A DNA stretch of 64,000 nt from Bradyrhizobium sp. NP1. Its GTDB lineage: Bacteria; Pseudomonadota; Alphaproteobacteria; Rhizobiales; Xanthobacteraceae. How positions within the stretch are numbered: position 1 is the first letter of the stretch; every line of letters starts with the position of its first letter. Positions 1-64,000 of the stretch are shown one piece after another. The notes under the pieces are model-generated. The model did no database searches and had not been told where the DNA came from. It was given only the letters and a program-made list of their open reading frames with translations. Made by a program: the position numbers and the translations under genes. The stretch spans positions 744,001 through 808,000 of the forward strand of contig NZ_CP127385.1 of NCBI RefSeq assembly GCF_030378205.1, read 5' to 3'.

Positions 1-138
1 GAGCTCGCGCAGCAGCTGGCAATAGCGGTCGGCCTTTTCCAGCACCGGATCGATGATCAGCGCCTCGCCGCCGGCGCGGCTGGCGAGCAGATAGCTATAG
101 GTTCCGGACACGCTGTCGAACAGCTGGCGAAAGATCAT
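1..138 (-). CDS. Persulfide dioxygenase-like MBL-fold hydrolase (N-terminal part, cut by window edge)
   Basis: Only the first 46 codons are present; the gene runs off the left edge. The visible N-terminus ([19 protein letters not shown], then [15 protein letters not shown]) matches the opening of ETHE1/Blh-type metallo-beta-lactamase-fold persulfide dioxygenases, which oxidise glutathione persulfide to sulfite. The metal-binding HxHxDH motif lies beyond the edge, so catalytic competence cannot be judged. It reads in the same direction as the sox operon, 39 bp downstream of the DsrE-family gene, which fits a role in sulfane sulfur disposal. The start is the ATG at 138. Confidence 0.72.
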
Positions 139-177
139 GGCAGGCCTCGCCGGGTTTTGAGTAGCGACTTTATCATC

Positions 178-633
178 TCAGGGCCGGACATAGCTCCAGC
201 TCTGCTCCTGCAATTCCATCAGGTGGACGACGCCCGAAGGCACCACGGTGGCTTCGGGCAGGATGGCGACCGCGTGCCCTTCGCGCTTTTCCATCGCGGT
301 CTTGGTGACGTTGCAGGCGGAGAACTGGATCTTGCCGGGGAACACCATGTCCTTCAGCCGCCTCACGCGGTCCTGCACCGGCGAGGCGTCGGCCCGCAGC
401 ATGGTGAGCCCGGGGCCATAGGTGACGATGTCGATGTCGACGTCCTCGTTCTTGCCGCGGTAATATTCGATCACGTTGGTGGCGTTGTTCAGCACCTGGT
501 TCATCACGTCGGGATCGTTCTGGTCGACGTGGAAGGCGACGTGATGGGCCTTGCCTTCGGCCGCAGGCGCACGCGTCGCAAAAGCATGCGACAGCAGGAT
601 TGCGGCAGCGAGACTGACGATAGCGCGGTGCAT
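178..633 (-). CDS. Exported DsrE-family protein
   Basis: The 151-residue product has a Sec signal peptide (MHRAIVSLAAAILLSHAFA, cleaved near APAAEG). The rest looks like the DsrE/DsrF-like fold, with a DVDIDIVTYGPGL strand and a Cys in the FSACNVT segment, the position where family members may carry a sulfur-accepting cysteine. The ATG at 633 was chosen because GGAAGG lies 10 bases upstream and the signal peptide begins there; an upstream in-frame ATG at 684 has no such site. It sits between soxB and the persulfide dioxygenase-like gene, so a periplasmic sulfur-carrier or persulfide-handling role is inferred. Confidence 0.75.
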   Translation of the reverse strand: MHRAIVSLAAAILLSHAFATRAPAAEGKAHHVAFHVDQNDPDVMNQVLNNATNVIEYYRGKNEDVDIDIVTYGPGLTMLRADASPVQDRVRRLKDMVFPGKIQFSACNVTKTAMEKREGHAVAILPEATVVPSGVVHLMELQEQSWSYVRP

Positions 634-744
634 TGCAACATTCCTTCCGGGTTTGCCGATTATACAAGTTTTCGGTCGATGCAAGTATCGGCTGGCGGTC
701 GATACTGATCGTTACGCCAGCTGGCCTTGGCCCTCTCCTTGACC

Positions 745-2490
745 CTATCCCTGGCCGGCAATTCCCGGATTGCCGTCGACGCCCTTCAGCGTCACGCCGG
801 GCGCGGCGCGGTTCGGCGGCCGGCCGGCGCGGAGGTGCTTGGCCACCACATCCCAGACCGGCGTGCCGTTCTGCTCGTTGACCGAGGCCCAGCCGGTGAC
901 CTTGTAGCGCTTGTTTGCCTCGAGTGGGCGGCCGTTTGCCAGTTTCAGCTCCGAAATCCGGCGGCCGATCGCTTCATTGGGCGCGCAGGCGTAAGTGAGC
1001 CCGCCGACCCGGACCATGTCGCCGCCCTGCTGATAATAGGGATCGGGATTGAACAGATTGTCGCAGACGTCTTCCATCACGTCCTTGATCTGGGCGCCGG
1101 TCATCGCTTGCGAATAGGTTTCGCCATAGGTGATCGCAGTTTCGGCCAGCACGTCCTCCATGGTCAGCGCCTGGCCGGCGAGCATCGTGGTGCCCCAGCG
1201 GAAGCCCGGCGACAGCGCGATCTCGCCGTCGAGCTCGGCGAGCAGCGCGTCGCAGATCATCTGGTCCACGGGACCGGAGAAATTGCCGCGGCGGTAGAGC
1301 AGGTGATCGGCGGTGGCAAGCTTGTCGCTCCACGATACGGTAAGCGAGCTGCGCAGCTTGTCGATCAGCGCGGTCATCCCCTGATCCGGCTTCAGCAGCT
1401 CGGAGAACACCGGCAATAGCCGGTAGCGCAGGTCGACGACCTTGCCCTTGGCGAGCTCGAGGTCGAGGACGCCGAGGAATTTTCCATTCGAGCCGGCATT
1501 GGTGACCAGCGTGTTGCCGCCGGCGTTCTTCACCGTGACCGGCTGCGGCACGGCGTCGTGGGTGTGGCCGCCGAGGATGATGTCGATGCCCGTGACGCGG
1601 CTGGCGAGCTTGAGGTCGACGTCCATGCCGTTGTGCGACAACAGCAGCACCGCGTCGGCCTTGTCGTTGCCGCGCAGGCTGTCGACGAGCTTCTGCAGCT
1701 CCTCCTCGCGGATGCCGAATTTCCAGTCCGGCGTGAAGCGCTTCGGATGGGCGATCGGCACATAGGGAAAGGCCTGCCCGATCACGGCGACGCGGTAGCC
1801 GCCGACCTCCTTGATCGTGGCCGGCTTGAACACGCGGCCCGAGGCGGGATCGAACGCCTTGGCGTCGTTGAACGCCGCCTCTTCGGTCAGGAACACGTTC
1901 TGCGCCAGGAACTCGCCCTTGAAGCGCGCGAGGTTGTCGCGCAGCGTGGCCTCGCCATAGGTGAATTCCCAGTGGCCGGTCATCGCATCGACGCCGAGCA
2001 GGTTCGTCGCCTCCACCATGTCGGCGCCGCGCATGGTGTTGGCGAGTCCCGAGCCCTGCCAGCTATCGCCGCCATCGAGCAGCAGCGAACGGTTGGGTCC
2101 GACATCGCCGCGCAGCCGGTCGATCAGCGTCTTCAGATAGGCGTAGCCGCCGAGCTTGCCGAAGCGCTGCGCCGACTTCTCGAATTCGATGCAGGTGAAG
2201 GCATAGGCGTCCGCGCTGTCGGCCCTTATGCCGTACCGGTTGAGGAAGGCACGGCCAACCAGGTGCGGCGGCCTTCCTTCCATCTCGCCGATACCGATAT
2301 TGACGCCGGGTTCGCGGAAATAGATCGGCAGCAGCTGCGCGTGGGTGTCGGTGAGATGCAGGATGCGCGCATTGCCGAAGCGCTCGACGTCGTAGACGCC
2401 GCCCTCGGCCGCGCGGCCAAGCCGCGGCAGGCCGGCTGCGAGCGCGGCGGTGCCGGCCGTTTTCAGAAAATCGCGCCGGCGGATTTGCAT
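745..2490 (-). CDS. soxB: SoxB, thiosulfohydrolase of the periplasmic Sox complex
   Basis: SoxB hydrolyses the terminal sulfone from the cysteine-bound intermediate on SoxYZ and releases sulfate. The 581-aa protein starts with a Tat signal (RRRDFLK, residues 4-10). It shows the 5-prime-nucleotidase-like metallophosphatase motifs in order: DTH (48-50), DGGD (139-142), the SoxB-typical GHWE (172-175), SHNG (285-288) and GGHTHD (307-312). These are the expected dimanganese ligands. The length is typical. GGAGAG lies just upstream of the ATG at 2490. It is the last sox gene of the operon, 22 bp after soxK. Confidence 0.97.
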   Translation of the reverse strand: MQIRRRDFLKTAGTAALAAGLPRLGRAAEGGVYDVERFGNARILHLTDTHAQLLPIYFREPGVNIGIGEMEGRPPHLVGRAFLNRYGIRADSADAYAFTCIEFEKSAQRFGKLGGYAYLKTLIDRLRGDVGPNRSLLLDGGDSWQGSGLANTMRGADMVEATNLLGVDAMTGHWEFTYGEATLRDNLARFKGEFLAQNVFLTEEAAFNDAKAFDPASGRVFKPATIKEVGGYRVAVIGQAFPYVPIAHPKRFTPDWKFGIREEELQKLVDSLRGNDKADAVLLLSHNGMDVDLKLASRVTGIDIILGGHTHDAVPQPVTVKNAGGNTLVTNAGSNGKFLGVLDLELAKGKVVDLRYRLLPVFSELLKPDQGMTALIDKLRSSLTVSWSDKLATADHLLYRRGNFSGPVDQMICDALLAELDGEIALSPGFRWGTTMLAGQALTMEDVLAETAITYGETYSQAMTGAQIKDVMEDVCDNLFNPDPYYQQGGDMVRVGGLTYACAPNEAIGRRISELKLANGRPLEANKRYKVTGWASVNEQNGTPVWDVVAKHLRAGRPPNRAAPGVTLKGVDGNPGIAGQG

Positions 2491-2512
2491 GGGGATCTCT
2501 CCGCGCCGCCTT

Positions 2513-2872
2513 TCAGCGGATCTCCATGTCCTTCCAGCGCGCTTTCTCGCTGGTCGCCTGGAAGATCGACGCCTTCGCCTGCGCCTCGGCCTCCTTCGCC
2601 TGCGCGATGGCCTGATCGAAATCGCCGGAAGCGCCCGCCTTCTTCGCCGCCGCCAGCGCCGCTTCGGTGGTGGTCCATCGGTTGCGCAAGGTTCCCGCTT
2701 CCTTCTCGGCCGCTTCGGCAGCGGCGAGCGCCGCCTTGAACTCAGCCTCAGTGGCGGCCAACACGGCCGTCGCGCCGATGGTCAGCAGCCCCGCGGCCAG
2801 CAGCAAAGCCGGCAAACCTGTCGCGAGCATGGCCTTGCCGGAACGCCGCTTGCGGTTCTCGATCAGGCTCAT
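2513..2872 (-). CDS. soxK: SoxK-like SoxXA-binding small protein
   Basis: The 119-aa protein has a hydrophobic export segment (about residues 14-40), then an Ala/Glu/Lys-rich helical stretch (TEAEFKAALAAAEAAEKEA and AIAQAKEAEAQAKAS). This composition and the position next to soxA are typical of SoxK/SAXB, a small subunit that binds and stimulates the SoxXA cytochrome in some bacteria. The start overlaps the soxA stop as ATGA at 2869-2872, so it is translationally coupled to soxA. A longer reading frame through soxA exists here but is a shadow. The family call rests on context and composition. Confidence 0.7.
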   Translation of the reverse strand: MSLIENRKRRSGKAMLATGLPALLLAAGLLTIGATAVLAATEAEFKAALAAAEAAEKEAGTLRNRWTTTEAALAAAKKAGASGDFDQAIAQAKEAEAQAKASIFQATSEKARWKDMEIR

Positions 2873-3720
2873 GGCCGCGCTCCCGGGCCGGAAATCGGCA
2901 GGCCGTTGCTCATGTAGGAGAGATAATATTCGAGGTCGCGATATTCCTCGTCCTGCGCGTTGAGCGGCACGGCGCGGGTCTGGCTGTTGCAGGTCAGGAA
3001 GCGGCGGCTGGTCGTGCCCATGCCGCTCCATTCGGAGCGGTAGATCGGCATGGCGTTGAGGATGCCGAGTGCGGGGGCCAGCACCTCGGCGCGGATGCGC
3101 TCGCCCGGGCTCTGCACATGGCAGTTCGCGCAGGAGAAGTTGAGCTGGCCGCGGCGCGTGTAGAAATATTCCTTGCCCTTCTGGTAGGCGGCGAGCGCGC
3201 GCGGATCGTTCGGGATCGTGATGTTCATCGGCTTGCCGCGCGAGGTGAAGGCCATATAGGCGGTGAGCGAGGCCATCTCGTCCTTCACGTAGGAGAAGGG
3301 CGCTTCGCCATTGGCCTCGCGGCAGCGGTTGAGCGCGAGCTCGAGCGTGACGACCTGGCCTTCCTTCTCGTCGAAATAGGGATAGTTCTGGCGGATGCCG
3401 ATGCCCTTGTCCGGAAAGCAGTCGCCATAGGTCTTGCCGTTCTTGAACGGCGTCGAAAACATCTCCTTGCCGGCCTCCAGCGAAAATTCGTAGGGCGGGA
3501 ACTGCTCCTTCTCCTCCCACTGCCGGTGCAGGTCGGCATCCATGGAGTAGGGTCCGTTGACGAACTCCTGCGAGGTCACCTTGGGAAACTTGTCGGTGAA
3601 GTACTTCTGGAACACTTTCGCGTCGCGCGCCGGATCGACCGCGTCAGTGGCGCGCGAAGAGGTCGGCGCTGCGAGCACCAAAGCCGCTGAAGCGAAGAGG
3701 ATTGCGAGCCGCATGCGCAT
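2869..3720 (-). CDS. soxA: SoxA, c-type cytochrome of SoxXA (single-haem form)
   Basis: SoxXA couples thiosulfate oxidatively to the swinging-arm cysteine of SoxYZ. The 283-aa protein has an N-terminal signal peptide, one CXXCH haem site (CANCH, 197-201) and the conserved ligand Cys in LTCNSQTRA (C244), which is the modified cysteine in known SoxA proteins. The N-terminal haem of diheme SoxA proteins is missing; instead there are two isolated cysteines, C101 and C133, as expected where a disulfide replaces that haem. The gene lies 12 bp after soxZ and overlaps soxK. Confidence 0.96.
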   Translation of the reverse strand: MRMRLAILFASAALVLAAPTSSRATDAVDPARDAKVFQKYFTDKFPKVTSQEFVNGPYSMDADLHRQWEEKEQFPPYEFSLEAGKEMFSTPFKNGKTYGDCFPDKGIGIRQNYPYFDEKEGQVVTLELALNRCREANGEAPFSYVKDEMASLTAYMAFTSRGKPMNITIPNDPRALAAYQKGKEYFYTRRGQLNFSCANCHVQSPGERIRAEVLAPALGILNAMPIYRSEWSGMGTTSRRFLTCNSQTRAVPLNAQDEEYRDLEYYLSYMSNGLPISGPGARP

Positions 3721-3732
3721 TGCCCGGATCTT

Positions 3733-4044
3733 CTATTGGATCTTGGCCGTCGTGGAGTCGCGCTCGCCCTTGTTGTCGACCCAGCTGATCTTGAGGTCGT
3801 CACCCTTCTTGGCGCCCTTGAAAGCGAACTTCACGTAGGGATCCTTGGAGACCGCCGCGCCCCAGTCGGCGACGAAAACCTGCTTGCTGTCATGCTCGAA
3901 GGTCAGTTGCTGGATGAAATGCGGCGGAATGAGGTCGCCCTTGGCGTCCTTGACGAAGCCGGAATCCATCGGGTGCTGGATCAGGGTCTGCACCTCGGTA
4001 ATGTCGCCATTGGCAATGGCGCGCACGCGAATGGTCGATGGCAT
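3733..4044 (-). CDS. soxZ: SoxZ, partner of the sulfur carrier SoxY
   Basis: The 103-aa beta-sandwich protein pairs with SoxY to form the substrate carrier of the Sox cycle. Recognisable segments are the opening IRVRAIANGDITEVQTLIQHPMDSG and the C-terminal KISWVDNKGE strand; no signal peptide is present, as usual for SoxZ, which is exported with SoxY. The length is normal. GGAGA lies 7 bases before the ATG at 4044. It follows soxY and precedes soxA in the same operon. Confidence 0.96.
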   Translation of the reverse strand: MPSTIRVRAIANGDITEVQTLIQHPMDSGFVKDAKGDLIPPHFIQQLTFEHDSKQVFVADWGAAVSKDPYVKFAFKGAKKGDDLKISWVDNKGERDSTTAKIQ

Positions 4045-4119
4045 CGTTTTTCTCCAACTCTATGTCTGGCGCATGATCGTTGCGGAAAACCCGGCTCCGC
4101 CTTTCGATCACACGCACGC

Positions 4120-4608
4120 CTATCCGCCGCAGCCGCCGACTGTGACCTTGACTTCCTTGGTAGCGCTGTAGAGCTTGCCGCCGGCTTCCACGATCGCGAT
4201 CACGTTGCAGGTCTTGGCCATCTTCAGCCGGTTGGCGACCGCCGGCAGCGTGCCTTCCGGTATTCGGTAATGCGCCGCCAGCGCGTTGGGATTTTCGCTG
4301 GCCAGGAACGCGATCGAGGTCACGCCGTCGAGCGTGGTGGTGACGGAAATCGGCACCACGCCGCCGTTCTCGGCGATCTCGGGCGCATCGAGCTTGACCT
4401 TGTCGGAGGCTTCCGCGGTCCGGCCATAGAGCGCCTTGATCGCGTCGGCGTCGCCCTTCTGCTTGAAGGCTGCCTCCGGATAGGGATCGTTGGCGGCAGC
4501 AAGCACCGCCGGTGCGGCGATGCTGATGCCGAGGCCCGCCAGCGCCACGAGGCCCGCGCCCTGCAGGATCAGGCGGCGCGTCGCCGGAAAGCCGTTGTCT
4601 CTCTTCAT
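4120..4608 (-). CDS. soxY: SoxY, sulfur carrier with C-terminal GGCGG arm
   Basis: SoxY carries Sox intermediates on the cysteine of its flexible C-terminal arm; the predicted protein ends exactly in GGCGG, the defining motif. The 162-aa product has a Tat-type signal (RRLILQGAG) and the SoxY beta-sandwich body. The ATG at 4608 was chosen over an upstream in-frame ATG at 4650 because GGAGA lies upstream and the Tat signal then sits at a normal distance. It lies between soxX and soxZ. Confidence 0.97.
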   Translation of the reverse strand: MKRDNGFPATRRLILQGAGLVALAGLGISIAAPAVLAAANDPYPEAAFKQKGDADAIKALYGRTAEASDKVKLDAPEIAENGGVVPISVTTTLDGVTSIAFLASENPNALAAHYRIPEGTLPAVANRLKMAKTCNVIAIVEAGGKLYSATKEVKVTVGGCGG

Positions 4609-4627
4609 CGAAACATCTCCTGGCGCG

Positions 4628-4990
4628 TTACAGCGTCTGCAGGAAATCAACGACGGCGTTGATCTCCTGCTCGGTGAGGATGCGGTTGCGGCCGAATGGC
4701 GGCATCACGGTCAGCGGGTTGCGCTTGGTCTCGTCGGTGACGATGGCGACGAGATCGTTGCGATCGGGGTATTTGCTCTTGATGTCGGCGAGCGGTGGTC
4801 CGATCGTGCCCGGCAGATCGCCGCCCTTGATGACGTGGCAGGTCAGGCAATTGCCCTTGCCGCGGTCGAACGCGATCTTCTGTCCCTCGGCGGCGGCCGA
4901 TTGCGCCTGCGCGGAGCCGGCTGCCGCGATGCCGATCACCAGCGTCAGTGCCGGGATCAGGCCGGGCTTCGCCAAAAGTGGTTTGGTCAA
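4628..4990 (-). CDS. soxX: SoxX, small c-type cytochrome of SoxXA (TTG start)
   Basis: SoxX takes electrons from SoxA. The 120-aa product has a signal peptide ending near SAQA, a single haem site CLTCH (about 48-52) and a methionine axial ligand in TVMPPFG (about 96). No ATG fits. Two TTG codons are possible, at 5005 and 4990; 4990 is preferred because AGGA lies 7 bases upstream and the signal peptide then starts normally (LTKPLLAKPG). The gene follows soxD and precedes soxY. Confidence 0.93.
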   Translation of the reverse strand: MTKPLLAKPGLIPALTLVIGIAAAGSAQAQSAAAEGQKIAFDRGKGNCLTCHVIKGGDLPGTIGPPLADIKSKYPDRNDLVAIVTDETKRNPLTVMPPFGRNRILTEQEINAVVDFLQTL

Positions 4991-5024
4991 AGGCGTTTCC
5001 TGCAAATCGATGGCCGTTTACTGA

Positions 5025-5699
5025 TTACTTCGCTTGCATGGTGTCGAGCGGTCCGGTCGTGCGCGGTGTCAGGTTACGGCCCTCCGCCGTCGAGCTGACC
5101 TTGACGTCGGCCGGATCGGCGCAGCCGTTCATGCAGGGCTTGGCGGCGGTATCCGGCCTTGGATCGGTCCAGATGAAGCTGTCGCGATTGCGCATTTTGA
5201 CCTTCGGCAAACTGTCCCGGTCGGCGATGAAATCATCGGAAACGGCGTCGTTCAGGTTCAGTATATAAGCGGTCAAAGCATAAACGTCATCCGATGACAA
5301 TGAGTGCGGCGTCGGCATCGGCATGGCGCGGTTAATGTAGTCCCACAGCGTCGGCGCGAACGGCCAGTAGCTGCCGACCGTAGGCTCCGGGCGGTCGTCC
5401 CTGAGCGTCCCGACCCCGCCGGCGAGTTTTGGAAACCGGCCTTCGCCTTCGCCGAAAGTTCCATGACAGAGCGCGCATTGCTCGGCATAGACCTCCGAAC
5501 CGCGCTGCACCGTGCCCTTGCCGGGCGGCAGCCCCTCGCCATCGTCGCCGCGGACGTCGATGTTCCAGCCCGCGATCTGCTCGGGCGTCGCCCTCTCGCC
5601 ATAGCCGTAATGGCCGGGCTCTGCCGCATGCGCGAAGGGAGCGGCGGCGATGCCGACCGCCGCGCAAAGCAGGCGCACAGCGTCACGCAAGCTGGACAT
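5025..5699 (-). CDS. soxD: SoxD, cytochrome subunit of sulfane dehydrogenase, short single-haem form
   Basis: The protein has a signal peptide (MSSLRDAVRLLCAAVGIAA, cleaved near AHA), the SoxD-typical GYGERATPEQIAGWNIDVRG opening and one haem site CALCH (75-79). It ends after a CMNGC segment (189-193). At 224 aa it lacks the second cytochrome c domain found in the roughly 380-aa diheme SoxD of Paracoccus. The ATG at 5699 lies inside the end of soxC, a 17-bp overlap that implies translational coupling. It should pass electrons from SoxC to a downstream cytochrome. Confidence 0.92.
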   Translation of the reverse strand: MSSLRDAVRLLCAAVGIAAAPFAHAAEPGHYGYGERATPEQIAGWNIDVRGDDGEGLPPGKGTVQRGSEVYAEQCALCHGTFGEGEGRFPKLAGGVGTLRDDRPEPTVGSYWPFAPTLWDYINRAMPMPTPHSLSSDDVYALTAYILNLNDAVSDDFIADRDSLPKVKMRNRDSFIWTDPRPDTAAKPCMNGCADPADVKVSSTAEGRNLTPRTTGPLDTMQAK

Positions 5700-6984
5700 C
5701 GAACACGCTTCCGTCTGACTTGACCTGCCAGGTCTGGATCGAATTGTTGTGGTAGACCGAGTTGGTGCCGCGCAGCTTTCGCAGTTGCGCAATCGTCGGC
5801 TGCACATAGCCGGTCTCGTCGATGACGCGTGACTCGAGCAGCGCCGGCCGGCCGTCCCAGTGCCAAGGCATGGTGAATTTGGTCAGCGCCTTCGACAGCA
5901 CCGGCTCGTGCAGCCGCGCGCTCTGCCAGTTGATGCCGCCGTCGGTGGAGACGTCGACCCGCTTGACCTTGCCGGTGCCGGTCCATGCCAGCCCGCGGAT
6001 TTCATAGAGGCCCGGGCTTTGAAGCGGCTTTTCGGGGCAGGGGAAGATAATGACGGATTTGGCGTCGATCAGCCAGGTGAAGCCGCGCGAGGTGCCGTCC
6101 GGCATCAGGTCGGTATATTTGGAGGTCTCCTCGCGGGAATACCACGGCTTCTCGCCGAGCTTGATCCGCCTCAGCCATTTGATGTTGACGTTGCCTTCCC
6201 AGCCGGGGACCACGAGCCGCAGCGGATAGCCCTGCTCGGGGCGCAGCGCCTCGCCGTTCTGGGCGTAGACCACGAGGCAATCGTCGAGGCACTTGTCGAG
6301 CGGCAGGCTGCGGTTCATGTGCGCGCCGTCGGCGCCCTCGACCATCACCCACTTCGCGTCCTTCTTGACGCCGACCTCTTCGAGCAGCGTCGAGAGCTTG
6401 ACGCCGGTCCACTCCGCGCAACCGATCATGCCGTGATTGAACTGCAGCGAATTGATCTGCGCGGCGCGCCATTCCATGCCGCCATTGGCCGGGCACTCGA
6501 TGAAGTGGATGCGCGACACCTGCGGAAAGCGCATGATGTCCTTCATCGAAAGGATCAGCGGCCGCTCGACCAGGCCGTGGATCATCAGCCGGTGCTGCGC
6601 CGGATCGATGTCCGGCCGCCCCGCATGGTGGCGCTCGAAGAACAGACCGTTCGGCGTGATGATGCCCTGCAGCTCCTGCAGCGGCGAGAAGCTGACGGAG
6701 GATTCGGTGCCGGCAGTGAGCCAGGGCACGTTGCGCCTGATCACGCCGGCCTCGGCGTCCGCCGGCCTGCCATAGGGCCGGTCGACCACGCCGGCGCCGA
6801 GCGATTGCGACCATGGCGCGTCGGCCGGCGGGGAGGCCGGCTCGGGCGTGCCCGCCTTTGCGCCGAAGGCGAGGCTGCCGGTCAGCGCAGCACTGATGCC
6901 CAGAAATGCGCGGCGGGCAAGCCGGGCGGGCGGGCCGCCAGACTCCGGCAGTAAATCCATGCTGTCCTGGCGCTCAGGCCGCAT
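5683..6984 (-). CDS. soxC: SoxC, molybdenum subunit of sulfane dehydrogenase
   Basis: SoxC oxidises the sulfane sulfur left on SoxYZ by six electrons. The 433-aa protein has a Tat signal (ARRAFLGISAALTG, about 23-36), an oxidoreductase molybdopterin domain with the Mo-ligating cysteine in FIECPANGG (C164), and a C-terminal dimerisation domain. AAGGGGAAGG immediately before the ATG at 6984 supports this start. It is the first gene of the sox operon and diverges from the SqrR-like regulator gene. The presence of SoxCD predicts complete oxidation of thiosulfate to sulfate without sulfur globules. Confidence 0.97.
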   Translation of the reverse strand: MRPERQDSMDLLPESGGPPARLARRAFLGISAALTGSLAFGAKAGTPEPASPPADAPWSQSLGAGVVDRPYGRPADAEAGVIRRNVPWLTAGTESSVSFSPLQELQGIITPNGLFFERHHAGRPDIDPAQHRLMIHGLVERPLILSMKDIMRFPQVSRIHFIECPANGGMEWRAAQINSLQFNHGMIGCAEWTGVKLSTLLEEVGVKKDAKWVMVEGADGAHMNRSLPLDKCLDDCLVVYAQNGEALRPEQGYPLRLVVPGWEGNVNIKWLRRIKLGEKPWYSREETSKYTDLMPDGTSRGFTWLIDAKSVIIFPCPEKPLQSPGLYEIRGLAWTGTGKVKRVDVSTDGGINWQSARLHEPVLSKALTKFTMPWHWDGRPALLESRVIDETGYVQPTIAQLRKLRGTNSVYHNNSIQTWQVKSDGSVFDVQLA

Positions 6985-7053
6985 GTTTCCTTCCCCTTGC
7001 GGCGACCTTGCCGCATCATTTGTTCTTTTTTCTCAGCTATCGGCATTTACTAA

Positions 7054-7069
7054 TTTAGTCAATGCTAAA
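7054..7069. promoter_or_regulatory. AT-rich inverted repeat in the soxC/regulator divergent region
   Basis: TTTAG (7054-7058) and CTAAA (7065-7069) form a perfect inverted repeat around six bases, in an AT-rich patch that also contains TTTACTAA just to its left. It lies 70 bp upstream of soxC, where the divergent ArsR-type repressor would be expected to bind. BigR/SqrR-type repressors are known to use AT-rich imperfect palindromes. Assignment as the operator is inference. Confidence 0.45.
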
Positions 7070-7145
7070 CCAGTGTGGTCGCACCCGAGCGCAGCGGCAG
7101 ATGTGCTAGATGTGCTCCGCGCCGTGACGGTGCGACCGGGACGGC

Positions 7146-7223
7146 GATCGGAACTGGTGATCGGAACTGGTGATCGGACTTGGCGACCGGACTTGGCGAC
7201 CGGATTTGACGATCGGGAATTGG
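7146..7223. repeat. Six 13-bp tandem repeats before the sulfur regulator gene
   Basis: Six consecutive 13-base units, consensus GATCGGAACTGGT drifting to GACCGGACTTGGC and GATCGGGAATTGG, run from 7146 to 7223 and end five bases before the ATG of the regulator gene. The first two units are identical and divergence increases rightwards. The array lies where the leader and ribosome binding site of that gene should be, and no good Shine-Dalgarno is otherwise visible. Confidence 0.9.
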
Positions 7224-7227
7224 ATTG

Positions 7228-7593
7228 ATGCGAGCAGCCGCAGTCACAGCGAGAAAAATGCCGGCCGGCTTCGGTGCCGATGCCGCGGCCGATCTGAAGA
7301 AACTGACCAGGCAGGCTGGCGAAGCCGCGCAGCTTCTGAAATTGCTCGGCAACGAGAAGCGGCTTCTGATCCTCTGCTTTCTCGCCGCGCGCGGCGAGAT
7401 GACGGTGGGCGAAATCGTCGGCGTCGTGAAGTTGAGCCAGTCCGCGCTGTCGCAGCATCTCGGCAGGCTGCGAAGCGACGGCCTGGTGGCGTTCCGGCGG
7501 ACGTCGCAGACGCTGCACTACCGTGTCACCGATGCCCGCGCGCTGCGGCTGTTGCAGGTGCTCAAGGAGATCTACTGCAGCGACCTGAAGTGA
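7228..7593 (+). CDS. SqrR/BigR-type ArsR repressor, persulfide-responsive, likely sox regulator
   Basis: The 121-aa winged-helix protein has the ArsR recognition segment VVKLSQSALSQHLGRLR. It carries two cysteines, C50 (LILCFL) and C117 (IYCSDL), at the positions of the two redox cysteines of SqrR and BigR, which form a tetrasulfide in response to persulfides and then release DNA. The spacing of 67 residues matches. Lack of the metal-site ELCVCDL motif argues against a metalloid sensor. It diverges from soxC, so repression of sox relieved by sulfane sulfur is inferred. The ATG at 7228 is preferred to the TTG at 7225. Confidence 0.88.
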   Translation: MRAAAVTARKMPAGFGADAAADLKKLTRQAGEAAQLLKLLGNEKRLLILCFLAARGEMTVGEIVGVVKLSQSALSQHLGRLRSDGLVAFRRTSQTLHYRVTDARALRLLQVLKEIYCSDLK

Positions 7594-7601
7594 GGCGTAT
7601 C

Positions 7602-8294
7602 ATGGCTGACTATGTCGTCGAATTCGGCAAGGACACGCCGCCTCTGCCGGATGGCCGGCTGGATGCGGCCGCCTTTCATCGCAACCACGTGCCGATCTGG
7701 GCCGTGCTCGAACGCTTCCTTGCCGGCCAGAGTGGCGACGTGCTGGAGGCCGGCAGCGGCACCGGGCAGCATGTCATCTTCTTCGCCCGTCAGTCACCCG
7801 ACATCGTCTGGTGGCCGAGCGACTTCAACGACAATCACCTGAAAAGCATCGCCGCCTGGCGGGCGCATGCGGGCCTTGACAATGTTCGCCCGCCCTTGTC
7901 GATCGATCTCTCCGATCCCGCGTGGCCGAGTGCGATGCGCGAGGCTGGCGGGCCGCGGGATCTGGCGGCGATCTTCTGCGCCAACGTCATCCATATCGCG
8001 CCCTGGCGCGTGGCGGAGGGCCTGTTCGCCGGCGCGGGCAGCGGCTTGCGCGCCGACGGCTGGCTCCTGCTTTACGGGCCGTTCAAGCGGGACGGCAAGC
8101 ACACCGCGCTCAGCAATGCGGTGTTCGACACCAGCCTGCGCGCGCAGGATGCCGAATGGGGCGTGCGCGACGTCGGCGACCTCGAGCGGCTCGCGGCGGG
8201 CGCAGGGCTCGTCCTGCGCGAGATTGTCGAGATGCCCGCCAATAACCTGATTCTCGCCTTTCGTCGCCAGCGCGCGGATGACGTCAGCGCATGA
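7602..8294 (+). CDS. DUF938 family SAM-dependent methyltransferase-like protein
   Basis: The 230-aa product has the class I methyltransferase glycine motif VLEAGSGTGQHVIFFA and the DUF938 hallmarks FHRNHVPIW near the N-terminus, ANVIHIAPW in the middle and a late MPANNL motif. Substrate is unknown for the family. It starts 8 bp after the regulator gene and is probably co-transcribed with it, which would place it under the same sulfur-responsive control. The longer in-frame extension back to 7170 runs through the repeat array and regulator and was rejected. Confidence 0.82.
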   Translation: MADYVVEFGKDTPPLPDGRLDAAAFHRNHVPIWAVLERFLAGQSGDVLEAGSGTGQHVIFFARQSPDIVWWPSDFNDNHLKSIAAWRAHAGLDNVRPPLSIDLSDPAWPSAMREAGGPRDLAAIFCANVIHIAPWRVAEGLFAGAGSGLRADGWLLLYGPFKRDGKHTALSNAVFDTSLRAQDAEWGVRDVGDLERLAAGAGLVLREIVEMPANNLILAFRRQRADDVSA

Positions 8295-8369
8295 CCCGCG
8301 CGCGCCTGCGTCGGTTGATCGCATAGCCTCGCCCCGCCATAGTGCCGGAATGATCGGCCGGGCGAAGCG

Positions 8370-9593
8370 ATGATCGACGTGACTGCAGGCGGGGAGATAG
8401 CGGACGATGCGCGGGCACGCGCCAATGTCGTTCGGCTCGCGATGGCGCAGGCGCTGGCGGGGGCGAATTCCGCCGTCATCTTCGCCACCGGCTCGATCAT
8501 CGGCGCAACGATCGCGCCCGACATCTCGCTTGCGACCGTGCCGCTCTCGATGTTCGTGCTGGGGCTCGCGGTCGGCACGCTGCCGACCGGTGCGATTGCG
8601 CGGCGCTATGGCCGGCGCGTCGCCTTCATCATCGGCACGGCTTGCGGCGTGCTGACCGGCCTGCTCGGCTGCTTCGCCATCCTGCACGGGATGTTCTGGC
8701 TGTTCTGCGGCGCGACCTTCCTCGGCGGCCTCTACGGCGCGGTGTCGCAATCCTACCGCTTCGCGGCGGCCGACGGCGCCAGCGCCGCGTTCCGTCCCAA
8801 AGCGCTGTCCTGGGTGATGGCGGGCGGCGTGTTCGCCGGCGTGTTCGGGCCGCAGCTCGTGCAGTGGACCATGGATTTCTGGCCGCCTTATTTGTTCGCC
8901 TTCAGCTTCGTGGCGCAGGCCGTGGTCGCGCTGGTGGCGATGGCGATTCTCGCCGGCGTCGATGCGCCGACGCCCGCACCGGCCGATCTGCATGGCGGCC
9001 GGCCGCTTGCCGAGATCGCGCGCCAGCCGCCCTTCATCGCCGCCGCGCTGTGCGGCATCATCGCCTATCCCATGATGAACCTGGTGATGACCTCGGCGCC
9101 GCTCGCCATGAAGATGTGCGGGCTCACGGTCGCCGATTCCAATTTCGGCATCCAGTGGCACATCGTGGCGATGTACGGGCCGAGCTTCTTCACCGGCGCC
9201 CTGATCGCCCGCTTCGGCGCGCCGGCGGTGGTGGCGCTCGGGCTGATCCTCGAAGCGGTGGCCGCGATGATCGGGCTGTCGGGCGTCACCGCGCCGCATT
9301 TCTGGGCGACGCTGGTCGTGCTGGGCCTGGGATGGAATTTCGGCTTCGTCGGCGCCTCCGCCCTGGTGCTGGAGACGCATCGGCCGAGCGAGCGCAACAA
9401 GGTGCAGGCGTTCAACGATTTCCTGGTGTTCGGGATGATGGCGATCGGCTCGTTCTCTTCCGGGCAGCTGCTGGCGAATTACGGCTGGAACGCCGTCAAC
9501 CTTGTGGTGTTTCCGCCGGTCCTGCTCGGGCTTGCCGTGCTGTCCTTTTCGTCGTTCGCCAAAAGGCGAGCGCGGCTGGTGGAGCGGATTTGA
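8370..9593 (+). CDS. MFS transporter
   Basis: The 407-aa protein has about 12 hydrophobic segments and the MFS loop motif GAIARRYGRR after the second segment (about residues 73-82), with a charged central loop near residue 210. It resembles the uncharacterised NNP/riboflavin-type single-domain MFS proteins of alphaproteobacteria; no substrate can be read from the sequence. It stands alone, 75 bp after the DUF938 gene. Confidence 0.85.
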   Translation: MIDVTAGGEIADDARARANVVRLAMAQALAGANSAVIFATGSIIGATIAPDISLATVPLSMFVLGLAVGTLPTGAIARRYGRRVAFIIGTACGVLTGLLGCFAILHGMFWLFCGATFLGGLYGAVSQSYRFAAADGASAAFRPKALSWVMAGGVFAGVFGPQLVQWTMDFWPPYLFAFSFVAQAVVALVAMAILAGVDAPTPAPADLHGGRPLAEIARQPPFIAAALCGIIAYPMMNLVMTSAPLAMKMCGLTVADSNFGIQWHIVAMYGPSFFTGALIARFGAPAVVALGLILEAVAAMIGLSGVTAPHFWATLVVLGLGWNFGFVGASALVLETHRPSERNKVQAFNDFLVFGMMAIGSFSSGQLLANYGWNAVNLVVFPPVLLGLAVLSFSSFAKRRARLVERI

Positions 9594-9707
9594 CGTTCGC
9601 ACCCCGCCGGCCTGCGAATGTTGGAATTGGACCACTAGCCGCGATCGACGAAATGCCCGATCCCAGCATCTGACACTTCTGGCTGAAACAGTCGCAAGGA
9701 GCCTCCC

Positions 9708-10070
9708 ATGCCCACGCGCGCCCGTCTCGATGAGTTCATCGCCGTCGTCGAATCCGGCGACCATGCCGGCGCGATCGAGCGCTTCTACACCGAGGACGCC
9801 AGCATGCAGGAGAACACGGCGGAGCCGCGCCTTGGCCGCGACAATCTGGTCGCCCGCGAACGCGCCGTGCTCGAGCGCACGCCCACCGTCTATTCCAAGG
9901 CGGTCGCTTCCGTGCTCGACGGCGACCGCGTCGCCATCCACTGGAATTTCGAGCTCACCGACAAGGAAGGCAAGACGCGCCGCTTCGACGAGGTCGCGTT
10001 CCAGGAATGGCGCGGCGACCGCATTTTCCGCGAGCGCTTCTTCTACGACCCGACCAAGGTGAACGCTTGA
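9708..10070 (+). CDS. NTF2/SnoaL-like small protein
   Basis: The 120-aa protein has the opening LDEFIAVVESGDHAGAIERFYTEDASMQEN, typical of the nuclear transport factor 2-like alpha+beta cone fold (SnoaL-like), and the late strand pattern DRVAIHWNFEL and FQEWRGDRIFRERFFYDP. Such proteins act as small isomerases, hydrolases or ligand pockets; no function can be assigned. GGAG lies upstream of the ATG. Neighbours are unrelated transporters. Confidence 0.8.
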   Translation: MPTRARLDEFIAVVESGDHAGAIERFYTEDASMQENTAEPRLGRDNLVARERAVLERTPTVYSKAVASVLDGDRVAIHWNFELTDKEGKTRRFDEVAFQEWRGDRIFRERFFYDPTKVNA

Positions 10071-10136
10071 CGCCGTCTGCCGACAGTTCGGCGGCGGTCG
10101 AAGCGTTTTGGCGGCGATGCTGCTAGCCTCGCGGTC

Positions 10137-11357
10137 ATGGACGCCTTGAGCCCCGCAACTCTCAATGAAAGCTCGCTCCGCTATCCGGGCTGGCGCATCG
10201 TTGCAGTCTGCTTCCTGCTCGCGACCTTCGGCTGGGGGCTCGGTTTCTACGGCCAGAGCGTCTATGTCGCCGAGCTGCAGCGGCTGCGCGGCTGGCCGGC
10301 GTCGCTGATCTCGTCGGGCACCACCTTCTTCTATCTGTTTGGCGCGGCGCTGGTCGTCTTCGTCAGCGAGGCGATCCGCAAACTCGGTCCGCGCAACTGC
10401 CTGCTGATGGGGTGCGTGGCGCTGGCGCTGGCCGCGCTCGCGATCGGTCATGCCAGCGCGCCGTGGCAGCTCTATGCCGCGGATGCCGTGCTGGCGTTCG
10501 GCTGGGCCGGCACCAGCCTCGGCATCATCACCAACACGCTCGGCCTGTGGTTCGACCACAAGCGCGGCATGGCGATCAGCCTGGCGCTGAATGGCGCGAG
10601 CTTCGGCGGCATCATCGGCGTGCCGCTTCTGGTGCTCGCGATTGCCCAATTCGGCTTTTCCGGCGCCATGACGGCGGCCGCGATCGCGATTCTCGCCGTC
10701 ATGGTGCCGGTGATCCTGCTCTGTGTCGGCGCGCCGCCGGCGCTGCATCCGGTCGTCGCCGCGCGCGCGGCCGATGCGCCGTCGGCAAGGCAGATCCGTG
10801 CTCACGCGTTGCGCGACATCGGATTCCTGTCGGTGACGACGGCGTTCGCGCTGGTGCTGTTCGCGCAGGTCGGCTTCATCGTCCATTTGATCGCGTTCCT
10901 CGATCCGGTGATCGGGCGCGAGAAGGCGGCGACCGCGATCGCGCTTCTGACCGCGATGGCGGTGGTCGGCCGCGTCTCGTTCTCCTTCGTGATCGATCGC
11001 CTCAACCAGCGCCTTGCCTCCGCGCTGTCGTTCGCAAGCCAGGCCTGCGCGCTTCTCGTCATCATCAACCTGCGCAGCGACGTCGCGTTGATCGCGGCTT
11101 GCGCGCTGTTCGGCTTTTCCGTCGGCAATCTGATCACGCTGCCGTCGCTGATCGTGCAGCGCGAATTCGACAAGCGCGCGTTCGGCGTGCTGGTCAGCCT
11201 GCTCACCGCGATCAACCAGGTCACCTACGCGTTCGGCCCGGGCGTGGTCGGGCTGCTGCGCGATCTCTCCGGCGGCTATGCGCTGCCGTTCTATGGCTGC
11301 ATCGCGCTCGAGCTGACCGCGGCGGTGCTGATCATGATTCGCGGACGCGTTAGCTAG
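10137..11357 (+). CDS. MFS transporter (MCT/OFA-like)
   Basis: The 406-aa protein has about 12 transmembrane segments. The N-terminal WRIVAVCFLLATFGWGLGFYGQSVYVAELQ region and the GWAGTSLGIITNTLGLWFDHKRGMAISLALNGASFGGI segment around residues 120-160 resemble monocarboxylate/oxalate-type MFS carriers, so an organic acid substrate is plausible. Its 3-prime end overlaps the convergent MerR-type gene by 8 bp. No operon partners are visible. Confidence 0.85.
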   Translation: MDALSPATLNESSLRYPGWRIVAVCFLLATFGWGLGFYGQSVYVAELQRLRGWPASLISSGTTFFYLFGAALVVFVSEAIRKLGPRNCLLMGCVALALAALAIGHASAPWQLYAADAVLAFGWAGTSLGIITNTLGLWFDHKRGMAISLALNGASFGGIIGVPLLVLAIAQFGFSGAMTAAAIAILAVMVPVILLCVGAPPALHPVVAARAADAPSARQIRAHALRDIGFLSVTTAFALVLFAQVGFIVHLIAFLDPVIGREKAATAIALLTAMAVVGRVSFSFVIDRLNQRLASALSFASQACALLVIINLRSDVALIAACALFGFSVGNLITLPSLIVQREFDKRAFGVLVSLLTAINQVTYAFGPGVVGLLRDLSGGYALPFYGCIALELTAAVLIMIRGRVS

Positions 11358-11790
11358 GCGCGCGCCGCGCCCGCGTCGTCTTCTTCCTTTCACCGATCAC
11401 GCCTGAAGCCGCGGCCCGCAGCAGGCGGCGGAAGGTCGGGCATTCCATGTGGCTCGGCGCGGGACAGACCGCAGCGTGGCGCAGCCCGTCGCGCATCGCG
11501 TTGAGCTTGCGGATGGTCCGCTCCAGCTCGTCGGCCTTGGCCGTGAGCATCCTGCGGTCGATCCGCGGCCGGCCGTCGGGGGCGAACATGCGTGCGATCT
11601 CATCGAGCGTGAAGCCCGCGGCGCGGCCGAGCGCGATCAGCGCCAGCCGCTCCAGCACGCTGGCATCGAACAGGCGGCGCATGCCGCGCCGACCGATCGA
11701 GGCGATCAGCCCCTTTTCCTCATAGAACCGCAGCGTCGAGGCCGGCACGCCGGCGCGCTGCGCCACCTCGACGATATCAAGGTCCTTCAT
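11350..11790 (-). CDS. MerR-family transcriptional regulator
   Basis: The 146-aa protein has the MerR DNA-binding domain (VAQRAGVPASTLRFYEEKGL and RRLFDASVLERLALIALGRAAGFTLDEIARMF), a dimerisation helix and two C-terminal cysteines (C109 and C117 in VCPAPSHMECPTFRRLL) that could bind a metal or sense redox state. The SoxR iron-sulfur cluster motif CIGCGCLS is absent, so it is not canonical SoxR even though the adjacent operator resembles a SoxR box. It diverges from a methyltransferase gene across a MerR-type promoter that it presumably controls. Confidence 0.88.
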   Translation of the reverse strand: MKDLDIVEVAQRAGVPASTLRFYEEKGLIASIGRRGMRRLFDASVLERLALIALGRAAGFTLDEIARMFAPDGRPRIDRRMLTAKADELERTIRKLNAMRDGLRHAAVCPAPSHMECPTFRRLLRAAASGVIGERKKTTRARRAPS

Positions 11791-11795
11791 GGCTC

Positions 11796-11826
11796 TTGAC
11801 CTCAAGTTCACTTGAACTGGCAGGAT
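11796..11826 (+). promoter_or_regulatory. MerR-type promoter with 19-bp spacer and SoxR-like box
   Basis: TTGACC (11796-11801) and CAGGAT (11821-11826) are separated by 19 bases, the over-long spacing typical of promoters activated by MerR proteins through DNA untwisting. Inside the spacer TCAAGT-TC-ACTTGA forms a perfect inverted repeat, close to the E. coli SoxR box (CCTCAAGTTAACTTGAGG). It points toward the methyltransferase gene and begins 6 bp from the MerR gene start, so it should serve both activation and autoregulation. Confidence 0.85.
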
Positions 11827-11866
11827 GCGGCATCCGATGCATGAAGGCAAGCGAGAGGAGAAGACG

Positions 11867-12739
11867 ATGGAGCTCACGCGCGAGAGTGATGATGAGCAGG
11901 CGGCCCTTTGGAATGGCCCGGCCGGCCGCGCCTGGGTCGAGACGCAGGACCTGCTCGACCATATGTTCGGGCCGTTGCAGGACCGGCTGGTCGAGGCGGC
12001 GTCGCTGCAATCCACGAGCCGCGCGCTCGACGTCGGCTGCGGCACCGGAAGCCTGACGCTTGCCGTCGGGCGGCTGATCGGCGCCAGCGGGCGCTGTACC
12101 GGCATCGACATTTCCCATCCAATGATCGTCGCCGCAAAAGCCCGCGCCGAACGGGAAGGGGTGGCGGCAAGCTTCATCTGCGCCGATGCGCAGGCGCACG
12201 GCTTTGCGCCCGCAAGCTTCGACAGGATCGTGTCGCGGCTCGGCGTCATGTTCTTCAAGGACCCGGTGCGAGCGTTCGCGAACCTGCGGTGCGCTGCGAC
12301 GTCAGGCGCCGAGCTTCGCTTTGTCGCCTGGCGCAGCGCGGCTGAAAACCCGTTCATGACCACGGCCGAGCGCGCCGCGGCGCCGCTGCTGCCCGATCTT
12401 CCCGCGCGACGGCCGGATGGCCCGGGACAGTTCGCCTTCGCGGACCCGCAGCGGATCGGCGCGATCTTGCAGGCGGGCGGCTGGGCCGGGATCGACATCG
12501 TCGCGGTCGATGTGGTCTGTACCTTTCCGGCGGCGGAGCTCGATCGTTATCTCACGAGGCTTGGTCCCGTCGGCGTGGTTCTCGAGACGGCCGACGCGCG
12601 AACCCGTTCGCGCGCGATCGACTCGGTGCGGCCGGCCTTTGACGCATATGTGCACGGCGACGAGGTTCGATACACCGCCGCCTGCTGGATGGTGGGCGCG
12701 CACGCCGCATCCGCGCTGGCGGGAGCACGGCATGCTTGA
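11867..12739 (+). CDS. UbiE-like class I methyltransferase under MerR control
   Basis: The 290-aa protein has the SAM motif ALDVGCGTGSLTLAVG and the following acidic ligand in CTGIDISHPM, with a later ICADAQAHGFAPASFDRIVSR motif II/III region. It belongs to the broad UbiE/Coq5-like methyltransferases; the acceptor is unknown. The ATG at 11867 is chosen because GAGAGGAGAAG lies just upstream and because an earlier ATG at 11825 would overlap the -10 element of the promoter. The last codons overlap the DUF2938 gene. Confidence 0.85.
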   Translation: MELTRESDDEQAALWNGPAGRAWVETQDLLDHMFGPLQDRLVEAASLQSTSRALDVGCGTGSLTLAVGRLIGASGRCTGIDISHPMIVAAKARAEREGVAASFICADAQAHGFAPASFDRIVSRLGVMFFKDPVRAFANLRCAATSGAELRFVAWRSAAENPFMTTAERAAAPLLPDLPARRPDGPGQFAFADPQRIGAILQAGGWAGIDIVAVDVVCTFPAAELDRYLTRLGPVGVVLETADARTRSRAIDSVRPAFDAYVHGDEVRYTAACWMVGAHAASALAGARHA

Positions 12740-13244
12740 CGTGGCGGACTATCTCCTGCAGGCCTGCCTGATCGGCGCCGGCGCGACGCTCGTGATGGAT
12801 TTCTGGACCGTCGTGCGTCGCAAGCTGTTCGGCGTTCCAGCGCTGGACTATGCGTTGGTCGGGCGCTGGCTGCTTCATCTTGCGTGCGGGCGGTTTCGCC
12901 ATGATCCCATCGCGGCGTCGCCGCAGGTCAGGGGCGAGCGCCTGTTCGGCTGGACCGCGCACTATCTGATCGGCATCGCGTTCGCCGGCGTGCTGCTGGC
13001 GGCCTGGGGCCTCGACTGGGCGCGCCAGCCCACAATCGCGCCCGCGCTGATCACAGGCGTCGGCAGCGTCGCCGCGCCGTTCTTGATCATGCAGCCGGCC
13101 ATGGGGGCAGGTTTCGCGGCGAGCCGCACGCCGCGTCCGGCGCTCGCGCGGCTGCACAGCCTCGTCACGCACGCGATATTCGGTTTCGGCCTGTACGCGG
13201 CGGGCTGGCTCGTCAGCCTGTTGGGGCTATTGCGTGGAGCGTAA
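12732..13244 (+). CDS. DUF2938 family membrane protein
   Basis: The 170-aa protein has four predicted membrane segments and the DUF2938 pattern: MDFWTVVRRKLFGVPALDYALVGRW near the N-terminus, GERLFGWTAHYLIGIAFA in the middle and HAIFGFGLYAAGWL at the end. The family has no assigned function. It overlaps the methyltransferase gene by 8 bp and so belongs to the MerR-controlled unit. Confidence 0.82.
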   Translation: MLDVADYLLQACLIGAGATLVMDFWTVVRRKLFGVPALDYALVGRWLLHLACGRFRHDPIAASPQVRGERLFGWTAHYLIGIAFAGVLLAAWGLDWARQPTIAPALITGVGSVAAPFLIMQPAMGAGFAASRTPRPALARLHSLVTHAIFGFGLYAAGWLVSLLGLLRGA

Positions 13245-13286
13245 GCGACGACCCCGCTCCGCTCACATTCGCAATGATGATGAAAG

Positions 13287-13781
13287 CTACACGTCTCGCT
13301 GCCTGAGCAGGTCTTCCAGATCAAGCCGCTTCGTGAACATCGCAAGCGCCCCGTCGGCGCTGCGCGGCCATTGCTCCCTGGGCCGGTCCCAATAGAGCTC
13401 GACGCCGTTCTCGTCGGAATCGCGCAGGTAGAGTGCTTCGCTCACGCCGTGGTCGCTGGCGCCATCGAGCGGAATGCCGGCGCTCAGCACGCGGTGCAGC
13501 GCATCGGCGAGCGCCGCCCGCGTCGGGTAGACGATCGCGGTGTGGTAGAGCCCGGTCGTTCCCGGCGGCGGCGGATGGCCGCCCTTGCTCTCCCAGGTGT
13601 TGAGCCCGATGTGATGATGATAGCCGCCGGCCGAGATGAACGCCGCGCTGGAACCCATCTTCTGCATCAGCTCGAAGCCGAGCACGCCGCAATAGAAGGA
13701 AAGCGCGCGGTCGAGGTCGGCGACCTTGAGATGCACGTGCCCGATGCGGGTGCCTGAGATGATGGGCGGGTTTTGCGGCAT
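13287..13781 (-). CDS. VOC-family (glyoxalase/extradiol dioxygenase-like) protein
   Basis: The 164-aa protein shows a vicinal-oxygen-chelate domain: TRIGHVHLKVADLDRALSFYCGVLGFEL (first module), GLYHTAIVYPTRAALADALHRVL (second) and DENGVELYWDRP (final metal ligand). The three likely metal ligands are the His of HVHLKV, the His of YHTAIV and the Glu of GVELYW, the 2-His-1-Glu set of ring-cleaving and glyoxalase-like members. Substrate is unknown. The start at 13781 (MPQNPP) was chosen over an upstream ATG at 13886 whose extension has no domain character. Confidence 0.85.
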   Translation of the reverse strand: MPQNPPIISGTRIGHVHLKVADLDRALSFYCGVLGFELMQKMGSSAAFISAGGYHHHIGLNTWESKGGHPPPPGTTGLYHTAIVYPTRAALADALHRVLSAGIPLDGASDHGVSEALYLRDSDENGVELYWDRPREQWPRSADGALAMFTKRLDLEDLLRQRDV

Positions 13782-13910
13782 GCGGGTCTCCGTCGTCGGA
13801 TCACCGCAATCTATGTGCTGCACTGGCAATACGATACGGGCCGATCCGGAAATCCAGGGTTTCTGAAAATGGCCGCTGGCCTTCACCTCGCCCCGCGTGC
13901 GGGGAGAGGT

Positions 13911-14017
13911 CGGATCGCATCGTTAGATGCGATCCGGGTGAGGGGGATTCTCCGCGAGCTCAAATACGTCGAAGGGCCCCTCACCCCAACCCTCTCCCCG
14001 TAAGAACGGGGAGAGGG
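13911..14017. repeat. Dispersed palindromic repeat pair in the 13782-14055 gap
   Basis: The gap between the VOC gene and the carboxymuconolactone decarboxylase gene holds no gene. It contains an 11-bp perfect stem with loop GTTA (13911-13936) and a 12-bp perfect stem CCCTCTCCCCGT/ACGGGGAGAGGG with loop AAGA (13990-14017), within the GC-rich sequence CCTCACCCCAACCCTCTCC that is common as an intergenic repeat in Bradyrhizobium-type genomes. It may also act as a bidirectional terminator. Confidence 0.75.
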
Positions 14018-14055
14018 GGAACGGCCAGCGGTGATCCTGACCGTTGCGCCCTGCC

Positions 14056-14601
14056 TTACGCCAGCTCCGACACTTCCCCATCGGGCAGCGGAAACTCGAA
14101 GGTGTTCAGCGTCATCGACACCATGGTGTAGTAGCCGCACAGCCCGATCACCTCGACCACGCCGCGCTCGCCGAGCACCTTCACCGCCTCGTCGTAGAGG
14201 CCCTTGGCGACGCCATGGCCCTCATGCAGCGATTTGGCGAGGTCGTAGATCATCTTCGCCTTGGGGTCGTCGAAGGCGGGCGTGCGGCGGTCGCGGATGT
14301 CGTCGATCACCTTGGGATCGAGCCCGCCCTTCAGCGCGAGCCGCTTGTGCGCGTACCATTCGTAATGCGAGGCCCAGTGCCGCGCCGTCACCAGGATCGC
14401 GATCTCCGAAAGCTTCGCCGGAAAGATGGTGTCGTAGCGCACGAATTCGCCGAGCCGCGTCGCGTGCTTGGCCATGCCGGGGCTGTTGAGCCAGGCCATC
14501 ATCGGCGGCGGCGCCGAGCCGCGTTTTCCCGCCACCGCCTCGTCATAGATCTGTTTTTGATCGGCGCTCATTTCGCCAGGCGAAAGCAGCTTCAGGCGCA
14601 T
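14056..14601 (-). CDS. Carboxymuconolactone decarboxylase (CMD/AhpD-like) family protein
   Basis: The 181-aa all-helical protein contains the CMD core: LSEIAILVTARHWASHYEWYAHKRLALKGGL (about residues 64-94), with the Glu and His of the E...H motif. There is no CXXC pair, so an AhpD-like alkylhydroperoxide reductase activity is unlikely. It resembles the 4-carboxymuconolactone decarboxylase-like proteins of unknown substrate found beside acyl-CoA dehydrogenases. It diverges from the acyl-CoA dehydrogenase gene at 14791. Confidence 0.85.
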   Translation of the reverse strand: MRLKLLSPGEMSADQKQIYDEAVAGKRGSAPPPMMAWLNSPGMAKHATRLGEFVRYDTIFPAKLSEIAILVTARHWASHYEWYAHKRLALKGGLDPKVIDDIRDRRTPAFDDPKAKMIYDLAKSLHEGHGVAKGLYDEAVKVLGERGVVEVIGLCGYYTMVSMTLNTFEFPLPDGEVSELA

Positions 14602-14790
14602 GGCCGTTTCCTCTTTCTTTTCAATCGTTCGGGCGGCGAAACTATACAGGATCGCCTCGCCCTGGCTACCGGCGCGGCGGCAGGGCTCCGTGCAAGAGAA
14701 CTGTTGAATTCCACGAGGCGCGGCTTAAGGTCGGCACAACGATCTTGACACTGGAAACACCGCCGGGAAACACACCCAGGAAACACACCC

Positions 14791-15975
14791 ATGGCCGATC
14801 TCGAAAAATTCCGCCTGGAAACGCGCGCCTGGCTCGAGGCCAATTGCCCGCCTGAAATGCGCAAGCCCATGACCTCGGACGAGGACACTTTCTGGGGCGG
14901 TCGCAACACCAAATTCTCATCCGAGCCGCAGCGCGTCTGGTTCGAGCGCATGCGCGACAAGGGTTGGACCGTGCCGGACTGGCCGAAGCAATATGGCGGC
15001 GGCGGGCTCGACGCCGCCGAAACCAAGGTGTTGCGCGAGGAGATGGCGGCAATCGGTGCGCGCTCGCCGCTGTCGAGCTTCGGCATCTGGATGCTGGGCC
15101 CCGCGCTTCTGAAATACGGCAGCGAGGCGCAGAAGAAGGAGCACCTGCCAAAGATCGCGGCCGGGCTGATCCGCTGGTGCCAGGGCTATTCCGAGCCGAA
15201 TGCCGGCTCCGACCTCGCCTCGCTGCAGACCCGCGCGGTAAGCGACGGCGACGACTTCATCATCAACGGCCAGAAGATCTGGACGTCCTATGCGAACTAT
15301 GCCGACTGGATCTTCTGCCTGGTGCGTACCGATCCCGCTGCGAAGAAGCATGACGGCATCAGCTTCATCCTGTTCGACATGGCATCAAAGGGCGTCTCGA
15401 CAAAGCCGATCCTTTTGATCTCCGGCCGCTCGCCGTTCTGCGAGACCTTCTTCGACAACGTGCGGGTGCCGAAGTCGCACGTCGTCGGCCAGATCAATCG
15501 CGGCTGGGATGTCGCGAAATACCTGCTGCAGCATGAGCGCGCGATGATCTCGGGGCTCGGCGAGCGCGGCGTCTCGCGCCCGCTCGGCCAGATTGCCGCC
15601 GACAGCGTCGGCGCCGACGAGCAGGGCCGGCTGGAAGACCCGATCCTGCGCGGCCAGATCGCGAGCTTCGAGATCGACGAGGCGGCGCTGGCGGCTGCGG
15701 CCGAGCGCATGATCGATCTTTCGAAGGCGGGCCAGGGGCATCCCGCGTTCTCCTCGGCGATGAAATATTACGGCACCGAGCTCAACAAGCGCCGCTACGA
15801 GATCCTGATGTCGGCGGGCGGCATCGATGCGCTGGAATGGGAGAGCGAGCGCTCCAAGGGCGGCGCGCGGCCGCGCGCCTGGTTGCGCACCAAGGCCAAT
15901 TCGATCGAGGGCGGCACGTCAGAGGTGATGCTCGGCATCGTCGCCAAGCGCATCCTCGATCTGCCGGGGGCGTAG
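14791..15975 (+). CDS. Acyl-CoA dehydrogenase, large subunit (PimC-like)
   Basis: The 394-aa protein is a full acyl-CoA dehydrogenase: helical N-domain with WPKQYGGGGLDAAE, FAD-binding QGYSEPNAGSDLASLQTRA around residues 130-148, IWTSYANYADW, and a C-terminal NSIEGGTSEVMLGIVAKRIL. Members with this form and a smaller partner next door act as alpha2beta2 heterotetramers, as in the PimC/PimD pimeloyl-CoA dehydrogenase of Rhodopseudomonas. Its partner lies 124 bp downstream, separated by a palindromic repeat. Confidence 0.88.
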   Translation: MADLEKFRLETRAWLEANCPPEMRKPMTSDEDTFWGGRNTKFSSEPQRVWFERMRDKGWTVPDWPKQYGGGGLDAAETKVLREEMAAIGARSPLSSFGIWMLGPALLKYGSEAQKKEHLPKIAAGLIRWCQGYSEPNAGSDLASLQTRAVSDGDDFIINGQKIWTSYANYADWIFCLVRTDPAAKKHDGISFILFDMASKGVSTKPILLISGRSPFCETFFDNVRVPKSHVVGQINRGWDVAKYLLQHERAMISGLGERGVSRPLGQIAADSVGADEQGRLEDPILRGQIASFEIDEAALAAAAERMIDLSKAGQGHPAFSSAMKYYGTELNKRRYEILMSAGGIDALEWESERSKGGARPRAWLRTKANSIEGGTSEVMLGIVAKRILDLPGA

Positions 15976-15980
15976 CTTCC

Positions 15981-16060
15981 GTCGTTCCGGGGCGGCGCGA
16001 AGCGGCGAACCCGGAACCTCGAGATTCCGGGTCCGCGTCTGCGACGCGTCCCGGAATGAC
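15981..16060. repeat. Palindromic intergenic repeat between the two acyl-CoA dehydrogenase genes
   Basis: The outer ends GTCGTTCCGGG (15981-15991) and CCCGGAATGAC (16050-16060) are inverted repeats with one mismatch. Inside, 16009-16032 is a near-perfect 12-bp palindrome (ACCCGGAACCTC/GAGATTCCGGGT). The GTCATTCCGGG-type ends are common in Bradyrhizobium-type intergenic repeats. Here the element sits inside a probable two-gene transcript. Confidence 0.8.
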
Positions 16061-16099
16061 CAATCAGAAATTCCCGCTACCGATACCGGAAACCCACCC

Positions 16100-17239
16100 A
16101 TGTCCCTCGTCCTCACAGAAGAACAATCCATGCTGCGCGACAGCGCGCGCGGGCTCATCTCCGACAAGGCGCCGGTCTCGCATCTGCGCCACCTGCGTGA
16201 CGCCAAGGACGCTACCGGCTTCTCGCGCGAGCTCTGGAAGGAGTTTGCCGAGATGGGCTTTGCCGGCCTCTTGGTGCCGGAAGAGTTCGGCGGCTCGGGT
16301 CTCGGCTGCGTCGAGGCCGGCGTTGTCATGGAAGAGATCGGCCGCAATCTGACGCCCTCGCCGTTCCTGTCGACCGCGGTGCTGGCGGCGTCCGCGCTGT
16401 CGCGCGGCGGCAGCACGGCGCAGAAATCAGAGCATCTGCCGAAGATCTCGGCCGGCCAGCTGCTCGCCGCGCTCGCGGTCGATGAAGGGGCAAAACATCG
16501 CCCGCTGCAGACCGCGATGCAGGCGGTGCGTTCCGGCAACGGCTTCAGGCTGAGTGGCGCCAAGGCGCTGGTGGTCGACGGCCATGTCGCCGATCTCCTG
16601 ATCGTCGCGGCGCGCAGCGCGGGCAGTGCCGGCGAGCGCGATGGCTTGACGCTGTTTCTGGTCGATCCCAAGGCCAGGGGCCTCTCGACCGAGCGCACCA
16701 TCATGGTCGACTCGCACAACGCGGCCCGCATCGACTTCGACAATGTCGAGGTCAATGCCGACGCCGTGCTCGGCGAGGTCGATCAGGGTCATGCGCTGCT
16801 CGAGGGCGTTCTCAACATCGGCCGCGGCGCGGTCGCCTCCGAAATGGTGGGCCTGAGCGAGGAGGTGTTCGGCCGCACGGTGTCGTACCTGAAGGAGCGC
16901 AAGCAGTTCGGCCGCGCGATCGGCGAATTCCAGGCGCTGCAGCACCGCGCCGCCCAGCTCTATATCGACATCGAGATCACGCGCGCCGCCGTGCTGAAGG
17001 CGTTGCAGGCGCTCGACGGCGATCTTGCCAATGCAGCCGCGGCGGTTGCGGTGGCGAAGGCGCGCGCAGGCTCAACCGCGACGCGCGCCGTGCAGGAAGG
17101 CGTGCAGATGCATGGCGGCATGGGCATGACCGACCAGTTCGACATCGGCTTTTTTATGAAGCGGGCGCGGGTCTGCGAAGAACTGTTTGGCGATGCCAAT
17201 TTCCATGCCGACCAGCTCGCGCGGGCAAGGGGATATTGA
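16100..17239 (+). CDS. Acyl-CoA dehydrogenase, small subunit (PimD-like)
   Basis: The 379-aa acyl-CoA dehydrogenase homologue begins LVLTEEQSMLRDSARGLISDKAPVSHLR and has the FAD-region motif, but its substrate-binding core is diverged (no SEPNAGSD equivalent; AALAVDEGAKH in that place). The C-terminus contains QEGVQMHGGMGMTDQFDIGFFMKR. This matches the small subunit of heterotetrameric dehydrogenases such as PimD. With its neighbour it probably oxidises a dicarboxylyl- or long-chain acyl-CoA. Confidence 0.87.
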   Translation: MSLVLTEEQSMLRDSARGLISDKAPVSHLRHLRDAKDATGFSRELWKEFAEMGFAGLLVPEEFGGSGLGCVEAGVVMEEIGRNLTPSPFLSTAVLAASALSRGGSTAQKSEHLPKISAGQLLAALAVDEGAKHRPLQTAMQAVRSGNGFRLSGAKALVVDGHVADLLIVAARSAGSAGERDGLTLFLVDPKARGLSTERTIMVDSHNAARIDFDNVEVNADAVLGEVDQGHALLEGVLNIGRGAVASEMVGLSEEVFGRTVSYLKERKQFGRAIGEFQALQHRAAQLYIDIEITRAAVLKALQALDGDLANAAAAVAVAKARAGSTATRAVQEGVQMHGGMGMTDQFDIGFFMKRARVCEELFGDANFHADQLARARGY

Positions 17240-17284
17240 TCCTTACCCTCCAGGGGAGGGTGGAGAGAAGTGCTGTAGATCGTA

Positions 17285-17354
17285 GATGGGTTGAGCGTAG
17301 CGAAACCCATCGGAGGAAGCGACAGCGTGATGGGCTTCGCGTCGTTCAGCCCAT
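17285..17354. repeat. Two short palindromic intergenic repeats
   Basis: GATGGGTT (17285-17292) and AACCCATC (17304-17311) flank an 11-base loop containing AGCGTAGCG. A second, related palindrome ATGGGCT...AGCCCAT spans 17330-17354. The gatgggtt-tcgct-aacccatc form is a dispersed repeat familiar from Bradyrhizobiaceae intergenic DNA. It lies between convergent genes and could also stop transcription. Confidence 0.75.
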
Positions 17355-17407
17355 GCTGCGCCCCGTCGATGAGCCGCGCGTGACAACGGCGAGGCCGGGT
17401 TTGCCGG

Positions 17408-17974
17408 TCACTCCGCCACCTCGACGATCATCTCCACCTCGACGGCATTGTTGAAGGGAAGGCCGGCCATTCCGACCGCAGATCGCGCGTGTTTGCCGGC
17501 CGCATCGCCGAAAACCTGCACCATCAAATCGGAAAATCCGTTGATGACCTTCGGTTGGTCGCCGAAGCCGTCGGCCGAGTTGACCATCCCAAAAACTTTG
17601 ACCACGCGCTTCACGCGATCGAGACTGCCGAGCGCGGTGCGCACCTTCGCCAGCATGATCAGCCCGACCTGGCGCGCGGTGTCATAGCCTTCCTGCACGG
17701 TGAGGTCCTTGCCCACCTTGCCCTTGTATTTCCAGTCAGCCGCCGGCGTATTTCCCGCGAGGAACAGCAGGTTGCCGACCCGTACCGCGTCGACATAGTT
17801 GGCGACCGGAGGCGGGACGGCCGGCAGCGTGATGTTCAGCTCCTTCAGCCGGGCTTCGGCGGAAGCCGAGCCCTGCGCCAGAGCGTCCGCCGGAACAGCA
17901 ATCCACATCATCAGTCCGAGCGCACACAGGCATGCCCATGAGCTCAGTCTCGTCGCGCCGTTTACGTAAGTCAT
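17408..17974 (-). CDS. Exported RidA-family protein
   Basis: The 188-aa protein has a signal peptide (residues 1 to about 34, ending ADALAQG) before a RidA/YjgF domain. Domain marks are VRVGNLLFLAGNTPA, the VQEGYDTARQVGLIMLAKVRTALGSLDRVKRVVKV helix-strand and the C-terminal HARSAVGMAGLPFNNAVEVEMIVEV with the Arg that binds the imine substrate in active RidA. Cytosolic RidA removes 2-aminoacrylate; the exported form here must have another, unknown role. It stands alone. Confidence 0.88.
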   Translation of the reverse strand: MTYVNGATRLSSWACLCALGLMMWIAVPADALAQGSASAEARLKELNITLPAVPPPVANYVDAVRVGNLLFLAGNTPAADWKYKGKVGKDLTVQEGYDTARQVGLIMLAKVRTALGSLDRVKRVVKVFGMVNSADGFGDQPKVINGFSDLMVQVFGDAAGKHARSAVGMAGLPFNNAVEVEMIVEVAE

Positions 17975-18293
17975 GTGCCGCCTCCATCAGGATACTTCGC
18001 AGTTCTCAAATGACGGTAGCAGTCGCGAGCCAATAATCGCCGCACGTACCCGCTTTGGACGTTGGCGGCTGCTCCAGCAACAAAAAATCTACGCTACTCG
18101 CGGGTGCAAATGAAGGGCCGATTGCCGCGCGCGAATCAGTGACCGATCGGGCAGGCACTTTCGCTTGACAACGTCACCCCGCCGCGTCTCACATCTCGCC
18201 GCGTTCATCTGCGCGGACTCTTCCCTCCGGGGAAGGGCACGATTCCGAATTCTCACCTGAAGACCGAGGGTCGAGTGAACCGGAGGAATCGCC
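17975..18293. other. 319-bp divergent intergenic region, no gene seen
   Basis: This stretch separates the divergent exported RidA and lactonase genes, so it should contain both promoters. A TTGACA hexamer is present at 18165-18170 on the plus strand but I see no convincing -10 at the right distance. The GGAGG at about 18281 is the ribosome binding site of the lactonase gene. No repeat of note was found. Confidence 0.5.
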
Positions 18294-19535
18294 ATGCTGG
18301 ATCGTCGGACATTCTGTGCGCTTGCGGCCGGCGCGTTCGCGGCGCCGCGTATCGCCCGGGGGCAGGACATGACCCGCAAGGTGTTCTTCTATGTCAGTCT
18401 TGGACCGGCACTGAGGCTCTACCGGATCGACGCCGACGCGGCGACCCTGAGCCAGGGCGGCGCGGTGATGCTGCCCCAAAGGGTCCAGTATGCCTGGCCG
18501 CATCCGTCGGCTCCGTTCCTGTATGTCGTGTCGAGCAATGGCGGGCCGGGTATCAAGGGCGACAAGAATTTTCTGAGCGCGCTCCGGATCGATCCCGGCA
18601 GCGGAGACCTGAGGGAGCACGGACAAGCGGCCGCGCTGCGCTGGCGGCCGATCCACGTTTCGGTCGATCACGCCGGCGCCTTTGCGCTTGTCGCCTATAA
18701 CGACCCGAGCGGCGTATCGGTGCACCGGATCAACGCGGATGGCACCGTCGGCGACGAGGTCGCGCAGGCCGCATCGCTCGATTGCGGAATCTTCGCGCAC
18801 CAGATCCGCGTCACGCCCGACAACGCCGCCGCGATCCTGGTGTGTCGCGGCAACGACGCGGCCAAGGGCAAGGGGGAAGATCCCGGCTCCCTGAAGCTGT
18901 TCAGCTTCAGGGACGGCCAGCTCGCCAACCGGGTGTCGGTCGCGCCGAACGGCGGTTACGGCTTCGGGCCGCGTCATCTCGATTTTCACCCCGGCCTGTC
19001 GTTCGTCTACGTGTCGCGCGAGCGCGAGAACAAGCTCGATGTCTACCGGCTTTCGAACGGCGTGCTCGAGTCCGCGCCGCTCTTCGTGAAGGATACGCTG
19101 GCGGAGCCCACCAATATCCGCTCGCGCCAGGCCGCTTGCACGCTTCATGTGCATCCGAACGGCCGCTTCCTCTATCTCGCCAATCGCGCCTTCGATGCCG
19201 TCAAGGTCGATGGCAAGGACGTGTTTCCCGGCGGAGAAAACAACATCGCGGTGTTCGCCATCGATCAGGCGACCGGCGAGCCGAGGCTGATCCAGAACGA
19301 GGACGTCCGTGGCATCTACCCGCGGACCTTCGCGCTCGATCCGGGCGCCAGAATGCTGGTTGCCACCAATGTCGAGCCCAGGCTGGCGCGTGACGGCGCC
19401 GGCACGAAGACCGTGCCAGCGAACATCGCGACGTTCAAAGTCGGAGCCGACGGCAAGCTCACCTTCGCCCACAGCTACGAGGTGGATACAGGCGGCGATC
19501 AGCAGTTCTGGAGCGGGATGGTGACGCTGGGCTAG
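18294..19535 (+). CDS. Exported lactonase-type beta-propeller (6-phosphogluconolactonase-like)
   Basis: The 413-aa protein has a Tat-like signal (LDRRTFCALAAGAFA) followed by repeated seven-bladed propeller segments such as RVQYAWPHPSAPFLYVVSSNGG, HLDFHPGLSFVYVSRERENKLDVYRL and TLHVHPNGRFLYLANRAFD, typical of the lactonase (Pgl/YbhE, Pfam lactonase) family. Cytosolic members hydrolyse 6-phosphogluconolactone; an exported copy probably acts on another lactone or is non-enzymatic. GGAGG upstream of the ATG supports the start. A long antisense frame here is a shadow. Confidence 0.85.
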   Translation: MLDRRTFCALAAGAFAAPRIARGQDMTRKVFFYVSLGPALRLYRIDADAATLSQGGAVMLPQRVQYAWPHPSAPFLYVVSSNGGPGIKGDKNFLSALRIDPGSGDLREHGQAAALRWRPIHVSVDHAGAFALVAYNDPSGVSVHRINADGTVGDEVAQAASLDCGIFAHQIRVTPDNAAAILVCRGNDAAKGKGEDPGSLKLFSFRDGQLANRVSVAPNGGYGFGPRHLDFHPGLSFVYVSRERENKLDVYRLSNGVLESAPLFVKDTLAEPTNIRSRQAACTLHVHPNGRFLYLANRAFDAVKVDGKDVFPGGENNIAVFAIDQATGEPRLIQNEDVRGIYPRTFALDPGARMLVATNVEPRLARDGAGTKTVPANIATFKVGADGKLTFAHSYEVDTGGDQQFWSGMVTLG

Positions 19536-19567
19536 CGATCGAGCGGGGTGCGGGCTGCCAGCCAGGA

Positions 19568-20329
19568 TCAGTATTTCGCGACGATGGGACCGCCGAAGGT
19601 GTAGTTCACCCGAACCGTCCCGATGTCGACGCCCTGGGATATGTTGTCGCTGCGTCCAACGGCGGTCGGGATCGGCGGGAAGGAGACGCTGTTGCGGCCC
19701 ATGAACAGGTGATCGTACTCGACCGCCACCGACCAGTTCGGGGCAAAGCCGAATTCGATGCCGGTTCCGACGGCACCGCCCCAGCGGGTTTCGCTCGCCT
19801 GGTTGAACACGGCGCCGGTGCCGGTGAAGAAGGAAGTGTACTTGTTGTCGGTGACCGCGCCGCCGCCCTTCAGGTACCAGAGCACGTTGTTCCAGGCATA
19901 TCCGACCTGACCGGTGAACAGACCGAAGGCGTCGATCTTGGTCTGGTTCATGTAGGGAATGATCGCAGTCCGGCTGCTGTTCGATCCCTTCAGATTCGCC
20001 CAGTCGCCCTGCGCTTCCAGCCCGAACACCCAGTTGGTCATCTGCCAGCGATAGCCGACCTGACCGCCGACCACGCCTCCGGTCGCGTCGTGGCAACCTT
20101 CCGAACTCGGAAACACCGGAGCGCCAGCAACGCTGGTGATGGTGTAGCAGTCGTGGCTCGAGCCGCCGCCGCCGTTGAGACCGATATAGAAGCCGCCCCA
20201 GTTATAGATGGGCGCGACCATCGGAGGTGCCTTGGTGTAAGGCCGCGCAGCGAGGTCCGCAGCCGATGCCGCGCCCGCAAAGCCGGCGATCGCAACCAGT
20301 CCAGTCCCAACAATTGCAAAACGACGCAT
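19568..20329 (-). CDS. Outer-membrane beta-barrel protein (Omp25/RopB-like)
   Basis: The 253-aa product has a signal peptide (MRRFAIVGTGLVAIAGFAGAASA) and the NWGGFYIGLNGGG segment that opens alphaproteobacterial opacity-type barrels. Alternating hydrophobic strands follow and it ends VDIGTVRVNYTFGGPIVAKY, with an aromatic-rich last strand. A cysteine pair (DCYTI and EGCHD) sits in the first long extracellular loop. Such proteins are abundant porin-like or structural barrels in Bradyrhizobium. The start at 20329 has GGGGACTGGA just upstream. Confidence 0.9.
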   Translation of the reverse strand: MRRFAIVGTGLVAIAGFAGAASAADLAARPYTKAPPMVAPIYNWGGFYIGLNGGGGSSHDCYTITSVAGAPVFPSSEGCHDATGGVVGGQVGYRWQMTNWVFGLEAQGDWANLKGSNSSRTAIIPYMNQTKIDAFGLFTGQVGYAWNNVLWYLKGGGAVTDNKYTSFFTGTGAVFNQASETRWGGAVGTGIEFGFAPNWSVAVEYDHLFMGRNSVSFPPIPTAVGRSDNISQGVDIGTVRVNYTFGGPIVAKY

Positions 20330-20342
20330 TTCCAGTCCCCAG

Positions 20343-20370
20343 GGCATGATCGATGTGGCATGATCGATGT
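20343..20370. repeat. 14-bp direct tandem duplication upstream of the omp gene
   Basis: GGCATGATCGATGT occurs twice back to back (20343-20356 and 20357-20370), within 45 bp upstream of the outer-membrane protein start on the minus strand. It falls in the likely 5-prime leader. Confidence 0.85.
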
Positions 20371-20689
20371 GCGTGGACGCGTTTTGCCATGGGAAGATTG
20401 CATGCGACAGACTGGCGCAGCCTAAGGTTGCCTTTTTTGGCGGGTCTGTTGCGGAAAAGTCTCACCGTCTTCCGGCCGACCAAGCTCGCCTGACGGACGG
20501 ATCAGCGCGAGTTTTGCTTCGGACTTGTCGTGCGCGCAAAAATGAAATTCGCGAGCCGATTCAAACTGATTTGGGCCGTCCAGTCCTTTGCCAAAAAATA
20601 ATTCGCTTGTTGCGTCGGGCAAATCAGTGGCTTCACTCGGCGCGTCCTGCACCGAGTGAGGGGCGTACGCGTCGTCACGAACGTTGGCG

Positions 20690-21060
20690 CAGGATGCGAT
20701 GGACGTGATGGCGTCGCCAGACGAGCGGCGTTCACTCGCGGACGGCGAAGTCGTGTGGTCCTGGCATCCCGACGCTGATGCCAAGTTCGCGAGAGGCAAG
20801 CTCTCGCGGGCGACGGTGGCAAGAAAGCCCGGTCACCGGGGAGAGCACGAAGGAAACCGTAAAACCATCGCGCAGGGAGAGCCGGATGTTGTGGCCAAAC
20901 CTGTGGTGACTAACTCGTGTGCTTTCTTCACTTGCACGCGAGGCTGCGGGTGCGGTCAGCGCCCGGCTTTCCCTGCGCCCTCTGTCTTCGGGGGACAATG
21001 ATGCCGCAACGCTCGGGCGCGAACGCGCCGCGAGAAGGCGGAGGCGTGGCCGGCTGTTTG
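20690..21060. repeat. Dispersed Bradyrhizobium-type repeat with long fold-back, no true gene
   Basis: Most of the 890-bp gap between the omp and AapJ-like genes is non-coding repeat DNA. Sequence such as GAAGTCGTGTGGTCCTGGCA and GGCTTTCCCTGCGCCCTC is familiar to me from many intergenic sites in Bradyrhizobium genomes. GCGCAGGGAGAGCCGG (20870-20885) pairs with CCGGCTTTCCCTGCGC (20963-20978), 15 of 16 bases, enclosing 77 bases. A 105-codon frame at 20684-21001 is rich in Cys and Gly and looks spurious. The stretch 20430-20690 may belong to the same element. Confidence 0.65.
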
Positions 21061-21088
21061 AGAAATGAAAACGAAAATTTGCGCCGCG

Positions 21089-21189
21089 GTCATCGCCCGG
21101 CTTGACCGGGCGATCCAGTACGCCGTGGCTTCACCGCATCATTCCGCCGTCTCTGGAATACTGGATCACCCGCTTGCGCGGGTGATGAC
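21089..21189. repeat. 101-bp palindromic repeat with GTCATC ends
   Basis: The left arm 21089-21120 (GTCATCGCCCGGCTTGACCG and on to GATCCAGTA) is an imperfect inverted copy of the right arm 21159-21189 (TACTGGATCACCCGCTTGCG and on to GGTGATGAC). The centre is about 38 bases. This is a MITE-like intergenic repeat of the kind common in Bradyrhizobiaceae. It lies just downstream of the AapJ-like gene. Confidence 0.85.
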
Positions 21190-21219
21190 AGTCATCGGTC
21201 GAGAAGGGCGCGTGCGCCT

Positions 21220-22257
21220 TCACCTGATCGGCGGGGCGTACTGGATGCCGCCGGCATTCCAGAGCTGGTTCAGCCCGCGCGGGATGTGCAGCTTCGACTC
21301 GGCGCCGACATTGCGCTCATAGACCTCGCCGTAATTGCCGACATGGCGGATGATGCGCACGGCCCAGTCCTTGGTGAGCCCAAGATCCTCGCCATAGGTG
21401 CCCTCGTTGCCGACCAGCCGCATCACGTCCGGCTTCTTCGACTTCAGCGCCTCGTCGATGTTCTTCGAGGTGACGCCGAGCTCCTCCGCGTTGATCATCG
21501 CGTACAGCGTCCACTTCACGATCATCATCCAGTCGTCGTCGCGCTGGCGCACCACCGGCGCGAGCGGCTCCTTGGAGATGACCTCCGGCAGGATGATGTG
21601 ATCGTTCGGCTTCGCCATGTTGAGCCGCAGCGCGTAGAGCTGGGAGACGTCGGCGGTGAAGGTGTCGCACTTGCCGGAATCATAGGCCTTTATGACCTCC
21701 TCCAGCTTGGGAAACTTCATCTCCTCGTATTTCATGTTGTTGGTGCGGAAATAGTCCGCGAGGTTGAGCAGCGTGGTGGTGCCGTCCTGCACGCAGACCT
21801 TGCTGTTGTTGAGGTCGAGCGCGGTCTCGATGTTGCGCGAGCGCGGCAGCATGAAGCCCTGGCCGTCGTAATAGGCGACCGCGGGGAAATAGAGGTCGTA
21901 GTTCTCCTCGCGCGCCATGCTCCAGGTCGAGTTACGCGAGAGGATGTCCACCTTGCGGCTCTGCAGTTCCTTGAAACGCTCGCTGGCGTCGAGCGGGATG
22001 AACTTGGCCTTGCTCGGATCGTCGAAGATCGCGGCGGCGACCGCGCGGCAGAAATCGACGTCGAAGCCGCTCCAGATGCCCTTGTCATCGGGCGCCGAGA
22101 AGCCGGGCAGCCCGGCATTGACGCCGCACAGCACCTCGCCGCGGCGGATCGTGCGCTTCAGGGTGCGGGTGTCGTAGCGTTCATAGGCGACGGCGGCGGC
22201 TGCAACCAGGACGGCAACCGCGAGCCCGATCGTGAGCCCGCCTCGAAATGTACGCAT
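21220..22257 (-). CDS. Amino-acid ABC transporter substrate-binding protein (AapJ/BztA-like), orphan
   Basis: The 345-aa protein has an N-terminal hydrophobic export segment (about 8-25) and a family 3 solute-binding fold: LKRTIRRGEVLCGVNAGLPGFSAPDDKGIWSGFDVDFCRAVAAAIF is the AapJ/BztA-type opening, followed by FKELQSRKVDILSRNSTWSMAREE. Known relatives bind a broad range of L-amino acids. Permease and ATPase genes are absent nearby, so it either shares a transporter encoded elsewhere or has drifted to another role. Confidence 0.9.
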   Translation of the reverse strand: MRTFRGGLTIGLAVAVLVAAAAVAYERYDTRTLKRTIRRGEVLCGVNAGLPGFSAPDDKGIWSGFDVDFCRAVAAAIFDDPSKAKFIPLDASERFKELQSRKVDILSRNSTWSMAREENYDLYFPAVAYYDGQGFMLPRSRNIETALDLNNSKVCVQDGTTTLLNLADYFRTNNMKYEEMKFPKLEEVIKAYDSGKCDTFTADVSQLYALRLNMAKPNDHIILPEVISKEPLAPVVRQRDDDWMMIVKWTLYAMINAEELGVTSKNIDEALKSKKPDVMRLVGNEGTYGEDLGLTKDWAVRIIRHVGNYGEVYERNVGAESKLHIPRGLNQLWNAGGIQYAPPIR

Positions 22258-22314
22258 GGTGATTTCTCGCTGAAATGGGGAAGGGGAGAGCGACGCGGCC
22301 GGAAAAGCCGGAGC

Positions 22315-22908
22315 CTAGAGCTCCGGCTTCTGCCTCACGACGACCTTGGTGCCGACGGGAACGCGGTCATAGAGGTCGGCGACGTCATTGTTCACCAGGC
22401 GGAAGCAGCCCGAGGAGACCTTGGTGCCGATCGTGTCCGGGCGGTTGGTGCCGTGGATGCGGTAGACCGTGGTGCCCAGATACATCGCGCGCGCGCCGAG
22501 CGGATTGCCCGGGCCGCCCGCCATGAAGCGCGGCAGATAGGGCTGGCGCGCGATCATCTCCGGCGGCGGTGTCCAGTCCGGCCATTCCTTCTTGTTGGTG
22601 ATGTTCAAGAGCCCCTGCCACTGGAAGCCGTCGCGTCCAACCCCGATGCCGTAGCGGATGGCGCGGCCGCCGGGTTGCACCAGATAGAGGTGGCGCTCGG
22701 ATGTCGAGATGATGATGGTGCCCGGCGGTTCAGTGGTCCGGTAGTAGACCACCTGCTTCTGCCATTCCGGATCGAGCTCGTAGGAATCGTCGGCAATGAG
22801 GCCCGGCTCGTCGCCGCGGTCGGGCTGTTGCGCAAAGCCATGCGAAGGCGCGGCGGCGATACCGATCGCGGCAAGCAGCATCCAGATCAGGCGGCGCGGT
22901 TGCATCAT
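22315..22908 (-). CDS. Exported L,D-transpeptidase (ErfK/YbiS/YcfS/YnhG family)
   Basis: The 197-aa protein has a signal peptide (to about AFA) and a YkuD catalytic domain: IIISTSERHLYLVQPGGRAIRYGIGVG at the start, then HGTN and SSGCFRLVN, the His and catalytic Cys motifs. It should cross-link peptidoglycan 3-3 or anchor proteins to it. The ATG at 22908 is preferred to the one at 22965 because GGGAGA lies 8 bases upstream of it and the signal peptide follows directly. Confidence 0.92.
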   Translation of the reverse strand: MMQPRRLIWMLLAAIGIAAAPSHGFAQQPDRGDEPGLIADDSYELDPEWQKQVVYYRTTEPPGTIIISTSERHLYLVQPGGRAIRYGIGVGRDGFQWQGLLNITNKKEWPDWTPPPEMIARQPYLPRFMAGGPGNPLGARAMYLGTTVYRIHGTNRPDTIGTKVSSGCFRLVNNDVADLYDRVPVGTKVVVRQKPEL

Positions 22909-23079
22909 GGACAAGTTCTCCCGGGGCATGCGGCGCATGAGCCGCGCGGGTGTCGGCGCGTTCATGCTGGGTTCCCATCAAATCTCAGGGCCATCTTGAT
23001 GGCAAGTTCAAGGCAGAGGAAAGCAAAAAAGCCTTGGTACACTGTCACTTAGCGTTCATGTGGAAAATCTGCCCCCGCC

Positions 23080-23208
23080 TCATTTCGCCACCAGCCAGAG
23101 CCTTAAGCCGAACGAGAGCAGGGCGACCGTGCCGACCCCCACAAGCCACAGGCCGGCAAACCACAGAAGACGCCGCCCGAGCGGCGGCCCGGCGCGTCGT
23201 TCGGCCAT
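23080..23208 (-). CDS. DUF2474 small membrane subunit of cytochrome bd oxidase
   Basis: The 42-aa protein (MAERRAGPPLGRRLLWFAGL, then one hydrophobic helix ending RLWLVAK) has the size, single helix and position of the DUF2474/CydX-like third subunits of cytochrome bd-type oxidases. Its ATG overlaps the cioB stop codon as ATGA at 23207-23210 region, so it is translated with cioB. It is too short for most gene finders. Confidence 0.8.
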   Translation of the reverse strand: MAERRAGPPLGRRLLWFAGLWLVGVGTVALLSFGLRLWLVAK

Positions 23209-24218
23209 CAATGATATCCGTGTCCGGGGCGCACCTTGCCGCGGAACACCCAATAGGCCCAGCCGGTATAGGCGAGGATCAGCGGGATCAGCACGGCAAC
23301 GCCGACCAGCATGAAGAGCTGGCTGTTCTCGGGCGCCGCCGCCTGCCAGATCGTGATGCTCTGCGGCACGATGTACGGATACATGCTGATGCCGAGCCCG
23401 GCATAGGAGAGCGCGAACAGGGCCAGCGTCTGGAAGAACGGCTGGTTGTCGCGCTTGTTGGCGAGGCTGCGGAGCAGCAGGAAGGTCACCGCCGCGACCG
23501 CCAGCGGCACCGGCGCCGTGACGATGATGTTCGGCCAGGTGAACCAGCGCTGCGCGTACTGGATGTGGAGGAAGGGGGTGGCGATGCTGACTGCGACGAT
23601 GGCCCCGAGCATCGCGAACAGCAGCGACCACGACAGCGCATAAGCCTTCTCGCGCAGGTCGCCTTCCGTCTTCATCACCAGCCAGGTCGCGCCGAGCAGC
23701 GCATAGCCGATGACGAGGGCTGCGCCGGTCAGCACGCTGAATGGCGTCAGCCAGTCCCACCAGCCGCCGGCATAATGCCGTCCCTCGACATGGATGCCCT
23801 GCAGGACGGCGCCGAGCGCAATCCCCTGCGCCAGCGCCGCAAGCCAGGAGCCGCCGGCAAAGGCGAGGTCCCAGCGGTTGCGGGTCGCCTGCGTCGTGCG
23901 CCAGCGGAATTCGAAGGCGACGCCGCGGAAGATCAGGCCGACCAGCATCGCGATGACAGGCGTATAGAGCGCGGGCATCAGCACCGCATAGGCGAGCGGA
24001 AACGCCGCCATCAGCCCGCCGCCGCCGAGCACGAGCCAGGTCTCGTTGCCGTCCCACACGGGTGCGACGCTGTTCATGATCACGTCGCGGTCTGCCTTGG
24101 CGGGAAAGGCCGGGAACAGGATGCCGAGCCCGAGGTCGAAACCGTCCATCACCACATAGACGAACACGGCAAAGGCGATGATGAAGGCCCAGAGCGTGGC
24201 GAGGGAGGCGGCGGTCAT
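23208..24218 (-). CDS. cioB: Cytochrome bd-type quinol oxidase subunit II (CioB/CydB)
   Basis: The 336-aa membrane protein opens with LWAFIIAFAVFVYVVMDGFDLGLGILFPAF, the signature of subunit II, followed by APVWDGNETWLVLGGGGLMAAFPLAY. About eight to nine helices are visible. The length is typical of the cyanide-insensitive-oxidase branch. With subunit I it oxidises ubiquinol and reduces oxygen to water without proton pumping. The start overlaps the end of cioA (ATGA at 24215-24218). Confidence 0.94.
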   Translation of the reverse strand: MTAASLATLWAFIIAFAVFVYVVMDGFDLGLGILFPAFPAKADRDVIMNSVAPVWDGNETWLVLGGGGLMAAFPLAYAVLMPALYTPVIAMLVGLIFRGVAFEFRWRTTQATRNRWDLAFAGGSWLAALAQGIALGAVLQGIHVEGRHYAGGWWDWLTPFSVLTGAALVIGYALLGATWLVMKTEGDLREKAYALSWSLLFAMLGAIVAVSIATPFLHIQYAQRWFTWPNIIVTAPVPLAVAAVTFLLLRSLANKRDNQPFFQTLALFALSYAGLGISMYPYIVPQSITIWQAAAPENSQLFMLVGVAVLIPLILAYTGWAYWVFRGKVRPGHGYH

Positions 24219-25612
24219 GAGGCGGCCCCTTGGGTAGCCGGCGTGATGCCGGCGGCGCGCGCCGGCACGTCGCTCGGTGGGCCCGCTTCGCCCGGATGTG
24301 GCGGCTGCGCCATCAGGCGGAGGATGTAGACGATGCCGGCGATGAACACGACGAAATACACGATGACGAAGGCGAGCAGCGACGAGCCGACCGCGGGCGC
24401 GGCGAGCGGCGAGGCCGCATCCGCCGTACGCAGCAGGCCGAACACGGTGAAGGGCTGGCGCCCGGTCTCGGTGGTGATCCAGCCCGCAAGCACGGCGATG
24501 AAGCCGGCAGGCCCCATCATCGTGGCAAAGACATGCAGCGCCCGCGAGCGGTAGAGCGCGCCGCGCACGCGCATCAGGAGGCTCAAAAGGCCGAGCGCCG
24601 CGATCAGGAAGCCGAGGCCGACCATGATGCGGAACGACCAGAAGGTGATCGGCACCGGCGGCCAGTTTTCGCGCGGCACGGTGTCGAGGCCGTTAAGCGG
24701 CGCATCGAGCGAATGCTTCAGCACCAGCGAGGACAGCTTTGGAATCTCGATCGCATAGTCGACCCGGGCCGCACTCTGGTTCGGCAGGCCGAACAGGATC
24801 AGCGGCGCGCCGTCCTTGTGGCTCTGGTAATGGCCTTCCATCGCCATCACCTTGGCCGGCTGGTGCTCCAGCGTGTTGAGCCCGTGCTGGTCGCCGGCCA
24901 GAATCTGGATCGGGCCGACGATGGTGGCCATCCACATCGCCATCGAGAACATCACGCGCGCGCCGGCAAGATGCTGGTCGCGCAACAGATGAAAGGCGCC
25001 GACGGCGCCGACCACGAGCGCGGTGGTCAGATACGCCGCGAGCACCATGTGCACGAGGCGGTAGGGGAAGGACGGGTTGAAGATCACCTTCCACCAGTCG
25101 GCCGCGATGAACTGGCCTTCGGCGTTGACGGCGTAGCCCGCGGGCGTCTGCATCCAGGAATTGGCCGAGAGAATCCAGAACGCGGAGATCAGCGTGCCGA
25201 TCGCAACCATCAATGTGGCGAGGAAATGCAGTTTTGGCCCGACCCGCTGCAGGCCGAACAGCATGACGCCAAGGAAGCCCGCCTCGAGGAAGAACGCGGT
25301 CAGCACCTCATAGGCCATCAGCGGGCCGATCACCGGGCCGGTCTTGTCGGCGAAGGCCGACCAGTTGGTGCCGAACTGGTAGGACATCACGATGCCCGAC
25401 ACCACGCCCATGCCGAACACCACCGCGAAGATCTTCAGCCAGTAATTGAACAGGTTGATGAAGACCTCGCGTCCGGTCGCGAGCCACAATGCCTCGAGCA
25501 CAGCGAGATAGCTCGCAAGCCCGATCGTGAAGGCAGGAAAGATGATGTGGAACGACATCGTGAAGGCGAATTGCGCCCGCGCGATCGTGACCGCATCAAA
25601 ATTGTCGAACAT
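24215..25612 (-). CDS. cioA: Cytochrome bd-type quinol oxidase subunit I (CioA/CydA)
   Basis: The 465-aa subunit carries the haem ligands: the His in FAFTMSFHIIFPAFTIG (about residue 22) for haem b595, a His/Met pair further on for b558, and the Q-loop region with GDQHGLNTLEHQPAKVMAMEGHY. The short Q-loop and overall length fit the cyanide-insensitive CioA branch rather than long-loop CydA. It leads the cioA-cioB-DUF2474 unit, 80 bp after the TlpA-like gene, which may feed the same transcript. Confidence 0.94.
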   Translation of the reverse strand: MFDNFDAVTIARAQFAFTMSFHIIFPAFTIGLASYLAVLEALWLATGREVFINLFNYWLKIFAVVFGMGVVSGIVMSYQFGTNWSAFADKTGPVIGPLMAYEVLTAFFLEAGFLGVMLFGLQRVGPKLHFLATLMVAIGTLISAFWILSANSWMQTPAGYAVNAEGQFIAADWWKVIFNPSFPYRLVHMVLAAYLTTALVVGAVGAFHLLRDQHLAGARVMFSMAMWMATIVGPIQILAGDQHGLNTLEHQPAKVMAMEGHYQSHKDGAPLILFGLPNQSAARVDYAIEIPKLSSLVLKHSLDAPLNGLDTVPRENWPPVPITFWSFRIMVGLGFLIAALGLLSLLMRVRGALYRSRALHVFATMMGPAGFIAVLAGWITTETGRQPFTVFGLLRTADAASPLAAPAVGSSLLAFVIVYFVVFIAGIVYILRLMAQPPHPGEAGPPSDVPARAAGITPATQGAAS

Positions 25613-25693
25613 GCGTCACCCCGTCGCCGCGATATTCCTCGCGGAACCTATCACACCGGACGGGGCGGCGATATCGCGGTGCCGGGACGCAGC

Positions 25694-26257
25694 TCAGCTA
25701 TTGGCGTTGAGCAAGCGGGCGACGGTGCGGTCGATGTCCTCGTAGCGGCCCTCGCCATCGTGGTGGAAGACGATGCGTCCGCTCTGATCGATCACATATT
25801 GCGCCGGCCAGTACTGGTTGCGGTAGGCGTCCCAGGTCTTCGAATCATTGTCCTGGGCGACCGGATAGGTAATGCCGTGCCGCTTCAACGCCGCCTGTAC
25901 ATTGGCCGCCGACCGCTCGAACGGAAATTCCGGGGTGTGGACGCCGATCACCACCAGGCCGCGGTCGCGATATTTCGCGTAGAGCGCGGTGACATGCGGC
26001 AGCGTGTTGACGCAGTTGACGCAGCCATAGGTCCAGAAATCGACCAGCACCACCTTGCCGCGCAAGCCCGCCATGGTGAGCGGCGCCGAATTGAACCAGT
26101 TGCTGATCCCGGCAAAATCCGGTGCGGTATCCTGTGCGGCCGCGATCGCGATCGGCGCGACCTTCGATGTGGCTTCGCCGGCAATGCCCGGTATCGCGGT
26201 GGTGGTCAGGCACAAAGTGACGGTCGCGGCAAGCGTGGCGAGCGAGCGTATCGTCAT
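25694..26257 (-). CDS. Exported thioredoxin-fold protein (TlpA/DipZ C-terminal-like)
   Basis: The 187-aa protein has a signal peptide and a thioredoxin-like domain with the active site WTYGCVNCVNTLPHV (CVNC), then VVIGVHTPEFPFERSAANVQAALKRHGITYPVAQDND and YRNQYWPAQYVIDQSGRIVFHHDGEG, characteristic of the DipZ/TlpA-like periplasmic reductases. It lies 24 bp after the CcdA-like gene, its expected electron donor. The ATG at 26257 has GGAGA five bases upstream; an ATG at 26269 does not. Confidence 0.9.
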   Translation of the reverse strand: MTIRSLATLAATVTLCLTTTAIPGIAGEATSKVAPIAIAAAQDTAPDFAGISNWFNSAPLTMAGLRGKVVLVDFWTYGCVNCVNTLPHVTALYAKYRDRGLVVIGVHTPEFPFERSAANVQAALKRHGITYPVAQDNDSKTWDAYRNQYWPAQYVIDQSGRIVFHHDGEGRYEDIDRTVARLLNANS

Positions 26258-26281
26258 GGAGGTCTCCATTGTCGGGGTGGG

Positions 26282-26983
26282 TTACAGGCCGAACTGGCCG
26301 CTTGGATAAAGTGCGGTGAGCCAAGCCACGAGCAGCGTGTCGTACTGGAAGTAGGAGGCGACGGCGAAGGCGACGACGACGGTGCCGAAGGCCTGCTGCA
26401 GGCGCGGCGAAATCCGTGCAAGGCTGCGCACGCGGCTGGTCGCGGCCTGGCCGCCATAGGCGATCGCGAGCATCGGCAGCGCCGCGCCCATCGCGTAGAC
26501 CACGAGCAGCAGGGCGGCCCATCTGGCATCGTGCGATGTCGCAATGACGGTCAGGATCGAGCCCAGCACCGGCCCCGCGCAGGGCGTCCAGACCAGGCCC
26601 AGCGTGGCCCCGAGCAGCAATCCGCTGGTTCGGCCCTGGCCGGGCGCGCCGAGGGCGGCGGTGCTGCCGTTGATGAGGGGGCCTGCGCGAAGCGACAGCC
26701 ATTCGAACGGCCTTGGAAAGATCATCAACAGCCCGAAAAGGAGCAGCAGCCACGTCGCCGCGGTGCGCAGCGTGTTCGGATCAAAGTCGAAGCTGCGGGT
26801 GATCGCGCTCAGACCGAGCGCGACGAACGAGAACGAGATGACGAAGCCGAGCGCGATCATCGCCGGCCTGATCCGGTCGGTTTGGCCGACGGATGCGCCG
26901 AGCAGGATCGGCAGGACCGGAAGTGTGCAGGGTGCGGCGATGGTGGCGATGCCTGCCAGCAGAGCGAGAACGAGGTTGAGCAT
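26282..26983 (-). CDS. CcdA-like thiol:disulfide membrane transporter
   Basis: The 233-aa protein has six predicted membrane helices and the two functional cysteines of the CcdA/DsbD core: APCTLPVLPILLG in helix 1 (about C19) and WTPCAGPVLG in helix 4. It moves reducing equivalents from cytoplasmic thioredoxin to the periplasm, here most likely to the TlpA-like protein encoded next. GGGAAG lies 7 bases before the ATG at 26983, which beats the longer frame starting at 27172. Confidence 0.9.
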   Translation of the reverse strand: MLNLVLALLAGIATIAAPCTLPVLPILLGASVGQTDRIRPAMIALGFVISFSFVALGLSAITRSFDFDPNTLRTAATWLLLLFGLLMIFPRPFEWLSLRAGPLINGSTAALGAPGQGRTSGLLLGATLGLVWTPCAGPVLGSILTVIATSHDARWAALLLVVYAMGAALPMLAIAYGGQAATSRVRSLARISPRLQQAFGTVVVAFAVASYFQYDTLLVAWLTALYPSGQFGL

Positions 26984-27082
26984 CGAAAAGGCTTCCCAGC
27001 GGTTCGATGCATTGTTCGAAAAGCAGCTGTGCCGCGTTACATCTGTCACGCTCTTGTGAGAGAGCGAGTTCGCCACAAACGG

Positions 27083-27117
27083 AAAACGACCCGGAGGGGG
27101 GCATCCCGTCCGGGTCG
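27083..27117 (-). terminator. Intrinsic terminator after the ECF sigma gene
   Basis: CGACCCGGA (27087-27095) and TCCGGGTCG (27109-27117) form a perfect 9-bp stem with a 13-base loop. On the minus strand it is followed by TTTTCC, the layout of a Rho-independent terminator for the sigma factor gene that ends at 27271. It also lies about 100 bp upstream of the CcdA-like gene, so an attenuator role is possible. Confidence 0.7.
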
Positions 27118-27270
27118 CTGGAGGTCCTTGGGAGGTTTGAAAATCGCTGACCCGCGAGACGGTGAGGCTCACCGGCCAATGATCAATTCATAACAGATGA
27201 GTTTTTCCGCCTGATGTCGTCGCGCGTTTCAATTGTTTCGTCGTCATTAATGCCCCGGAAACCATCCGGC

Positions 27271-27882
27271 TTACGCCGCCAGGCTGTTGACGCCAGCGCA
27301 GCGCAGCAGGTCGGCCAGTTGCTTGCGGGCGTAGAACATGCGGGTCTTCACCGTGCTCTGGGGGATGCCGATGATTGCGCCGGCCTCCTCGACCGACTTC
27401 TCATGGTAATAGACCAGGGTGATGATCTCGCGGTGCGCCGGCGACAGTTTCGCGACGCAGGCGCGCAGGATCTTGCTGGTGTCGCGGCGGTCGAGCGAGG
27501 TTTCGGGCGTGTCGGCCTCGTCGGCGATCTGCCGGACGTCTTCCTGGTCGATGTCCTCGTGGCGGCGCTGGCGCAGCGCGGTCAGCGCCTTGAAGCGCGA
27601 GATCGACAGCAGCCAGGTCGACACCTGGGAGCGCCCCTCGAACTGCCTGGCGGTGCGCCAGACGTCCAGGAAAACCTGGCTGACCAGGTCTTCGGCGACG
27701 GTCACGTCCCGCACGATGCGCAGGATGAAGCGGTAAACCCGCACATTGTGCCGGCAGTAAAGGTTATGCATCGCAGTACGGTCGCCGTTGGCAATGCGCT
27801 CCAGCAACATTTCGTCCGAGGTCGCCTGAGCAGTGATGATGCTCTGGCGGGCTGCGGCGTTGATGGCGATCACGTTCGGCAT
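27271..27882 (-). CDS. ECF-type sigma-70 family factor
   Basis: The 203-aa protein has sigma region 2 (LLERIANGDRTAMHNLYCRHNVRVYRFILRIVRDVTVAEDLVSQVFLDVWRTARQFEGRSQVSTWLLSI is intact across about residues 25-93) and region 4 (LSPAHREIITLVYYHEKSVEEAGAIIGIPQSTVKTRMFYARKQL). No anti-sigma gene is adjacent. The ATG at 27882 has GGGAG 7 bases upstream; an in-frame ATG at 28029 adds a region without sigma homology. The C-terminal CAGVNSLAA tail contains one cysteine of unknown meaning. Confidence 0.9.
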   Translation of the reverse strand: MPNVIAINAAARQSIITAQATSDEMLLERIANGDRTAMHNLYCRHNVRVYRFILRIVRDVTVAEDLVSQVFLDVWRTARQFEGRSQVSTWLLSISRFKALTALRQRRHEDIDQEDVRQIADEADTPETSLDRRDTSKILRACVAKLSPAHREIITLVYYHEKSVEEAGAIIGIPQSTVKTRMFYARKQLADLLRCAGVNSLAA

Positions 27883-28128
27883 TTGACAGCTCCCACTGGC
27901 GCCGCTGGCGCGGCGTTGTCGTTGCTGCAAAGTGTTAATGAGCCATCGTTTCCGGACGTCTGCACGAAAAGCGGAAAATGGTTTCGTGGCGGACGGAATT
28001 GTTTCGTCGCGGCCGTCGCGACGAAACATTCGAGGTAAAAATGTGAGCTATTTCAACGATCGCCGGCTGGAGGTAGTGCCGGACGGGCCGGACTTCCCGG
28101 CCCCGGAACAAATCGCGGGCTGCGCGAA

Positions 28129-28866
28129 TCAGGCCTTTTCGCCGGCCGGCGAGAACAGATAGCCGCCGCCGCGGATGGTGCGGATCACGGCCGGCTTGGT
28201 CGGGTCCGGCTCGATCTTGCGGCGGATGCGCATGATCCGCAGGTCCACGGCGCGGTCGAAGGCCTCGGCATCGCGGGCATTGGCGAGTTCGAGCAGCCGC
28301 TCGCGCGACAGCACCCGTTTCGGATTGGCCGCGAATACCTTCAGGAGGCCGAATTCGGACGCGGTCAGCGGGTGCTCGTTGCCCTCGTCGTCGCGCAGCG
28401 CCTGGGCCTCGAGGTCGAGCCATTTGGTGCCGAAGCGCACCAGCTGGTCCTTTTTCGGGGCGTCCTCGGCAGCGGCTGCGACCGCCCTGGCGGGCGAGCT
28501 TCGCCGCAACACCGAGCGGATGCGCGCCATCAATTCGCGCAGCTCGCAGGGTTTTGCGACATAGTCGTCGGCCCCGAGCTCGAGCCCGACCACGCGGTCG
28601 ATCGGGCTTGCGGTCGCCGTCAGCATGATGACGGGGACGTTGGTGCGGCTCTTGAGGTCGCGGATGATCGACAGCCCGTCTTCCTCGGGCATGTTGAGGT
28701 CGAGCACCACGAGGTCGGGGGCGGTACCCGCCGCGATCGCGGCGCGCAGGCTGTTGCCGCCGTCGCAGAGCGTGACGGCGAAGCCGTGCATCTTGAGATA
28801 ATCGCCGACCATTTCGCGGGCCGGCGCCTCGTCATCGACGATGATGATGTGCTGGCTTTGGGTCAT
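28129..28866 (-). CDS. OmpR-family response regulator
   Basis: The 245-aa protein has a receiver domain with phosphoacceptor D56 (LVVLDLNMP), the acidic pair DDE (11-13), and a C-terminal winged helix (KWLDLEAQALRDDEGNEHPLTASEFGLLKVFAANPKRVLSRERLLEL, ending IRTIRGGGYLFSP). It is the last gene of a four-gene signalling operon, overlapping the upstream kinase gene as ATGA at 28863-28866. Its targets are unknown; the divergent UgpB-like gene and the operon itself are candidates. Confidence 0.95.
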   Translation of the reverse strand: MTQSQHIIIVDDEAPAREMVGDYLKMHGFAVTLCDGGNSLRAAIAAGTAPDLVVLDLNMPEEDGLSIIRDLKSRTNVPVIMLTATASPIDRVVGLELGADDYVAKPCELRELMARIRSVLRRSSPARAVAAAAEDAPKKDQLVRFGTKWLDLEAQALRDDEGNEHPLTASEFGLLKVFAANPKRVLSRERLLELANARDAEAFDRAVDLRIMRIRRKIEPDPTKPAVIRTIRGGGYLFSPAGEKA

Positions 28867-30611
28867 GGCATCTCGGTTGCGGGCAGAGTGATGGTGAAGG
28901 TCGATCCCTGGCCGGGGCCGGCGCTGTTGGCCGCGACCTGGCCGCCATGCATGTCGATGATGCGCTTGACGATGGAAAGGCCGAGACCGGTCGAGCTTTC
29001 GCCGGCGGTGGGTTTTGCCGACAGCCGCTGGAAGCGCCCGAACAGGCGCCCGAGGTCCTCCGGCGAAAGCCCGGCGCCTTCGTCGGCGATGCGGATGATG
29101 GTGTTGTCGCCGTCATGGGTGACCAGGACGGCGATCTTGCCGCCGATCGGGCTGTATTTGATGGCGTTGGAGACGAGGTTGTCGATCGACTCCCTGATCC
29201 GGTCGGTGTCGCACATGGTGACGACGTTGGGCGGCGCGGAGACCGTGATGGTCTGCTGCTTGTTGACCGCAAGCGGCCGGTTGGCCTCGGCGACCTCGCT
29301 GACCAGCGCCGCGATGTCGACCGGCTCGCGACGGATGGTGATATCGAAGGCGTCCGCCATCGCGTCGGAAATCAGGTGGTCGACCATGGTGGTCAGCCGC
29401 TTGGTGGCGTCGCGGATGTGATCGACCTGCGCGGTGACGTTCTCCTTCGGCGAGCTGGCGCCGATCAGCTCGGTCAGCATCTCGGTGCGGCCGAGGATGA
29501 CGCCGAGCGGGTTCTTCAGGTCGTGGGCGACGGTGCCAAGGATCTCGTTCTTGAAGCCGTTGGCCCGCTGCAGCCGCAGCCATTGCTGCGACAGCCTGCG
29601 GTTGGCCTGGATCAGCGCGCGGGTGCGCTGGGCCACGCGTTCCTCGAGCTGGGCGTTGGCCTCGTTGAGCTTCTGGTAGAGGATGACGTTGTCGAACGCG
29701 ATCGAAAGCCGGCTGGAGAAGATCTCGACCAGCGCGCGGTCGGTCTCCGACAGCGGACGCTCCGCCTGCAGCAGCACCACGACCTCGCGGCCCGACCCGG
29801 TGCGCAGATAAAGCACGCTGCGGTGGTCGGCGAACTCGTTCTTGCGGCGCGAGAACGCGGCCTCCACCATCTGCCGCAGGTCGGCATCGAGCGCCTTCGA
29901 GCTGGTCTGGCCGATGAAACGGCTGTAGCAGCCGCTCCCCGCCAGCACGGAGAAGTCGCCGTCGTCCTTGCCGCCCTCGTCGCGCAGCACCAGGATGCCG
30001 GCGCAATCGACGTTGAGCAGCGAGGCGAGCTGGGTCAGCACGCCCTCGGCGAGCCGCTGCATCGACTTGAAGTCGTACAGGGTCGAGGCGGCGTCGATGA
30101 TGATCTCGAGCCCGCGCCGCGTCTGCACCATGCGTTCGAGCTGCTGGTAGCTGCGTAACGCCGCGGTCAGCGAGGTGAACAGCTTGTCGGCGGTCAGCTC
30201 GGTCTTCGCCTTGTAGTCGTTGATGTCGTACTGGACGATGATGCGCCGCTCCGGCGCCTGGCCGGGCTGCCCGGTGCGCAGGATGATGCGGACGGTCTCG
30301 TTCCTGATCTCGTTGCGGATGTATTCCACGAGATCGAGGCCGGCGACGTCGGTCTCCATGATGACGTCGAGCAGCACCGCGGCGATATCGGGGTGCTGGC
30401 GCATCAAGGCGCGGCCCTCGGCGGCCGAATAGGCGGAGAGGATCTCCAGCGTCGCGCCGTTGAGGCTGTAGTCGCTCAGCGCAAAGCGCGTGCCCTCGTG
30501 CACGGCGTGATCGTCGTCGATGACGGCGATCTTCCATTTGCGGGCGGACGAATCCTCCGGAGTGGCTCCGGTGTCGTCGATCAGGTGGAGGACATCGTCC
30601 TGTTCGGCCAT
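28863..30611 (-). CDS. Cytosolic hybrid kinase: REC - DUF3369 - HisKA - HATPase
   Basis: The 582-aa protein begins with a receiver domain (phosphoacceptor D82 in VLLDVIMETD). A DUF3369/GAF-like region follows (about 165-315: LEIIIDAASTLYDFKSMQRLAEGVLTQLASLLNVD), then a short coiled coil, a HisKA domain with H363 in VAHDLKNPLG, and an HATPase with NLVSNAIKYSP and STGLGLSIVKRIIDMHGG. No membrane segment is seen. The receiver at the N-terminus suggests phosphotransfer from the neighbouring membrane kinase. It overlaps the genes on both sides. Confidence 0.93.
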   Translation of the reverse strand: MAEQDDVLHLIDDTGATPEDSSARKWKIAVIDDDHAVHEGTRFALSDYSLNGATLEILSAYSAAEGRALMRQHPDIAAVLLDVIMETDVAGLDLVEYIRNEIRNETVRIILRTGQPGQAPERRIIVQYDINDYKAKTELTADKLFTSLTAALRSYQQLERMVQTRRGLEIIIDAASTLYDFKSMQRLAEGVLTQLASLLNVDCAGILVLRDEGGKDDGDFSVLAGSGCYSRFIGQTSSKALDADLRQMVEAAFSRRKNEFADHRSVLYLRTGSGREVVVLLQAERPLSETDRALVEIFSSRLSIAFDNVILYQKLNEANAQLEERVAQRTRALIQANRRLSQQWLRLQRANGFKNEILGTVAHDLKNPLGVILGRTEMLTELIGASSPKENVTAQVDHIRDATKRLTTMVDHLISDAMADAFDITIRREPVDIAALVSEVAEANRPLAVNKQQTITVSAPPNVVTMCDTDRIRESIDNLVSNAIKYSPIGGKIAVLVTHDGDNTIIRIADEGAGLSPEDLGRLFGRFQRLSAKPTAGESSTGLGLSIVKRIIDMHGGQVAANSAGPGQGSTFTITLPATEMP

Positions 30612-32677
30612 TGAGCGGTTCCGTCGGCGAGGGTCTCTGCGGTCGAGGCGCCGCCCTTGGCGACCCGGGGCATGATAATGCGAAACGTGGTGCCTTGTCC
30701 CAGCCTTGACTCGAGCATCATCCGGCCGCCGAGCTGCTGGGTGACCAGATTGTAGACGATATGCAGGCCGAGCCCGGTACCGCCCTCGTTGCGCCGCGTC
30801 GTAAAGAACGGGTCGAACGCCTGGCGCTGCACGTCCGGGCTCATTCCGGCGCCGTCGTCGGCGAAGATGATCTCGACATCGTCCTGGCCGCGTGGCCGCG
30901 CCGAGATCGAGATCGCGCCGGACCGGCCGTCGGCGAAGGCGTGGTTGACGGCGTTGAGGAACAGGTTGGTCAGGATCTGGCCATATGAGCCGGGATAACC
31001 GTCGATCATGAGGCCTTCGGGCACGTCGAGCGTGAGCGAGATCGGCGCGCGCTTGAGCACCGGCCGCAGGCTCGCGATGATCTGGTCGGTGGCCTCGGCC
31101 AGGTTGAACTGGCGCCGCTCCGCGTGCGAGCGGTCGACCGCGACCTGCTTGAACGACTGGATCAGCTCGCCGGCGCGGTGCAGGTTGGAAACCAGCTGCT
31201 GCGAGGCATCGCGCGAGGTGCGGACGAACTCCTCGAGCTGCGAGCGGCGCAGCCCGCCATCGGAGCGCAGCTCCGTCTCGAACATCTCGGCGCGGCGGGC
31301 GAAGCTCGATGCCACTGTCAGGCTGATGCCGATCGGATTGTTGACCTCGTGGGCGACGCCGGCGACCAGGCCGCCGAGCGCGGCGAGCCGCTCGGCATCG
31401 ATCAGGTTCTGCTGCGCGGTGTTGAGCTCGAACAGCGCGCTTTCGGCCCGCTCCTTGGAGGCGCGCAGCTCGTCCTCGGTCTTGCGCTTGGCGATGGCGT
31501 TCTCACGGAACACCTCCACCGCGCGCGCCATCGCGCCGACCTCGTCGCGCGCGGCGGTGCCCTGCACCTGGCGGTCGTAGTCGCCGGAGGTGATGGCGCG
31601 CATCGCCGTCATGATCTGCTGCAGCGGCAGGCGGATCGAGAGCGCGATCAGGACGCCGGCGGTCAGGATGATGCCGAGGAAGATCACGGCGATCGACAGC
31701 ACCCGCCGCGATATGTCGGCGAGCGTGCGATCGAAGGTCTCCTGCGCCTTCTGCTCGCGCTGGCGCATCTTCACCGAGAGGTCGTCGATCGCGGCGATCG
31801 CCTCGGCCTGGCTCGCGTCGATGGTGTTGCGCAACAGGTCGGTGCGGCTGGAAAGCTGCTCGGAGAGCTTGGCAAGCCCCTGGCGCAGCGCCGCGGTGCG
31901 CGTGCCCAGCTTCTGCAGCGCCATGCGCTGCAGGTCGTTGTCGGCAAGATCGCTCATCACCGGGATGGTCTTCTCGATGGTCTCGGTGTTGCGGCGGGCA
32001 TCCTCGGCGGACGCTGTCGCCAGCGACAGGTAGTAGGCGTTGGCAGCCACCAGCATCGCCGTGAAGGCCTCGCGGGACTTGCCGAGCGAAGGCCAGATCA
32101 GCGCGTCGCGGTGACCGGTTGCGCCCTCGATGATGGAATAGAGCCCGGCCATGTCGCGGGCCGGGCCCAGCACTTCCTGCTCATAGGTCCTGGTGATCGT
32201 CGCCTGCACGCTGCGCAGGTCGCCGAACCCGTTGAGGAAGCGATTGGTGACGCGCTCGAGCTCCTCCACCGACCCCGACAGCATCGGATCGGTCGAGGCG
32301 CGCGTGGTCAGCGTGCCCAGCACGGCCTCGCGCAGCAGGAGGATTTCGGCGAACAGCTCCGGGCTCGGCTGGTTGATGTAGCGGTGGATCAGGTTCTGCA
32401 GCCGCGAGGTTTCGCTCTCGAGCAGCGCCAGGATCTTGTCGGACTCGCGGACCTGCCGCACGTCCTCCCAGGCCGAGCCGAGCACTTGGGCGCCGTTGTA
32501 GATCATTGCCGCCAGCACGATGACGACGGCCGAGTTCAGCGCCGCGATCGACAGGATGCGCCAACGGATCGGCACGGCGCGCAACAGCCCGACGATACGC
32601 GCACGGATGCGCGTGGCGAGGCTCGCCGGTCGTTCCGCAATGTCATTCGGTCCGGGCGCTGCCAAGGCCAGAGTCAC
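30581..32677 (-). CDS. Membrane sensor kinase with large periplasmic domain (TorS-like architecture)
   Basis: The 698-aa kinase has two membrane helices (about 41-61 and 326-348) enclosing a 265-residue all-helical periplasmic domain, then HAMP (about 350-402), a coiled coil, HisKA with H443 in VAGVAHEVNNPIG, and an HATPase with DGAGMSPDVQRQAFDPFFTTRRNEGGTGLGLH. The helical sensor domain recalls TorS, which reads a periplasmic binding protein. Its ATG overlaps the stop of the TRAP-type binding protein gene (ATGA, 32674-32677) and it ends 31 bp inside the next kinase gene. Confidence 0.93.
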   Translation of the reverse strand: MTLALAAPGPNDIAERPASLATRIRARIVGLLRAVPIRWRILSIAALNSAVVIVLAAMIYNGAQVLGSAWEDVRQVRESDKILALLESETSRLQNLIHRYINQPSPELFAEILLLREAVLGTLTTRASTDPMLSGSVEELERVTNRFLNGFGDLRSVQATITRTYEQEVLGPARDMAGLYSIIEGATGHRDALIWPSLGKSREAFTAMLVAANAYYLSLATASAEDARRNTETIEKTIPVMSDLADNDLQRMALQKLGTRTAALRQGLAKLSEQLSSRTDLLRNTIDASQAEAIAAIDDLSVKMRQREQKAQETFDRTLADISRRVLSIAVIFLGIILTAGVLIALSIRLPLQQIMTAMRAITSGDYDRQVQGTAARDEVGAMARAVEVFRENAIAKRKTEDELRASKERAESALFELNTAQQNLIDAERLAALGGLVAGVAHEVNNPIGISLTVASSFARRAEMFETELRSDGGLRRSQLEEFVRTSRDASQQLVSNLHRAGELIQSFKQVAVDRSHAERRQFNLAEATDQIIASLRPVLKRAPISLTLDVPEGLMIDGYPGSYGQILTNLFLNAVNHAFADGRSGAISISARPRGQDDVEIIFADDGAGMSPDVQRQAFDPFFTTRRNEGGTGLGLHIVYNLVTQQLGGRMMLESRLGQGTTFRIIMPRVAKGGASTAETLADGTAQWPNRTMSST

Positions 32678-33666
32678 TCCACCTTGCGAATGCGGTCGAT
32701 CAGCCGAGCGGCAGCCGGATCACGCTGCGCCTTCTCGTAGATCGCGGCCATCGCCGCCTCGAAGGGCTTGCGGTCGAAATCCTTCACGACCGTCACGCCG
32801 AGGGCCTCGGCCTGCCGGCGCGATTGATCCTCGAGATCCTTCCATTTCTCGCGCATGAAGCGGCTGGAACGTACCGCGCTCTCGCGAAAGATCCGGCGAT
32901 CCTCGGGCGAAAGGCTCGCCCACGCCTTGTGCGACATCACCAGCACCTCCGGGCTCATCGTGTGCTCGGTGAGCGTGTAGTAGCCGGCATGCCTGTAGTG
33001 ACCGGTCGTGACGTAAGATGGCCAGTTGTTCTCGGCGCCGTCAATCAAATGGGTCGCCAGCCCGGTGGACACCTGACCATAGGGCAGCTGGACTGGCTCG
33101 GCACCGAGCGAGCGGATCATGTCGGCCATCAATTCCGATTGTTGCACACGGATTCGCAAGCCCTTGATGTCGGCGAGCGAGCGGATCGGCCGCACGCTGT
33201 CGTAAAGCGACCTTGCGCCGGAATCATAGAACGCAAGGCCGACAAAGCCATAAGGTTCGAAACTGTCCAGGATCTCGCTGCCGATCGGTCCGTCGAGAAC
33301 CCTCTGCTGATGCTCGATGGAGCGAAACAGGAACGGCATCGCCAAAACGTTGGTCGCTGGCACGAAGGTCCCGATCAGCGCCACGTTGGTGCGATTGATG
33401 TCGATCGCGCCGGCGCGGGTCTGCTCGATGGTTTCCTTCTCTTCGCCGAGCTGGTGCGAATGAAACACCCGGATCTGGTGCCGCCCGCCGGTCCGCTCCG
33501 CGATCAGGCGACCCATATAGTGCAGCGCCTGTACCGTCGGATAGTCTTCATTCTGGGTGTCGGCGGCGCGAAACTCGCGCGCAATCGCACCTGTCGCGAT
33601 GGCCGTCAAAAACAGCGCAACGGCAAGTGTAAGCGTCCGCGGAAGGTTGGCGCGGTACAAAGGCAA
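32674..33666 (-). CDS. TRAP-type (DctP family) periplasmic binding protein, TTG start, likely sensor partner
   Basis: The 330-aa protein has a signal peptide and a DctP fold: VQALHYMGRLIAERTGGRHQIRVFHSHQLGEEKETIEQTRAGAIDINRTN, then GLRIRVQQSELMADMIRSLGAEPVQLPYGQVSTGL with the conserved Arg that binds carboxylate ligands, and AENNWPSYVTTGHYRHAGYYTLTEH. The TTG at 33666 is chosen because AAGGGG lies six bases upstream and it opens the signal peptide; no ATG fits. No DctQ or DctM permease is present. Tight coupling to the kinase gene suggests it presents a ligand to the kinase. Confidence 0.9.
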   Translation of the reverse strand: MPLYRANLPRTLTLAVALFLTAIATGAIAREFRAADTQNEDYPTVQALHYMGRLIAERTGGRHQIRVFHSHQLGEEKETIEQTRAGAIDINRTNVALIGTFVPATNVLAMPFLFRSIEHQQRVLDGPIGSEILDSFEPYGFVGLAFYDSGARSLYDSVRPIRSLADIKGLRIRVQQSELMADMIRSLGAEPVQLPYGQVSTGLATHLIDGAENNWPSYVTTGHYRHAGYYTLTEHTMSPEVLVMSHKAWASLSPEDRRIFRESAVRSSRFMREKWKDLEDQSRRQAEALGVTVVKDFDRKPFEAAMAAIYEKAQRDPAAARLIDRIRKVE

Positions 33667-33872
33667 CTTGATCCCCTTCGTGATGGAGTCTATGGCGGGA
33701 GGAAAAGGTTCAAGGATTTCTGGCTTCCGCGGGAAAGGCGCTATTGTGCCGACCCCGGGGTGATCGTCAATGGCGGGAAAGCACGGCCGTTTGGGCCAGA
33801 TTGTGCGGCCGCAACAATGACAGGGCCGAAGGATGCGATCCCGCCGAGGTTGTGGCCGACGGGAATAGGCTG

Positions 33873-35201
33873 ATGGAGAGGCCGGTGTTGAGGTTTTTGC
33901 GCGTTGCCGCCGCCGCGGCACTGTTCTTTGTCGTTTCGCCGGCCTGCGCCGCGACCGACATCAATTGGTGGCATGCCATGTCGGGCCAGCTCGGCAAGCA
34001 GGTCGACAGGCTTGCCGCCGACTTCAATGCCTCGCAGTCCGAATACCGGATCGTCCCGAGCTACAAGGGCAGCTACACCGAGACCGTGACGGCAGCGATC
34101 TTCGCGTTTCGTTCGCGCAGCCAGCCCGCCATCGTCCAGGTCAACGAGATCGCCACCTCGACCATGACCGCGGCGAAAGGCGCGATCTATCCGGTCTATG
34201 AACTGATGCGCGACCAGCAGGAGGCGTTTTCGCCGCAGGCCTATCTCCCGGCCGTGACCGGCTACTACGCCGACATGGCCGGCAACCTGCTGTCGTTCCC
34301 GTTCAATGCCTCGACCCCGATCCTCTATTACAACAAGAAGCTGTTCCGCGACGCCGGGCTCGATCCGGAAACGCCGCCGAAGACCTGGCCCGAGCTTGGC
34401 GAGGCGGCCAAGCGTCTGCGCAAGGCCGGCGCGCCATGCGGTTTCACCACTTCCTGGCCTTCCTGGATCAATGTCGAGAATTTCTCCGCCTTCCACAACC
34501 TGCCGATCTCGACCCGGTCGAACGGCTTTGGCGGGCTCGATGCCGTGCTCGTATTCAACAATCCCTTCGTGGTGCGGCATATCGCGCAGCTTGCGGAATG
34601 GCAGGCGACGAAAGAGTTCGACTATAGCGGTCGTGGCCAATCGGCCGAGCCGCGCTTCCAGAACGGCGAATGCGGCATCTTCATCGGCTCGTCGGCGACG
34701 CGCGCCGACATCAAGGCCAATTCCAAGTTCGAGGTCGGCTACGGCATGCTGCCCTACTGGCCCGATATTGCGGGAGCGCCGCAAAACAGCATCATCGGCG
34801 GCGCGACGCTGTGGGTGCTGCGCGACCGCCCGCGAGAGGAATACAAAGGCGTCGCGAAATTCTTTGCCTTCCTGTCGAAGCCGGAAGTGCAGGCCGCCTG
34901 GCATCAGAACACCGGCTATCTGCCGATCACGCGCGCCGCGTTCGAGCTGACCCGCGCGCAGGGCTTCTACGACCGCAATCCCGGCACGGCGATCTCGATC
35001 GAGCAGATGACGCTGAAGCCGCCGACCGACAATTCCAGGGGCGTGCGGCTCGGCTCGTTCGTGCTGATTCGCGACGTCATCGACGACGAGCTCGAGCAGG
35101 CGTTTTCGGGCAAGAAGTCGGCGCAGGCGGCAATGGATTCCGCGGTCGAGCGGGGCAACAAGCTGCTGCGCCAGTTCGAGCGAGCGAGCCCGGAGCGTTA
35201 G
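33873..35201 (+). CDS. UgpB-like (family 1) ABC solute-binding protein, orphan
   Basis: The 442-aa protein has a signal peptide (ending ACAA) and the glycerol-3-phosphate-type binding fold: INWWHAMSGQLGKQVDRLAADFNASQSEYRIVPSYKGSYTET, then PAIVQVNEIATSTM and PFNASTPILYYNKKLFRDAGL, all close to UgpB. UgpB binds sn-glycerol-3-phosphate or its diesters. The permease and ATPase genes ugpAEC are absent. It diverges from the TRAP-type sensor operon 206 bp away, so it may be a target of that system. The ATG at 33873 opens the signal peptide. Confidence 0.88.
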   Translation: MERPVLRFLRVAAAAALFFVVSPACAATDINWWHAMSGQLGKQVDRLAADFNASQSEYRIVPSYKGSYTETVTAAIFAFRSRSQPAIVQVNEIATSTMTAAKGAIYPVYELMRDQQEAFSPQAYLPAVTGYYADMAGNLLSFPFNASTPILYYNKKLFRDAGLDPETPPKTWPELGEAAKRLRKAGAPCGFTTSWPSWINVENFSAFHNLPISTRSNGFGGLDAVLVFNNPFVVRHIAQLAEWQATKEFDYSGRGQSAEPRFQNGECGIFIGSSATRADIKANSKFEVGYGMLPYWPDIAGAPQNSIIGGATLWVLRDRPREEYKGVAKFFAFLSKPEVQAAWHQNTGYLPITRAAFELTRAQGFYDRNPGTAISIEQMTLKPPTDNSRGVRLGSFVLIRDVIDDELEQAFSGKKSAQAAMDSAVERGNKLLRQFERASPER

Positions 35202-35262
35202 CGTTCGCTTAATAAAGCGGCGTCGGAGAAAGGCTGCATCCAAAACAGGCAAATGCGCGCCT

Positions 35263-35272
35263 TTGTATGCAA
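35263..35272. promoter_or_regulatory. Candidate GntR/FCD operator upstream of the dpp-atz operon
   Basis: TTGTATGCAA differs by one base from TTGTATACAA, the palindrome used by many FCD-type GntR regulators. It lies about 90 bp upstream of the sigma-54 promoter of the operon that encodes a GntR/FCD regulator. A related TTGTGTACA lies in front of atzF at 45573-45581. Assignment is inference. Confidence 0.4.
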
Positions 35273-35358
35273 GCGCCGCATTCGCGGCGTGGCATCAGAT
35301 GTTGGCATTCATAAGATAATTCATAGCGTTACGCGACGATTAAGCTGTCGTTAAGCTC

Positions 35359-35374
35359 TGGCACGAACCTTGCG
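35359..35374 (+). promoter_or_regulatory. Sigma-54 (RpoN) promoter of the dpp-atz operon
   Basis: TGGCACGAACCTTGCG matches the -24/-12 consensus TGGCACG-N4-TTGC at every conserved position, with exactly 10 bases between the invariant GG and GC. Transcription should start near 35385, leaving a leader of about 30 bases to the ATG at 35417. Sigma-54 control implies an enhancer-binding activator such as NtrC; I do not see a clear NtrC site upstream. Confidence 0.88.
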
Positions 35375-35416
35375 AAGCCGGCTCCAAGCACGTTTTCCGT
35401 AGCGTTGGAGCAGCTG

Positions 35417-37036
35417 ATGAAGCGCCGCGACTTCCTGAAATCCGTCTCCGGGCTTGCCGCCGGCGCCATGCTGCCGGCGCCTGCGATCTGGTCGCCCGCC
35501 AAGGCCGATGCGCGGTCCGAGACGCTGCTGATCGTCTCCGAGGGCGGCCCCAACAATCTCGACATCCACGGCGTCGGCACCAACGTGCCCGGCTATGAAG
35601 TGTCGTGGAATTGCTACGACCGGCTGATCAGCCACGAGATGAAGAGCGGCCCGGGCGGCGTCCCCTATTACGACCGCGACAAGTTCAAGGGCGAGCTCGC
35701 CGACGACATGAACGTCGGTGACATGTCGGCCACCTTCAAGCTGAAGAAGAACGCCAAATTCCATGACGGCACGCCGGTCACGGCGAAGGACGTCAAATGG
35801 TCGCTCGACCGCGCTGTCTCCGTCGGCGGCTTCCCGACCTTCCAGATGAGCGCGGGCTCGCTCACCAAGCCCGAGCAGTTCGTCGTCGTCGACGACTATA
35901 CCGTGAGGGTCGACTTCCTGAAGAAGGACCGTCTCACGATTCCCGACCTCGCCGTCATCGTGCCCTGCGTGGTGAATTCCGAGCTCGTGAAGAAGAATGC
36001 GTCCGAGAAGGATCCCTGGGGCCTCGAATTCACCAAGCAGCAGACCGCGGGCTCCGGCGCCTACAGAGTGACGAAATGGACCGCCGGCACCGAAGTGGTG
36101 ATGGAGCGCAACGACGCGTGGGTCGGCGGTCCGCTGCCCAAGGTGAAGCGCGTGATCTGGCGGATGGTGCCGCAGGCCGGCAACCGCCGCGCGCTGCTCG
36201 AGCGGGGCGACGCCGACATCTCCTACGAGCTGCCGAACAAGGATTTCCAGGAGATGAAGGCGGTCGGCAAGCTCGACATCGTGTCGCTGCCGTTCTCGAA
36301 CGGCATCCAGTACATCGGCATGAACGTCACCAGGCCTCCGTTCGACAATCTGAAGGTAAGGCAGGCGATGGCCTACGCCATGCCCTACCAGAAGATCATG
36401 GACGCGGTGCTGTTCGGGCTCGCCAACCCGATGTACGGCGCCCCGGCGGAGAAGCCGACCGAGGTCGCCTGGCCGCAGCCGACCAAATATTTCACCGACA
36501 TCGAGAAGGCCAGGGCGCTGATGGCGGAAGCCGGCTACGCCAACGGCTTCGAGACCACGCTGTCCTTCGACCTCAACTTCGCGCAGGTCAACGAGCCGCT
36601 CTGCGTGCTGGTGCAGGAAAGTCTCGCCCAGCTCGGCATCAAGACCACGATCAACAAGGTGCCGGGATCGAACTGGCGCACCGAGCTCAACAAGAAGGAG
36701 ATGCCGCTCTTCACCAACGTGTTCTCGGGCTGGCTCGATTATCCCGAATACTTCTTCTACTGGTGCTATCACGGCAACAATTCCGTCTTCAACACCATGA
36801 GCTACAAGTCGGCCGAGATGGATCGGCTGATCGACGGCGCGCGCAACGCTGCGGCGATCGGCGACAAGGCGGCCTACGAGTCCGACGTCAAGGGCTTCGC
36901 CGATCTCGCCTTCGCCGACATCCCGCGCATCCCGCTCTACCAGCCCTTCGTCAACGTCGCGATGCAGAAGAACGTCTCGGGCTATCAATACTGGTTCCAT
37001 CGACGGCTCGACTACCGCGCGCTGGTGAAGGGGTGA
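35417..37036 (+). CDS. Dpp-type ABC transporter substrate-binding protein
   Basis: The 539-aa protein has a Tat signal (KRRDFLKSVSGLAAGAMLPAPA) and a family 5 peptide/opine/nickel-binding fold, with KLKKNAKFHDGTPVTAKDVKWSLDRAV, the hallmark segment, and GIQYIGMNVTRPPFDNLKVRQAMAYAM. It heads the importer-hydrolase operon behind a sigma-54 promoter. Given the downstream AtzGEH enzymes, the ligand is probably a ureide or amide such as a biuret derivative rather than a peptide. The ATG at 35417 has GGAG upstream; a TTG at 35405 was rejected. Confidence 0.92.
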   Translation: MKRRDFLKSVSGLAAGAMLPAPAIWSPAKADARSETLLIVSEGGPNNLDIHGVGTNVPGYEVSWNCYDRLISHEMKSGPGGVPYYDRDKFKGELADDMNVGDMSATFKLKKNAKFHDGTPVTAKDVKWSLDRAVSVGGFPTFQMSAGSLTKPEQFVVVDDYTVRVDFLKKDRLTIPDLAVIVPCVVNSELVKKNASEKDPWGLEFTKQQTAGSGAYRVTKWTAGTEVVMERNDAWVGGPLPKVKRVIWRMVPQAGNRRALLERGDADISYELPNKDFQEMKAVGKLDIVSLPFSNGIQYIGMNVTRPPFDNLKVRQAMAYAMPYQKIMDAVLFGLANPMYGAPAEKPTEVAWPQPTKYFTDIEKARALMAEAGYANGFETTLSFDLNFAQVNEPLCVLVQESLAQLGIKTTINKVPGSNWRTELNKKEMPLFTNVFSGWLDYPEYFFYWCYHGNNSVFNTMSYKSAEMDRLIDGARNAAAIGDKAAYESDVKGFADLAFADIPRIPLYQPFVNVAMQKNVSGYQYWFHRRLDYRALVKG

Positions 37037-37059
37037 AACATAGCGGGGGCTAGCGCGTC

Positions 37060-38073
37060 ATGCTGACCATGATCGGCAAGCGGCTGATGTTCGCGATCCC
37101 GAGCCTGATCGGCGTCGTGGTCGTGACCTTCCTGCTGACCCGCGCGCTGCCCGGCGATCCCGCCGCCTATTTCGCCGGTCCCGCCGCGACGAAAGAGGCG
37201 ATCGAGCAGATCAGGAAGAAGCTCGGCTTCGACAAGCCGCTGATCGAGCAGTTCTTCCGCTACACCAATGATCTCGCCCATGGCGATCTCGGGACATCGC
37301 TGACCACAGGCCAGCCGGTGTCGACCGAGATCCGCAACCGCCTGCCGGCCTCGGCCGAGCTGACACTGCTCGGGCTCCTGGTATCGATCGCGATCGCGCT
37401 GCCGCTCGGCGTGCTCGCCGCCACGCGCCCCGGCTCGCTGATCGACCATCTGTGCCGCATCACCACCACCGCCGGCGTCTCGCTGCCGGTGTTCTTTACC
37501 GGGCTCGTGCTGGTCTACGTGTTCTATTTCCGGCTCGGCTGGGCGCCGGCGCCGCTCGGCCGGCTCGACGTGTTCTACAGCGCGCCGCCGACCGTGACCG
37601 GCTTCTACCTGATCGACACGCTGATCGCGCGCGATTTCGAGGCGTTCCGTTCGGCGCTGAGCCAGCTCCTATTGCCCGCCGCGACGCTTGCGATCTTCTC
37701 GCTGGCGCCGATCGCGCGCATGACGCGCGCCTCGATGCTTTCGGTGCTCGCCTCCGACTTCGTGCGCACCGCGCGCGCCAGCGGGCTGTCGCCCGGCACC
37801 GTCGTCGTCACCTACGCTTTCCGCAACGCCATGCTGCCGGTCATCACCACGCTCTCGATGGTGTTCTCCTTCCTGCTCGGCGCCAATGTGCTGGTGGAGA
37901 AGGTCTTTGCCTGGCCCGGCATCGGCTCCTACGCGGTGGAAGCGCTGATCGCCTCGGACTTCGCGCCGGTGCAAGGTTTCGTGCTGACCATGGCGGTCAT
38001 GTATGTGCTGCTCAATCTCGCGATCGACATCCTCTATGGCGTGATCGATCCGCGCGTGCGGCTGGAGGGATAG
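37060..38073 (+). CDS. ABC transporter permease (DppB-like)
   Basis: The 337-aa membrane protein has six helices and the DppB N-terminal pattern MIGKRLMFAIPSLIGVVVVTFLLTRALPGDPAAYFAG. The cytoplasmic EAA loop ASDFVRTARASGLSPGTVVVTYAFRNAMLPVIT contacts the ATPase. It follows the binding protein by 23 bp and precedes the DppC-like permease by 3 bp. Confidence 0.94.
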   Translation: MLTMIGKRLMFAIPSLIGVVVVTFLLTRALPGDPAAYFAGPAATKEAIEQIRKKLGFDKPLIEQFFRYTNDLAHGDLGTSLTTGQPVSTEIRNRLPASAELTLLGLLVSIAIALPLGVLAATRPGSLIDHLCRITTTAGVSLPVFFTGLVLVYVFYFRLGWAPAPLGRLDVFYSAPPTVTGFYLIDTLIARDFEAFRSALSQLLLPAATLAIFSLAPIARMTRASMLSVLASDFVRTARASGLSPGTVVVTYAFRNAMLPVITTLSMVFSFLLGANVLVEKVFAWPGIGSYAVEALIASDFAPVQGFVLTMAVMYVLLNLAIDILYGVIDPRVRLEG

Positions 38074-38076
38074 GCC

Positions 38077-38976
38077 ATGAGCAGCGTCGCCCCGACGATC
38101 GAGCCTGCCGCACCCGCGCGCAGCACCGGGCTTGCCGCCACGCTCGAGCATGCGCGCTACGTGCTCGGCGAGAACCGCGTTACGGCCTTCGCCTTCGTCC
38201 TCCTGATCATCATTCTGCTGGCCGCAATCCTCGGACCCTATGTCGTACCTTACGATCCGCTGGCCTCCGACACGGCGCGGGCGCTGAGACCGCCGTCGTC
38301 GGCGCACTGGTTCGGCACCGACCAGCTGGGCCGCGACATCTTCAGCCGCGTCATCGTCGCGACGAGGCTCGATGCCTTCATTGCGGTCGCTTCGGTCGCG
38401 CTCGTCTTCCTGATGGGTGGGCTGGCCGGCGTCGCCGCCGGCTATTTCGGCGGCTGGACCGATCGGATCGTCGGCCGCATCGCCGACACCATCATGGCGT
38501 TTCCGCTGTTCGTGCTGGCGATGGGCATCGTGGCGGCGCTCGGCAACACCGTGCAGAACATCATCCTGGCGACCGCGATCGTGAACTTCCCGCTCTATGC
38601 GCGCGTGGCCCGTGCCGAGGCCAATGTCCGCCGCAATGCCGGCTTCGTGCAGGCCGCGCGCCTCTCCGGCAATGGCGAGTTCCGCATCCTGCTCGGCCAC
38701 ATCCTGCCCAACATCATGCCGATCATGATCGTGCAGATGTCGCTGACGATGGGCTACGCCATCCTCAACGCCGCCGGCCTGTCCTTCATCGGGCTCGGCG
38801 TGCGGCCGCCGACCGCTGAATGGGGCATCATGGTCGCCGAAGGCGCGGGCTTCATGGTGTCGGGCGAATGGTGGATCGCACTGTTTCCGGGGCTTGCGCT
38901 GATGATCGCGGTGTTCTGCTTCAATCTGCTCGGCGACGGCCTGCGCGACATCGTCGATCCGCAGCGGAGGACCTGA
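38077..38976 (+). CDS. ABC transporter permease (DppC-like)
   Basis: The 299-aa permease has a cytoplasmic N-tail, about six helices, the DppC-typical LRPPSSAHWFGTDQLGRDIFSRVIVATRLD segment and the EAA loop RNAGFVQAARLSGNGEFRILLGHILPN. It pairs with the DppB-like subunit. The next gene begins 3 bp downstream, showing a tightly packed operon. Confidence 0.94.
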   Translation: MSSVAPTIEPAAPARSTGLAATLEHARYVLGENRVTAFAFVLLIIILLAAILGPYVVPYDPLASDTARALRPPSSAHWFGTDQLGRDIFSRVIVATRLDAFIAVASVALVFLMGGLAGVAAGYFGGWTDRIVGRIADTIMAFPLFVLAMGIVAALGNTVQNIILATAIVNFPLYARVARAEANVRRNAGFVQAARLSGNGEFRILLGHILPNIMPIMIVQMSLTMGYAILNAAGLSFIGLGVRPPTAEWGIMVAEGAGFMVSGEWWIALFPGLALMIAVFCFNLLGDGLRDIVDPQRRT

Positions 38977-38979
38977 GCG

Positions 38980-40776
38980 ATGGTTGCGCGGCCTTTGCTC
39001 GACGTGCGCGACCTTACGGTCGAATTCTCCACCCGGCGCGGCATCGTCAAAGCGGTGCAGCATGTCGATATCACGGTGGCCAAGGGCGAGACGCTTGGCA
39101 TCGTCGGCGAATCCGGCTCCGGCAAGTCGGTCACCTCCTACGCGGTGATGCGGATCCTCGACCGCGCCGGAAGGATCGCCGAAGGCTCGGTGATGTTCTC
39201 CGGGATCGACGTGCGCGCGGCCGGCGAGGACGAGATGCGTGACCTGCGCGGCCGCGAGATCTCGATGATCTTCCAGAACCCGCGCGCCGCGCTCAATCCG
39301 ATCCGCAAAGTGGGCGCCCAGATCGAGGATGTGCTGCGCCAGCACGTGCAGGCAGCGGCCCAGGACCGCGGCGAGAAGGCGATCGAGGCGCTGGAGCAGG
39401 TGCGGATCGCCCGGCCGCGCGAGCGCTACCATGCCTATCCGTTCGAGCTGTCGGGCGGCATGTGTCAGCGCGTGGTGATCGCGCTGGCGCTCGCCTGCAA
39501 TCCGCAGCTTCTGATCGCGGACGAGCCGACCACCGGTCTCGACGTCACCACGCAGAAGGCGGTGATGGACCTGGTGGTCGAGCTGACGCGCCGGCGCAGC
39601 ATGTCGACAATCCTGATCACGCATGACCTCGGACTTGCGGCGGCCTATTGCGATCGCGTCGTGGTGATGGAGAAGGGCCGCGTGGTCGAGACCGCGAAAT
39701 CGGCCGATATCTTTGCCAATCCGCAGCACCCTTACACGCGCAAGCTGATGCGCGCGACGCCGCGGATCGGCGTTTCCCTGCGCGATCTGCTGCCGGAGGA
39801 TGAAGCCGCTGCTCAGTCCGTCATGGCCGGGCTTGACGCGGCCATCCATCACTCTTCGAAAGATTCCTCTGAGACGATGGACCCCCGGGTCAAGCCCGGG
39901 GGTGACGAGAATACCAAGCCGCTGCTGCTGGTCGACAAGCTGGTGAAGGAATATCCGCGCCAGGGCGCGACCGCGACGCTGACGAAACTGTTCGGGCGCA
40001 AGCCGCCGATCGAGCCGGAAGCCTTCCGTGCCGTCGACGGCATCAGCTTCACCGTCGGCCACGGCGAGAGCGTGGGCCTGGTCGGCGAGTCCGGCTGCGG
40101 CAAGTCGACGACCTCGATGATGGTGATGCGGCTGCTCGACCAGACTTCGGGCCGCATCCTGTTCGACGGCCACGAGATCGGCGCCATCATGCCGCATGCC
40201 TTCGCGCGGCTTGCCCTGCGCAGCCAGATCCAGATGGTGTTCCAGGATCCGACCGACAGCCTCAATCCGCGCTTCACGGCGGCGCGGGCGATTGCCGATC
40301 CGCTGATCCAGCTTGGCGACGTCAAGGGACGCGACCGCTTGCGCGCGCGCTGCGAGGAGCTGGCCGACCTGGTCGGCCTGCCGCTCAATCTGCTCGATCG
40401 CTTTCCGCATCAATTGTCCGGCGGCCAGAAGGCGCGCGTCGGGATCGCGCGCGCCATTGCGCTCCATCCGAAGCTCGTGATCCTGGACGAGCCGACCGCG
40501 GCGCTCGATGTCTCGGTGCAGGCAGTGGTGCTGAACCTGCTGCAGCAGCTCAAGCACTCGCTCGGCATGAGCTACCTTTTCGTCTCGCACGATCTCAACG
40601 TCGTGCGGCTGCTATGCGATCGTGTCATAGTGATGCGTGCGGGGCGCATCGTCGAGCAGGGAACGGCGGAGGAGGTGCTTGGCAATCCCCGGGAAGCCTA
40701 TACAAAAGAGCTGCTGACGGCGATTCCGCATCCGCCGCTGCCGACCAGCGAACAACAATCGATGGGCGCGACATGA
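38980..40776 (+). CDS. Fused DppD-DppF-type ABC ATPase with repeat-derived linker
   Basis: The 598-aa protein contains two complete ABC domains. Domain 1 has Walker A GESGSGKS (43-50), signature LSGGMCQRV and Walker B LLIADEP; domain 2 has Walker A GESGCGKS, signature LSGGQKARV and Walker B LVILDEP. Each domain ends in the oligopeptide-type extension (NPQHPYTRKLM and NPREAYTKELL). The linker at about residues 280-310 is encoded by a palindromic repeat that is otherwise intergenic (see 39818-39909). It energises the Dpp-type importer. Confidence 0.94.
   Translation: MVARPLLDVRDLTVEFSTRRGIVKAVQHVDITVAKGETLGIVGESGSGKSVTSYAVMRILDRAGRIAEGSVMFSGIDVRAAGEDEMRDLRGREISMIFQNPRAALNPIRKVGAQIEDVLRQHVQAAAQDRGEKAIEALEQVRIARPRERYHAYPFELSGGMCQRVVIALALACNPQLLIADEPTTGLDVTTQKAVMDLVVELTRRRSMSTILITHDLGLAAAYCDRVVVMEKGRVVETAKSADIFANPQHPYTRKLMRATPRIGVSLRDLLPEDEAAAQSVMAGLDAAIHHSSKDSSETMDPRVKPGGDENTKPLLLVDKLVKEYPRQGATATLTKLFGRKPPIEPEAFRAVDGISFTVGHGESVGLVGESGCGKSTTSMMVMRLLDQTSGRILFDGHEIGAIMPHAFARLALRSQIQMVFQDPTDSLNPRFTAARAIADPLIQLGDVKGRDRLRARCEELADLVGLPLNLLDRFPHQLSGGQKARVGIARAIALHPKLVILDEPTAALDVSVQAVVLNLLQQLKHSLGMSYLFVSHDLNVVRLLCDRVIVMRAGRIVEQGTAEEVLGNPREAYTKELLTAIPHPPLPTSEQQSMGAT
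39818..39909. repeat. Palindromic repeat inserted in frame in the ABC ATPase gene
   Basis: GTCATGGCCGGGCTTGACGC at the left end and the inverted CGGGTCAAGCCCGGGGGTGAC at the right end form imperfect terminal inverted repeats of about 31 bases. The left arm matches an intergenic copy starting at 47667 (GTCATGGCCGAGCTTGTGCC). Here the element is read in frame, adding about 30 residues (VMAGLDAAIHHSSKD, then MDPRVKPGGDEN) between the two ABC domains. Confidence 0.85.
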
Positions 40777-40784
40777 CGGCCAGG

Positions 40785-40853
40785 ACCGCCGATTTGAAGT
40801 CCGCCACACGGGCTTCCACGTATCAAGGAGGCGGACTTCAAATCGAAAGCGGT
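40785..40853. promoter_or_regulatory. Strong inverted repeat between the ABC ATPase gene and atzG
   Basis: CGATTTGAAGTCCGCC (40790-40805) and GGCGGACTTCAAATCG (40830-40845) are perfect 16-bp inverted repeats around 24 bases. The stem extends by five more pairs (ACCGC 40785-40789 with GCGGT 40849-40853) across an AAA bulge. It starts 8 bp after the ATPase stop codon. No U-run follows, so it is more likely an mRNA-processing or stabilising hairpin, or an operator, than a terminator. Confidence 0.8.
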
Positions 40854-40915
40854 ACTGGAATCATGAGATTGCCGGTACCCTTTGCTTTCCGGAGTTCGCA
40901 AAGGAGGATGCCGCA

Positions 40916-41119
40916 GTGACAAACGAAGTTCGGAAAGCGGGTAGCGATCCGCTGGATGACTATATCGAGGCCGCGGCGAAAGCCCTCGGGCTCACGATCG
41001 AGGAGGCGTGGCGACCGGCGGTGCGGACGAGCCTCGAGGTGTCGCTGAGGCAGGCGCGGCTGGTCGACGAGTTCCCGCTGCCAGACGAAGCCGAGCCGGC
41101 CAGTGTCTTCACCGCGTGA
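40916..41119 (+). CDS. atzG: AtzG-like small subunit of amidase (DUF4089)
   Basis: The 67-aa protein (DPLDDYIEAAAKALGLTIEE, then VRTSLEVSLRQARLVDEFPLPDEAEPASVF) matches the AtzG/DUF4089 family, which forms a stable heterotetramer with AtzE and is needed for its activity. The start is a GTG with AGGAGG seven bases upstream. It is followed by the AtzE-like gene after four bases. The length and gene pairing match atzG-atzE of cyanuric acid degraders. Confidence 0.85.
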   Translation: MTNEVRKAGSDPLDDYIEAAAKALGLTIEEAWRPAVRTSLEVSLRQARLVDEFPLPDEAEPASVFTA

Positions 41120-41123
41120 CGCC

Positions 41124-42521
41124 ATGGCATCCGGGTTCGACCGGCTGACCGCCGCGGAAATCGCAACCGCCGTGGCCGGCCATCGAATGTCGGCCGAGGC
41201 CGTCACCGAGGCGGCGCTGGCGCGGATCGCGCGGTACAATCCGGTCCTCAACGCCTTCACCGACGTCACCGCGGATCGTGCGCGGGCCAGGGCCCGCGCC
41301 GTCGATGCCGCGATTGCCGAAGGCAAGCAGCCGGGTGCGCTCGCCGGCGTTCCCTTCGCGGTGAAGAACCTGTTCGACGTGAAGGGGCTCTCGACCCGCG
41401 CCGGCTCGAAGATCAACCGTGACCGGCGGCCGTCCGCGCGCGATGCGACGCTGATCGAGCGCCTGGAAGCGGCTGGCGCCGTGCTGGTCGGCGCGCTCAA
41501 CATGGGCGAATACGCCTACGACTTCACCGGCGAGAACGCCCATGACGGCCCCTCGCGCAATCCGCACGACACGACGCGGGTCAGCGGCGGCTCGTCCGGC
41601 GGCTCCGGCAGCGCGGTCGGCGGACGCCTCGTGCCGATCGCGCTCGGCTCCGATACCAACGGTTCGATCCGCGTGCCGTCCTCGTTCTGCGGCATTTTCG
41701 GCCTGAAGCCGACCTATGGCCGGCTGTCGCGCGCCCGCTCGTTCCCATTCGTGATGAGTCTCGATCATCTCGGCCCGTTCGCGCGTTCGGTCGCCGACCT
41801 CGCGATCGCCTATGACGCGATGCAGGGGCCGGACGCGGCCGATGCCGCCTGCACGACGCGCCCGGTCGAGGCGGTCACGCCGCAGCTTGCGCGGGGCGTC
41901 GAGGGCTTGCGCATCGCGGTTGCCGGCGGCTATTTCCAGAAAAACCTCGTCCCGGAGGCAATCGAGGCCGTCGCGCTCGTCGCCAGGGCACTCGGCGCGA
42001 CGCAGACCGTCGAAATCCCGGAAGCCGCGCGCGCCCGGGCCGCTGCCTTTGTCATCACGACCACGGAAGGAGCCTCGCTGCATCTCGACCGCTTGCGCAA
42101 CCGGCCGCATGATTTCGATCCCGCGGTGCGCGATCGCCTGCTCTCGGGCGCGATGATCCCGGCGCCGCTGGTCGATCGCGCGCAGAAATTCCGCCGCTGG
42201 TATCGCGCGCGCGTGCTGGAGCTGTTCAAGAGCGTCGACGTGATCCTGGCGCCGGCGACGCCCTGCTCCGCGCCGAAAATCGGACAGGCGACCTTTACGC
42301 TCGACGGCGTCGAGATGCCCGTGCGCCCCAATATCGGCCTGCACACCCAGCCGATCTCCTTCATCGGCCTGCCCGTCGTCGCGGTGCCGGTGCCGCTCGA
42401 GCCGATGCCGATCGGCGTGCAGATCATCGCTGCACCCTGGCGCGAGGACATCGCCTTGCGCGTGGCGTGCGCACTGGAACAGATGGACGTGGTGTCGGCG
42501 CCGCCGCCGCGGGGGATTTGA
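41124..42521 (+). CDS. atzE: AtzE-like amidase (1-carboxybiuret hydrolase type)
   Basis: The 465-aa amidase-signature enzyme has the Ser-cisSer-Lys triad: K81 ([12 protein letters not shown]), cis-Ser S157 (GGSSGGS) and nucleophile S181 (GSDTNGSIR), with the expected 24-residue spacing between the two serines. AtzE with AtzG deaminates 1-carboxybiuret. The adjoining AtzG-like and AtzH-like genes support this family rather than GatA or a general amidase. The exact substrate is inferred from gene context. The ATG at 41124 is preferred to the GTG at 41103, which overlaps atzG. Confidence 0.87.
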
Positions 42522-42523
42522 CC

Positions 42524-42922
42524 ATGGAAATCGACCTTCCCGACGTCGTGGCGGAGGTGACGGCACAGTTCCAGCGCTACGAGCAGGCGCTGGTGACCAA
42601 CGACGTCGCCGTGCTCGACGAGTTGTTCCGCAATGATCCGCGTACGCTGCGCTATGGCATCGGCGAGAACCTCTACGGCTACGGCGCGATATCGTCGTTC
42701 CGCGCCGCGCGCTCGCCGGTCGGGCTGATGCGCAGGACCGCGCGCACCGTGATCACGACCTATGGGCGTGACGTCGCGGTGGCCTCCACGCTGTTCTATC
42801 GCGACAGCGCGCCGGGCAAGGTCGGCCGGCAGATGCAGACCTGGGCCAGGTTTCCCGAAGGCTGGCGCATCGTCGCCGCCCATGTCAGCGTCATCGACGA
42901 GCACAAGGACCCGAAGGCATGA
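42524..42922 (+). CDS. AtzH/HpxZ-like protein (DUF3225, NTF2 fold)
   Basis: The 132-aa protein ([56 protein letters not shown], then [11 protein letters not shown]) belongs to the DUF3225 family. This family includes HpxZ of oxalurate catabolism and AtzH, described as acting between AtzEG and AtzF on 1,3-dicarboxyurea. Here it follows atzE by two bases, so an AtzH-like step to allophanate is inferred. Its last codons overlap the GntR gene (ATGA at 42919-42922). Confidence 0.85.
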
Positions 42923-43647
42923 GCCTCGACGACCTCCCGGCCGAGGCGGCGACGGGCATTGCCGGAGAGACAGTGCGCCGTGTCGATCGTGCGCCGCCCT
43001 CCTTGCAGAAGGTCACGCGCGCGGAGGAACTGCGATTGCAGCTCGCGGACGAGATCGTGCGCGGCACCCTGCCGCCCGGCGCGCCGCTCGACGAGACCGA
43101 GATCGCGCGGCGCTTCAGCGTGTCGCGCACGCCGGTACGCGAGGCGCTGCGCCAGCTCGCGGCAAGCGGCCTGGTGGAGGCGCGGGCGCATCGCGGCGCC
43201 GTGGTGGCGCGGCCCACGCTCGAACGGCTGACCGAAATGTTCGAGGCGATGGCGGAGCTGGAGGCGCTGTGCGCGGGGCTTGCCGCGGAGCGCATGTCAC
43301 CGATCGAACGGCGGCGGCTCGAGGCGGTTCACGAGGAATTGCGCATGCTGAGCCATGCCGGCAATCCCGAGCGCTTTCACGAGGTCAACGAGCGCTTCCA
43401 CAGCGCGATCTATGCCGGCGCGCGTAACGGCTATATCGCGGAAATGACGCTGGCGACCCGGGTGCGGGTGCAGCCGTTCCGCCGCGCCCAGTTCCGCAAC
43501 CTTGGCCGGCTCGCCAAGTCCCATGCCGAACATGACCGCGTCGTGGTCGCGATCCTGCGCGGCGACCGCCTCGGCGCGGCCGGCGCGATGCGCGCGCATA
43601 TCGAATTCGTCCGCGGCGAATACGAGATCTACGCGGTATCGGTCTAA
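42919..43647 (+). CDS. GntR/FCD transcriptional regulator of the ureide operon
   Basis: The 242-aa protein has a GntR winged helix ([63 protein letters not shown], about residues 37-97) and an FCD effector domain with the metal/ligand pattern [13 protein letters not shown] and a later H-E motif. It is the last gene of the dpp-atz operon and probably controls both this operon and the convergent atzF in response to a pathway intermediate. Confidence 0.9.
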
Positions 43648-43697
43648 CGCGCACCACATTCCGAGACGCGCAAAAATGCGCTCCTCACCATGAGGCG

Positions 43698-45491
43698 CTA
43701 TTCCGCCGCCTGTGCCATGAAGGCACGCCAGCCGCCAAAGGCCGATATGTCGCGCGCGCCTTCGAGCGCGGCGGGCTCGGCGAGAAAGCCCTTCACGCTG
43801 TGGCCGTCGGCGAGCCTGATGGTGCCGATCGAAAGCGGCGGCGGGATCGCGGCGACGAAGCGGCCGAATGCGTCGGCCGACAGCGACCACACTTCCAGCG
43901 CGATCGCCGCGCCACGGCCGGCCTCGATGCGCACCATGCCGGGCTTCGGCGGTGTCGTCGACAGCGCGAAGAGCCGGTAGTCCGGCGCGGTCGCGGTCTC
44001 CTCCAGCAATCTTGCGCCGAGCGCGCGCAATTCGCCGTTGAGCGCCATGCCGGAAAGATGCGCGCCGACCACGGCGATCGGGATTTCGTTCGCCTCGGCG
44101 CTCTCGCTTACATCCGCAAGCGGCGGCTGCGGCTGGCCCGTGGCGCCGAGCGCAAGCCCGCTGCCGGCGTGGAAGACGCGGCCGATGCTCGCAAGCATGG
44201 CGTCGCGTCCGCCCGGCGCCAGCAGCGTGATGCCGAAGGGGATGCCGTCGGAGCGCATTGCTGACGGCAGCGCGAGGCCGCAGAGGTCGAGCAGGTTGAC
44301 GAAGTTGGTGTAGGTGCCGAGCCGGCTGTTGAGCTCGATCGGGTTGGCGAGCACCTGCGCGGTCGAATAGACGGTGGGCGCGGTCGGCAGCACCATCGCA
44401 TCGATCTCGGCGAAGGTGCGCGCGGCGACCTGGCGCAGCGCCTGTAGCCGGTAGAGCGCGGCAAAGGTATCGGCGGCGCTGATCCGGCTGCCGGCAACCG
44501 TGATCTCGCGCGTCACCGGGTGGATCGCTTCGGGAGCGGAGGCGAGCAGATCGCGGATTACGAGGTAGCGCTCGGCGACCCAGGGCCCCTCGTAGAGCAG
44601 CCGCGCGGTCTCGTAGAAGGGCTCGAGATCGAAGGCGACGAGTTCGGCGCCGAGCGACCTCAAGCGCTCGATCGCCTCGCCATAGGCTGCCTCCGACTTC
44701 GTGTCGCCGAAGAAGAGCAACTGGCCGTTGCGGGGAATGCCGAGCCTGGGCTTGTTCGGCAGCGCCGTGAGATAGCCAAGCGGCCGGTCGCGCGAAAACG
44801 GATCGGCGGCATCGGGCGCCGCCATCGCCTCCAGCGCGAGCATCGCGTCGTCGACCGTGAGCGAGAAGAGCGAGACGCAGTCGAGTGTGCGGCAGGCCGG
44901 CACCACGCCCGTGGTGGAGACCAGCCCGAGGCTCGGCTTCAGCCCGACGATATTGTTGAGCATCGCCGGCACGCGGCCCGAGCCGGCGGTGTCGGTGCCG
45001 AGCGACAGCGGCACCAGCCCTGCGGCAACCGCGACGGCCGAGCCCGAACTCGATCCGCCCGGAATGAGATCGGCGCGAACAGGGTTTTTCGGAATGCCGT
45101 AGGGCGAGCGCACGCCGACGAGCCCGGTCGCGAACTGGTCGAGATTGGTCTTGCCGATGATGATGGCGCCCGCCGCGCGCAGCCGCGCCACCGCGGTCGC
45201 ATCGCGCGCGGGCCGGTAGGAGAAGGCGGGGCAGGCCGCGGTGGTTGGCAGGCCCGCGACGTCGATATTGTCCTTCACCGCGACCGGCACGCCGAACAGC
45301 GGCAGCGATGCCGCCTTTGTGCCGGAGAGCGCCTCGGCTTCGGCGAGCACTTCCTTCTCGTCGCGCAAGGCGATGAAGATGGCGGGATCGCCATGCGCTA
45401 GGATGCGCCGATAGCTGCGCGCCATCGTCTCGGCCGGCGAGGTGGCCCCTGCACGATGGGCGGCGACGATCGCGGCGACGGTTTCGGTCAA
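43698..45491 (-). CDS. atzF: Allophanate hydrolase (AtzF)
   Basis: The 597-aa enzyme hydrolyses allophanate to ammonia and CO2. The amidase domain has K73 (GVPVAVKDNIDV), cis-Ser S147 (GGSSSGS) and nucleophile S171 (GTDTAGSGR), with the allophanate-hydrolase-type GGSSSGSAVAVAAGLVP. A C-terminal domain of about 130 residues (PIAVVGAHLSGMALNGEL to the end) is the AtzF-specific second domain. The length matches AtzF of about 600 aa. It is convergent with the GntR gene, 50 bp apart, and has its own promoter region. Confidence 0.93.
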   Translation of the reverse strand: MTETVAAIVAAHRAGATSPAETMARSYRRILAHGDPAIFIALRDEKEVLAEAEALSGTKAASLPLFGVPVAVKDNIDVAGLPTTAACPAFSYRPARDATAVARLRAAGAIIIGKTNLDQFATGLVGVRSPYGIPKNPVRADLIPGGSSSGSAVAVAAGLVPLSLGTDTAGSGRVPAMLNNIVGLKPSLGLVSTTGVVPACRTLDCVSLFSLTVDDAMLALEAMAAPDAADPFSRDRPLGYLTALPNKPRLGIPRNGQLLFFGDTKSEAAYGEAIERLRSLGAELVAFDLEPFYETARLLYEGPWVAERYLVIRDLLASAPEAIHPVTREITVAGSRISAADTFAALYRLQALRQVAARTFAEIDAMVLPTAPTVYSTAQVLANPIELNSRLGTYTNFVNLLDLCGLALPSAMRSDGIPFGITLLAPGGRDAMLASIGRVFHAGSGLALGATGQPQPPLADVSESAEANEIPIAVVGAHLSGMALNGELRALGARLLEETATAPDYRLFALSTTPPKPGMVRIEAGRGAAIALEVWSLSADAFGRFVAAIPPPLSIGTIRLADGHSVKGFLAEPAALEGARDISAFGGWRAFMAQAAE

Positions 45492-45799
45492 GGCGTGCCT
45501 CTTGGCTGGCCGGAGGGTTCAACGGGCCTCGGGCGACAAATTCTAGCCCGTTTCGCTGCAAGCGATGTGCCATTGTGTACAGGATCGATGCTGGCCGGAA
45601 CGCCGATCAAGCCAAATAATATCAATGGCTTGGCTCAGCACTGACGAGCCGTGCGGAGATTTCCGGCCGCGCGCTGCCAACTTTTTGAGCAGCACCGGCA
45701 AGAGCGTCGCAGGCGCGCGACAGGCGTTGCCGCGCTGCGCGGTTCTCGCGTAGAGAGCAAAAGGCCCTTCAACGAAAGCGGCCTTCGCGAGGAAACCCC
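45492..45799. other. 308-bp divergent region between atzF and the CoA ligase gene
   Basis: No gene is visible. TTGTGTACA (45573-45581), about 80 bp upstream of atzF, resembles a GntR/FCD operator. CAAGCCA (45608-45614) and TGGCTTG (45626-45632) form a perfect inverted repeat around an AT-rich 11-base spacer and could bind a regulator of either gene. The GAGGAAA at about 45790 is the ribosome binding site of the ligase gene. Confidence 0.55.
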
Positions 45800-47662
45800 A
45801 TGACCCCTGTCGCCGCGGCCCACGACGATTCCGCCGTGCTGTTCGCCAAGCCCGATATATCGGCCGAGCATCGTCCTGACGGCAGCACCGTCGTCCGATC
45901 CCGGACGCCGCTGCGCGCCCACGCGCGCTGCGCCGGCGACTGGCTGGAGCATTGGGCGCGGCGCACGCCGGACAAGGTCTTTCTCGCCGAGCGCGCAAGT
46001 GTCGATGCGCCCTGGACGACGGTTTCCTATGCGGATGCGATGCGCCGGGTGCGGTCGCTCGGTGCCTGGATGCTCGCGCAGGGCCTGAGCGCCGATCATC
46101 CGCTCGCGATCCTTTCCGACAACAGCATCGATCACGCGCTGCTGACGCTTGCCGCGATGCATGTCGGCGTGCCGGCTGCCGCGATCTCGCCGGCCTATTC
46201 GCTGATGTCCAAAGATTTCGACAAGCTGAAGAGCATGATCCGCCTGCTCGAGCCCGGCGCGATCTATGTGTCGAGCGTGACGTCATTTGCAGCGGCGCTC
46301 GCCGCGATCGCACCGCTGCATGCGGCGAAGCTCGTCAGCGGCGATGCGCAGGACGCCGAGGCGATTTCGTTCGCGGCGATTGCGGCAACGTCGGAGACGC
46401 CTGAGGTCGAAACAGCCTTCGCACGCGTGACGCCGGACACGATCGCAAAATTCCTGTTCACCTCGGGTTCGACCGGCACGCCGAAGGCTGTGATCAACAC
46501 GCAGCGCATGCTGACCTCGAGCCAGGAGGCCAAGGCACAGACCTGGGCCTTCCTCGAAAACGCGGGCGACGCGCTCGTGATCCTCGACTGGCTGCCCTGG
46601 AGCCACACGTTTGGCGCCAACCACAATTTCAATCTGGTGCTGCGCAACGGCGGCACGCTCTACATCGACGGCGGCAAGCCGGCGCCGGGGCTGTTCGCGA
46701 CCTCGCTCGCCAATCTCCGCAGCATCCGCCCGACGATCTATTTCAACGTGCCGCGCGGCTTCGACATGCTGATCGCAGCGTTGCGCGAGGACGAGGACCT
46801 TCGCCGCAAATTCTTCACCGAGGTGAGGCTTGCGTTCTATGCCGGCGCGGCGCTGCCGCAGAACCTCTGGGACGCGCTCAACGAGCTCTCGCACAAGACC
46901 ATCGGCCGCGCGCTGCCGATGGTCTCGGCCTGGGGTTCGACTGAAACCTCGCCGCTCGCGACCGACTGCCACTTCCAGGCCGAACGCTCGGGCAATATCG
47001 GCGTGCCCATCCCCGGCACCGAGCTGAAGCTCGTGCGCGCCGGCGACAAGCTCGAGGTGCGCGTGCGCGGCCCCAACATCACGCCCGGCTACTGGAAGGC
47101 GGCCGAGCTCACGGCGCAGGCCTTCGACGAGGAAGGATTTTACCGGATCGGCGATGCCGTGAAGTTTGCCGATCCGGCGCGGCCGGAACTTGGCTTGTTC
47201 TTCGACGGCCGCGTCGCGGAGGATTTCAAGCTCAGTTCGGGAACCTGGGTCAATGTCGGCAGCCTTCGCGTCGCCGGCATCGCCGCGCTCGCGCCGCTGG
47301 CGCAGGACATCGTGGTCGCCGGCCATGGCGGCGATGCCGTGCATTTCCTGATCTTTCCGAACCTGGCGGCCTGCCGCGCGCATGCAGGTCTTGCCGAGCA
47401 GGCGGATGTTCGCGCGGTGATCGCGCATCCAAAAGTGCGCGACGCGATCGCGCAGGGGCTCGCGGGTCTGAAGGCGCGGGCTCCGCATTCGTCCGCTCAC
47501 GCCACGCGCGCGCTGCTGCTTGCCGAGCCTCCGTCGGTCGATGGCGGCGAGATCACGGACAAGGGCTACATCAACCAGCGCGCGGTGCTGACGCGCCGTT
47601 CCGAGGCGGTGGCGCGGCTCTGTGATGACGCGTCAAGCGAATGGATCGGCTGCGCCAGCTGA
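45800..47662 (+). CDS. Feruloyl-CoA synthase-like acyl-CoA ligase
   Basis: The 620-aa adenylate-forming enzyme has the AMP-binding motif FLFTSGSTGTPKAVINTQRML (about 215-235, with the P-loop-like TSGSTGTPK), the VSAWGSTETSPLATDC core (A5) and FYRIGDAVKFADPARPELGLFFDGR (A8). The last motif and overall length fit feruloyl-CoA synthases, which activate hydroxycinnamates. The C-terminal domain is shortened, as in that family. No hydratase/aldolase or vanillin dehydrogenase gene is adjacent, so the substrate is not certain. Confidence 0.85.
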   Translation: MTPVAAAHDDSAVLFAKPDISAEHRPDGSTVVRSRTPLRAHARCAGDWLEHWARRTPDKVFLAERASVDAPWTTVSYADAMRRVRSLGAWMLAQGLSADHPLAILSDNSIDHALLTLAAMHVGVPAAAISPAYSLMSKDFDKLKSMIRLLEPGAIYVSSVTSFAAALAAIAPLHAAKLVSGDAQDAEAISFAAIAATSETPEVETAFARVTPDTIAKFLFTSGSTGTPKAVINTQRMLTSSQEAKAQTWAFLENAGDALVILDWLPWSHTFGANHNFNLVLRNGGTLYIDGGKPAPGLFATSLANLRSIRPTIYFNVPRGFDMLIAALREDEDLRRKFFTEVRLAFYAGAALPQNLWDALNELSHKTIGRALPMVSAWGSTETSPLATDCHFQAERSGNIGVPIPGTELKLVRAGDKLEVRVRGPNITPGYWKAAELTAQAFDEEGFYRIGDAVKFADPARPELGLFFDGRVAEDFKLSSGTWVNVGSLRVAGIAALAPLAQDIVVAGHGGDAVHFLIFPNLAACRAHAGLAEQADVRAVIAHPKVRDAIAQGLAGLKARAPHSSAHATRALLLAEPPSVDGGEITDKGYINQRAVLTRRSEAVARLCDDASSEWIGCAS

Positions 47663-47666
47663 GCTG

Positions 47667-47787
47667 GTCATGGCCGAGCTTGTGCCGGGCATCCACGCCT
47701 ATGCCCGCATCAAGAAAGAAGTGGATGGCCGGGACATAGGCGAGCGGAAGCGACGCCGTCCTCGGGACGGCCATGCCCGACCATGAC
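47667..47787. repeat. Intergenic palindromic repeat (same family as the intragenic copy at 39818)
   Basis: The element opens with GTCATGGCCGAGCTTGTGCC and closes with GGCCATGCCCGACCATGAC, giving GTCATG...CATGAC terminal inverted repeats. It contains an internal inverted pair GCATCCACG / TGGATGGCCGG. It fills the gap between the convergent ligase and NADH dehydrogenase genes. A short frame across it is not a gene. Confidence 0.8.
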
Positions 47788-47799
47788 GAAACGTGAAGC

Positions 47800-49077
47800 T
47801 CACTTCGTCACCTTGCTGCTGCCCTGCGTGATCAGGCGCGCGGCGCGCTGGTCGCGCAGATAGATCCAGAGCCAGCTCAGTGCGACGCTCAACCGATGGC
47901 GAAGGCCGATCAGGAAATAGATGTGGGCGATGCCCCAGATCCACCAGGCGAGCGCGCCGCGCAGCTTGATGCGGCCGAAATCGATCACCGCCTGCCGCTT
48001 GCCGATCTGGGCCAGGCTGCCGGCGTGGCTGTAGCGGAACGGCGGCAGCTTTTCGCCGCGCAGCCGCGCCTTGATCACCGCCGCGACATAGCGGCCCTCC
48101 TGCTTGGCCGCCGGCGCAATTCCGGGCACCGGCTTGCCGTTCCAGGCGTCGATCGTCACGGTGTCGCCGACGGCGAAAATGTCGGGATGGCCGGGCACGG
48201 TCAGATCAGGCTCGACCTGCACGCGCCCGGCGCGGTCGGCCGGCGCATCGAGCCATTCCGCCGCCGGCGAGGCGCGCACGCCGGCGGCCCAGATGATGGT
48301 CCGTGCCTCCAGCTTTTGGCCGCCATAGACCACGCCGTCGGCGCTGCATTCGGTGACCGGCTTGCCCAGCACGACCTCGACGCCGATCTTTTCCAGCGAT
48401 TTCTGGGCATAGGTCGCAAGGTCATCGTCGAAGCCGGCGAGCACGCGCGGGCCGGCCTCGATCAGCACGACGCGCGCCTTCTGCGTGTCGATATTGCGGA
48501 AGTCGGGCCGCAGCGTGTGCTGCGCCAGTTCTGCAATGGTGCCGGCGAGCTCGACGCCGGTCGGTCCTGCGCCGATGATGACGAAGGTCAACAGCGCGGC
48601 GCGGCGCTCGGGATCACTCTCGCGCTCGGCGCGCTCGAAGGCGACGAGGATGCGCCGTCGCAGCGTGGTGGCATCCTCCAGTGTCTTCAGGCCCGGCGCG
48701 AACGGCTCCCACTCGTCATGGCCGAAATAGGCGTGGCGGGCGCCGGTGGCGAGCACCAGCGTATCGTAGGCGAGCGAATCGCCGTCATCGAACAGCACCC
48801 GCTTGCCAGCCGCATCGACACCGCAGACGGTGGCGAACAGCGTCGTTACCTCTCGCCGGCCGCGCAGGAGGTAGCGCACCGGCCAGGCGATCTCGGAGGT
48901 GGCGAGCGAGGCGGTCGCGACCTGATATAGCAGCGGCTGGAACAAATGGTGGTTGCGGCGGTCGATCACGGTGATCTTCACCGGCGCGCCGGCAAGGCCG
49001 AAGGCCGTTTCGAGGCCGCCGAAACCGGCGCCGACGATGACCACGTGATGGGGATTTGCCGGCGCCGTCGTTGTCAT
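47800..49077 (-). CDS. ndh: Type II NADH dehydrogenase (NDH-2)
   Basis: The 425-aa flavoprotein has the FAD motif VVIVGAGFGGLETAFGL at the N-terminus, DRRNHHLFQPLLYQVATA, the NAD-binding FVIIGAGPTGVELAGTIAEL and VIFAVGDTVTID-type second FAD motif (here HPDIFAVGDTV). It ends in an amphipathic or hydrophobic C-terminal anchor (WWIWGIAHIYFLIGLRHRLSVALSWLWIYL). It feeds NADH electrons to quinone without proton pumping. The start is ambiguous: 49077 matches the usual MTTT... beginning, but an ATG at 49113 has GGAGG about 12 bases upstream. Confidence 0.92.
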   Translation of the reverse strand: MTTTAPANPHHVVIVGAGFGGLETAFGLAGAPVKITVIDRRNHHLFQPLLYQVATASLATSEIAWPVRYLLRGRREVTTLFATVCGVDAAGKRVLFDDGDSLAYDTLVLATGARHAYFGHDEWEPFAPGLKTLEDATTLRRRILVAFERAERESDPERRAALLTFVIIGAGPTGVELAGTIAELAQHTLRPDFRNIDTQKARVVLIEAGPRVLAGFDDDLATYAQKSLEKIGVEVVLGKPVTECSADGVVYGGQKLEARTIIWAAGVRASPAAEWLDAPADRAGRVQVEPDLTVPGHPDIFAVGDTVTIDAWNGKPVPGIAPAAKQEGRYVAAVIKARLRGEKLPPFRYSHAGSLAQIGKRQAVIDFGRIKLRGALAWWIWGIAHIYFLIGLRHRLSVALSWLWIYLRDQRAARLITQGSSKVTK

Positions 49078-49186
49078 GAGAACCCGTGTCGCTGTTCTGA
49101 TCGCTCCGTCCATGGATTATGTAGTCCTCCGCACCCGGGAACCAAGCAGCAATTTCCGATCGGGCGATCGCGAATGCCGATCGCCG

Positions 49187-50623
49187 TCAGGCCTGTTGCG
49201 GCTTTGGCAGGTCCTTGGGCTGATCGGCGGGCCTGGGCTGAACGGCGACCGGCTGACGCGCCGGAATGAAGCAGCCGGCCAGTGCCGCAAGCAGCGAGAG
49301 CGCCGCCGCGACGCTCATCGCCGCGGCGAATCCGGAACCGAAATGAGCGCCCGAGTCGGTGGCGCCGTTCGCGGAGAATACCGCAACCAATAGCGCAATG
49401 CCGAACAGGCCGCCGAGGAAGCGGCCCATGTTGAAGATGCCAGATGCCTTGCCCATCTCGGTCAGCGCGACCGCGCCGAGCACGGCGTTCTGCGCCGCGG
49501 GCATTGCCACGGAGACGCCGACGCCGGCGACAACGAGCGGCACGATCATGGCGGGATAGCTGGCGCCTGCCGTTACCTCCATCGCGATCCAGCCGAGTCC
49601 GGCGGCCTGCATCACGAGCCCCGCGACCACCAGCCGGCGTTCACCGAGCTTCTGCACCATCGCGCCGGCGATCGGGGCGGTCAGGAACAGCGTCGACGTC
49701 CATGGCAAGAGGCGCAGTCCCGCGCCAAGCGGGCCGAAGCCGAGCGCGCCTTGCAAATATTGCGGCAACAGGAACAGTACGCCGTACATCGCGGCATAAA
49801 ACAGCAGGCTTGCGGCAATGCCTGAGGCGAAGGGGCGGGACGCGAACAGCCGCATCGGGATCATCGGCGCGGCTGCGCGCGTCTCGTAGGCGACAAAGGC
49901 CAACGTAAACAGCACGCCGGCGGCGAGCGCGCCGATCACTTCCGTGCTCGCCCAGCCGATCGGGTTGCCGCGGATCAGGCCCCAGACCAGCGCCAGCGCC
50001 GCGACCGCAACCAGCGAGAGGCCGATCATGTCGAGCTTCGCCGGAGGCCCGAAGCTTTCCTGCACACGGCGCAGGACAAACCCGATCAGCAACGCGCCGA
50101 TCGGTAGGTTGATCCAGAAGATGGCGCGCCAGCCTATGGCCTCGGTCAAGAAACCGCCGACCGCGGGGCCGATGATCAGGGCGCACCCGGTGATGCCGCT
50201 GAAAATGCCGAGCGCGCGGGCGCGCTCTTCCTTCGCGAAGGCGCCGCTCAGGATCGCCATCGCGAGCGGCATCACCAGCGCCGCGCCGGCGCCTTGCGCG
50301 GCGCGGCTTGCGATCAGCCAAACCGCGGTCTGTGCCAAAGCGCAGGCAACGGATGCAAGGACGAACAATGCAATTCCAACCGCAAACATGCGCCGGCGGC
50401 CGAACCGGTCGCCGACGGCCGCCCCGGTCAGCAGCAGCACCGCGAAGGTCAGGTTGAAGGCGTTGACCGCCCATTGCAGCGTTTCGACGGACGAGCCGAG
50501 CTCGGCGCGAATGGAGGCAAAGGCCGTGGTGATGACCATCGCATCCAGCGCCATCATGAAGGAGGCAGCCGAGGTCAAGCCCAGCACCCAGTTTTTGGCC
50601 GTTCGATCGTTGGTTCCTTGCAT
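49187..50623 (-). CDS. DHA2-type (14-helix) MFS efflux transporter
   Basis: The 478-aa protein has about 14 membrane segments. MFS motif A-like GAAVGDRFGRRRMFAVG follows helix 2 and the antiporter motif C ALIIGPAVGGFLTEAIGWRAIFWINLPIG lies in helix 5, typical of drug:H+ antiporters such as EmrB/QacA. No membrane-fusion partner gene is adjacent. Drug or metabolite export is inferred. Confidence 0.9.
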   Translation of the reverse strand: MQGTNDRTAKNWVLGLTSAASFMMALDAMVITTAFASIRAELGSSVETLQWAVNAFNLTFAVLLLTGAAVGDRFGRRRMFAVGIALFVLASVACALAQTAVWLIASRAAQGAGAALVMPLAMAILSGAFAKEERARALGIFSGITGCALIIGPAVGGFLTEAIGWRAIFWINLPIGALLIGFVLRRVQESFGPPAKLDMIGLSLVAVAALALVWGLIRGNPIGWASTEVIGALAAGVLFTLAFVAYETRAAAPMIPMRLFASRPFASGIAASLLFYAAMYGVLFLLPQYLQGALGFGPLGAGLRLLPWTSTLFLTAPIAGAMVQKLGERRLVVAGLVMQAAGLGWIAMEVTAGASYPAMIVPLVVAGVGVSVAMPAAQNAVLGAVALTEMGKASGIFNMGRFLGGLFGIALLVAVFSANGATDSGAHFGSGFAAAMSVAAALSLLAALAGCFIPARQPVAVQPRPADQPKDLPKPQQA

Positions 50624-50787
50624 CGCCGCTCTCCGCGTCCATGACGGAGCGCGCCAGCCGCGCCCCTTTGTGATGAGACGAAGCGGATGGCACTGGGGAT
50701 TCGGCCAAAGATTTTTTGTTTTCCGACGAATCCTTTCGCCGGTGTCGAACGTCTTGGAGGCGAGATCACAAGCCGATGGAGACGACG

Positions 50788-51096
50788 ATGAGGCGCACCT
50801 TGATCCGCTACAAGACCAAACCCGAGGCCTCCGACCGCAATGCCGCGCTGATTGCGGCCGTATTTGCCGAACTAAAGGCTGCCAAGCCGGACGGCGTGCG
50901 CTATCTTTCGCTGCGGCTCGAGGACGATACCTTCATCCACATTGTCGAGACCGACGCCGAGGACGGAACCAGCCCGATACCGAAGCTCGCGGCATTTGCC
51001 GCGTTCCAGGATGGCATCCGTGATCGCTGCGCCGAGCCTCCGCTGGTACGCGCGGTGGGCATCGTCGGAAACTACCGCATGTTCAATGAGCCGTGA
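50788..51096 (+). CDS. Small ABM-like protein coupled to a sigma factor gene
   Basis: The 102-aa protein (MRRTLIRYKTKPEASDRNAA, then LAAFAAFQDGIRDRCAEPPLVRAVGIVGNYRMF) looks like a small alpha+beta ferredoxin-like (antibiotic biosynthesis monooxygenase/Dabb-like) protein; no catalytic residue is evident. The ATG at 50788 has GGAG seven bases upstream, better than the ATG at 50776. It ends six bases before the ECF sigma gene, so the two are very likely co-translated. Confidence 0.72.
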   Translation: MRRTLIRYKTKPEASDRNAALIAAVFAELKAAKPDGVRYLSLRLEDDTFIHIVETDAEDGTSPIPKLAAFAAFQDGIRDRCAEPPLVRAVGIVGNYRMFNEP

Positions 51097-51102
51097 GGAC
51101 GA

Positions 51103-51990
51103 GTGTCGCCGGTGCCCGTTTCAAATACAGACGATATCGAGCCGCTCCTGATCACGATGCGGCCGAGGCTGCATCGCTATTGCGCGCGCATGGTCGGCTC
51201 GGTCATCGACGGCGAGGACGTGCTGCAGGACGCGCTGATCAAGGTCGTCGAGGCGCGGCCGGCGGCAGGCGCCATCGAGAACCCGGAAGGCTGGCTGTTT
51301 CGGATCGCGCACAACACGGCGCTGGATTTCCTGCGCCGCCGCAGCCGGCTCGAGGCGCTCCGCTCGGACGAGGAGGTCGAGATGGTCGCCGATCACCTCG
51401 ATGATGTCGCAAGCCGCGAGATCGCAAGCGCAAGCCTGCGCACCTTCATGCGCCTGCCTGTCGCCCAGCGCGCCAGCGTGATCCTGATGGATGTGCTCGG
51501 CTGCTCGCTGCTGGAGATCTGCGAGATCATGGACTATTCGCTGCCGGCGGCGAAAGCAGCCTTGCATCGCGGGCGGGCGCAACTGCGTGAGTTGGCGGAG
51601 GAGGCGGACGATGCGCCGCGTCCTGCGCTGTCGGAGGCCGATCGCGCACGGCTGTCAGCCTATGTCGCCTCCTTCAACGCGCGCGATTTCGACGCCATCC
51701 GCGCCATGATCGCCGACGACGTCAGGCTCGACCTCGTCAGCAAGACGCGCCTGCGGGGCAGGGACGAAGTGTCGTCGCGCTATCTCGGAAACTATTCCAG
51801 GGCCAGCGACTGGCACCTGGTTCCGGGGATGGTGGAAGACCGCCCGGCCATCCTGGTGTTCGATCCGGATGATCCCAACGGGGGGCCGAAATATTTCATG
51901 CTGCTGTCCTGGGAGGCCGGCAAGGTCGCGACCATCAGGGATTTTCGCCACGCCCCCTACATCGTCGAGAGCGCCGACTATCGCGTCTGA
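51103..51990 (+). CDS. ECF sigma factor with C-terminal NTF2/SnoaL-like domain
   Basis: The 295-aa protein has sigma region 2 (LHRYCARMVGSVIDGEDVLQDALIKVVEARPAAGAIENPEGWLFRIAHNTALDFLRRR), region 4 (RLPVAQRASVILMDVLGCSLLEICEIMDYSLPAAKAALHRGRAQL) and an extra C-terminal region of about 120 residues (LSAYVASFNARDFDAIRAMIADDVRLDL...) with the SnoaL-like fold. In ECF41/ECF56-type factors such a tail regulates activity in place of an anti-sigma factor. GTG at 51103 is taken as the start; a GTG at 51112 is possible. Confidence 0.88.
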   Translation: MSPVPVSNTDDIEPLLITMRPRLHRYCARMVGSVIDGEDVLQDALIKVVEARPAAGAIENPEGWLFRIAHNTALDFLRRRSRLEALRSDEEVEMVADHLDDVASREIASASLRTFMRLPVAQRASVILMDVLGCSLLEICEIMDYSLPAAKAALHRGRAQLRELAEEADDAPRPALSEADRARLSAYVASFNARDFDAIRAMIADDVRLDLVSKTRLRGRDEVSSRYLGNYSRASDWHLVPGMVEDRPAILVFDPDDPNGGPKYFMLLSWEAGKVATIRDFRHAPYIVESADYRV

Positions 51991-52727
51991 GGAGAAGCAG
52001 CCGGCGGCCAGTCCAGCGAAGCCTCGATGACCAGAGCCGTCCGCCGGTAGTGCTCGGCCAGGTGACGAACCGCGGCTTCGCTTCGGCGCAGCGTGGCGTC
52101 CATGATCTCCTGATGCTCGGCGGATACGTCGCGCCGCTGCTTGCCCGGGGCCCGGCCGATCAGGCTCGGCAGCCGATAGCGCTGCGTCTCGACATAAAGC
52201 TGGTCGGCAAGCTCGAGCAGGCGCGGCGATCCGCAATCGGCGATCAGCGCCCGATGGAAATGATGATGCCGCTCCTCCATCGCGAATATGTCGGCGGCAT
52301 CGAGCTTGCCCGCGCTTCGCGACTGCCGTTCGACCTGCAGCGTCAGCGCATGGAAGGCGGCGACAATGCCGGCCTCCCAGTCGTCGTCGCCGTCGCGCAT
52401 CGAGCGGCGCAGCGCCTCGCTTTCGATCAGGATGCGGGTTTCGGTCGCATCCCTCATCTCCTCGCGCGACAGCGGCGCGACGGAAAAGCCGCGCAGCGCC
52501 GTCGAGAGCACCAGCCGCTCGGACTGCAGCCGCATCAAGGCCTCGCGCAGCGGCGAAAAGCTGAACCCGTAGCGCTGGCGCAGCGCTTCCAGCCGCAATG
52601 GCTTCCCGGCATCCAGGTTGCCTGCGACGATGTCGGCGCGCAAACGTTGATAGGCCGCTTCGCCCAGGGTCGCGGGCTCCGCCGTTCCCTCGCTGCCGAT
52701 CCGGCGCTCTCCTGCCGCGTTTGCCAC
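51978..52727 (-). CDS. GntR/FCD regulator divergent from the gentisate operon
   Basis: The 249-aa protein has a GntR winged helix (AAYQRLRADIVAGNLDAGKPLRLEALRQRYGFSFSPLREALMRLQSERLV) and an FCD ligand domain with MEERHHHFHRALIADCGSPRLLELADQLYVETQRYR and a late H-E-H set (SAEHQEIMDATLRR, LAEHYRR). Its 3-prime end overlaps the convergent sigma gene by 13 bp. It diverges from the gentisate dioxygenase gene 114 bp away and probably represses it. Confidence 0.9.
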   Translation of the reverse strand: MANAAGERRIGSEGTAEPATLGEAAYQRLRADIVAGNLDAGKPLRLEALRQRYGFSFSPLREALMRLQSERLVLSTALRGFSVAPLSREEMRDATETRILIESEALRRSMRDGDDDWEAGIVAAFHALTLQVERQSRSAGKLDAADIFAMEERHHHFHRALIADCGSPRLLELADQLYVETQRYRLPSLIGRAPGKQRRDVSAEHQEIMDATLRRSEAAVRHLAEHYRRTALVIEASLDWPPAASPQTR

Positions 52728-52798
52728 TGCCTGACCCCCTGCCTCATGCCATGTTCGATAGAAGTGATTTCTTTCGAAAATTTTGCCTTGCGTCGTCT

Positions 52799-52816
52799 AT
52801 ATAACTTATTTTATAT
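52799..52816. promoter_or_regulatory. AT-rich perfect inverted repeat, candidate GntR operator of the gentisate operon
   Basis: ATATAA (52799-52804) and TTATAT (52811-52816) form a perfect inverted repeat around CTTATT. It is the most AT-rich stretch in the intergenic region, lies 25 bp upstream of the dioxygenase start and includes TATAA-like sequence that may be the -10 region. Binding by the divergent GntR regulator here would block transcription. Confidence 0.5.
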
Positions 52817-52841
52817 GTCGGGACAATATCGGGAGAGGGCC

Positions 52842-54005
52842 ATGGCAACAGGGCGCCAGGAAAAAAAGCAGGAAAAAAAGCAGGAAAAAAATCGGGAGAA
52901 CCATCGGGAGAACGTTGCCGGGCGGGCCAATGTCGAGGACACCCCGGAGCTGCTCGCCTATTACGACGAGCTGGAAAATCTGGACGCGGGCGCGCTTTGG
53001 ACCGTCGCCAACAAGATCGAGCCCTGGCAGCCTAAATCGTCGTCCGTTCCGGTGCTCTGGCGTTACCAGGACCTGCGCGCGCATGTGCTGCGCTCGGTCG
53101 GGCTGGTGTCGCCGGAAAAGGCCGGCCGGCGCGTCATCTATCTCAACAATCCCGGACGCCGCGAGCACGCGGCCGCGGTGGGCTGGCTCTATTCGGGCCT
53201 GCAGGTGATGCATCCGGGCGAGGTCGCGTCCGCCCACGCCCATTCCGCCTCGGCGCTGCGCTTCATCATGGAAGGCGAGGGCGCCTACACCATCGTCGAC
53301 GGGCATAAGCTTACCCTTGGCGCCAACGATTTCGTGCTGACGCCGAACGGCACCTGGCACGAGCATGGCGTTGCCAGCGACGGCACGCCCTGCATCTGGC
53401 AGGACGGCCTCGACATTCCCCTGGTGAATGCGCTGGAGGCCAACTTCTACGCCGTTCATCCCAACATGCAGCAGGACGTCGGCTATCCCGTCGACGACAT
53501 GGCGCACAGCTGGGGCAATCCGGGCCTGCGGCCGGCGGGCGAGCAATGGACGCGCGGATATTCGCCGCTTTTGAAATACGAGTGGGCGCCGACCTACGAG
53601 GCGCTCGAGCGTTACGCCAAATCGACCGACGGTTCGCCCTATGACGGCGTGCTGATGAACTATGTGAACCCGGCGACCGGCGGACCCGTGATGCAGACGA
53701 TCGGCGCATCGATGCAGATGCTGCGGCCGGGCGAGGCCACGCGCGCCCATCGCCACACCGGCAGCTTCATCTACCAGGTCGCCAAGGGCGCCGGCTACTC
53801 GATCATCGACGGCAAGCGTTTCGACTGGAAGGAGCGCGACATCTTCTGCGTTCCGTCCTGGGCCTGGCATGAGCACGCCAACGCCTCGGCAAGCGAGGAC
53901 GCCTGCCTGTTCACCTTCAACGATCTCCCGGTCATGCAGTCGCTCGGGCTGTACCGGGAGGAAGCGTTCGGCGACAACGAAGGGCGCCAGCCGCTCGCAT
54001 CCTAG
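52842..54005 (+). CDS. Gentisate 1,2-dioxygenase
   Basis: The 387-aa enzyme cleaves gentisate to maleylpyruvate with Fe(II). Two cupin domains are visible: the first with ASAHAHSASALRFIMEGEGAYTIVDG and GTWHEHG, the second with THAHRHTGSFIYQVAKGAGYSIIDG-like (here ATRAHRHTGS) and PSWAWHEHANAS. The N-terminus carries an unusual KKQE-type charged repeat (residues about 6-24). GGGAGAGGG precedes the ATG at 52842. It is the first gene of an operon with a fumarylpyruvate hydrolase-like gene and a flavin reductase gene. Confidence 0.94.
   Translation: MATGRQEKKQEKKQEKNRENHRENVAGRANVEDTPELLAYYDELENLDAGALWTVANKIEPWQPKSSSVPVLWRYQDLRAHVLRSVGLVSPEKAGRRVIYLNNPGRREHAAAVGWLYSGLQVMHPGEVASAHAHSASALRFIMEGEGAYTIVDGHKLTLGANDFVLTPNGTWHEHGVASDGTPCIWQDGLDIPLVNALEANFYAVHPNMQQDVGYPVDDMAHSWGNPGLRPAGEQWTRGYSPLLKYEWAPTYEALERYAKSTDGSPYDGVLMNYVNPATGGPVMQTIGASMQMLRPGEATRAHRHTGSFIYQVAKGAGYSIIDGKRFDWKERDIFCVPSWAWHEHANASASEDACLFTFNDLPVMQSLGLYREEAFGDNEGRQPLAS
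52861..52891 (+). repeat. Three A7 tracts in a 12-bp tandem repeat at the dioxygenase N-terminus
   Basis: Runs of seven A occur at 52861-52867, 52873-52879 and 52885-52891, separated by GCAGG. They encode KKQ/EKKQEK residues 7-17 of the dioxygenase. Two further related units (ATCGGGAGAAC) follow immediately. Such tracts in a GC-rich gene are slippage-prone. Confidence 0.9.
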
Positions 54006-54015
54006 GAATCGAACA

Positions 54016-54927
54016 ATGCGTCTCGTTACCTACCGTGGCAACGTCGAGGCCGCGGCCCGCCTCGGTGCCGTCGTCGGCGATCTGGTCGTGGATGTCGAAG
54101 ACATCGGCGCGCACGCCGGTATCTCGCTTCCCCACTCGATGCTCGACTTCATCGATCTGGGATTGCCCGCGCGCGCGGCACTGAAGAAAGTCCTCGACGA
54201 TTGCAGCGGCAGCTGGCCGGTCGGCGCCGCGCTGCCGCTTGCGAATGTCAGGCTGCTCGCGCCGATTCCGCGCCCGCGCAAGAACATCTTCGGCATCGGG
54301 CTGAACTATGTCGAGCACGTCGCGGAATCCTCGCGCACGCTGGATACCGCAAAGGAATTGCCGAAGCAGCCGGTGATTTTTTCCAAGCCGCCGACCAGCG
54401 TGATCGGTCCCGACGACGCCATCCAGCACGACCGCAAAGTCACCCAGCAGCTCGACTGGGAAGTCGAGCTTGCAGTCGTGATGGGACGAACCGCGCGCAA
54501 GGTGCCGGAAGCGGACGCGCTCGACTTCGTGTTCGGCTATAGCGTGATGATCGACGTCTCGGCGCGCGACAATCGCCGCGCCGGCCAGTGGATCTATTCC
54601 AAGGGACAGGACACCTACGCGCCGTTCGGTCCGTGCATCGTCACGGCAGACGAGATTGCCGATCCGCACGGCCTCGATCTCTGGCTCACGGTCAATGGCG
54701 TCGAGAAGCAACGCTCCAACACGCGCCACATGCTGTTCAAGGTGCCGCTGCTGATCTCCGACATCTCGGCCGCGATCACGCTGGAAGCGGGCGACATCAT
54801 CGCCACTGGCACGCCCGATGGCGTGGGCGCCGGGCGAAACCCGCAGGAATGGCTCTGGCCGGGCGACGTCGTGGAGGCGGAAGTGACCGGGATCGGCCGG
54901 CTGCGCCATCCCGTTGTGGCCATCTGA
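54016..54927 (+). CDS. FAH-family hydrolase, probable fumarylpyruvate hydrolase
   Basis: The 303-aa protein has the fumarylacetoacetase C-terminal fold: NIFGIGLNYVEHVAE, the metal-binding WEVELAVVMG (two Glu), GYSVMIDVSARD, SKGQDTYAPFGPCIV and IIATGTPDGVGAG. In gentisate pathways such enzymes cleave fumarylpyruvate (or maleylpyruvate) to pyruvate plus fumarate (or maleate). It starts 10 bp after the dioxygenase gene. No maleylpyruvate isomerase gene is seen in the window. Confidence 0.9.
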   Translation: MRLVTYRGNVEAAARLGAVVGDLVVDVEDIGAHAGISLPHSMLDFIDLGLPARAALKKVLDDCSGSWPVGAALPLANVRLLAPIPRPRKNIFGIGLNYVEHVAESSRTLDTAKELPKQPVIFSKPPTSVIGPDDAIQHDRKVTQQLDWEVELAVVMGRTARKVPEADALDFVFGYSVMIDVSARDNRRAGQWIYSKGQDTYAPFGPCIVTADEIADPHGLDLWLTVNGVEKQRSNTRHMLFKVPLLISDISAAITLEAGDIIATGTPDGVGAGRNPQEWLWPGDVVEAEVTGIGRLRHPVVAI

Positions 54928-54965
54928 AGCGCGCCACGGCGCAACACGATCGAAAAGAGGGGCAT

Positions 54966-55640
54966 GTGGGGTCAGCTTTGTTCTTCGACATGGAAGCCCT
55001 TGAGGCGCAAAGCCGCTACAAGATCCTCACCGCGACCGTGACGCCGCGTCCGATCGCCTGGGTGACGACACGTTCCGAAAAAGGCGTCGTCAACGCGGCC
55101 CCGTTCTCGTTCTTCAACGTGCTGGGGCACGAGCCGCCGACGGTCGCGCTCGGGCTTCTCGCGGGCGAGGGCCGTTTCAAGGATACCGCGGCCAACATTC
55201 TCGAGACCGGCGAGTTCGTGGTGAACCTCGTTTCCGAGGCGAATGCCGAGGCCATGAACGTCACCTGCATCGATGCGCCTTCCGATGTCGATGAACTCAC
55301 GCTCGCCGGCCTGACCGCTGTTGCCTCGCGCGCGATAGGTGCGCCGCGGATCGCGGAATCGCCGGTGTCGTTCGAGTGCCGCGTTCTGGCGTCGCTGGTG
55401 ACCGGGCCGCGCCAGACCATGGTCGTCGGGCGCGTCATTGGTGCGCATATCGACGGGGCGCTCGTTCAGGACCGGGAACGCTGCTACATCGACACGAAGG
55501 CGTTGCGCTTGATCGCCCGCATGCATGGCAGCGGCTGGTACGCCCGCAGCACGGATCTGTTTCAGATGGACCGGCCGAAATGGGCCGACTGGCAGCGCGA
55601 TGGTTCGACGGACCAGCCTCAGCCGGGTCCGCCGTCGTGA
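54966..55640 (+). CDS. Flavin reductase family protein (GTG start)
   Basis: The 224-aa protein has the FMN-binding split-barrel pattern YKILTATVTPRPIAWVTTRSEKGVVNAAPFSFFNVLGHEPPTVALGLL and later GEFVVNLVSEANAEAMNVT, as in flavin reductase-like proteins that supply reduced FMN to two-component monooxygenases. No monooxygenase gene is adjacent. The GTG at 54966 has GAGG five bases upstream and gives a normal start (SALFFDMEALEAQ). It is the third gene of the gentisate operon. Confidence 0.85.
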   Translation: MGSALFFDMEALEAQSRYKILTATVTPRPIAWVTTRSEKGVVNAAPFSFFNVLGHEPPTVALGLLAGEGRFKDTAANILETGEFVVNLVSEANAEAMNVTCIDAPSDVDELTLAGLTAVASRAIGAPRIAESPVSFECRVLASLVTGPRQTMVVGRVIGAHIDGALVQDRERCYIDTKALRLIARMHGSGWYARSTDLFQMDRPKWADWQRDGSTDQPQPGPPS

Positions 55641-55922
55641 ACGCGATCGCAAATGACGGGTGGGGAAGCTCATGGAGCAGGCGCGCACGGCCCGCTGCTG
55701 CGACATCAGGCGCCCGAAAAACCGGCACTATATTTCTTGCCATTCTCGCTTCTGGCGAACTATGGTGCAGGCGTCTTCAGCGACATGGGCCGAAGGTTCT
55801 AAGCCGGACCATCGCTTCATGCTTGCTGCGGAGCTGAGATTTCGCGCACAAAACGGCAAGTCCAACGGGCAGTTATCCCGGCCGGACAGGTTGGGTTGAG
55901 GTAACGAGGAGGGGAAACCAAG
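55641..55922. other. 282-bp gap before the Liv-type transporter genes
   Basis: No convincing gene is present. A 79-codon frame at 55660-55899 has no family character or ribosome binding site. The region should hold the promoter of the transporter genes, but I find no clear -35/-10 pair. A GGCAC...TTGC pair at about 55722 has the wrong spacing (13 instead of 10 bases) for sigma-54. GAGGAGGGG just before 55923 is the ribosome binding site of the next gene. Confidence 0.5.
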
Positions 55923-57095
55923 ATGAGGACGGCATTCTGGCTGGCGGGCGCAACCGCTCTGGCGCTGGCGGGGCCCGCATGGGCGGGCGACACCATCAAG
56001 ATCGGCTTTGTCTCGACCTTCAGCGGGCCGACCGCGGTCATCGGCAACGACATGCGCAATTCCTTCGAGCTCGCGCTCGACCATCTCGGTCGCAAGATGG
56101 GCGGCAAGCCGGTCGAGGTGATCTACGAGGACGACCAGCAGAAGCCCGACGTCGGCAAGCAGAAGACCGAGAAGCTGGTGCAGTCCGACAAGGTGGATTT
56201 CATCGCCGGCTACATCTGGTCGAACGTGCTCTTGGCCTCGCTGAAAACAGCGGTCGACTCGCAGACCTTCCTGATCTCGGCCAATGCCGGGCCGTCGCAG
56301 CTCGCGGGCGAACTGTGCTCGCCTTACGTGTTCTCGACCTCCTGGCAGAACGACCAGACGCCGCAGGCCGTTGGCCTCTACATGAACCAGAAGGGCGTGA
56401 AGTCGGTGTTCCTGATCGGCCCGAACTATGCCGCGGGCAAGGACATGCTCGCCGGGCTCAAGAGCACCTTCAAGGGCCAGGTGGTCGGCGAGGAATATAC
56501 GGTCTGGCCGAGCCAGCTCGACTTTTCCGCCGAGCTGACGAAAGCGCGCAACTCGGGCGCGGAGTCGATCTTCGTGTTCTATCCGGGTGCTGCCGGCGTG
56601 CAGTTCCTCAACCAGTACGTCCAGGCCGGCATCAAGGAGAAGATGCCGCTCTACACCGCCTTCACCATCGACGAATTGTCGCTGCCGCTGCAGAAGGAAA
56701 ACGCGCTCGGCGTTCCCGGCGCCCAGGAGTGGGTCAACGACCTGCCGAATGACCAGAACAAGAAGTTCGTCGCGGACTACCGCAAGAAATATCCGGGACT
56801 GCGCCCGACCTATTACGGCGCGCAGGCCTATGACGCGGCGCAGCTCATCGACAGCGCGGTGATCGCGGTCAAGGGCGATACCTCCAAGAAGGACGCGATG
56901 AAGGCCGAGATGGAGAAGGCCAACTTCAAGTCGCTGCGCGGTCCGTTCAAGTTCGGCAACAACCACATCCCGATCCAGAACTTCTACCTGCAGGACGTGG
57001 TCAAGGATGCCGACGGCCAGCTCTCGCTGAAGACGGTCGCCACCATCGTCAAGGACGATCAGGACCGCTTCCACGACAAATGCCCGATGAAGTAG
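55923..57095 (+). CDS. Branched-chain-type (LivK family) ABC substrate-binding protein
   Basis: The 390-aa protein has a signal peptide (to GPAWA) and the type I periplasmic binding fold: IKIGFVSTFSGPTAVIGNDMRNSFELALDHLGRKMGGKPVEVIYEDDQQKPDVGKQKTEKLVQ, VDFIAGYIWSNVLLA and GVKSVFLIGPNYAAGKDML. Members next to aromatic-degradation genes often bind aromatic acids rather than amino acids. It is followed by permeases and ATPases, and preceded by the gentisate genes, so gentisate or a precursor is a likely ligand. Confidence 0.92.
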   Translation: MRTAFWLAGATALALAGPAWAGDTIKIGFVSTFSGPTAVIGNDMRNSFELALDHLGRKMGGKPVEVIYEDDQQKPDVGKQKTEKLVQSDKVDFIAGYIWSNVLLASLKTAVDSQTFLISANAGPSQLAGELCSPYVFSTSWQNDQTPQAVGLYMNQKGVKSVFLIGPNYAAGKDMLAGLKSTFKGQVVGEEYTVWPSQLDFSAELTKARNSGAESIFVFYPGAAGVQFLNQYVQAGIKEKMPLYTAFTIDELSLPLQKENALGVPGAQEWVNDLPNDQNKKFVADYRKKYPGLRPTYYGAQAYDAAQLIDSAVIAVKGDTSKKDAMKAEMEKANFKSLRGPFKFGNNHIPIQNFYLQDVVKDADGQLSLKTVATIVKDDQDRFHDKCPMK

Positions 57096-57133
57096 TGCGG
57101 AACTTGCTTTAAGCTTAAAATATTTGCTAGATG

Positions 57134-57160
57134 GGCGGCAGCGGTTCGCCGGCTGCCGCC
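57134..57160 (+). terminator. GC-rich hairpin with TTCG loop between binding protein and permease genes
   Basis: GGCGGCAGC (57134-57142) pairs with GCTGCCGCC (57152-57160). Inner GG and CC pairs close a TTCG tetraloop, leaving one G bulged. TTCTT follows. It sits between the binding protein stop and the permease start, where such hairpins partially end transcription or protect the upstream message so that binding protein exceeds permease. Confidence 0.7.
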
Positions 57161-57193
57161 TTCTTGCTGTCGTTGAGTCTGATGTAGGGGCGC

Positions 57194-58111
57194 ATGCTTC
57201 TCGTCGTCGAACAAGTCTTGAACGGATTGCAGTTCGGGCTCCTGCTGTTCCTTTTGGCGGCGGGGCTGACGCTGGTGTTCGGCATCATGGACCTCGTCAA
57301 CCTCGCGCACGGCTCGCTCTACATGATGGGCGCCTATTTTGCCGCGACCTTCGTGGCCTGGACCGGCAATTTCCTGCTCGGTGCGTTGCTCGCGCTCGGC
57401 GCCACGCTGCTGCTCGGCATCGTGCTGGAATTCACGGCGCTCAGGCACCTCTATGGCCGCGACCATCTCGACCATGTGCTGGCGACCTTCGGGCTGATCC
57501 TGTTCTTCAATGAGGCCGTGCGGCTGATCTGGGGCCCAGCGGGCCTGGCGCTGCCGCTGCCCGCCTGGCTCACGGTGCCGGTGCAGATCATGCCCGGCAT
57601 CCACTACCCCGCCTATCGGCTCGCGATCATCGTGGTCGCGCTTCTCGTGGCGCTCCTGCTTTATCTCGGCGTGATGCGCACGCGCATCGGCATGCTGATC
57701 CGCGCCGGCGCCTCCAACCGCGAGATGATCGGCGCGCTCGGCATCAACATCAAGCTGCTCTACACGCTGGTGTTCGGCCTTGGCGCCGCGCTTGCCGGCC
57801 TCGCCGGGCTGATGCAGGCGCCGATCCTCACCGTGCAGATCGGGATGGGCGAGAACATCCTCATCCTCGCCTTCGTCATCATCGTGATCGGCGGCATCGG
57901 CTCGATCCGCGGCGCGTTCCTGGCCGCGATCTTCGTCGGCCTGATCGATACGCTCGGCCGTGCCTTCCTGCCCAATCTGCTGCGGCAGGTGCTGAGCGGG
58001 GCCGCGGCCTCGACCGCCGCGCCCGCGCTGTCCTCGATGCTGATCTATCTCGTGATGGCGATCGTGCTGGTGCTGCGGCCGGAGGGGCTGTTTCCGGCCA
58101 GCCGCCGATGA
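57194..58111 (+). CDS. Branched-chain-type ABC permease (LivH-like)
   Basis: The 305-aa permease opens VVEQVLNGLQFGLLLFLLAAGLTLVFGIMDLVNLAHGSLYMMGAY, the LivH signature with the conserved N-L-A-H-G segment, and has about eight helices. The EAA-like loop RAGASNREMIGALGINI faces the ATPases. It overlaps the LivM-like gene by four bases. Confidence 0.94.
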   Translation: MLLVVEQVLNGLQFGLLLFLLAAGLTLVFGIMDLVNLAHGSLYMMGAYFAATFVAWTGNFLLGALLALGATLLLGIVLEFTALRHLYGRDHLDHVLATFGLILFFNEAVRLIWGPAGLALPLPAWLTVPVQIMPGIHYPAYRLAIIVVALLVALLLYLGVMRTRIGMLIRAGASNREMIGALGINIKLLYTLVFGLGAALAGLAGLMQAPILTVQIGMGENILILAFVIIVIGGIGSIRGAFLAAIFVGLIDTLGRAFLPNLLRQVLSGAAASTAAPALSSMLIYLVMAIVLVLRPEGLFPASRR

Positions 58112-59055
58112 AGCGCGCGCTCGACCTTCGTACCATCGTCGCCGGGCTGCTGATCGCCGGCCTCGTCCTGCTCCCGGTCTATTCATATCTCACCGGCAGC
58201 GTATTCGTGCTGACACTGTTTACGCGCATCGTGATCCTGGCGCTGGCGGCGGCTAGCCTCAACCTCATCATGGGCTTTGGCGGCATGATGAGCTTCGGCC
58301 ACGCCGCCTATCTCGGCATCGGCGGCTACGCCGTCGGCATCCTGGCGCAGGAAGGCATCGGCTCCGGCTTCATCCAGTTTCCGGTGGCGCTGGCGGCATC
58401 GGCGGTCTATGCGCTCGTCATCGGCGCGCTGTCTCTGCGGACCCGCGGCGTCTATTTCATCATGATCACGCTGGCCTTCGCGCAGATGGCCTATTACGTC
58501 GCCTCGGGGCTCGCGCGCTATGGCGGCGACGACGGGCTGACCATCTACAAGCGCAGCGATTTCGCGGGCCTGATCAACCTCTCCAACCGCACCCAGTTCT
58601 ACTATCTCTGCCTCGCCTGCCTGTTCGGCGTGATGATCCTGATCTGGCGCATCGTCAATTCGCGCTTCGGCCTTGTCGTGCAGGGCCTGCGCTCCAACGA
58701 GCAGCGCATGCAGGCGATCGGCTTTCCCGGGACCCGCTATCGGCTCACCTGCTTCGTGATCGCCGGCACGATGTGCGGGCTGGCCGGCGCACTGCTCGCC
58801 AACAACACCGATTTCATCAGTCCCGCCGTGATGTACTGGACCCGCTCCGGCGACCTCATGGTGATGGTGATCCTCGGCGGCATGGGCACGCTGGTCGGGC
58901 CGGTGCTCGGCGCGGTGGTCTATCTCGTGCTGGAAGAACTGCTGTCGCAGGTCACCGAATTCTGGGCGCTGATCATGGGGCCGCTGCTGCTTCTGATCGT
59001 GCTGTTCGGGCGCGGCGGCATCATGGGGCTGCTAGGGAGGTTTTCCCGTGGCTGA
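58108..59055 (+). CDS. Branched-chain-type ABC permease (LivM-like)
   Basis: The 315-aa permease has the LivM pattern LNLIMGFGGMMSFGHAAYLGIGGYAVGIL, then TRGVYFIMITLAFAQMAYYVASGL and the loop GLRSNEQRMQAIGFPGTRYRLTCFVIAGTMCGLAGALLA. It overlaps LivH by four bases (ATGA) and LivG by eight bases. Confidence 0.94.
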   Translation: MKRALDLRTIVAGLLIAGLVLLPVYSYLTGSVFVLTLFTRIVILALAAASLNLIMGFGGMMSFGHAAYLGIGGYAVGILAQEGIGSGFIQFPVALAASAVYALVIGALSLRTRGVYFIMITLAFAQMAYYVASGLARYGGDDGLTIYKRSDFAGLINLSNRTQFYYLCLACLFGVMILIWRIVNSRFGLVVQGLRSNEQRMQAIGFPGTRYRLTCFVIAGTMCGLAGALLANNTDFISPAVMYWTRSGDLMVMVILGGMGTLVGPVLGAVVYLVLEELLSQVTEFWALIMGPLLLLIVLFGRGGIMGLLGRFSRG

Positions 59056-59815
59056 GCCGCTATTATGCGTGAAGGACCTGGTGCGCCGCTTCGGCGGCAT
59101 CACCGCGACCGACCGAGTCTGCCTCGATGTCGCGCAAGGCGAGCTGCACGCCATCATCGGGCCGAACGGCGCCGGCAAGACCACGCTGATCAGCCAGCTC
59201 ACCGGGCATCTCGCCCCGCATGCGGGCAGCATTCGTCTCGGTGGCCGCGACATTACCTTTCTTCCGGCCTATCGCCGCAGCGTGCTTGGGCTCGCGCGCT
59301 CGTTCCAGATCACCTCGCTGTTGCCCGACTTCACCGCCGCCGACAACGTCGCGCTCGCAGCGCAAGCGCATGAGGGGCACTCCTTCTCCTTCTGGCGCAA
59401 CGCCCGCAAGGAAAGCGGGTTGCGCGGGCAGGCGGAGGCGGCGCTGGCGCGGGTCGGCTTGAGCGACCGCGCCAATGTGCCGGTGTCAAAACTCAGCCAT
59501 GGCGAGCAGCGCGAGCTCGAGCTTGCGGTGGCGCTTGCGACGCGGCCGCAACTATTGCTGCTGGACGAGCCGATGGCGGGCCTGGGCGTCACCGAATCCG
59601 CGCGCATGGTCAAGTTGCTGCAGGAGCTGCGCAAGGAAGTGACCATCGTGCTGGTCGAGCACGACATGGAGGCAGTGTTCGCGCTCGCCGACCGCATCTC
59701 GGTTCTGGTCTATGGCCGCGTGATCGCCTCCGGCGTGCCGTCGGCGATCCGGCAGAACGACGAGGTCAAGCGCGCCTATCTCGGCGACCAGCATGTGGTG
59801 ACCGCGCATGGCTGA
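59048..59815 (+). CDS. Branched-chain-type ABC ATPase (LivG-like)
   Basis: The 255-aa ATPase has Walker A GPNGAGKTT (about 38-46), the LivG-typical long insert after it, signature LSHGEQRELELAVALA with Walker B LLLLDEPMAGLG, and a switch His in VEHDMEAVF. It overlaps LivM and LivF by eight bases each. Confidence 0.94.
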   Translation: MAEPLLCVKDLVRRFGGITATDRVCLDVAQGELHAIIGPNGAGKTTLISQLTGHLAPHAGSIRLGGRDITFLPAYRRSVLGLARSFQITSLLPDFTAADNVALAAQAHEGHSFSFWRNARKESGLRGQAEAALARVGLSDRANVPVSKLSHGEQRELELAVALATRPQLLLLDEPMAGLGVTESARMVKLLQELRKEVTIVLVEHDMEAVFALADRISVLVYGRVIASGVPSAIRQNDEVKRAYLGDQHVVTAHG

Positions 59816-60557
59816 AAACATGGCTGAGAACACGAAGAACGCTGGACCCGCCGCGTTGCTCGCGGTCGAGGGCATCGAGACCTGCTATGGCCTGAGCCAG
59901 GTGCTCTTTGGCCTGTCGTTGTCGATCAATGCCGGCGAGATGGTCTCGCTGATGGGTCGCAACGGCATGGGCAAGACCACGACGATCCGCTCCATCATGG
60001 GCCTGACGCCGGCGCGGTCGGGCGCGATCCGATTCGCCGGCGTGGAAGCGCGCGGGCTGCCGTCCTACCGGATCGCCAAGCTCGGCATCGGGCTCGTACC
60101 CGAAGGCCGCCAGATCTTTCCCAACCTCACGGTCAGGGAAAACCTCGTGGCGGCGGCGGCCAACCGGCTCGGCGCGCGCGATCCATGGACGCTCGAGAAG
60201 ATCCACGCGCTGTTTCCGCGGCTCGCCGAGCGCGGCGGCAACATGGGCAACACGCTCTCCGGCGGCGAGCAGCAGATGCTCGCGATCGGGCGGGCGCTGA
60301 TGACCAACCCGAAGCTCTTGATTCTCGACGAGGCGACCGAGGGGCTGGCGCCGCTGATCCGCGAAGAGATCTGGAATTGCCTGTCGATGCTGAAGGCGCG
60401 CGGACAGTCGGTGCTGGTCATCGACAAGAACATCGAGCACCTGACGCGGATCTGCGACCGCCACTACATCATCGAGCGGGGCCGCGCGGTGTGGAGCGGG
60501 ACCTCGGCGCAATTGATGGCCGAGCCTGATCTGCAGCACCGCTATCTCGGGATCTAG
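59808..60557 (+). CDS. Branched-chain-type ABC ATPase (LivF-like)
   Basis: The 249-aa ATPase has Walker A GRNGMGKTTT (about 47-56), the LivF-typical LGIGLVPEGRQIFPNLTVRENL, signature LSGGEQQMLAIGRAL and Walker B LLILDEATEGLAP. The usual switch His is replaced by the VIDKNIEHL context (Lys-Asn instead of Glu-His), as often in LivF. Its TAG stop codon lies in the first CTAG of a palindromic repeat. Confidence 0.94.
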   Translation: MAENMAENTKNAGPAALLAVEGIETCYGLSQVLFGLSLSINAGEMVSLMGRNGMGKTTTIRSIMGLTPARSGAIRFAGVEARGLPSYRIAKLGIGLVPEGRQIFPNLTVRENLVAAAANRLGARDPWTLEKIHALFPRLAERGGNMGNTLSGGEQQMLAIGRALMTNPKLLILDEATEGLAPLIREEIWNCLSMLKARGQSVLVIDKNIEHLTRICDRHYIIERGRAVWSGTSAQLMAEPDLQHRYLGI

Positions 60558-60657
60558 AGCGTTTTTGAGCGAAGTGGATACCGGTTCGCGTGAAGAAAAC
60601 GCGTCAAAACAAGAATCTAGAGCATCGGTTCTGATTCCATCAGAACCGATGCTCTAG
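60554..60657. repeat. 104-bp palindromic repeat that supplies two stop codons
   Basis: The element begins CTAGAGCG at 60554 and contains GTGGATACCGGTTCGCGTGA, a repeat widespread in Rhizobiales intergenic DNA. Its right part is a perfect 19-bp palindrome: CTAGAGCATCGGTTCTGAT (60617-60635), loop TCC, and its complement (60639-60657). The livF stop TAG (60555-60557) and the GNAT stop (TAG on minus, 60654-60656) lie in its two ends. It can act as a bidirectional terminator. Confidence 0.85.
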
Positions 60658-61205
60658 CGGCGCAGCTTGCGCCGCATGACGTAGCGGCGGCTGCCGGCGC
60701 GACCGATCATCTCGAAGCCGGCAGCCTCAAAGGCCGGCACATAGCCCATGAAGCGGTAGCTCGGCGAACCCGGCGCGACCGGATAGGCCTCGAGCACCTT
60801 GGCGCCGCGCCTGCGCGCCTGTTTGACCGCAGCCTCGATGAGCTGCGGCACAAGATCCTGTCCGCGCAGGTCGCGGCGGATGAAGAAGCAGGCGAGCGAC
60901 CAGACATCTTCGGGATGCTCGCCCGCGATCTCGGCGCCCCCGAGCGGGCGATAGGTCGAGCGCGGCGCGATCGAGCACCACGCGACCGGTTCATCGTCGA
61001 GATAGCCCAATAGCCCGATCGGCACGGCCATATCGACCCGCCGCTTGATCGCAGCCTTGCGCGCCGCGCCCTTCTGTTTGGCCTCCGCGCCTTTGGCTCG
61101 CCAGGCCATGCACCAGCAATAGCCGGGACCGCCGCGGGACTCGAACAGGCGCTCGAAGTCGGCCCAGCGGCGTTGATCGACCTCGTGGAAGCTGAGCTTG
61201 GTCAT
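60654..61205 (-). CDS. GNAT-family N-acetyltransferase
   Basis: The 183-aa protein has an acetyl-CoA-binding GNAT core: WSLACFFIRRDLRGQDLVPQLIEAAVKQARRRGAKVLEAYPV (motif A with the R-R-D-L-R-G-Q-D pattern) and a C-terminal YRFMGYVPAFEAAGFEMIGR. The N-terminal PGYCWCMAW motif marks a subgroup of unknown substrate. Its stop codon lies inside the repeat at 60554-60657. Confidence 0.88.
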   Translation of the reverse strand: MTKLSFHEVDQRRWADFERLFESRGGPGYCWCMAWRAKGAEAKQKGAARKAAIKRRVDMAVPIGLLGYLDDEPVAWCSIAPRSTYRPLGGAEIAGEHPEDVWSLACFFIRRDLRGQDLVPQLIEAAVKQARRRGAKVLEAYPVAPGSPSYRFMGYVPAFEAAGFEMIGRAGSRRYVMRRKLRR

Positions 61206-61337
61206 TGCAAAGGGTCAGGGGTGGGCGACGGCGTGCGGGTCGGGTGCGCCGGGCGGAGAAAGCCATTTCCTGCCGGCACGCTTAGGTTTAGAACTGTCAT
61301 TGTTTCATTTGGTTGATCGTACTCGAACTGCCGGCGC

Positions 61338-61958
61338 ATGAGAACCGAACCCGTAGCACATCGCAGTCGCAGGCTCTGGAAAGGCGCGCTGCTCGTGCTC
61401 GTGCTGCTGCCGCTCGTGCCGGAGATCCTGATCCTCGCGGCGAGCGCCTATGCCGCGGCGTCGGGCTGCGAGGTCCAATCGACGGTTGCCTGCGCGGTCG
61501 GGCCGCCCTCGGTCACCAACGTCATCCGTGGCTCGCTGCAGGTCGCCGCGGTCATCGGCAAGGAATTCGCCGACGACAATGTCGTCCTGGTCTGGCTCGC
61601 GCTCTGCTACGTGCTGATCGTGCTCGGCTGGACGCGGCTTTCCAGCCGTCTGCTGCTGGCGCTGGGCACCAGCCTGATCCTTGCGATCCTGCCCTATTTC
61701 GGACCGATCCTGGCGATCGGACCGCTTGCCAATCCCAAGTGCAATCCCAACGAGGGCGGAATTCCGCCCGAATGCATGATCTATGGCGGCAATGTCGGCG
61801 AGCCGGCCCATGAAGCCGTGCGGCTGGGCTGGAAGTTCTTCTACGGCGCGCCGGTTGCGATCGCCGCCTTCGTCGTATTCGCGCTCGCCGTCACGGCTAT
61901 GCATTTTGCTGCGAAGCGGCGCCAAAGCTCGGCGGCAGCGCAGGACCGTTCCATTTAG
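61338..61958 (+). CDS. Small membrane protein of unknown function
   Basis: I do not recognise a family. The 206-aa protein has about four membrane segments (about 15-37, 83-98, 104-127 and 172-191). There are cysteine pairs in the first outer loop (C44 and C51) and in the second (NPKCNPNEGGIPPECMIYGG), which could form disulfides if those loops are periplasmic. The C-terminal tail is basic and polar. It has a start ATG at 61338 with only a weak upstream site and may be monocistronic. Confidence 0.65.
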   Translation: MRTEPVAHRSRRLWKGALLVLVLLPLVPEILILAASAYAAASGCEVQSTVACAVGPPSVTNVIRGSLQVAAVIGKEFADDNVVLVWLALCYVLIVLGWTRLSSRLLLALGTSLILAILPYFGPILAIGPLANPKCNPNEGGIPPECMIYGGNVGEPAHEAVRLGWKFFYGAPVAIAAFVVFALAVTAMHFAAKRRQSSAAAQDRSI

Positions 61959-62081
61959 CCCGCTTGCCGGCGGATCACGCACGACATCACGCGCAATCGG
62001 CCTTCGGCTCAACTTGTCACGGTCGGGTGATTGTGATCTCATACACGTATAAATTGAGCGCTCTTTGCGGAGATATTGGCC

Positions 62082-63422
62082 ATGGGCACGCTTTTGCGGT
62101 CGATTTTCCCAGGCATCATGATGGCTGCATCGTTGCTGATGACGGATCCGGGTCCGGCGGCGGCGCAGTCCGGGACCGACGGCGGACAAGCCATCAAGGC
62201 GTCCTTTGTCTACAAGTTCGCCAGATACTACGCCCCTTACGCGATCCAGGCCGCCGCGGCCTACCTGCCGCCCGACCAGCTCGACGCCCTGAAGCAGAAA
62301 TGGGATCAGGACAACTATGGGGCGGACGTGACGTTCGCGGTCGCGAGCCTGCAAACGGACGATCAGGTCGCCAAGAGCGCGCGGGACGCGTTCAAGAACT
62401 GGCAGTATCAGTTCGGCAGCGACCGCTACCTCGACTGCCTCGACTGGAACGATGCCGACTGCAAGCGCGAGTGGGACAAGAGAGGCTGGAGCTTCGGCCA
62501 GGGACCGGCCTATCAGGTCTGGGCCCGCACCCGTTTCCCTCATTCCGGCAACGACGTCTGCACGGAGGTCAGCATCGCCTTTCGCGGGACGGTGGGCCTG
62601 AACCGGTGGGATTGGGTTTCGAATGCCGACCGGTACTACACGCCCTATGACGACTACTATTATCAGCTCCGGCGCAACATCAACGCCATCGTCAAGCAGA
62701 TCACGAATCTCGATTGCTACCGCCGCGCCGTCCGCAAGCCGCAGATCGTCTCGACCGGCCACTCGCTGGGCGGCGGGCTTGCGCAGTTCGCGGCGCTGGC
62801 CAACAAGCCGAGCGGGCCGCGCATCACCAAGGTGTTCGCGTTCGATCCATCGCCCGTCACCGGCGCGCATCTTCTGACCGAGGACGTGCGCAGGACAAAC
62901 GCCAAGGGACTGACGGTCGACCGCATCTACCAGGAGGGCGAGGTGCTTTCCTATGCCCGCGGTATCGTCGAGGAGTTTCCGCCGGCAGGGAAGACCTGCG
63001 ATCCCTTTGTCCGCACTGTCAGGGTCGATGCGCTGCCCTCCGGCGGCGCGGTCGATCTGCATGCGATCAGGCCGCTCGCCGTGCAGCTCGTCCGGCTGTC
63101 CTATGACGACAACACGCCGCTCGCTTACCGGCCGCCGGATGCGCCGGCCAACTGCGACGTTCGCTACCTGGCACCATCCACGGAGGACGGCACGGTCGTC
63201 GCCAGCGCTGGCGGTGCGTCCCGCCGGGCGCTTCTGGCATCGAACCGCAGGCGTGGGGAAAGCGCGGCGCGGTTCGCCGCGTCCCGTCAGGATGCGATAG
63301 CCTCCAGCGATCCGATCATGCGGCCGGCGGAGGTGACGCTACCTGTGGCGACCGCGCGGCCAGTCACCTTGCGGAGCAAACGGATCCGGGCGGCGTCGGC
63401 GCGGGCCGCCGGGTCGACGTAG
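62082..63422 (+). CDS. Secreted class 3 lipase-like hydrolase
   Basis: The 446-aa protein has a signal peptide (to PAAAQ) and an alpha/beta-hydrolase of the fungal-type lipase class 3: the oxyanion-region motif SIAFRGTVGLNRWDWVSN, the nucleophile motif STGHSLGGGLAQFAALAN (Ser about 228), an acid in KVFAFDPSPV and the C-terminal His in VDLHAIRPL. The last roughly 100 residues are Arg/Ala-rich and of no clear fold. GGAG lies nine bases before the ATG at 62082. Substrate is unknown. Confidence 0.85.
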   Translation: MGTLLRSIFPGIMMAASLLMTDPGPAAAQSGTDGGQAIKASFVYKFARYYAPYAIQAAAAYLPPDQLDALKQKWDQDNYGADVTFAVASLQTDDQVAKSARDAFKNWQYQFGSDRYLDCLDWNDADCKREWDKRGWSFGQGPAYQVWARTRFPHSGNDVCTEVSIAFRGTVGLNRWDWVSNADRYYTPYDDYYYQLRRNINAIVKQITNLDCYRRAVRKPQIVSTGHSLGGGLAQFAALANKPSGPRITKVFAFDPSPVTGAHLLTEDVRRTNAKGLTVDRIYQEGEVLSYARGIVEEFPPAGKTCDPFVRTVRVDALPSGGAVDLHAIRPLAVQLVRLSYDDNTPLAYRPPDAPANCDVRYLAPSTEDGTVVASAGGASRRALLASNRRRGESAARFAASRQDAIASSDPIMRPAEVTLPVATARPVTLRSKRIRAASARAAGST

Positions 63423-63483
63423 CAAGGCTGCCGGTCGATCCGGCAGGATTTGCGGTCGCGGCGTCGCATGCCGCGCCCGGTCC

Positions 63484-63978
63484 CTATTTCTCGAACGGAA
63501 TATACTTCTGGTACTGCTTCGGCACCGAGCTGCGGTAGCGCGAGGGCACCGTGCCGGTCTCGATCGAATGGCTGATCTCCTGCCGCCGGGTCATCCGCTT
63601 TCCGGCGTTCTTCTTTTTCGTGCCAGTGCCCTTGTCGTCCGTCGCCGCCGACTTCTCGGTGGTCGCCGCCGGCTTGTCGGGTGTCGTGGTGGCCTGGGAA
63701 GGAGCCGGCGTCGGCGGCGGCGTCGTGGCCTGAGCGGGAGCCGGCGCCGTCGGTGCGGTCGTGGCCTGCGGAGCTGCCGGCGGTGGCGTTGTGGCAGCGG
63801 GGGCCGGGGTCTCAGCCGGCGCCGCTGCGGGCGCCTCTGGTTGCGCCGGCGGTGCCGCAGCCGGCGGCTGTGCCGGCGCGGCCGGCGCTTCGTTGCTCGG
63901 CGCGTTCTGGGCAAGCAGCGTGCCCGGCAGGCTCATGAAGATGGCCGCGGCGGTCGCGATCAGCGAAACTCTCCTCAT
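63484..63978 (-). CDS. Exported Pro/Ala-rich protein with conserved C-terminal motif
   Basis: The 164-aa protein has a signal peptide (to LLAQ), about 85 residues of Pro/Ala/Thr-rich low-complexity sequence, a basic stretch (KGTGTKKKNAGKRMTRRQE) and a C-terminal module SIETGTVPSRYRSSVPKQYQ-KYIPFEK that resembles the ends of other short exported Bradyrhizobium proteins. The low-complexity part may span peptidoglycan. It is convergent with the lipase gene. No function is known to me. Confidence 0.7.
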   Translation of the reverse strand: MRRVSLIATAAAIFMSLPGTLLAQNAPSNEAPAAPAQPPAAAPPAQPEAPAAAPAETPAPAATTPPPAAPQATTAPTAPAPAQATTPPPTPAPSQATTTPDKPAATTEKSAATDDKGTGTKKKNAGKRMTRRQEISHSIETGTVPSRYRSSVPKQYQKYIPFEK

Positions 63979-64000
63979 CCGAAACTCCCTTAACTCAGCG

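Follow-up and report, generated by a model that had tools for sequence, protein, structure and literature searches.

A sigma-54-linked importer and hydrolase operon of Bradyrhizobium sp. NP1 with a candidate link to triuret breakdown

Clusters of atzG, atzE and atzH with genes for an allophanate hydrolase and an ABC transporter have already been published (Esquirol 2018, PMC6219798). The role of the atzG-atzE-atzH clusters outside cyanuric acid degraders was left open in that work, the main text of which mentions neither triuret nor Bradyrhizobium and, as far as it goes, proposes no substrate or regulon for them. AtzG, AtzE, AtzH and AtzF are likewise brought together in one system by the atzDGEHF genes of Pseudomonas sp. 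ADP (pADP-1). Triuret breakdown has been laid out as a pathway of TrtA, TrtB, BiuH and AtzF, at least in the outline given in PMC7948467. Klebsiella carries HpxXYZ, in which HpxX stands in the place of AtzG, and HpxY and HpxZ belong to the AtzE and AtzH families.

A related operon lies at 35359-45491 of a 64,000-nt stretch of the Bradyrhizobium sp. NP1 chromosome, referred to here as the window. The preferred reading, given a probability of roughly two in three, sees in it the lower half of a pathway that scavenges nitrogen from triuret and carboxybiuret (polyureides), joined to a Dpp-type importer and controlled by sigma-54 and by its own GntR regulator.

Organization of the operon

An earlier sequence-only reading listed a Dpp-type binding protein (here assigned to family 5, SBP5), two permeases, a fused ATPase, atzG, atzE, an atzH/hpxZ-like gene and gntR, facing a convergent atzF, and all of these are present in that order, with open reading frames and profile matches (Table 1). 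The parts of a Dpp-type importer are complete at the locus, with SBP5, two permeases and two ATPase domains, and all four families of the ADP-type set, AtzG, AtzE, AtzH and AtzF, are found there as well. Synteny of the locus is conserved in relatives. Together with the gene families and the promoter elements, this supports the proposal of a system for ureide import and hydrolysis.

The genes were also described as packed on the plus strand. The plus-strand run is confirmed, but a gap of 139 nt between the ATPase gene and atzG makes the packing of importer and enzyme genes incomplete; an inverted repeat lies between the importer half and the enzyme half. The start of gntR overlaps the stop of atzH by 4 nt. 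The SBP reading frame spans 35405-37036 with its first ATG at 35417, and its predicted N-terminus, MKRRDFLK, is read as Tat-like. The atzE start was chosen by the analysts within a frame open from 41103. No activator gene is present within the operon, and an Rfam scan of 33000-47000 gave no matches at gathering thresholds.

The window AtzE is 53% identical to the AtzE of Pseudomonas sp. ADP and 50% identical to Klebsiella HpxY. AtzH shows purifying selection, with omega of 0.08-0.18 in comparisons with four relatives, and a Tyr and an Arg of the window protein are assigned to Tyr22 and Arg46, which are named for AtzH in PMC6219798.

Table 1. Features of the operon, of atzF and of their upstream regions (window coordinates)
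Feature	Position	Strand	Basis
Candidate GntR operator, TTTGTATGCAA	35262..35272	+	conserved block in 75-sequence upstream alignment
Sigma-54 -24/-12 box of importer/enzyme operon, TGGCACGAACCTTGCG	35359..35374	+	conservation
Solute-binding protein, SBP_bac_5	35417..37036	+	PF00496, 2.5e-80
ABC permease, DppB type	37060..38073	+	domain/family profile match
ABC permease, DppC type	38077..38976	+	domain/family profile match
Fused ABC ATPase, DppD-DppF type, two ABC_tran domains	38980..40776	+	profile match
atzG-like small subunit, GTG start	40916..41119	+	PF13318, 4.6e-18
atzE, 1-carboxybiuret hydrolase-type amidase	41124..42521	+	TIGR02715, 738 bits vs cut-off 426
atzH/hpxZ-like	42524..42922	+	NF033625, 204 bits vs cut-off 135
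GntR family regulator, FCD subfamily	42919..43647	+	profile match
atzF, allophanate hydrolase with C-terminal domain, TTG start	43698..45491	-	TIGR02713 and AH_C
Sigma-54 box of atzF, perfect, TGGCACATCGCTTGCA	45557..45572	-	conservation
Composite element TGTACACAATGGCACATCGCTTGC, palindrome TGTACA abutting -24 box	45558..45581	-	also at trtA promoters

Promoter elements and the link to TrtA

Scanning the window with the sigma-54 pattern alone returned 104 matches at up to 2 mismatches, which is chance level and makes such a scan uninformative, so the boxes were settled by conservation. Of the 80 named loci in the sample, 78 carry the title Bradyrhizobium, and the other two are a 'Bradyrhizobiaceae bacterium' and 'Frankia sp. 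RB7'. The box upstream of the SBP gene, one mismatch from TGGCAC-N6-TGCW, is found in all 65 of these loci with at least 150 nt upstream of SBP (64 strict, one with a TGGCAT variant), against a background of 154 in 20,138 150-nt windows, true sites included. This single promoter had been recognized from the sequence, but the perfect second box before atzF had been missed; it is kept in 77 of 78 loci, in 75 of them strictly. In the exception, L029, a sigma-54 box lies upstream of trtA, which is in the same gene row as atzF. Outside the genus, the SBP box is strict in four of eight loci (L086, L090, L092 and L166, and not in L110, L165, L167 or L170) and the atzF box in none of the 17 loci listed. 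A sigma-54 promoter alone does not amount to nitrogen control, and no activator site was recognized by eye in the aligned upstream footprints. Nitrogen limitation is the presumed signal, and an activator presumably exists.

The composite element at atzF, in which a palindrome abuts the -24 box, points to the pathway of the operon. Searched as TGTACACAATGGCRY-N5-TTGC, it occurs exactly 52 times in 31 same-genus genomes, that of NP1 included: 29 occurrences are on the atzF side of the operon, 23 are at most 200 bp upstream of trtA and none is elsewhere. The reversed-pattern control gave 2 at up to 2 mismatches. The exact element is absent at 5 of the 28 trtA genes in these genomes, and one genome (G749) has the operon with neither the element nor TrtA. 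In the sampled genus the element is thus confined to atzF and trtA. This narrows the probable substrate towards the triuret/carboxybiuret pathway, and the best reading of these promoters is that the window operon would be tied to triuret breakdown.

Candidate sites for the GntR regulator are more widely distributed. The conserved block TTTGTATGCAA begins 97 nt before the -24 box and is linked to the operon in 24 of 31 genomes; it is not so linked in G752, G756, G757, G759, G761 and G763, and G772 is without the operon. As a lone regulon marker the 11-mer was rejected, with 22 off-operon sites in the 31 genomes against 16 for the reversed-pattern controls. Because these counts are close to control, single unlinked sites, including a second one in the NP1 genome, are no evidence. 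The degenerate form TTGYAYRCAA, derived in part from the same loci in which it was then counted, has 53 sites in 2.25 Mb from 123 loci, 43 of them near the starts of pathway genes, against 6 for the reversed pattern (21 against 0 within the genus, 32 against 6 in the remainder). It also lies upstream of the Bmp/BiuH operon in all six such loci for which the upstream region was available. The candidate GntR sites are written TTGYAYRCAA/TGTACACAATGG, and are present at both the operon and the atzF promoters.

TrtA is found in 28 of the 31 genus genomes, with matches of 68-71% identity, and AtzH in 30 of them; among 15 named genomes tested, TrtA is lacking only from the draft of STM 3809. Among PDB entries TrtA matches triuret hydrolase (6xix/6xj4) best, and it carries Ala at the position of the BiuH Ser. 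Given that ORF-based neighbourhoods contained fused or wrong-frame ORFs, neighbourhood counts were taken from tblastn with thresholds. In two Bradyrhizobium loci (L029 and L190), trtA, an unclassified permease and atzF form one row behind a single composite element, and in a locus from another family of the same order (L165), SBP-permB-permC-ABC-AtzH-GntR, AtzF and TrtA-permease-AtzG-AtzE all lie together. In the complete NP1 genome, TrtA is not detectable (best match 33% identity, E 3e-20), and a genome search rejected the idea that it is kept elsewhere. BiuH was not detected, and the AtzD family (PF09663), present in 17 of the 31 genus genomes, gave no matches. Therefore, the entry step of the pathway is missing in this strain.

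A proposed route and its alternatives

In the proposed route, a linear polyureide would be imported through the SBP5 importer, and in most relatives carboxybiuret would be made from triuret by TrtA. AtzEG would deaminate carboxybiuret to 1,3-dicarboxyurea, which AtzH would decarboxylate to allophanate, and AtzF would convert allophanate to ammonia and carbon dioxide; the reactions of all four, TrtA included, are predicted from homologues. The importer-atzGEH-gntR operon and atzF would each be transcribed from a sigma-54 promoter, and the operon's GntR is probably the repressor of both as long as no polyureide is available. At atzF and trtA the candidate GntR site lies directly against the -24 element. 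The complete breakdown suggested earlier fits AtzEG, AtzH and AtzF, but this strain lacks the first enzyme.

The substrate had been given as biuret, carboxylated urea or an oxalurate-like compound. In NCBIfam atzH goes under the name HpxZ, 'oxalurate catabolism protein', and the locus could be an Hpx-type operon for purine-derived oxalurate, in which the importer brings in oxalurate, AtzGE deaminate it to N-carboxyoxamate and AtzH yields oxamate by decarboxylation. hpxX-atzE-hpxZ are adjacent in Klebsiella, atzG-atzE-hpxZ are accompanied in Acidithiobacillus by a gamma-glutamyltransferase and by xanthine dehydrogenase genes, and an HpxW-like gene of the gamma-glutamyltransferase family lies beside the corresponding operon in L086 and L090. 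However, the window locus itself lacks an HpxW-like gene, HpxW-like and TrtA genes occur together in 0 of 84 loci, and the locus includes AtzF, with its own sigma-54 box, for which we know of no role in oxalurate breakdown. In the AtzE tree, the window protein falls outside the HpxY-type clade, and 12 HpxW-linked rows, Klebsiella HpxY among them, form a clade of their own (support 100/100) that excludes it. In the same tree, the HpxY-type clade is joined by the TrtA-linked rows L144 and L170 and by the ADP AtzE itself, and three changes of the TrtA label are required. No NCBIfam HpxW model matches the HpxW-like proteins from L090 and L138, for which gamma-glutamyltransferase alone scored, below its cut-off. 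Placement of NP1 in a photosynthetic clade was also considered, as its AtzH matches those of the photosynthetic strains STM 3809 and BTAi1 well, and was rejected since the AtzE tree puts the window outside that group. Oxalurate is judged improbable, and the candidate control elements that TrtA, and probably BiuH, have in common with the operon favour the biuret/carboxybiuret/triuret family, the part of the earlier suggestion that is retained.

It is nearly as improbable that a peptide importer lies upstream by chance and that the enzymes alone act on ureides. Among sequence relatives of the SBP with known structure, most names are those of peptide, YliB-type, opine or heme binders, two named loci (L011 and L071) keep the enzymes without the importer, and the inverted repeat divides the two halves of the operon. 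Against this, of the eight loci outside the genus that have SBP, seven pair importer genes with AtzF (Fisher p = 5e-5, kinship uncorrected), a sigma-54 box precedes SBP in all 65 genus loci, and the candidate operator is a shared one. The alignment at the peptide-contact residues Arg355 and Asp408 of E. coli DppA is ambiguous: the Arg355 column is Glu in the window and in all 12 aligned relatives, with a shorter neighbouring loop, and the region of Asp408 has no clear alignment. A linear polyureide is the presumed importer ligand. Least probable is direct use of biuret, taken up by the importer and hydrolysed by AtzEG straight to allophanate. This would account for an operon retained in the absence of TrtA, BiuH and AtzD, and a candidate operator is also found at the relatives' Bmp/BiuH operon, but it leaves AtzH without a substrate despite the purifying selection on it, and Pseudomonas ADP has AtzEG yet cannot degrade biuret, as stated in PMC6219798.

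A further reading has the operon working in NP1 with no known carboxybiuret-making enzyme. The SBP5 importer and AtzEG-AtzH-AtzF might there import and completely mineralise an environmental ureide so far unrecognized as a bacterial nitrogen source, such as a uric acid oxidation product, N-carboxylated or of the acyl-urea type, formed near plants, and one GntR/sigma-54 circuit might govern the use of such a ureide, triuret and biuret across Bradyrhizobium; this is speculative and, on balance, unlikely. More generally, the atzF/trtA element links one large group of atzG-atzE-atzH clusters to triuret breakdown and predicts a TrtA-AtzEG-AtzH-AtzF route, which would allow Bradyrhizobium, living near plants that make uric acid, to use uric acid oxidation products. 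The regulator, the importer and the unclassified permease become directly testable.

Comparison with described systems

The proposed route was not found in the accessible text of the literature searched, and the Bradyrhizobium expression literature, to the same extent, mentions allophanate hydrolase and does not tie it to the operon locus. In the triuret pathway as outlined in PMC7948467, AtzF is also the final step. In most of the Bradyrhizobium relatives, trtA has the same promoter element as atzF. The published pathway decarboxylates carboxybiuret to biuret, whereas the route proposed for the window would deaminate it by AtzEG and then employ AtzH; it also has TrtA, which NP1 lacks. Klebsiella has an HpxW-like gene scored in its locus and no AtzF in the stretch examined, and the window AtzE belongs to another clade.

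On pADP-1, BMP-type transporter genes lie nearby, AtzD is encoded and a LysR gene is beside atzD. The window, in contrast, has a Dpp-type importer and a GntR gene inside the operon, its genome encodes no AtzD-family protein, and its atzF is convergent and has its own sigma-54 box, the two AtzE proteins being 53% identical. In the clusters of Esquirol 2018 (PMC6219798), as far as they are described in its main text, atzF is upstream on the same strand, rather than convergent. Plasmid p1-AD2 of Roseomonas mucosa (NZ_CP025188, L205) carries GntR, atzF, SBP, two permeases, an ATPase, DUF4089 and AtzE in one run, annotated by family only; there atzF shares the strand of the other genes and its annotation is split in two, and atzH was not found in the stretch examined. 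The sequence-only reading knew of no described system with this exact combination, but in view of these clusters and of a plasmid bearing nearly the same set, the combination is in general not a new one. Clusters of AtzGEH with AtzF and an ABC transporter were already known, and what is new here is the element common to atzF and trtA and the link to TrtA.

Gene content and conservation of the operon

The gene list of the sequence-only reading, a Dpp-type binding protein (SBP), two permeases, a fused ATPase, atzG, atzE, an atzH/hpxZ-like gene and gntR facing atzF, was borne out in order, strand and family by ORF and family checks of the window. The window AtzE scores 501 bits against the solved AtzE (6c62), AtzH matches structure 6bjt, and AtzF matches full-length allophanate hydrolases across both domains. 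By our count on the alignment, AtzH has Tyr and Arg at the positions of Tyr22 and Arg46, which are required for catalysis according to PMC6219798. The gntR start overlaps the atzH end by 4 nt, and the ATPase gene and atzG are 139 nt apart. Judging from the inverted repeat in this gap, importer expression could be separated from enzyme expression there. The palindromic repeat of the ATPase linker is also present in relatives L010 and L003; the other linkers shown (L004, L012, L018) carry a different insert-like sequence.

The named relatives are the best 80 of 286, titled Bradyrhizobium in 78 cases, "Bradyrhizobiaceae bacterium" in one (L050) and "Frankia sp. RB7" in one (L064). All nine operon genes are present, at our thresholds, in 64 of these best 80 loci, and the window AtzH is up to 91% identical to those of the named Bradyrhizobium loci. 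The remaining 16 comprise 12 shorter than 16.1 kb and cut by contig ends, two that are one gene short each at threshold (L067, L078), and two full-length loci without the four importer genes (L011, L071). The latter two retain atzGEH-gntR-atzF, and TrtA, the triuret hydrolase, is found in both genomes. The locus titled Frankia has the complete operon, with identities in the Bradyrhizobium range (AtzH 83%), and its record is probably misnamed or a mixed assembly. Among 31 same-genus genomes, a count that takes in the window's own (one contig of 7.7 Mb), AtzH was found in 30, as was AtzE at an identity of at least 70%. Values of dN/dS for SBP, AtzE, AtzH, GntR and AtzF, against three or four relatives, are 0.08-0.31, and therefore operon decay is not apparent.

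Coordinates of individual features
Feature	Location	Description
SBP sigma-54 box	window 35359	
Palindromic repeat, fused-ATPase linker	window 39819-39907	32-nt arms, 78% complementary; translated ...MDPRVKPGGDE...
Inverted repeat, ATPase-atzG gap	window 40790-40845	perfect, 16 bp; loop 24 nt
Second own-genome TTTGTATGCAA copy	L210:9477	genome position 5754976
TTTGTATGCAA region of same-genus genome G758	L212:8051-13400	
trtA-linked permease-like protein, L190	9947-11605	~550 aa
trtA-linked permease-like protein, L029	12169-14073, minus	~550 aa; true start inside

Candidate regulatory sites shared with trtA

Wherever a locus extends far enough upstream, the SBP gene has its sigma-54 box: 65 of 65 loci, 64 of them strict and one with a TGGCAT variant. 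A second box precedes atzF in 77 of 78 (75 strict). The background is 154 in 20,138 windows, true sites counted in. Outside the genus, a strict SBP box occurs in L086, L090, L092 (SBP 55% identical) and L166, and not in L110, L165, L167 or L170. A strict atzF box is found in none of 17 atzF loci outside the genus; L086, L090 and L092 have CGGTAT-type variants.

A block around TTTGTATGCAA is conserved 5' of the SBP box in an alignment of 75 upstream regions, and TGTACACAATGGCAC is conserved at atzF in an alignment of 87. Both blocks are similar to TTGYAYRCAA palindromes, and FCD-type GntR proteins bind sites that resemble these. The only other TTTGTATGCAA copy in the window's own genome lies between divergent genes, 5' of a gene for a molybdenum hydroxylase that includes a cytochrome c domain, with an AA_synth gene and a Peripla_BP_6 transporter nearby; being near the background rate, it is perhaps a chance match. 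In G758, the TTTGTATGCAA 11-mer is 5' of a gene that we read as MFS-transporter-like, in a region that also has a GntR 40% identical to that of the window, as well as Asp/Glu/hydantoin racemase and amidohydrolase-family genes.

Isochorismatase-family hydrolases adjoin AtzH relatives in several families. For that of L165, outside the genus, the nearest entries are 6xix/6xj4, identified as triuret hydrolase in PMC7948467. The hydrolase of L190 (Bradyrhizobium) scores 288 bits to TrtA versus 235 to BiuH, the biuret hydrolase, and has the TrtA-type Ala, the residue said in that paper to distinguish the two. TrtA proteins, 68-71% identical to that of L165, occur in 28 of the 31 same-genus genomes searched, and were not found in the window's own, G749 and G772; they occur in 14 of 15 named genomes, the exception being the draft STM 3809. 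A permease-like protein occurs in 21 of the 31 genomes, adjoins trtA in all 21, and has no Pfam or NCBIfam family match (for the L190 protein, no Pfam match even at E 10). It may transport triuret or a similar compound.

In a first set of nine sequences upstream of trtA, every one contains a sigma-54-like box of a looser pattern, and six have TGTACACA directly 5' of it. Whole-genome search of the 31 same-genus genomes gave 52 exact TGTACACAATGGCRYNNNNNTTGC sites. Of these, 23 lie no more than 200 bp from trtA, in 23 genomes, the other 29 are at the atzF side of the operon, in 28 genomes, and none is elsewhere. Five more sites carry two mismatches, and a reversed-pattern control gave two sites at up to two mismatches. 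The exact element is absent at trtA of G361, G746, G747, G753 and G755, and both the element and TrtA are missing from G749. In L190 and L029, a named MAG locus, trtA, the permease gene and atzF form one row with a single element 5' of trtA and none at atzF. The importer operon of L165 lacks atzGE, which instead follows TrtA-permease, across atzF (AtzG identified by Pfam, 8e-14).

The wider TTGYAYRCAA pattern, which may mark a larger regulon, has 53 sites in 2.25 Mb of 123 loci versus six for the reversed pattern (same-genus loci, 21 versus 0; others, 32 versus 6), counts that are flattering given that its form derives partly from the same loci (L086, L090, L092, L165 and trtA regions). Forty-three lie near starts of SBP, AtzF, AtzH, AtzE, GntR, Bmp or TrtA/BiuH genes, that is, at most 400 bp upstream or 900 bp from a TrtA/BiuH midpoint; eight of the other ten are in HpxW-type loci. 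Each of the six Bradyrhizobium Bmp/BiuH loci with upstream sequence has the pattern 204-223 nt 5' of Bmp. The BiuH tested from such loci is, judged by its scores (423 bits to 6azo; NCBIfam 427 bits, cut-off 370), a true BiuH. Bmp-type ABC transporter/BiuH operons with the candidate operator (L175, L176, L177, L180, L182, L191) stand next to a peptidase-M20 gene, which in L180 scores as allantoate amidohydrolase.

Neighbours outside the genus and the AtzE tree

Apart from the window genome's own, 93 AtzH matches exceed the cut-off, and exclusion of nine same-genus matches leaves 84 loci. These contain AtzF in 18, TrtA in 16, BiuH in 11, an HpxW-like gene in 17 (a gamma-glutamyltransferase family that NCBIfam does not separate from Ggt) and a window-type SBP in eight; 33 have none of AtzE, AtzF, TrtA or HpxW-like. 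The SBP is accompanied by AtzF in seven of its eight loci (Fisher p = 5e-5, kinship ignored), and TrtA by AtzE or AtzF in 15 of 16, with TrtA and AtzE alone not significantly associated (p = 0.16, kinship ignored). TrtA and an HpxW-like gene share none of the 84 loci. Counting against the triuret/carboxybiuret reading, L086 and L090 have both an HpxW-like gene and AtzF. Their importer-AtzGE-AtzF system also comes with a TauE-type exporter, an arrangement that may link the use of oxalurate with that of polyureides.

In an AtzE tree of 65 rows, outgroup among them, the window protein groups with its own genus and family (16 rows, support 100/100) within a largely alphaproteobacterial clade of 42 rows (99/99), where AtzF/TrtA neighbours are frequent (11 rows TrtA-labelled, three HpxW-labelled). 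A separate clade (100/100) holds twelve HpxW-labelled rows, Klebsiella among them, and joins AtzE of Pseudomonas sp. ADP (L203) and TrtA-labelled L144 and L170 (99/96); TrtA linkage is thus not restricted to the window's side. Each label requires three changes across the tree.

Substrate and comparison with known routes

Search of the whole window genome gave no PF09663 (AtzD family) protein, TrtA or BiuH, so the known carboxybiuret makers searched for are absent. Either the first enzyme was recently lost in this strain or another substrate is used. Direct biuret use is less likely because strain ADP, which has AtzEG, cannot degrade biuret, according to PMC6219798.

The sequence-only reading had proposed import of a biuret, carboxylated urea or oxalurate-like compound under nitrogen control, and both the substrate family and the regulatory logic are now sharper. 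No publication joining TrtA and AtzEG with this importer or its GntR/sigma-54 control was found in a search that covered few subscription journals. Clusters of atzGEH with allophanate hydrolase and ABC transporters are already described in Esquirol 2018 (PMC6219798). The triuret papers (PMC7948467, PMC12625717) give the route TrtA-TrtB-BiuH-AtzF and name AtzEG as an existing carboxybiuret amidase.
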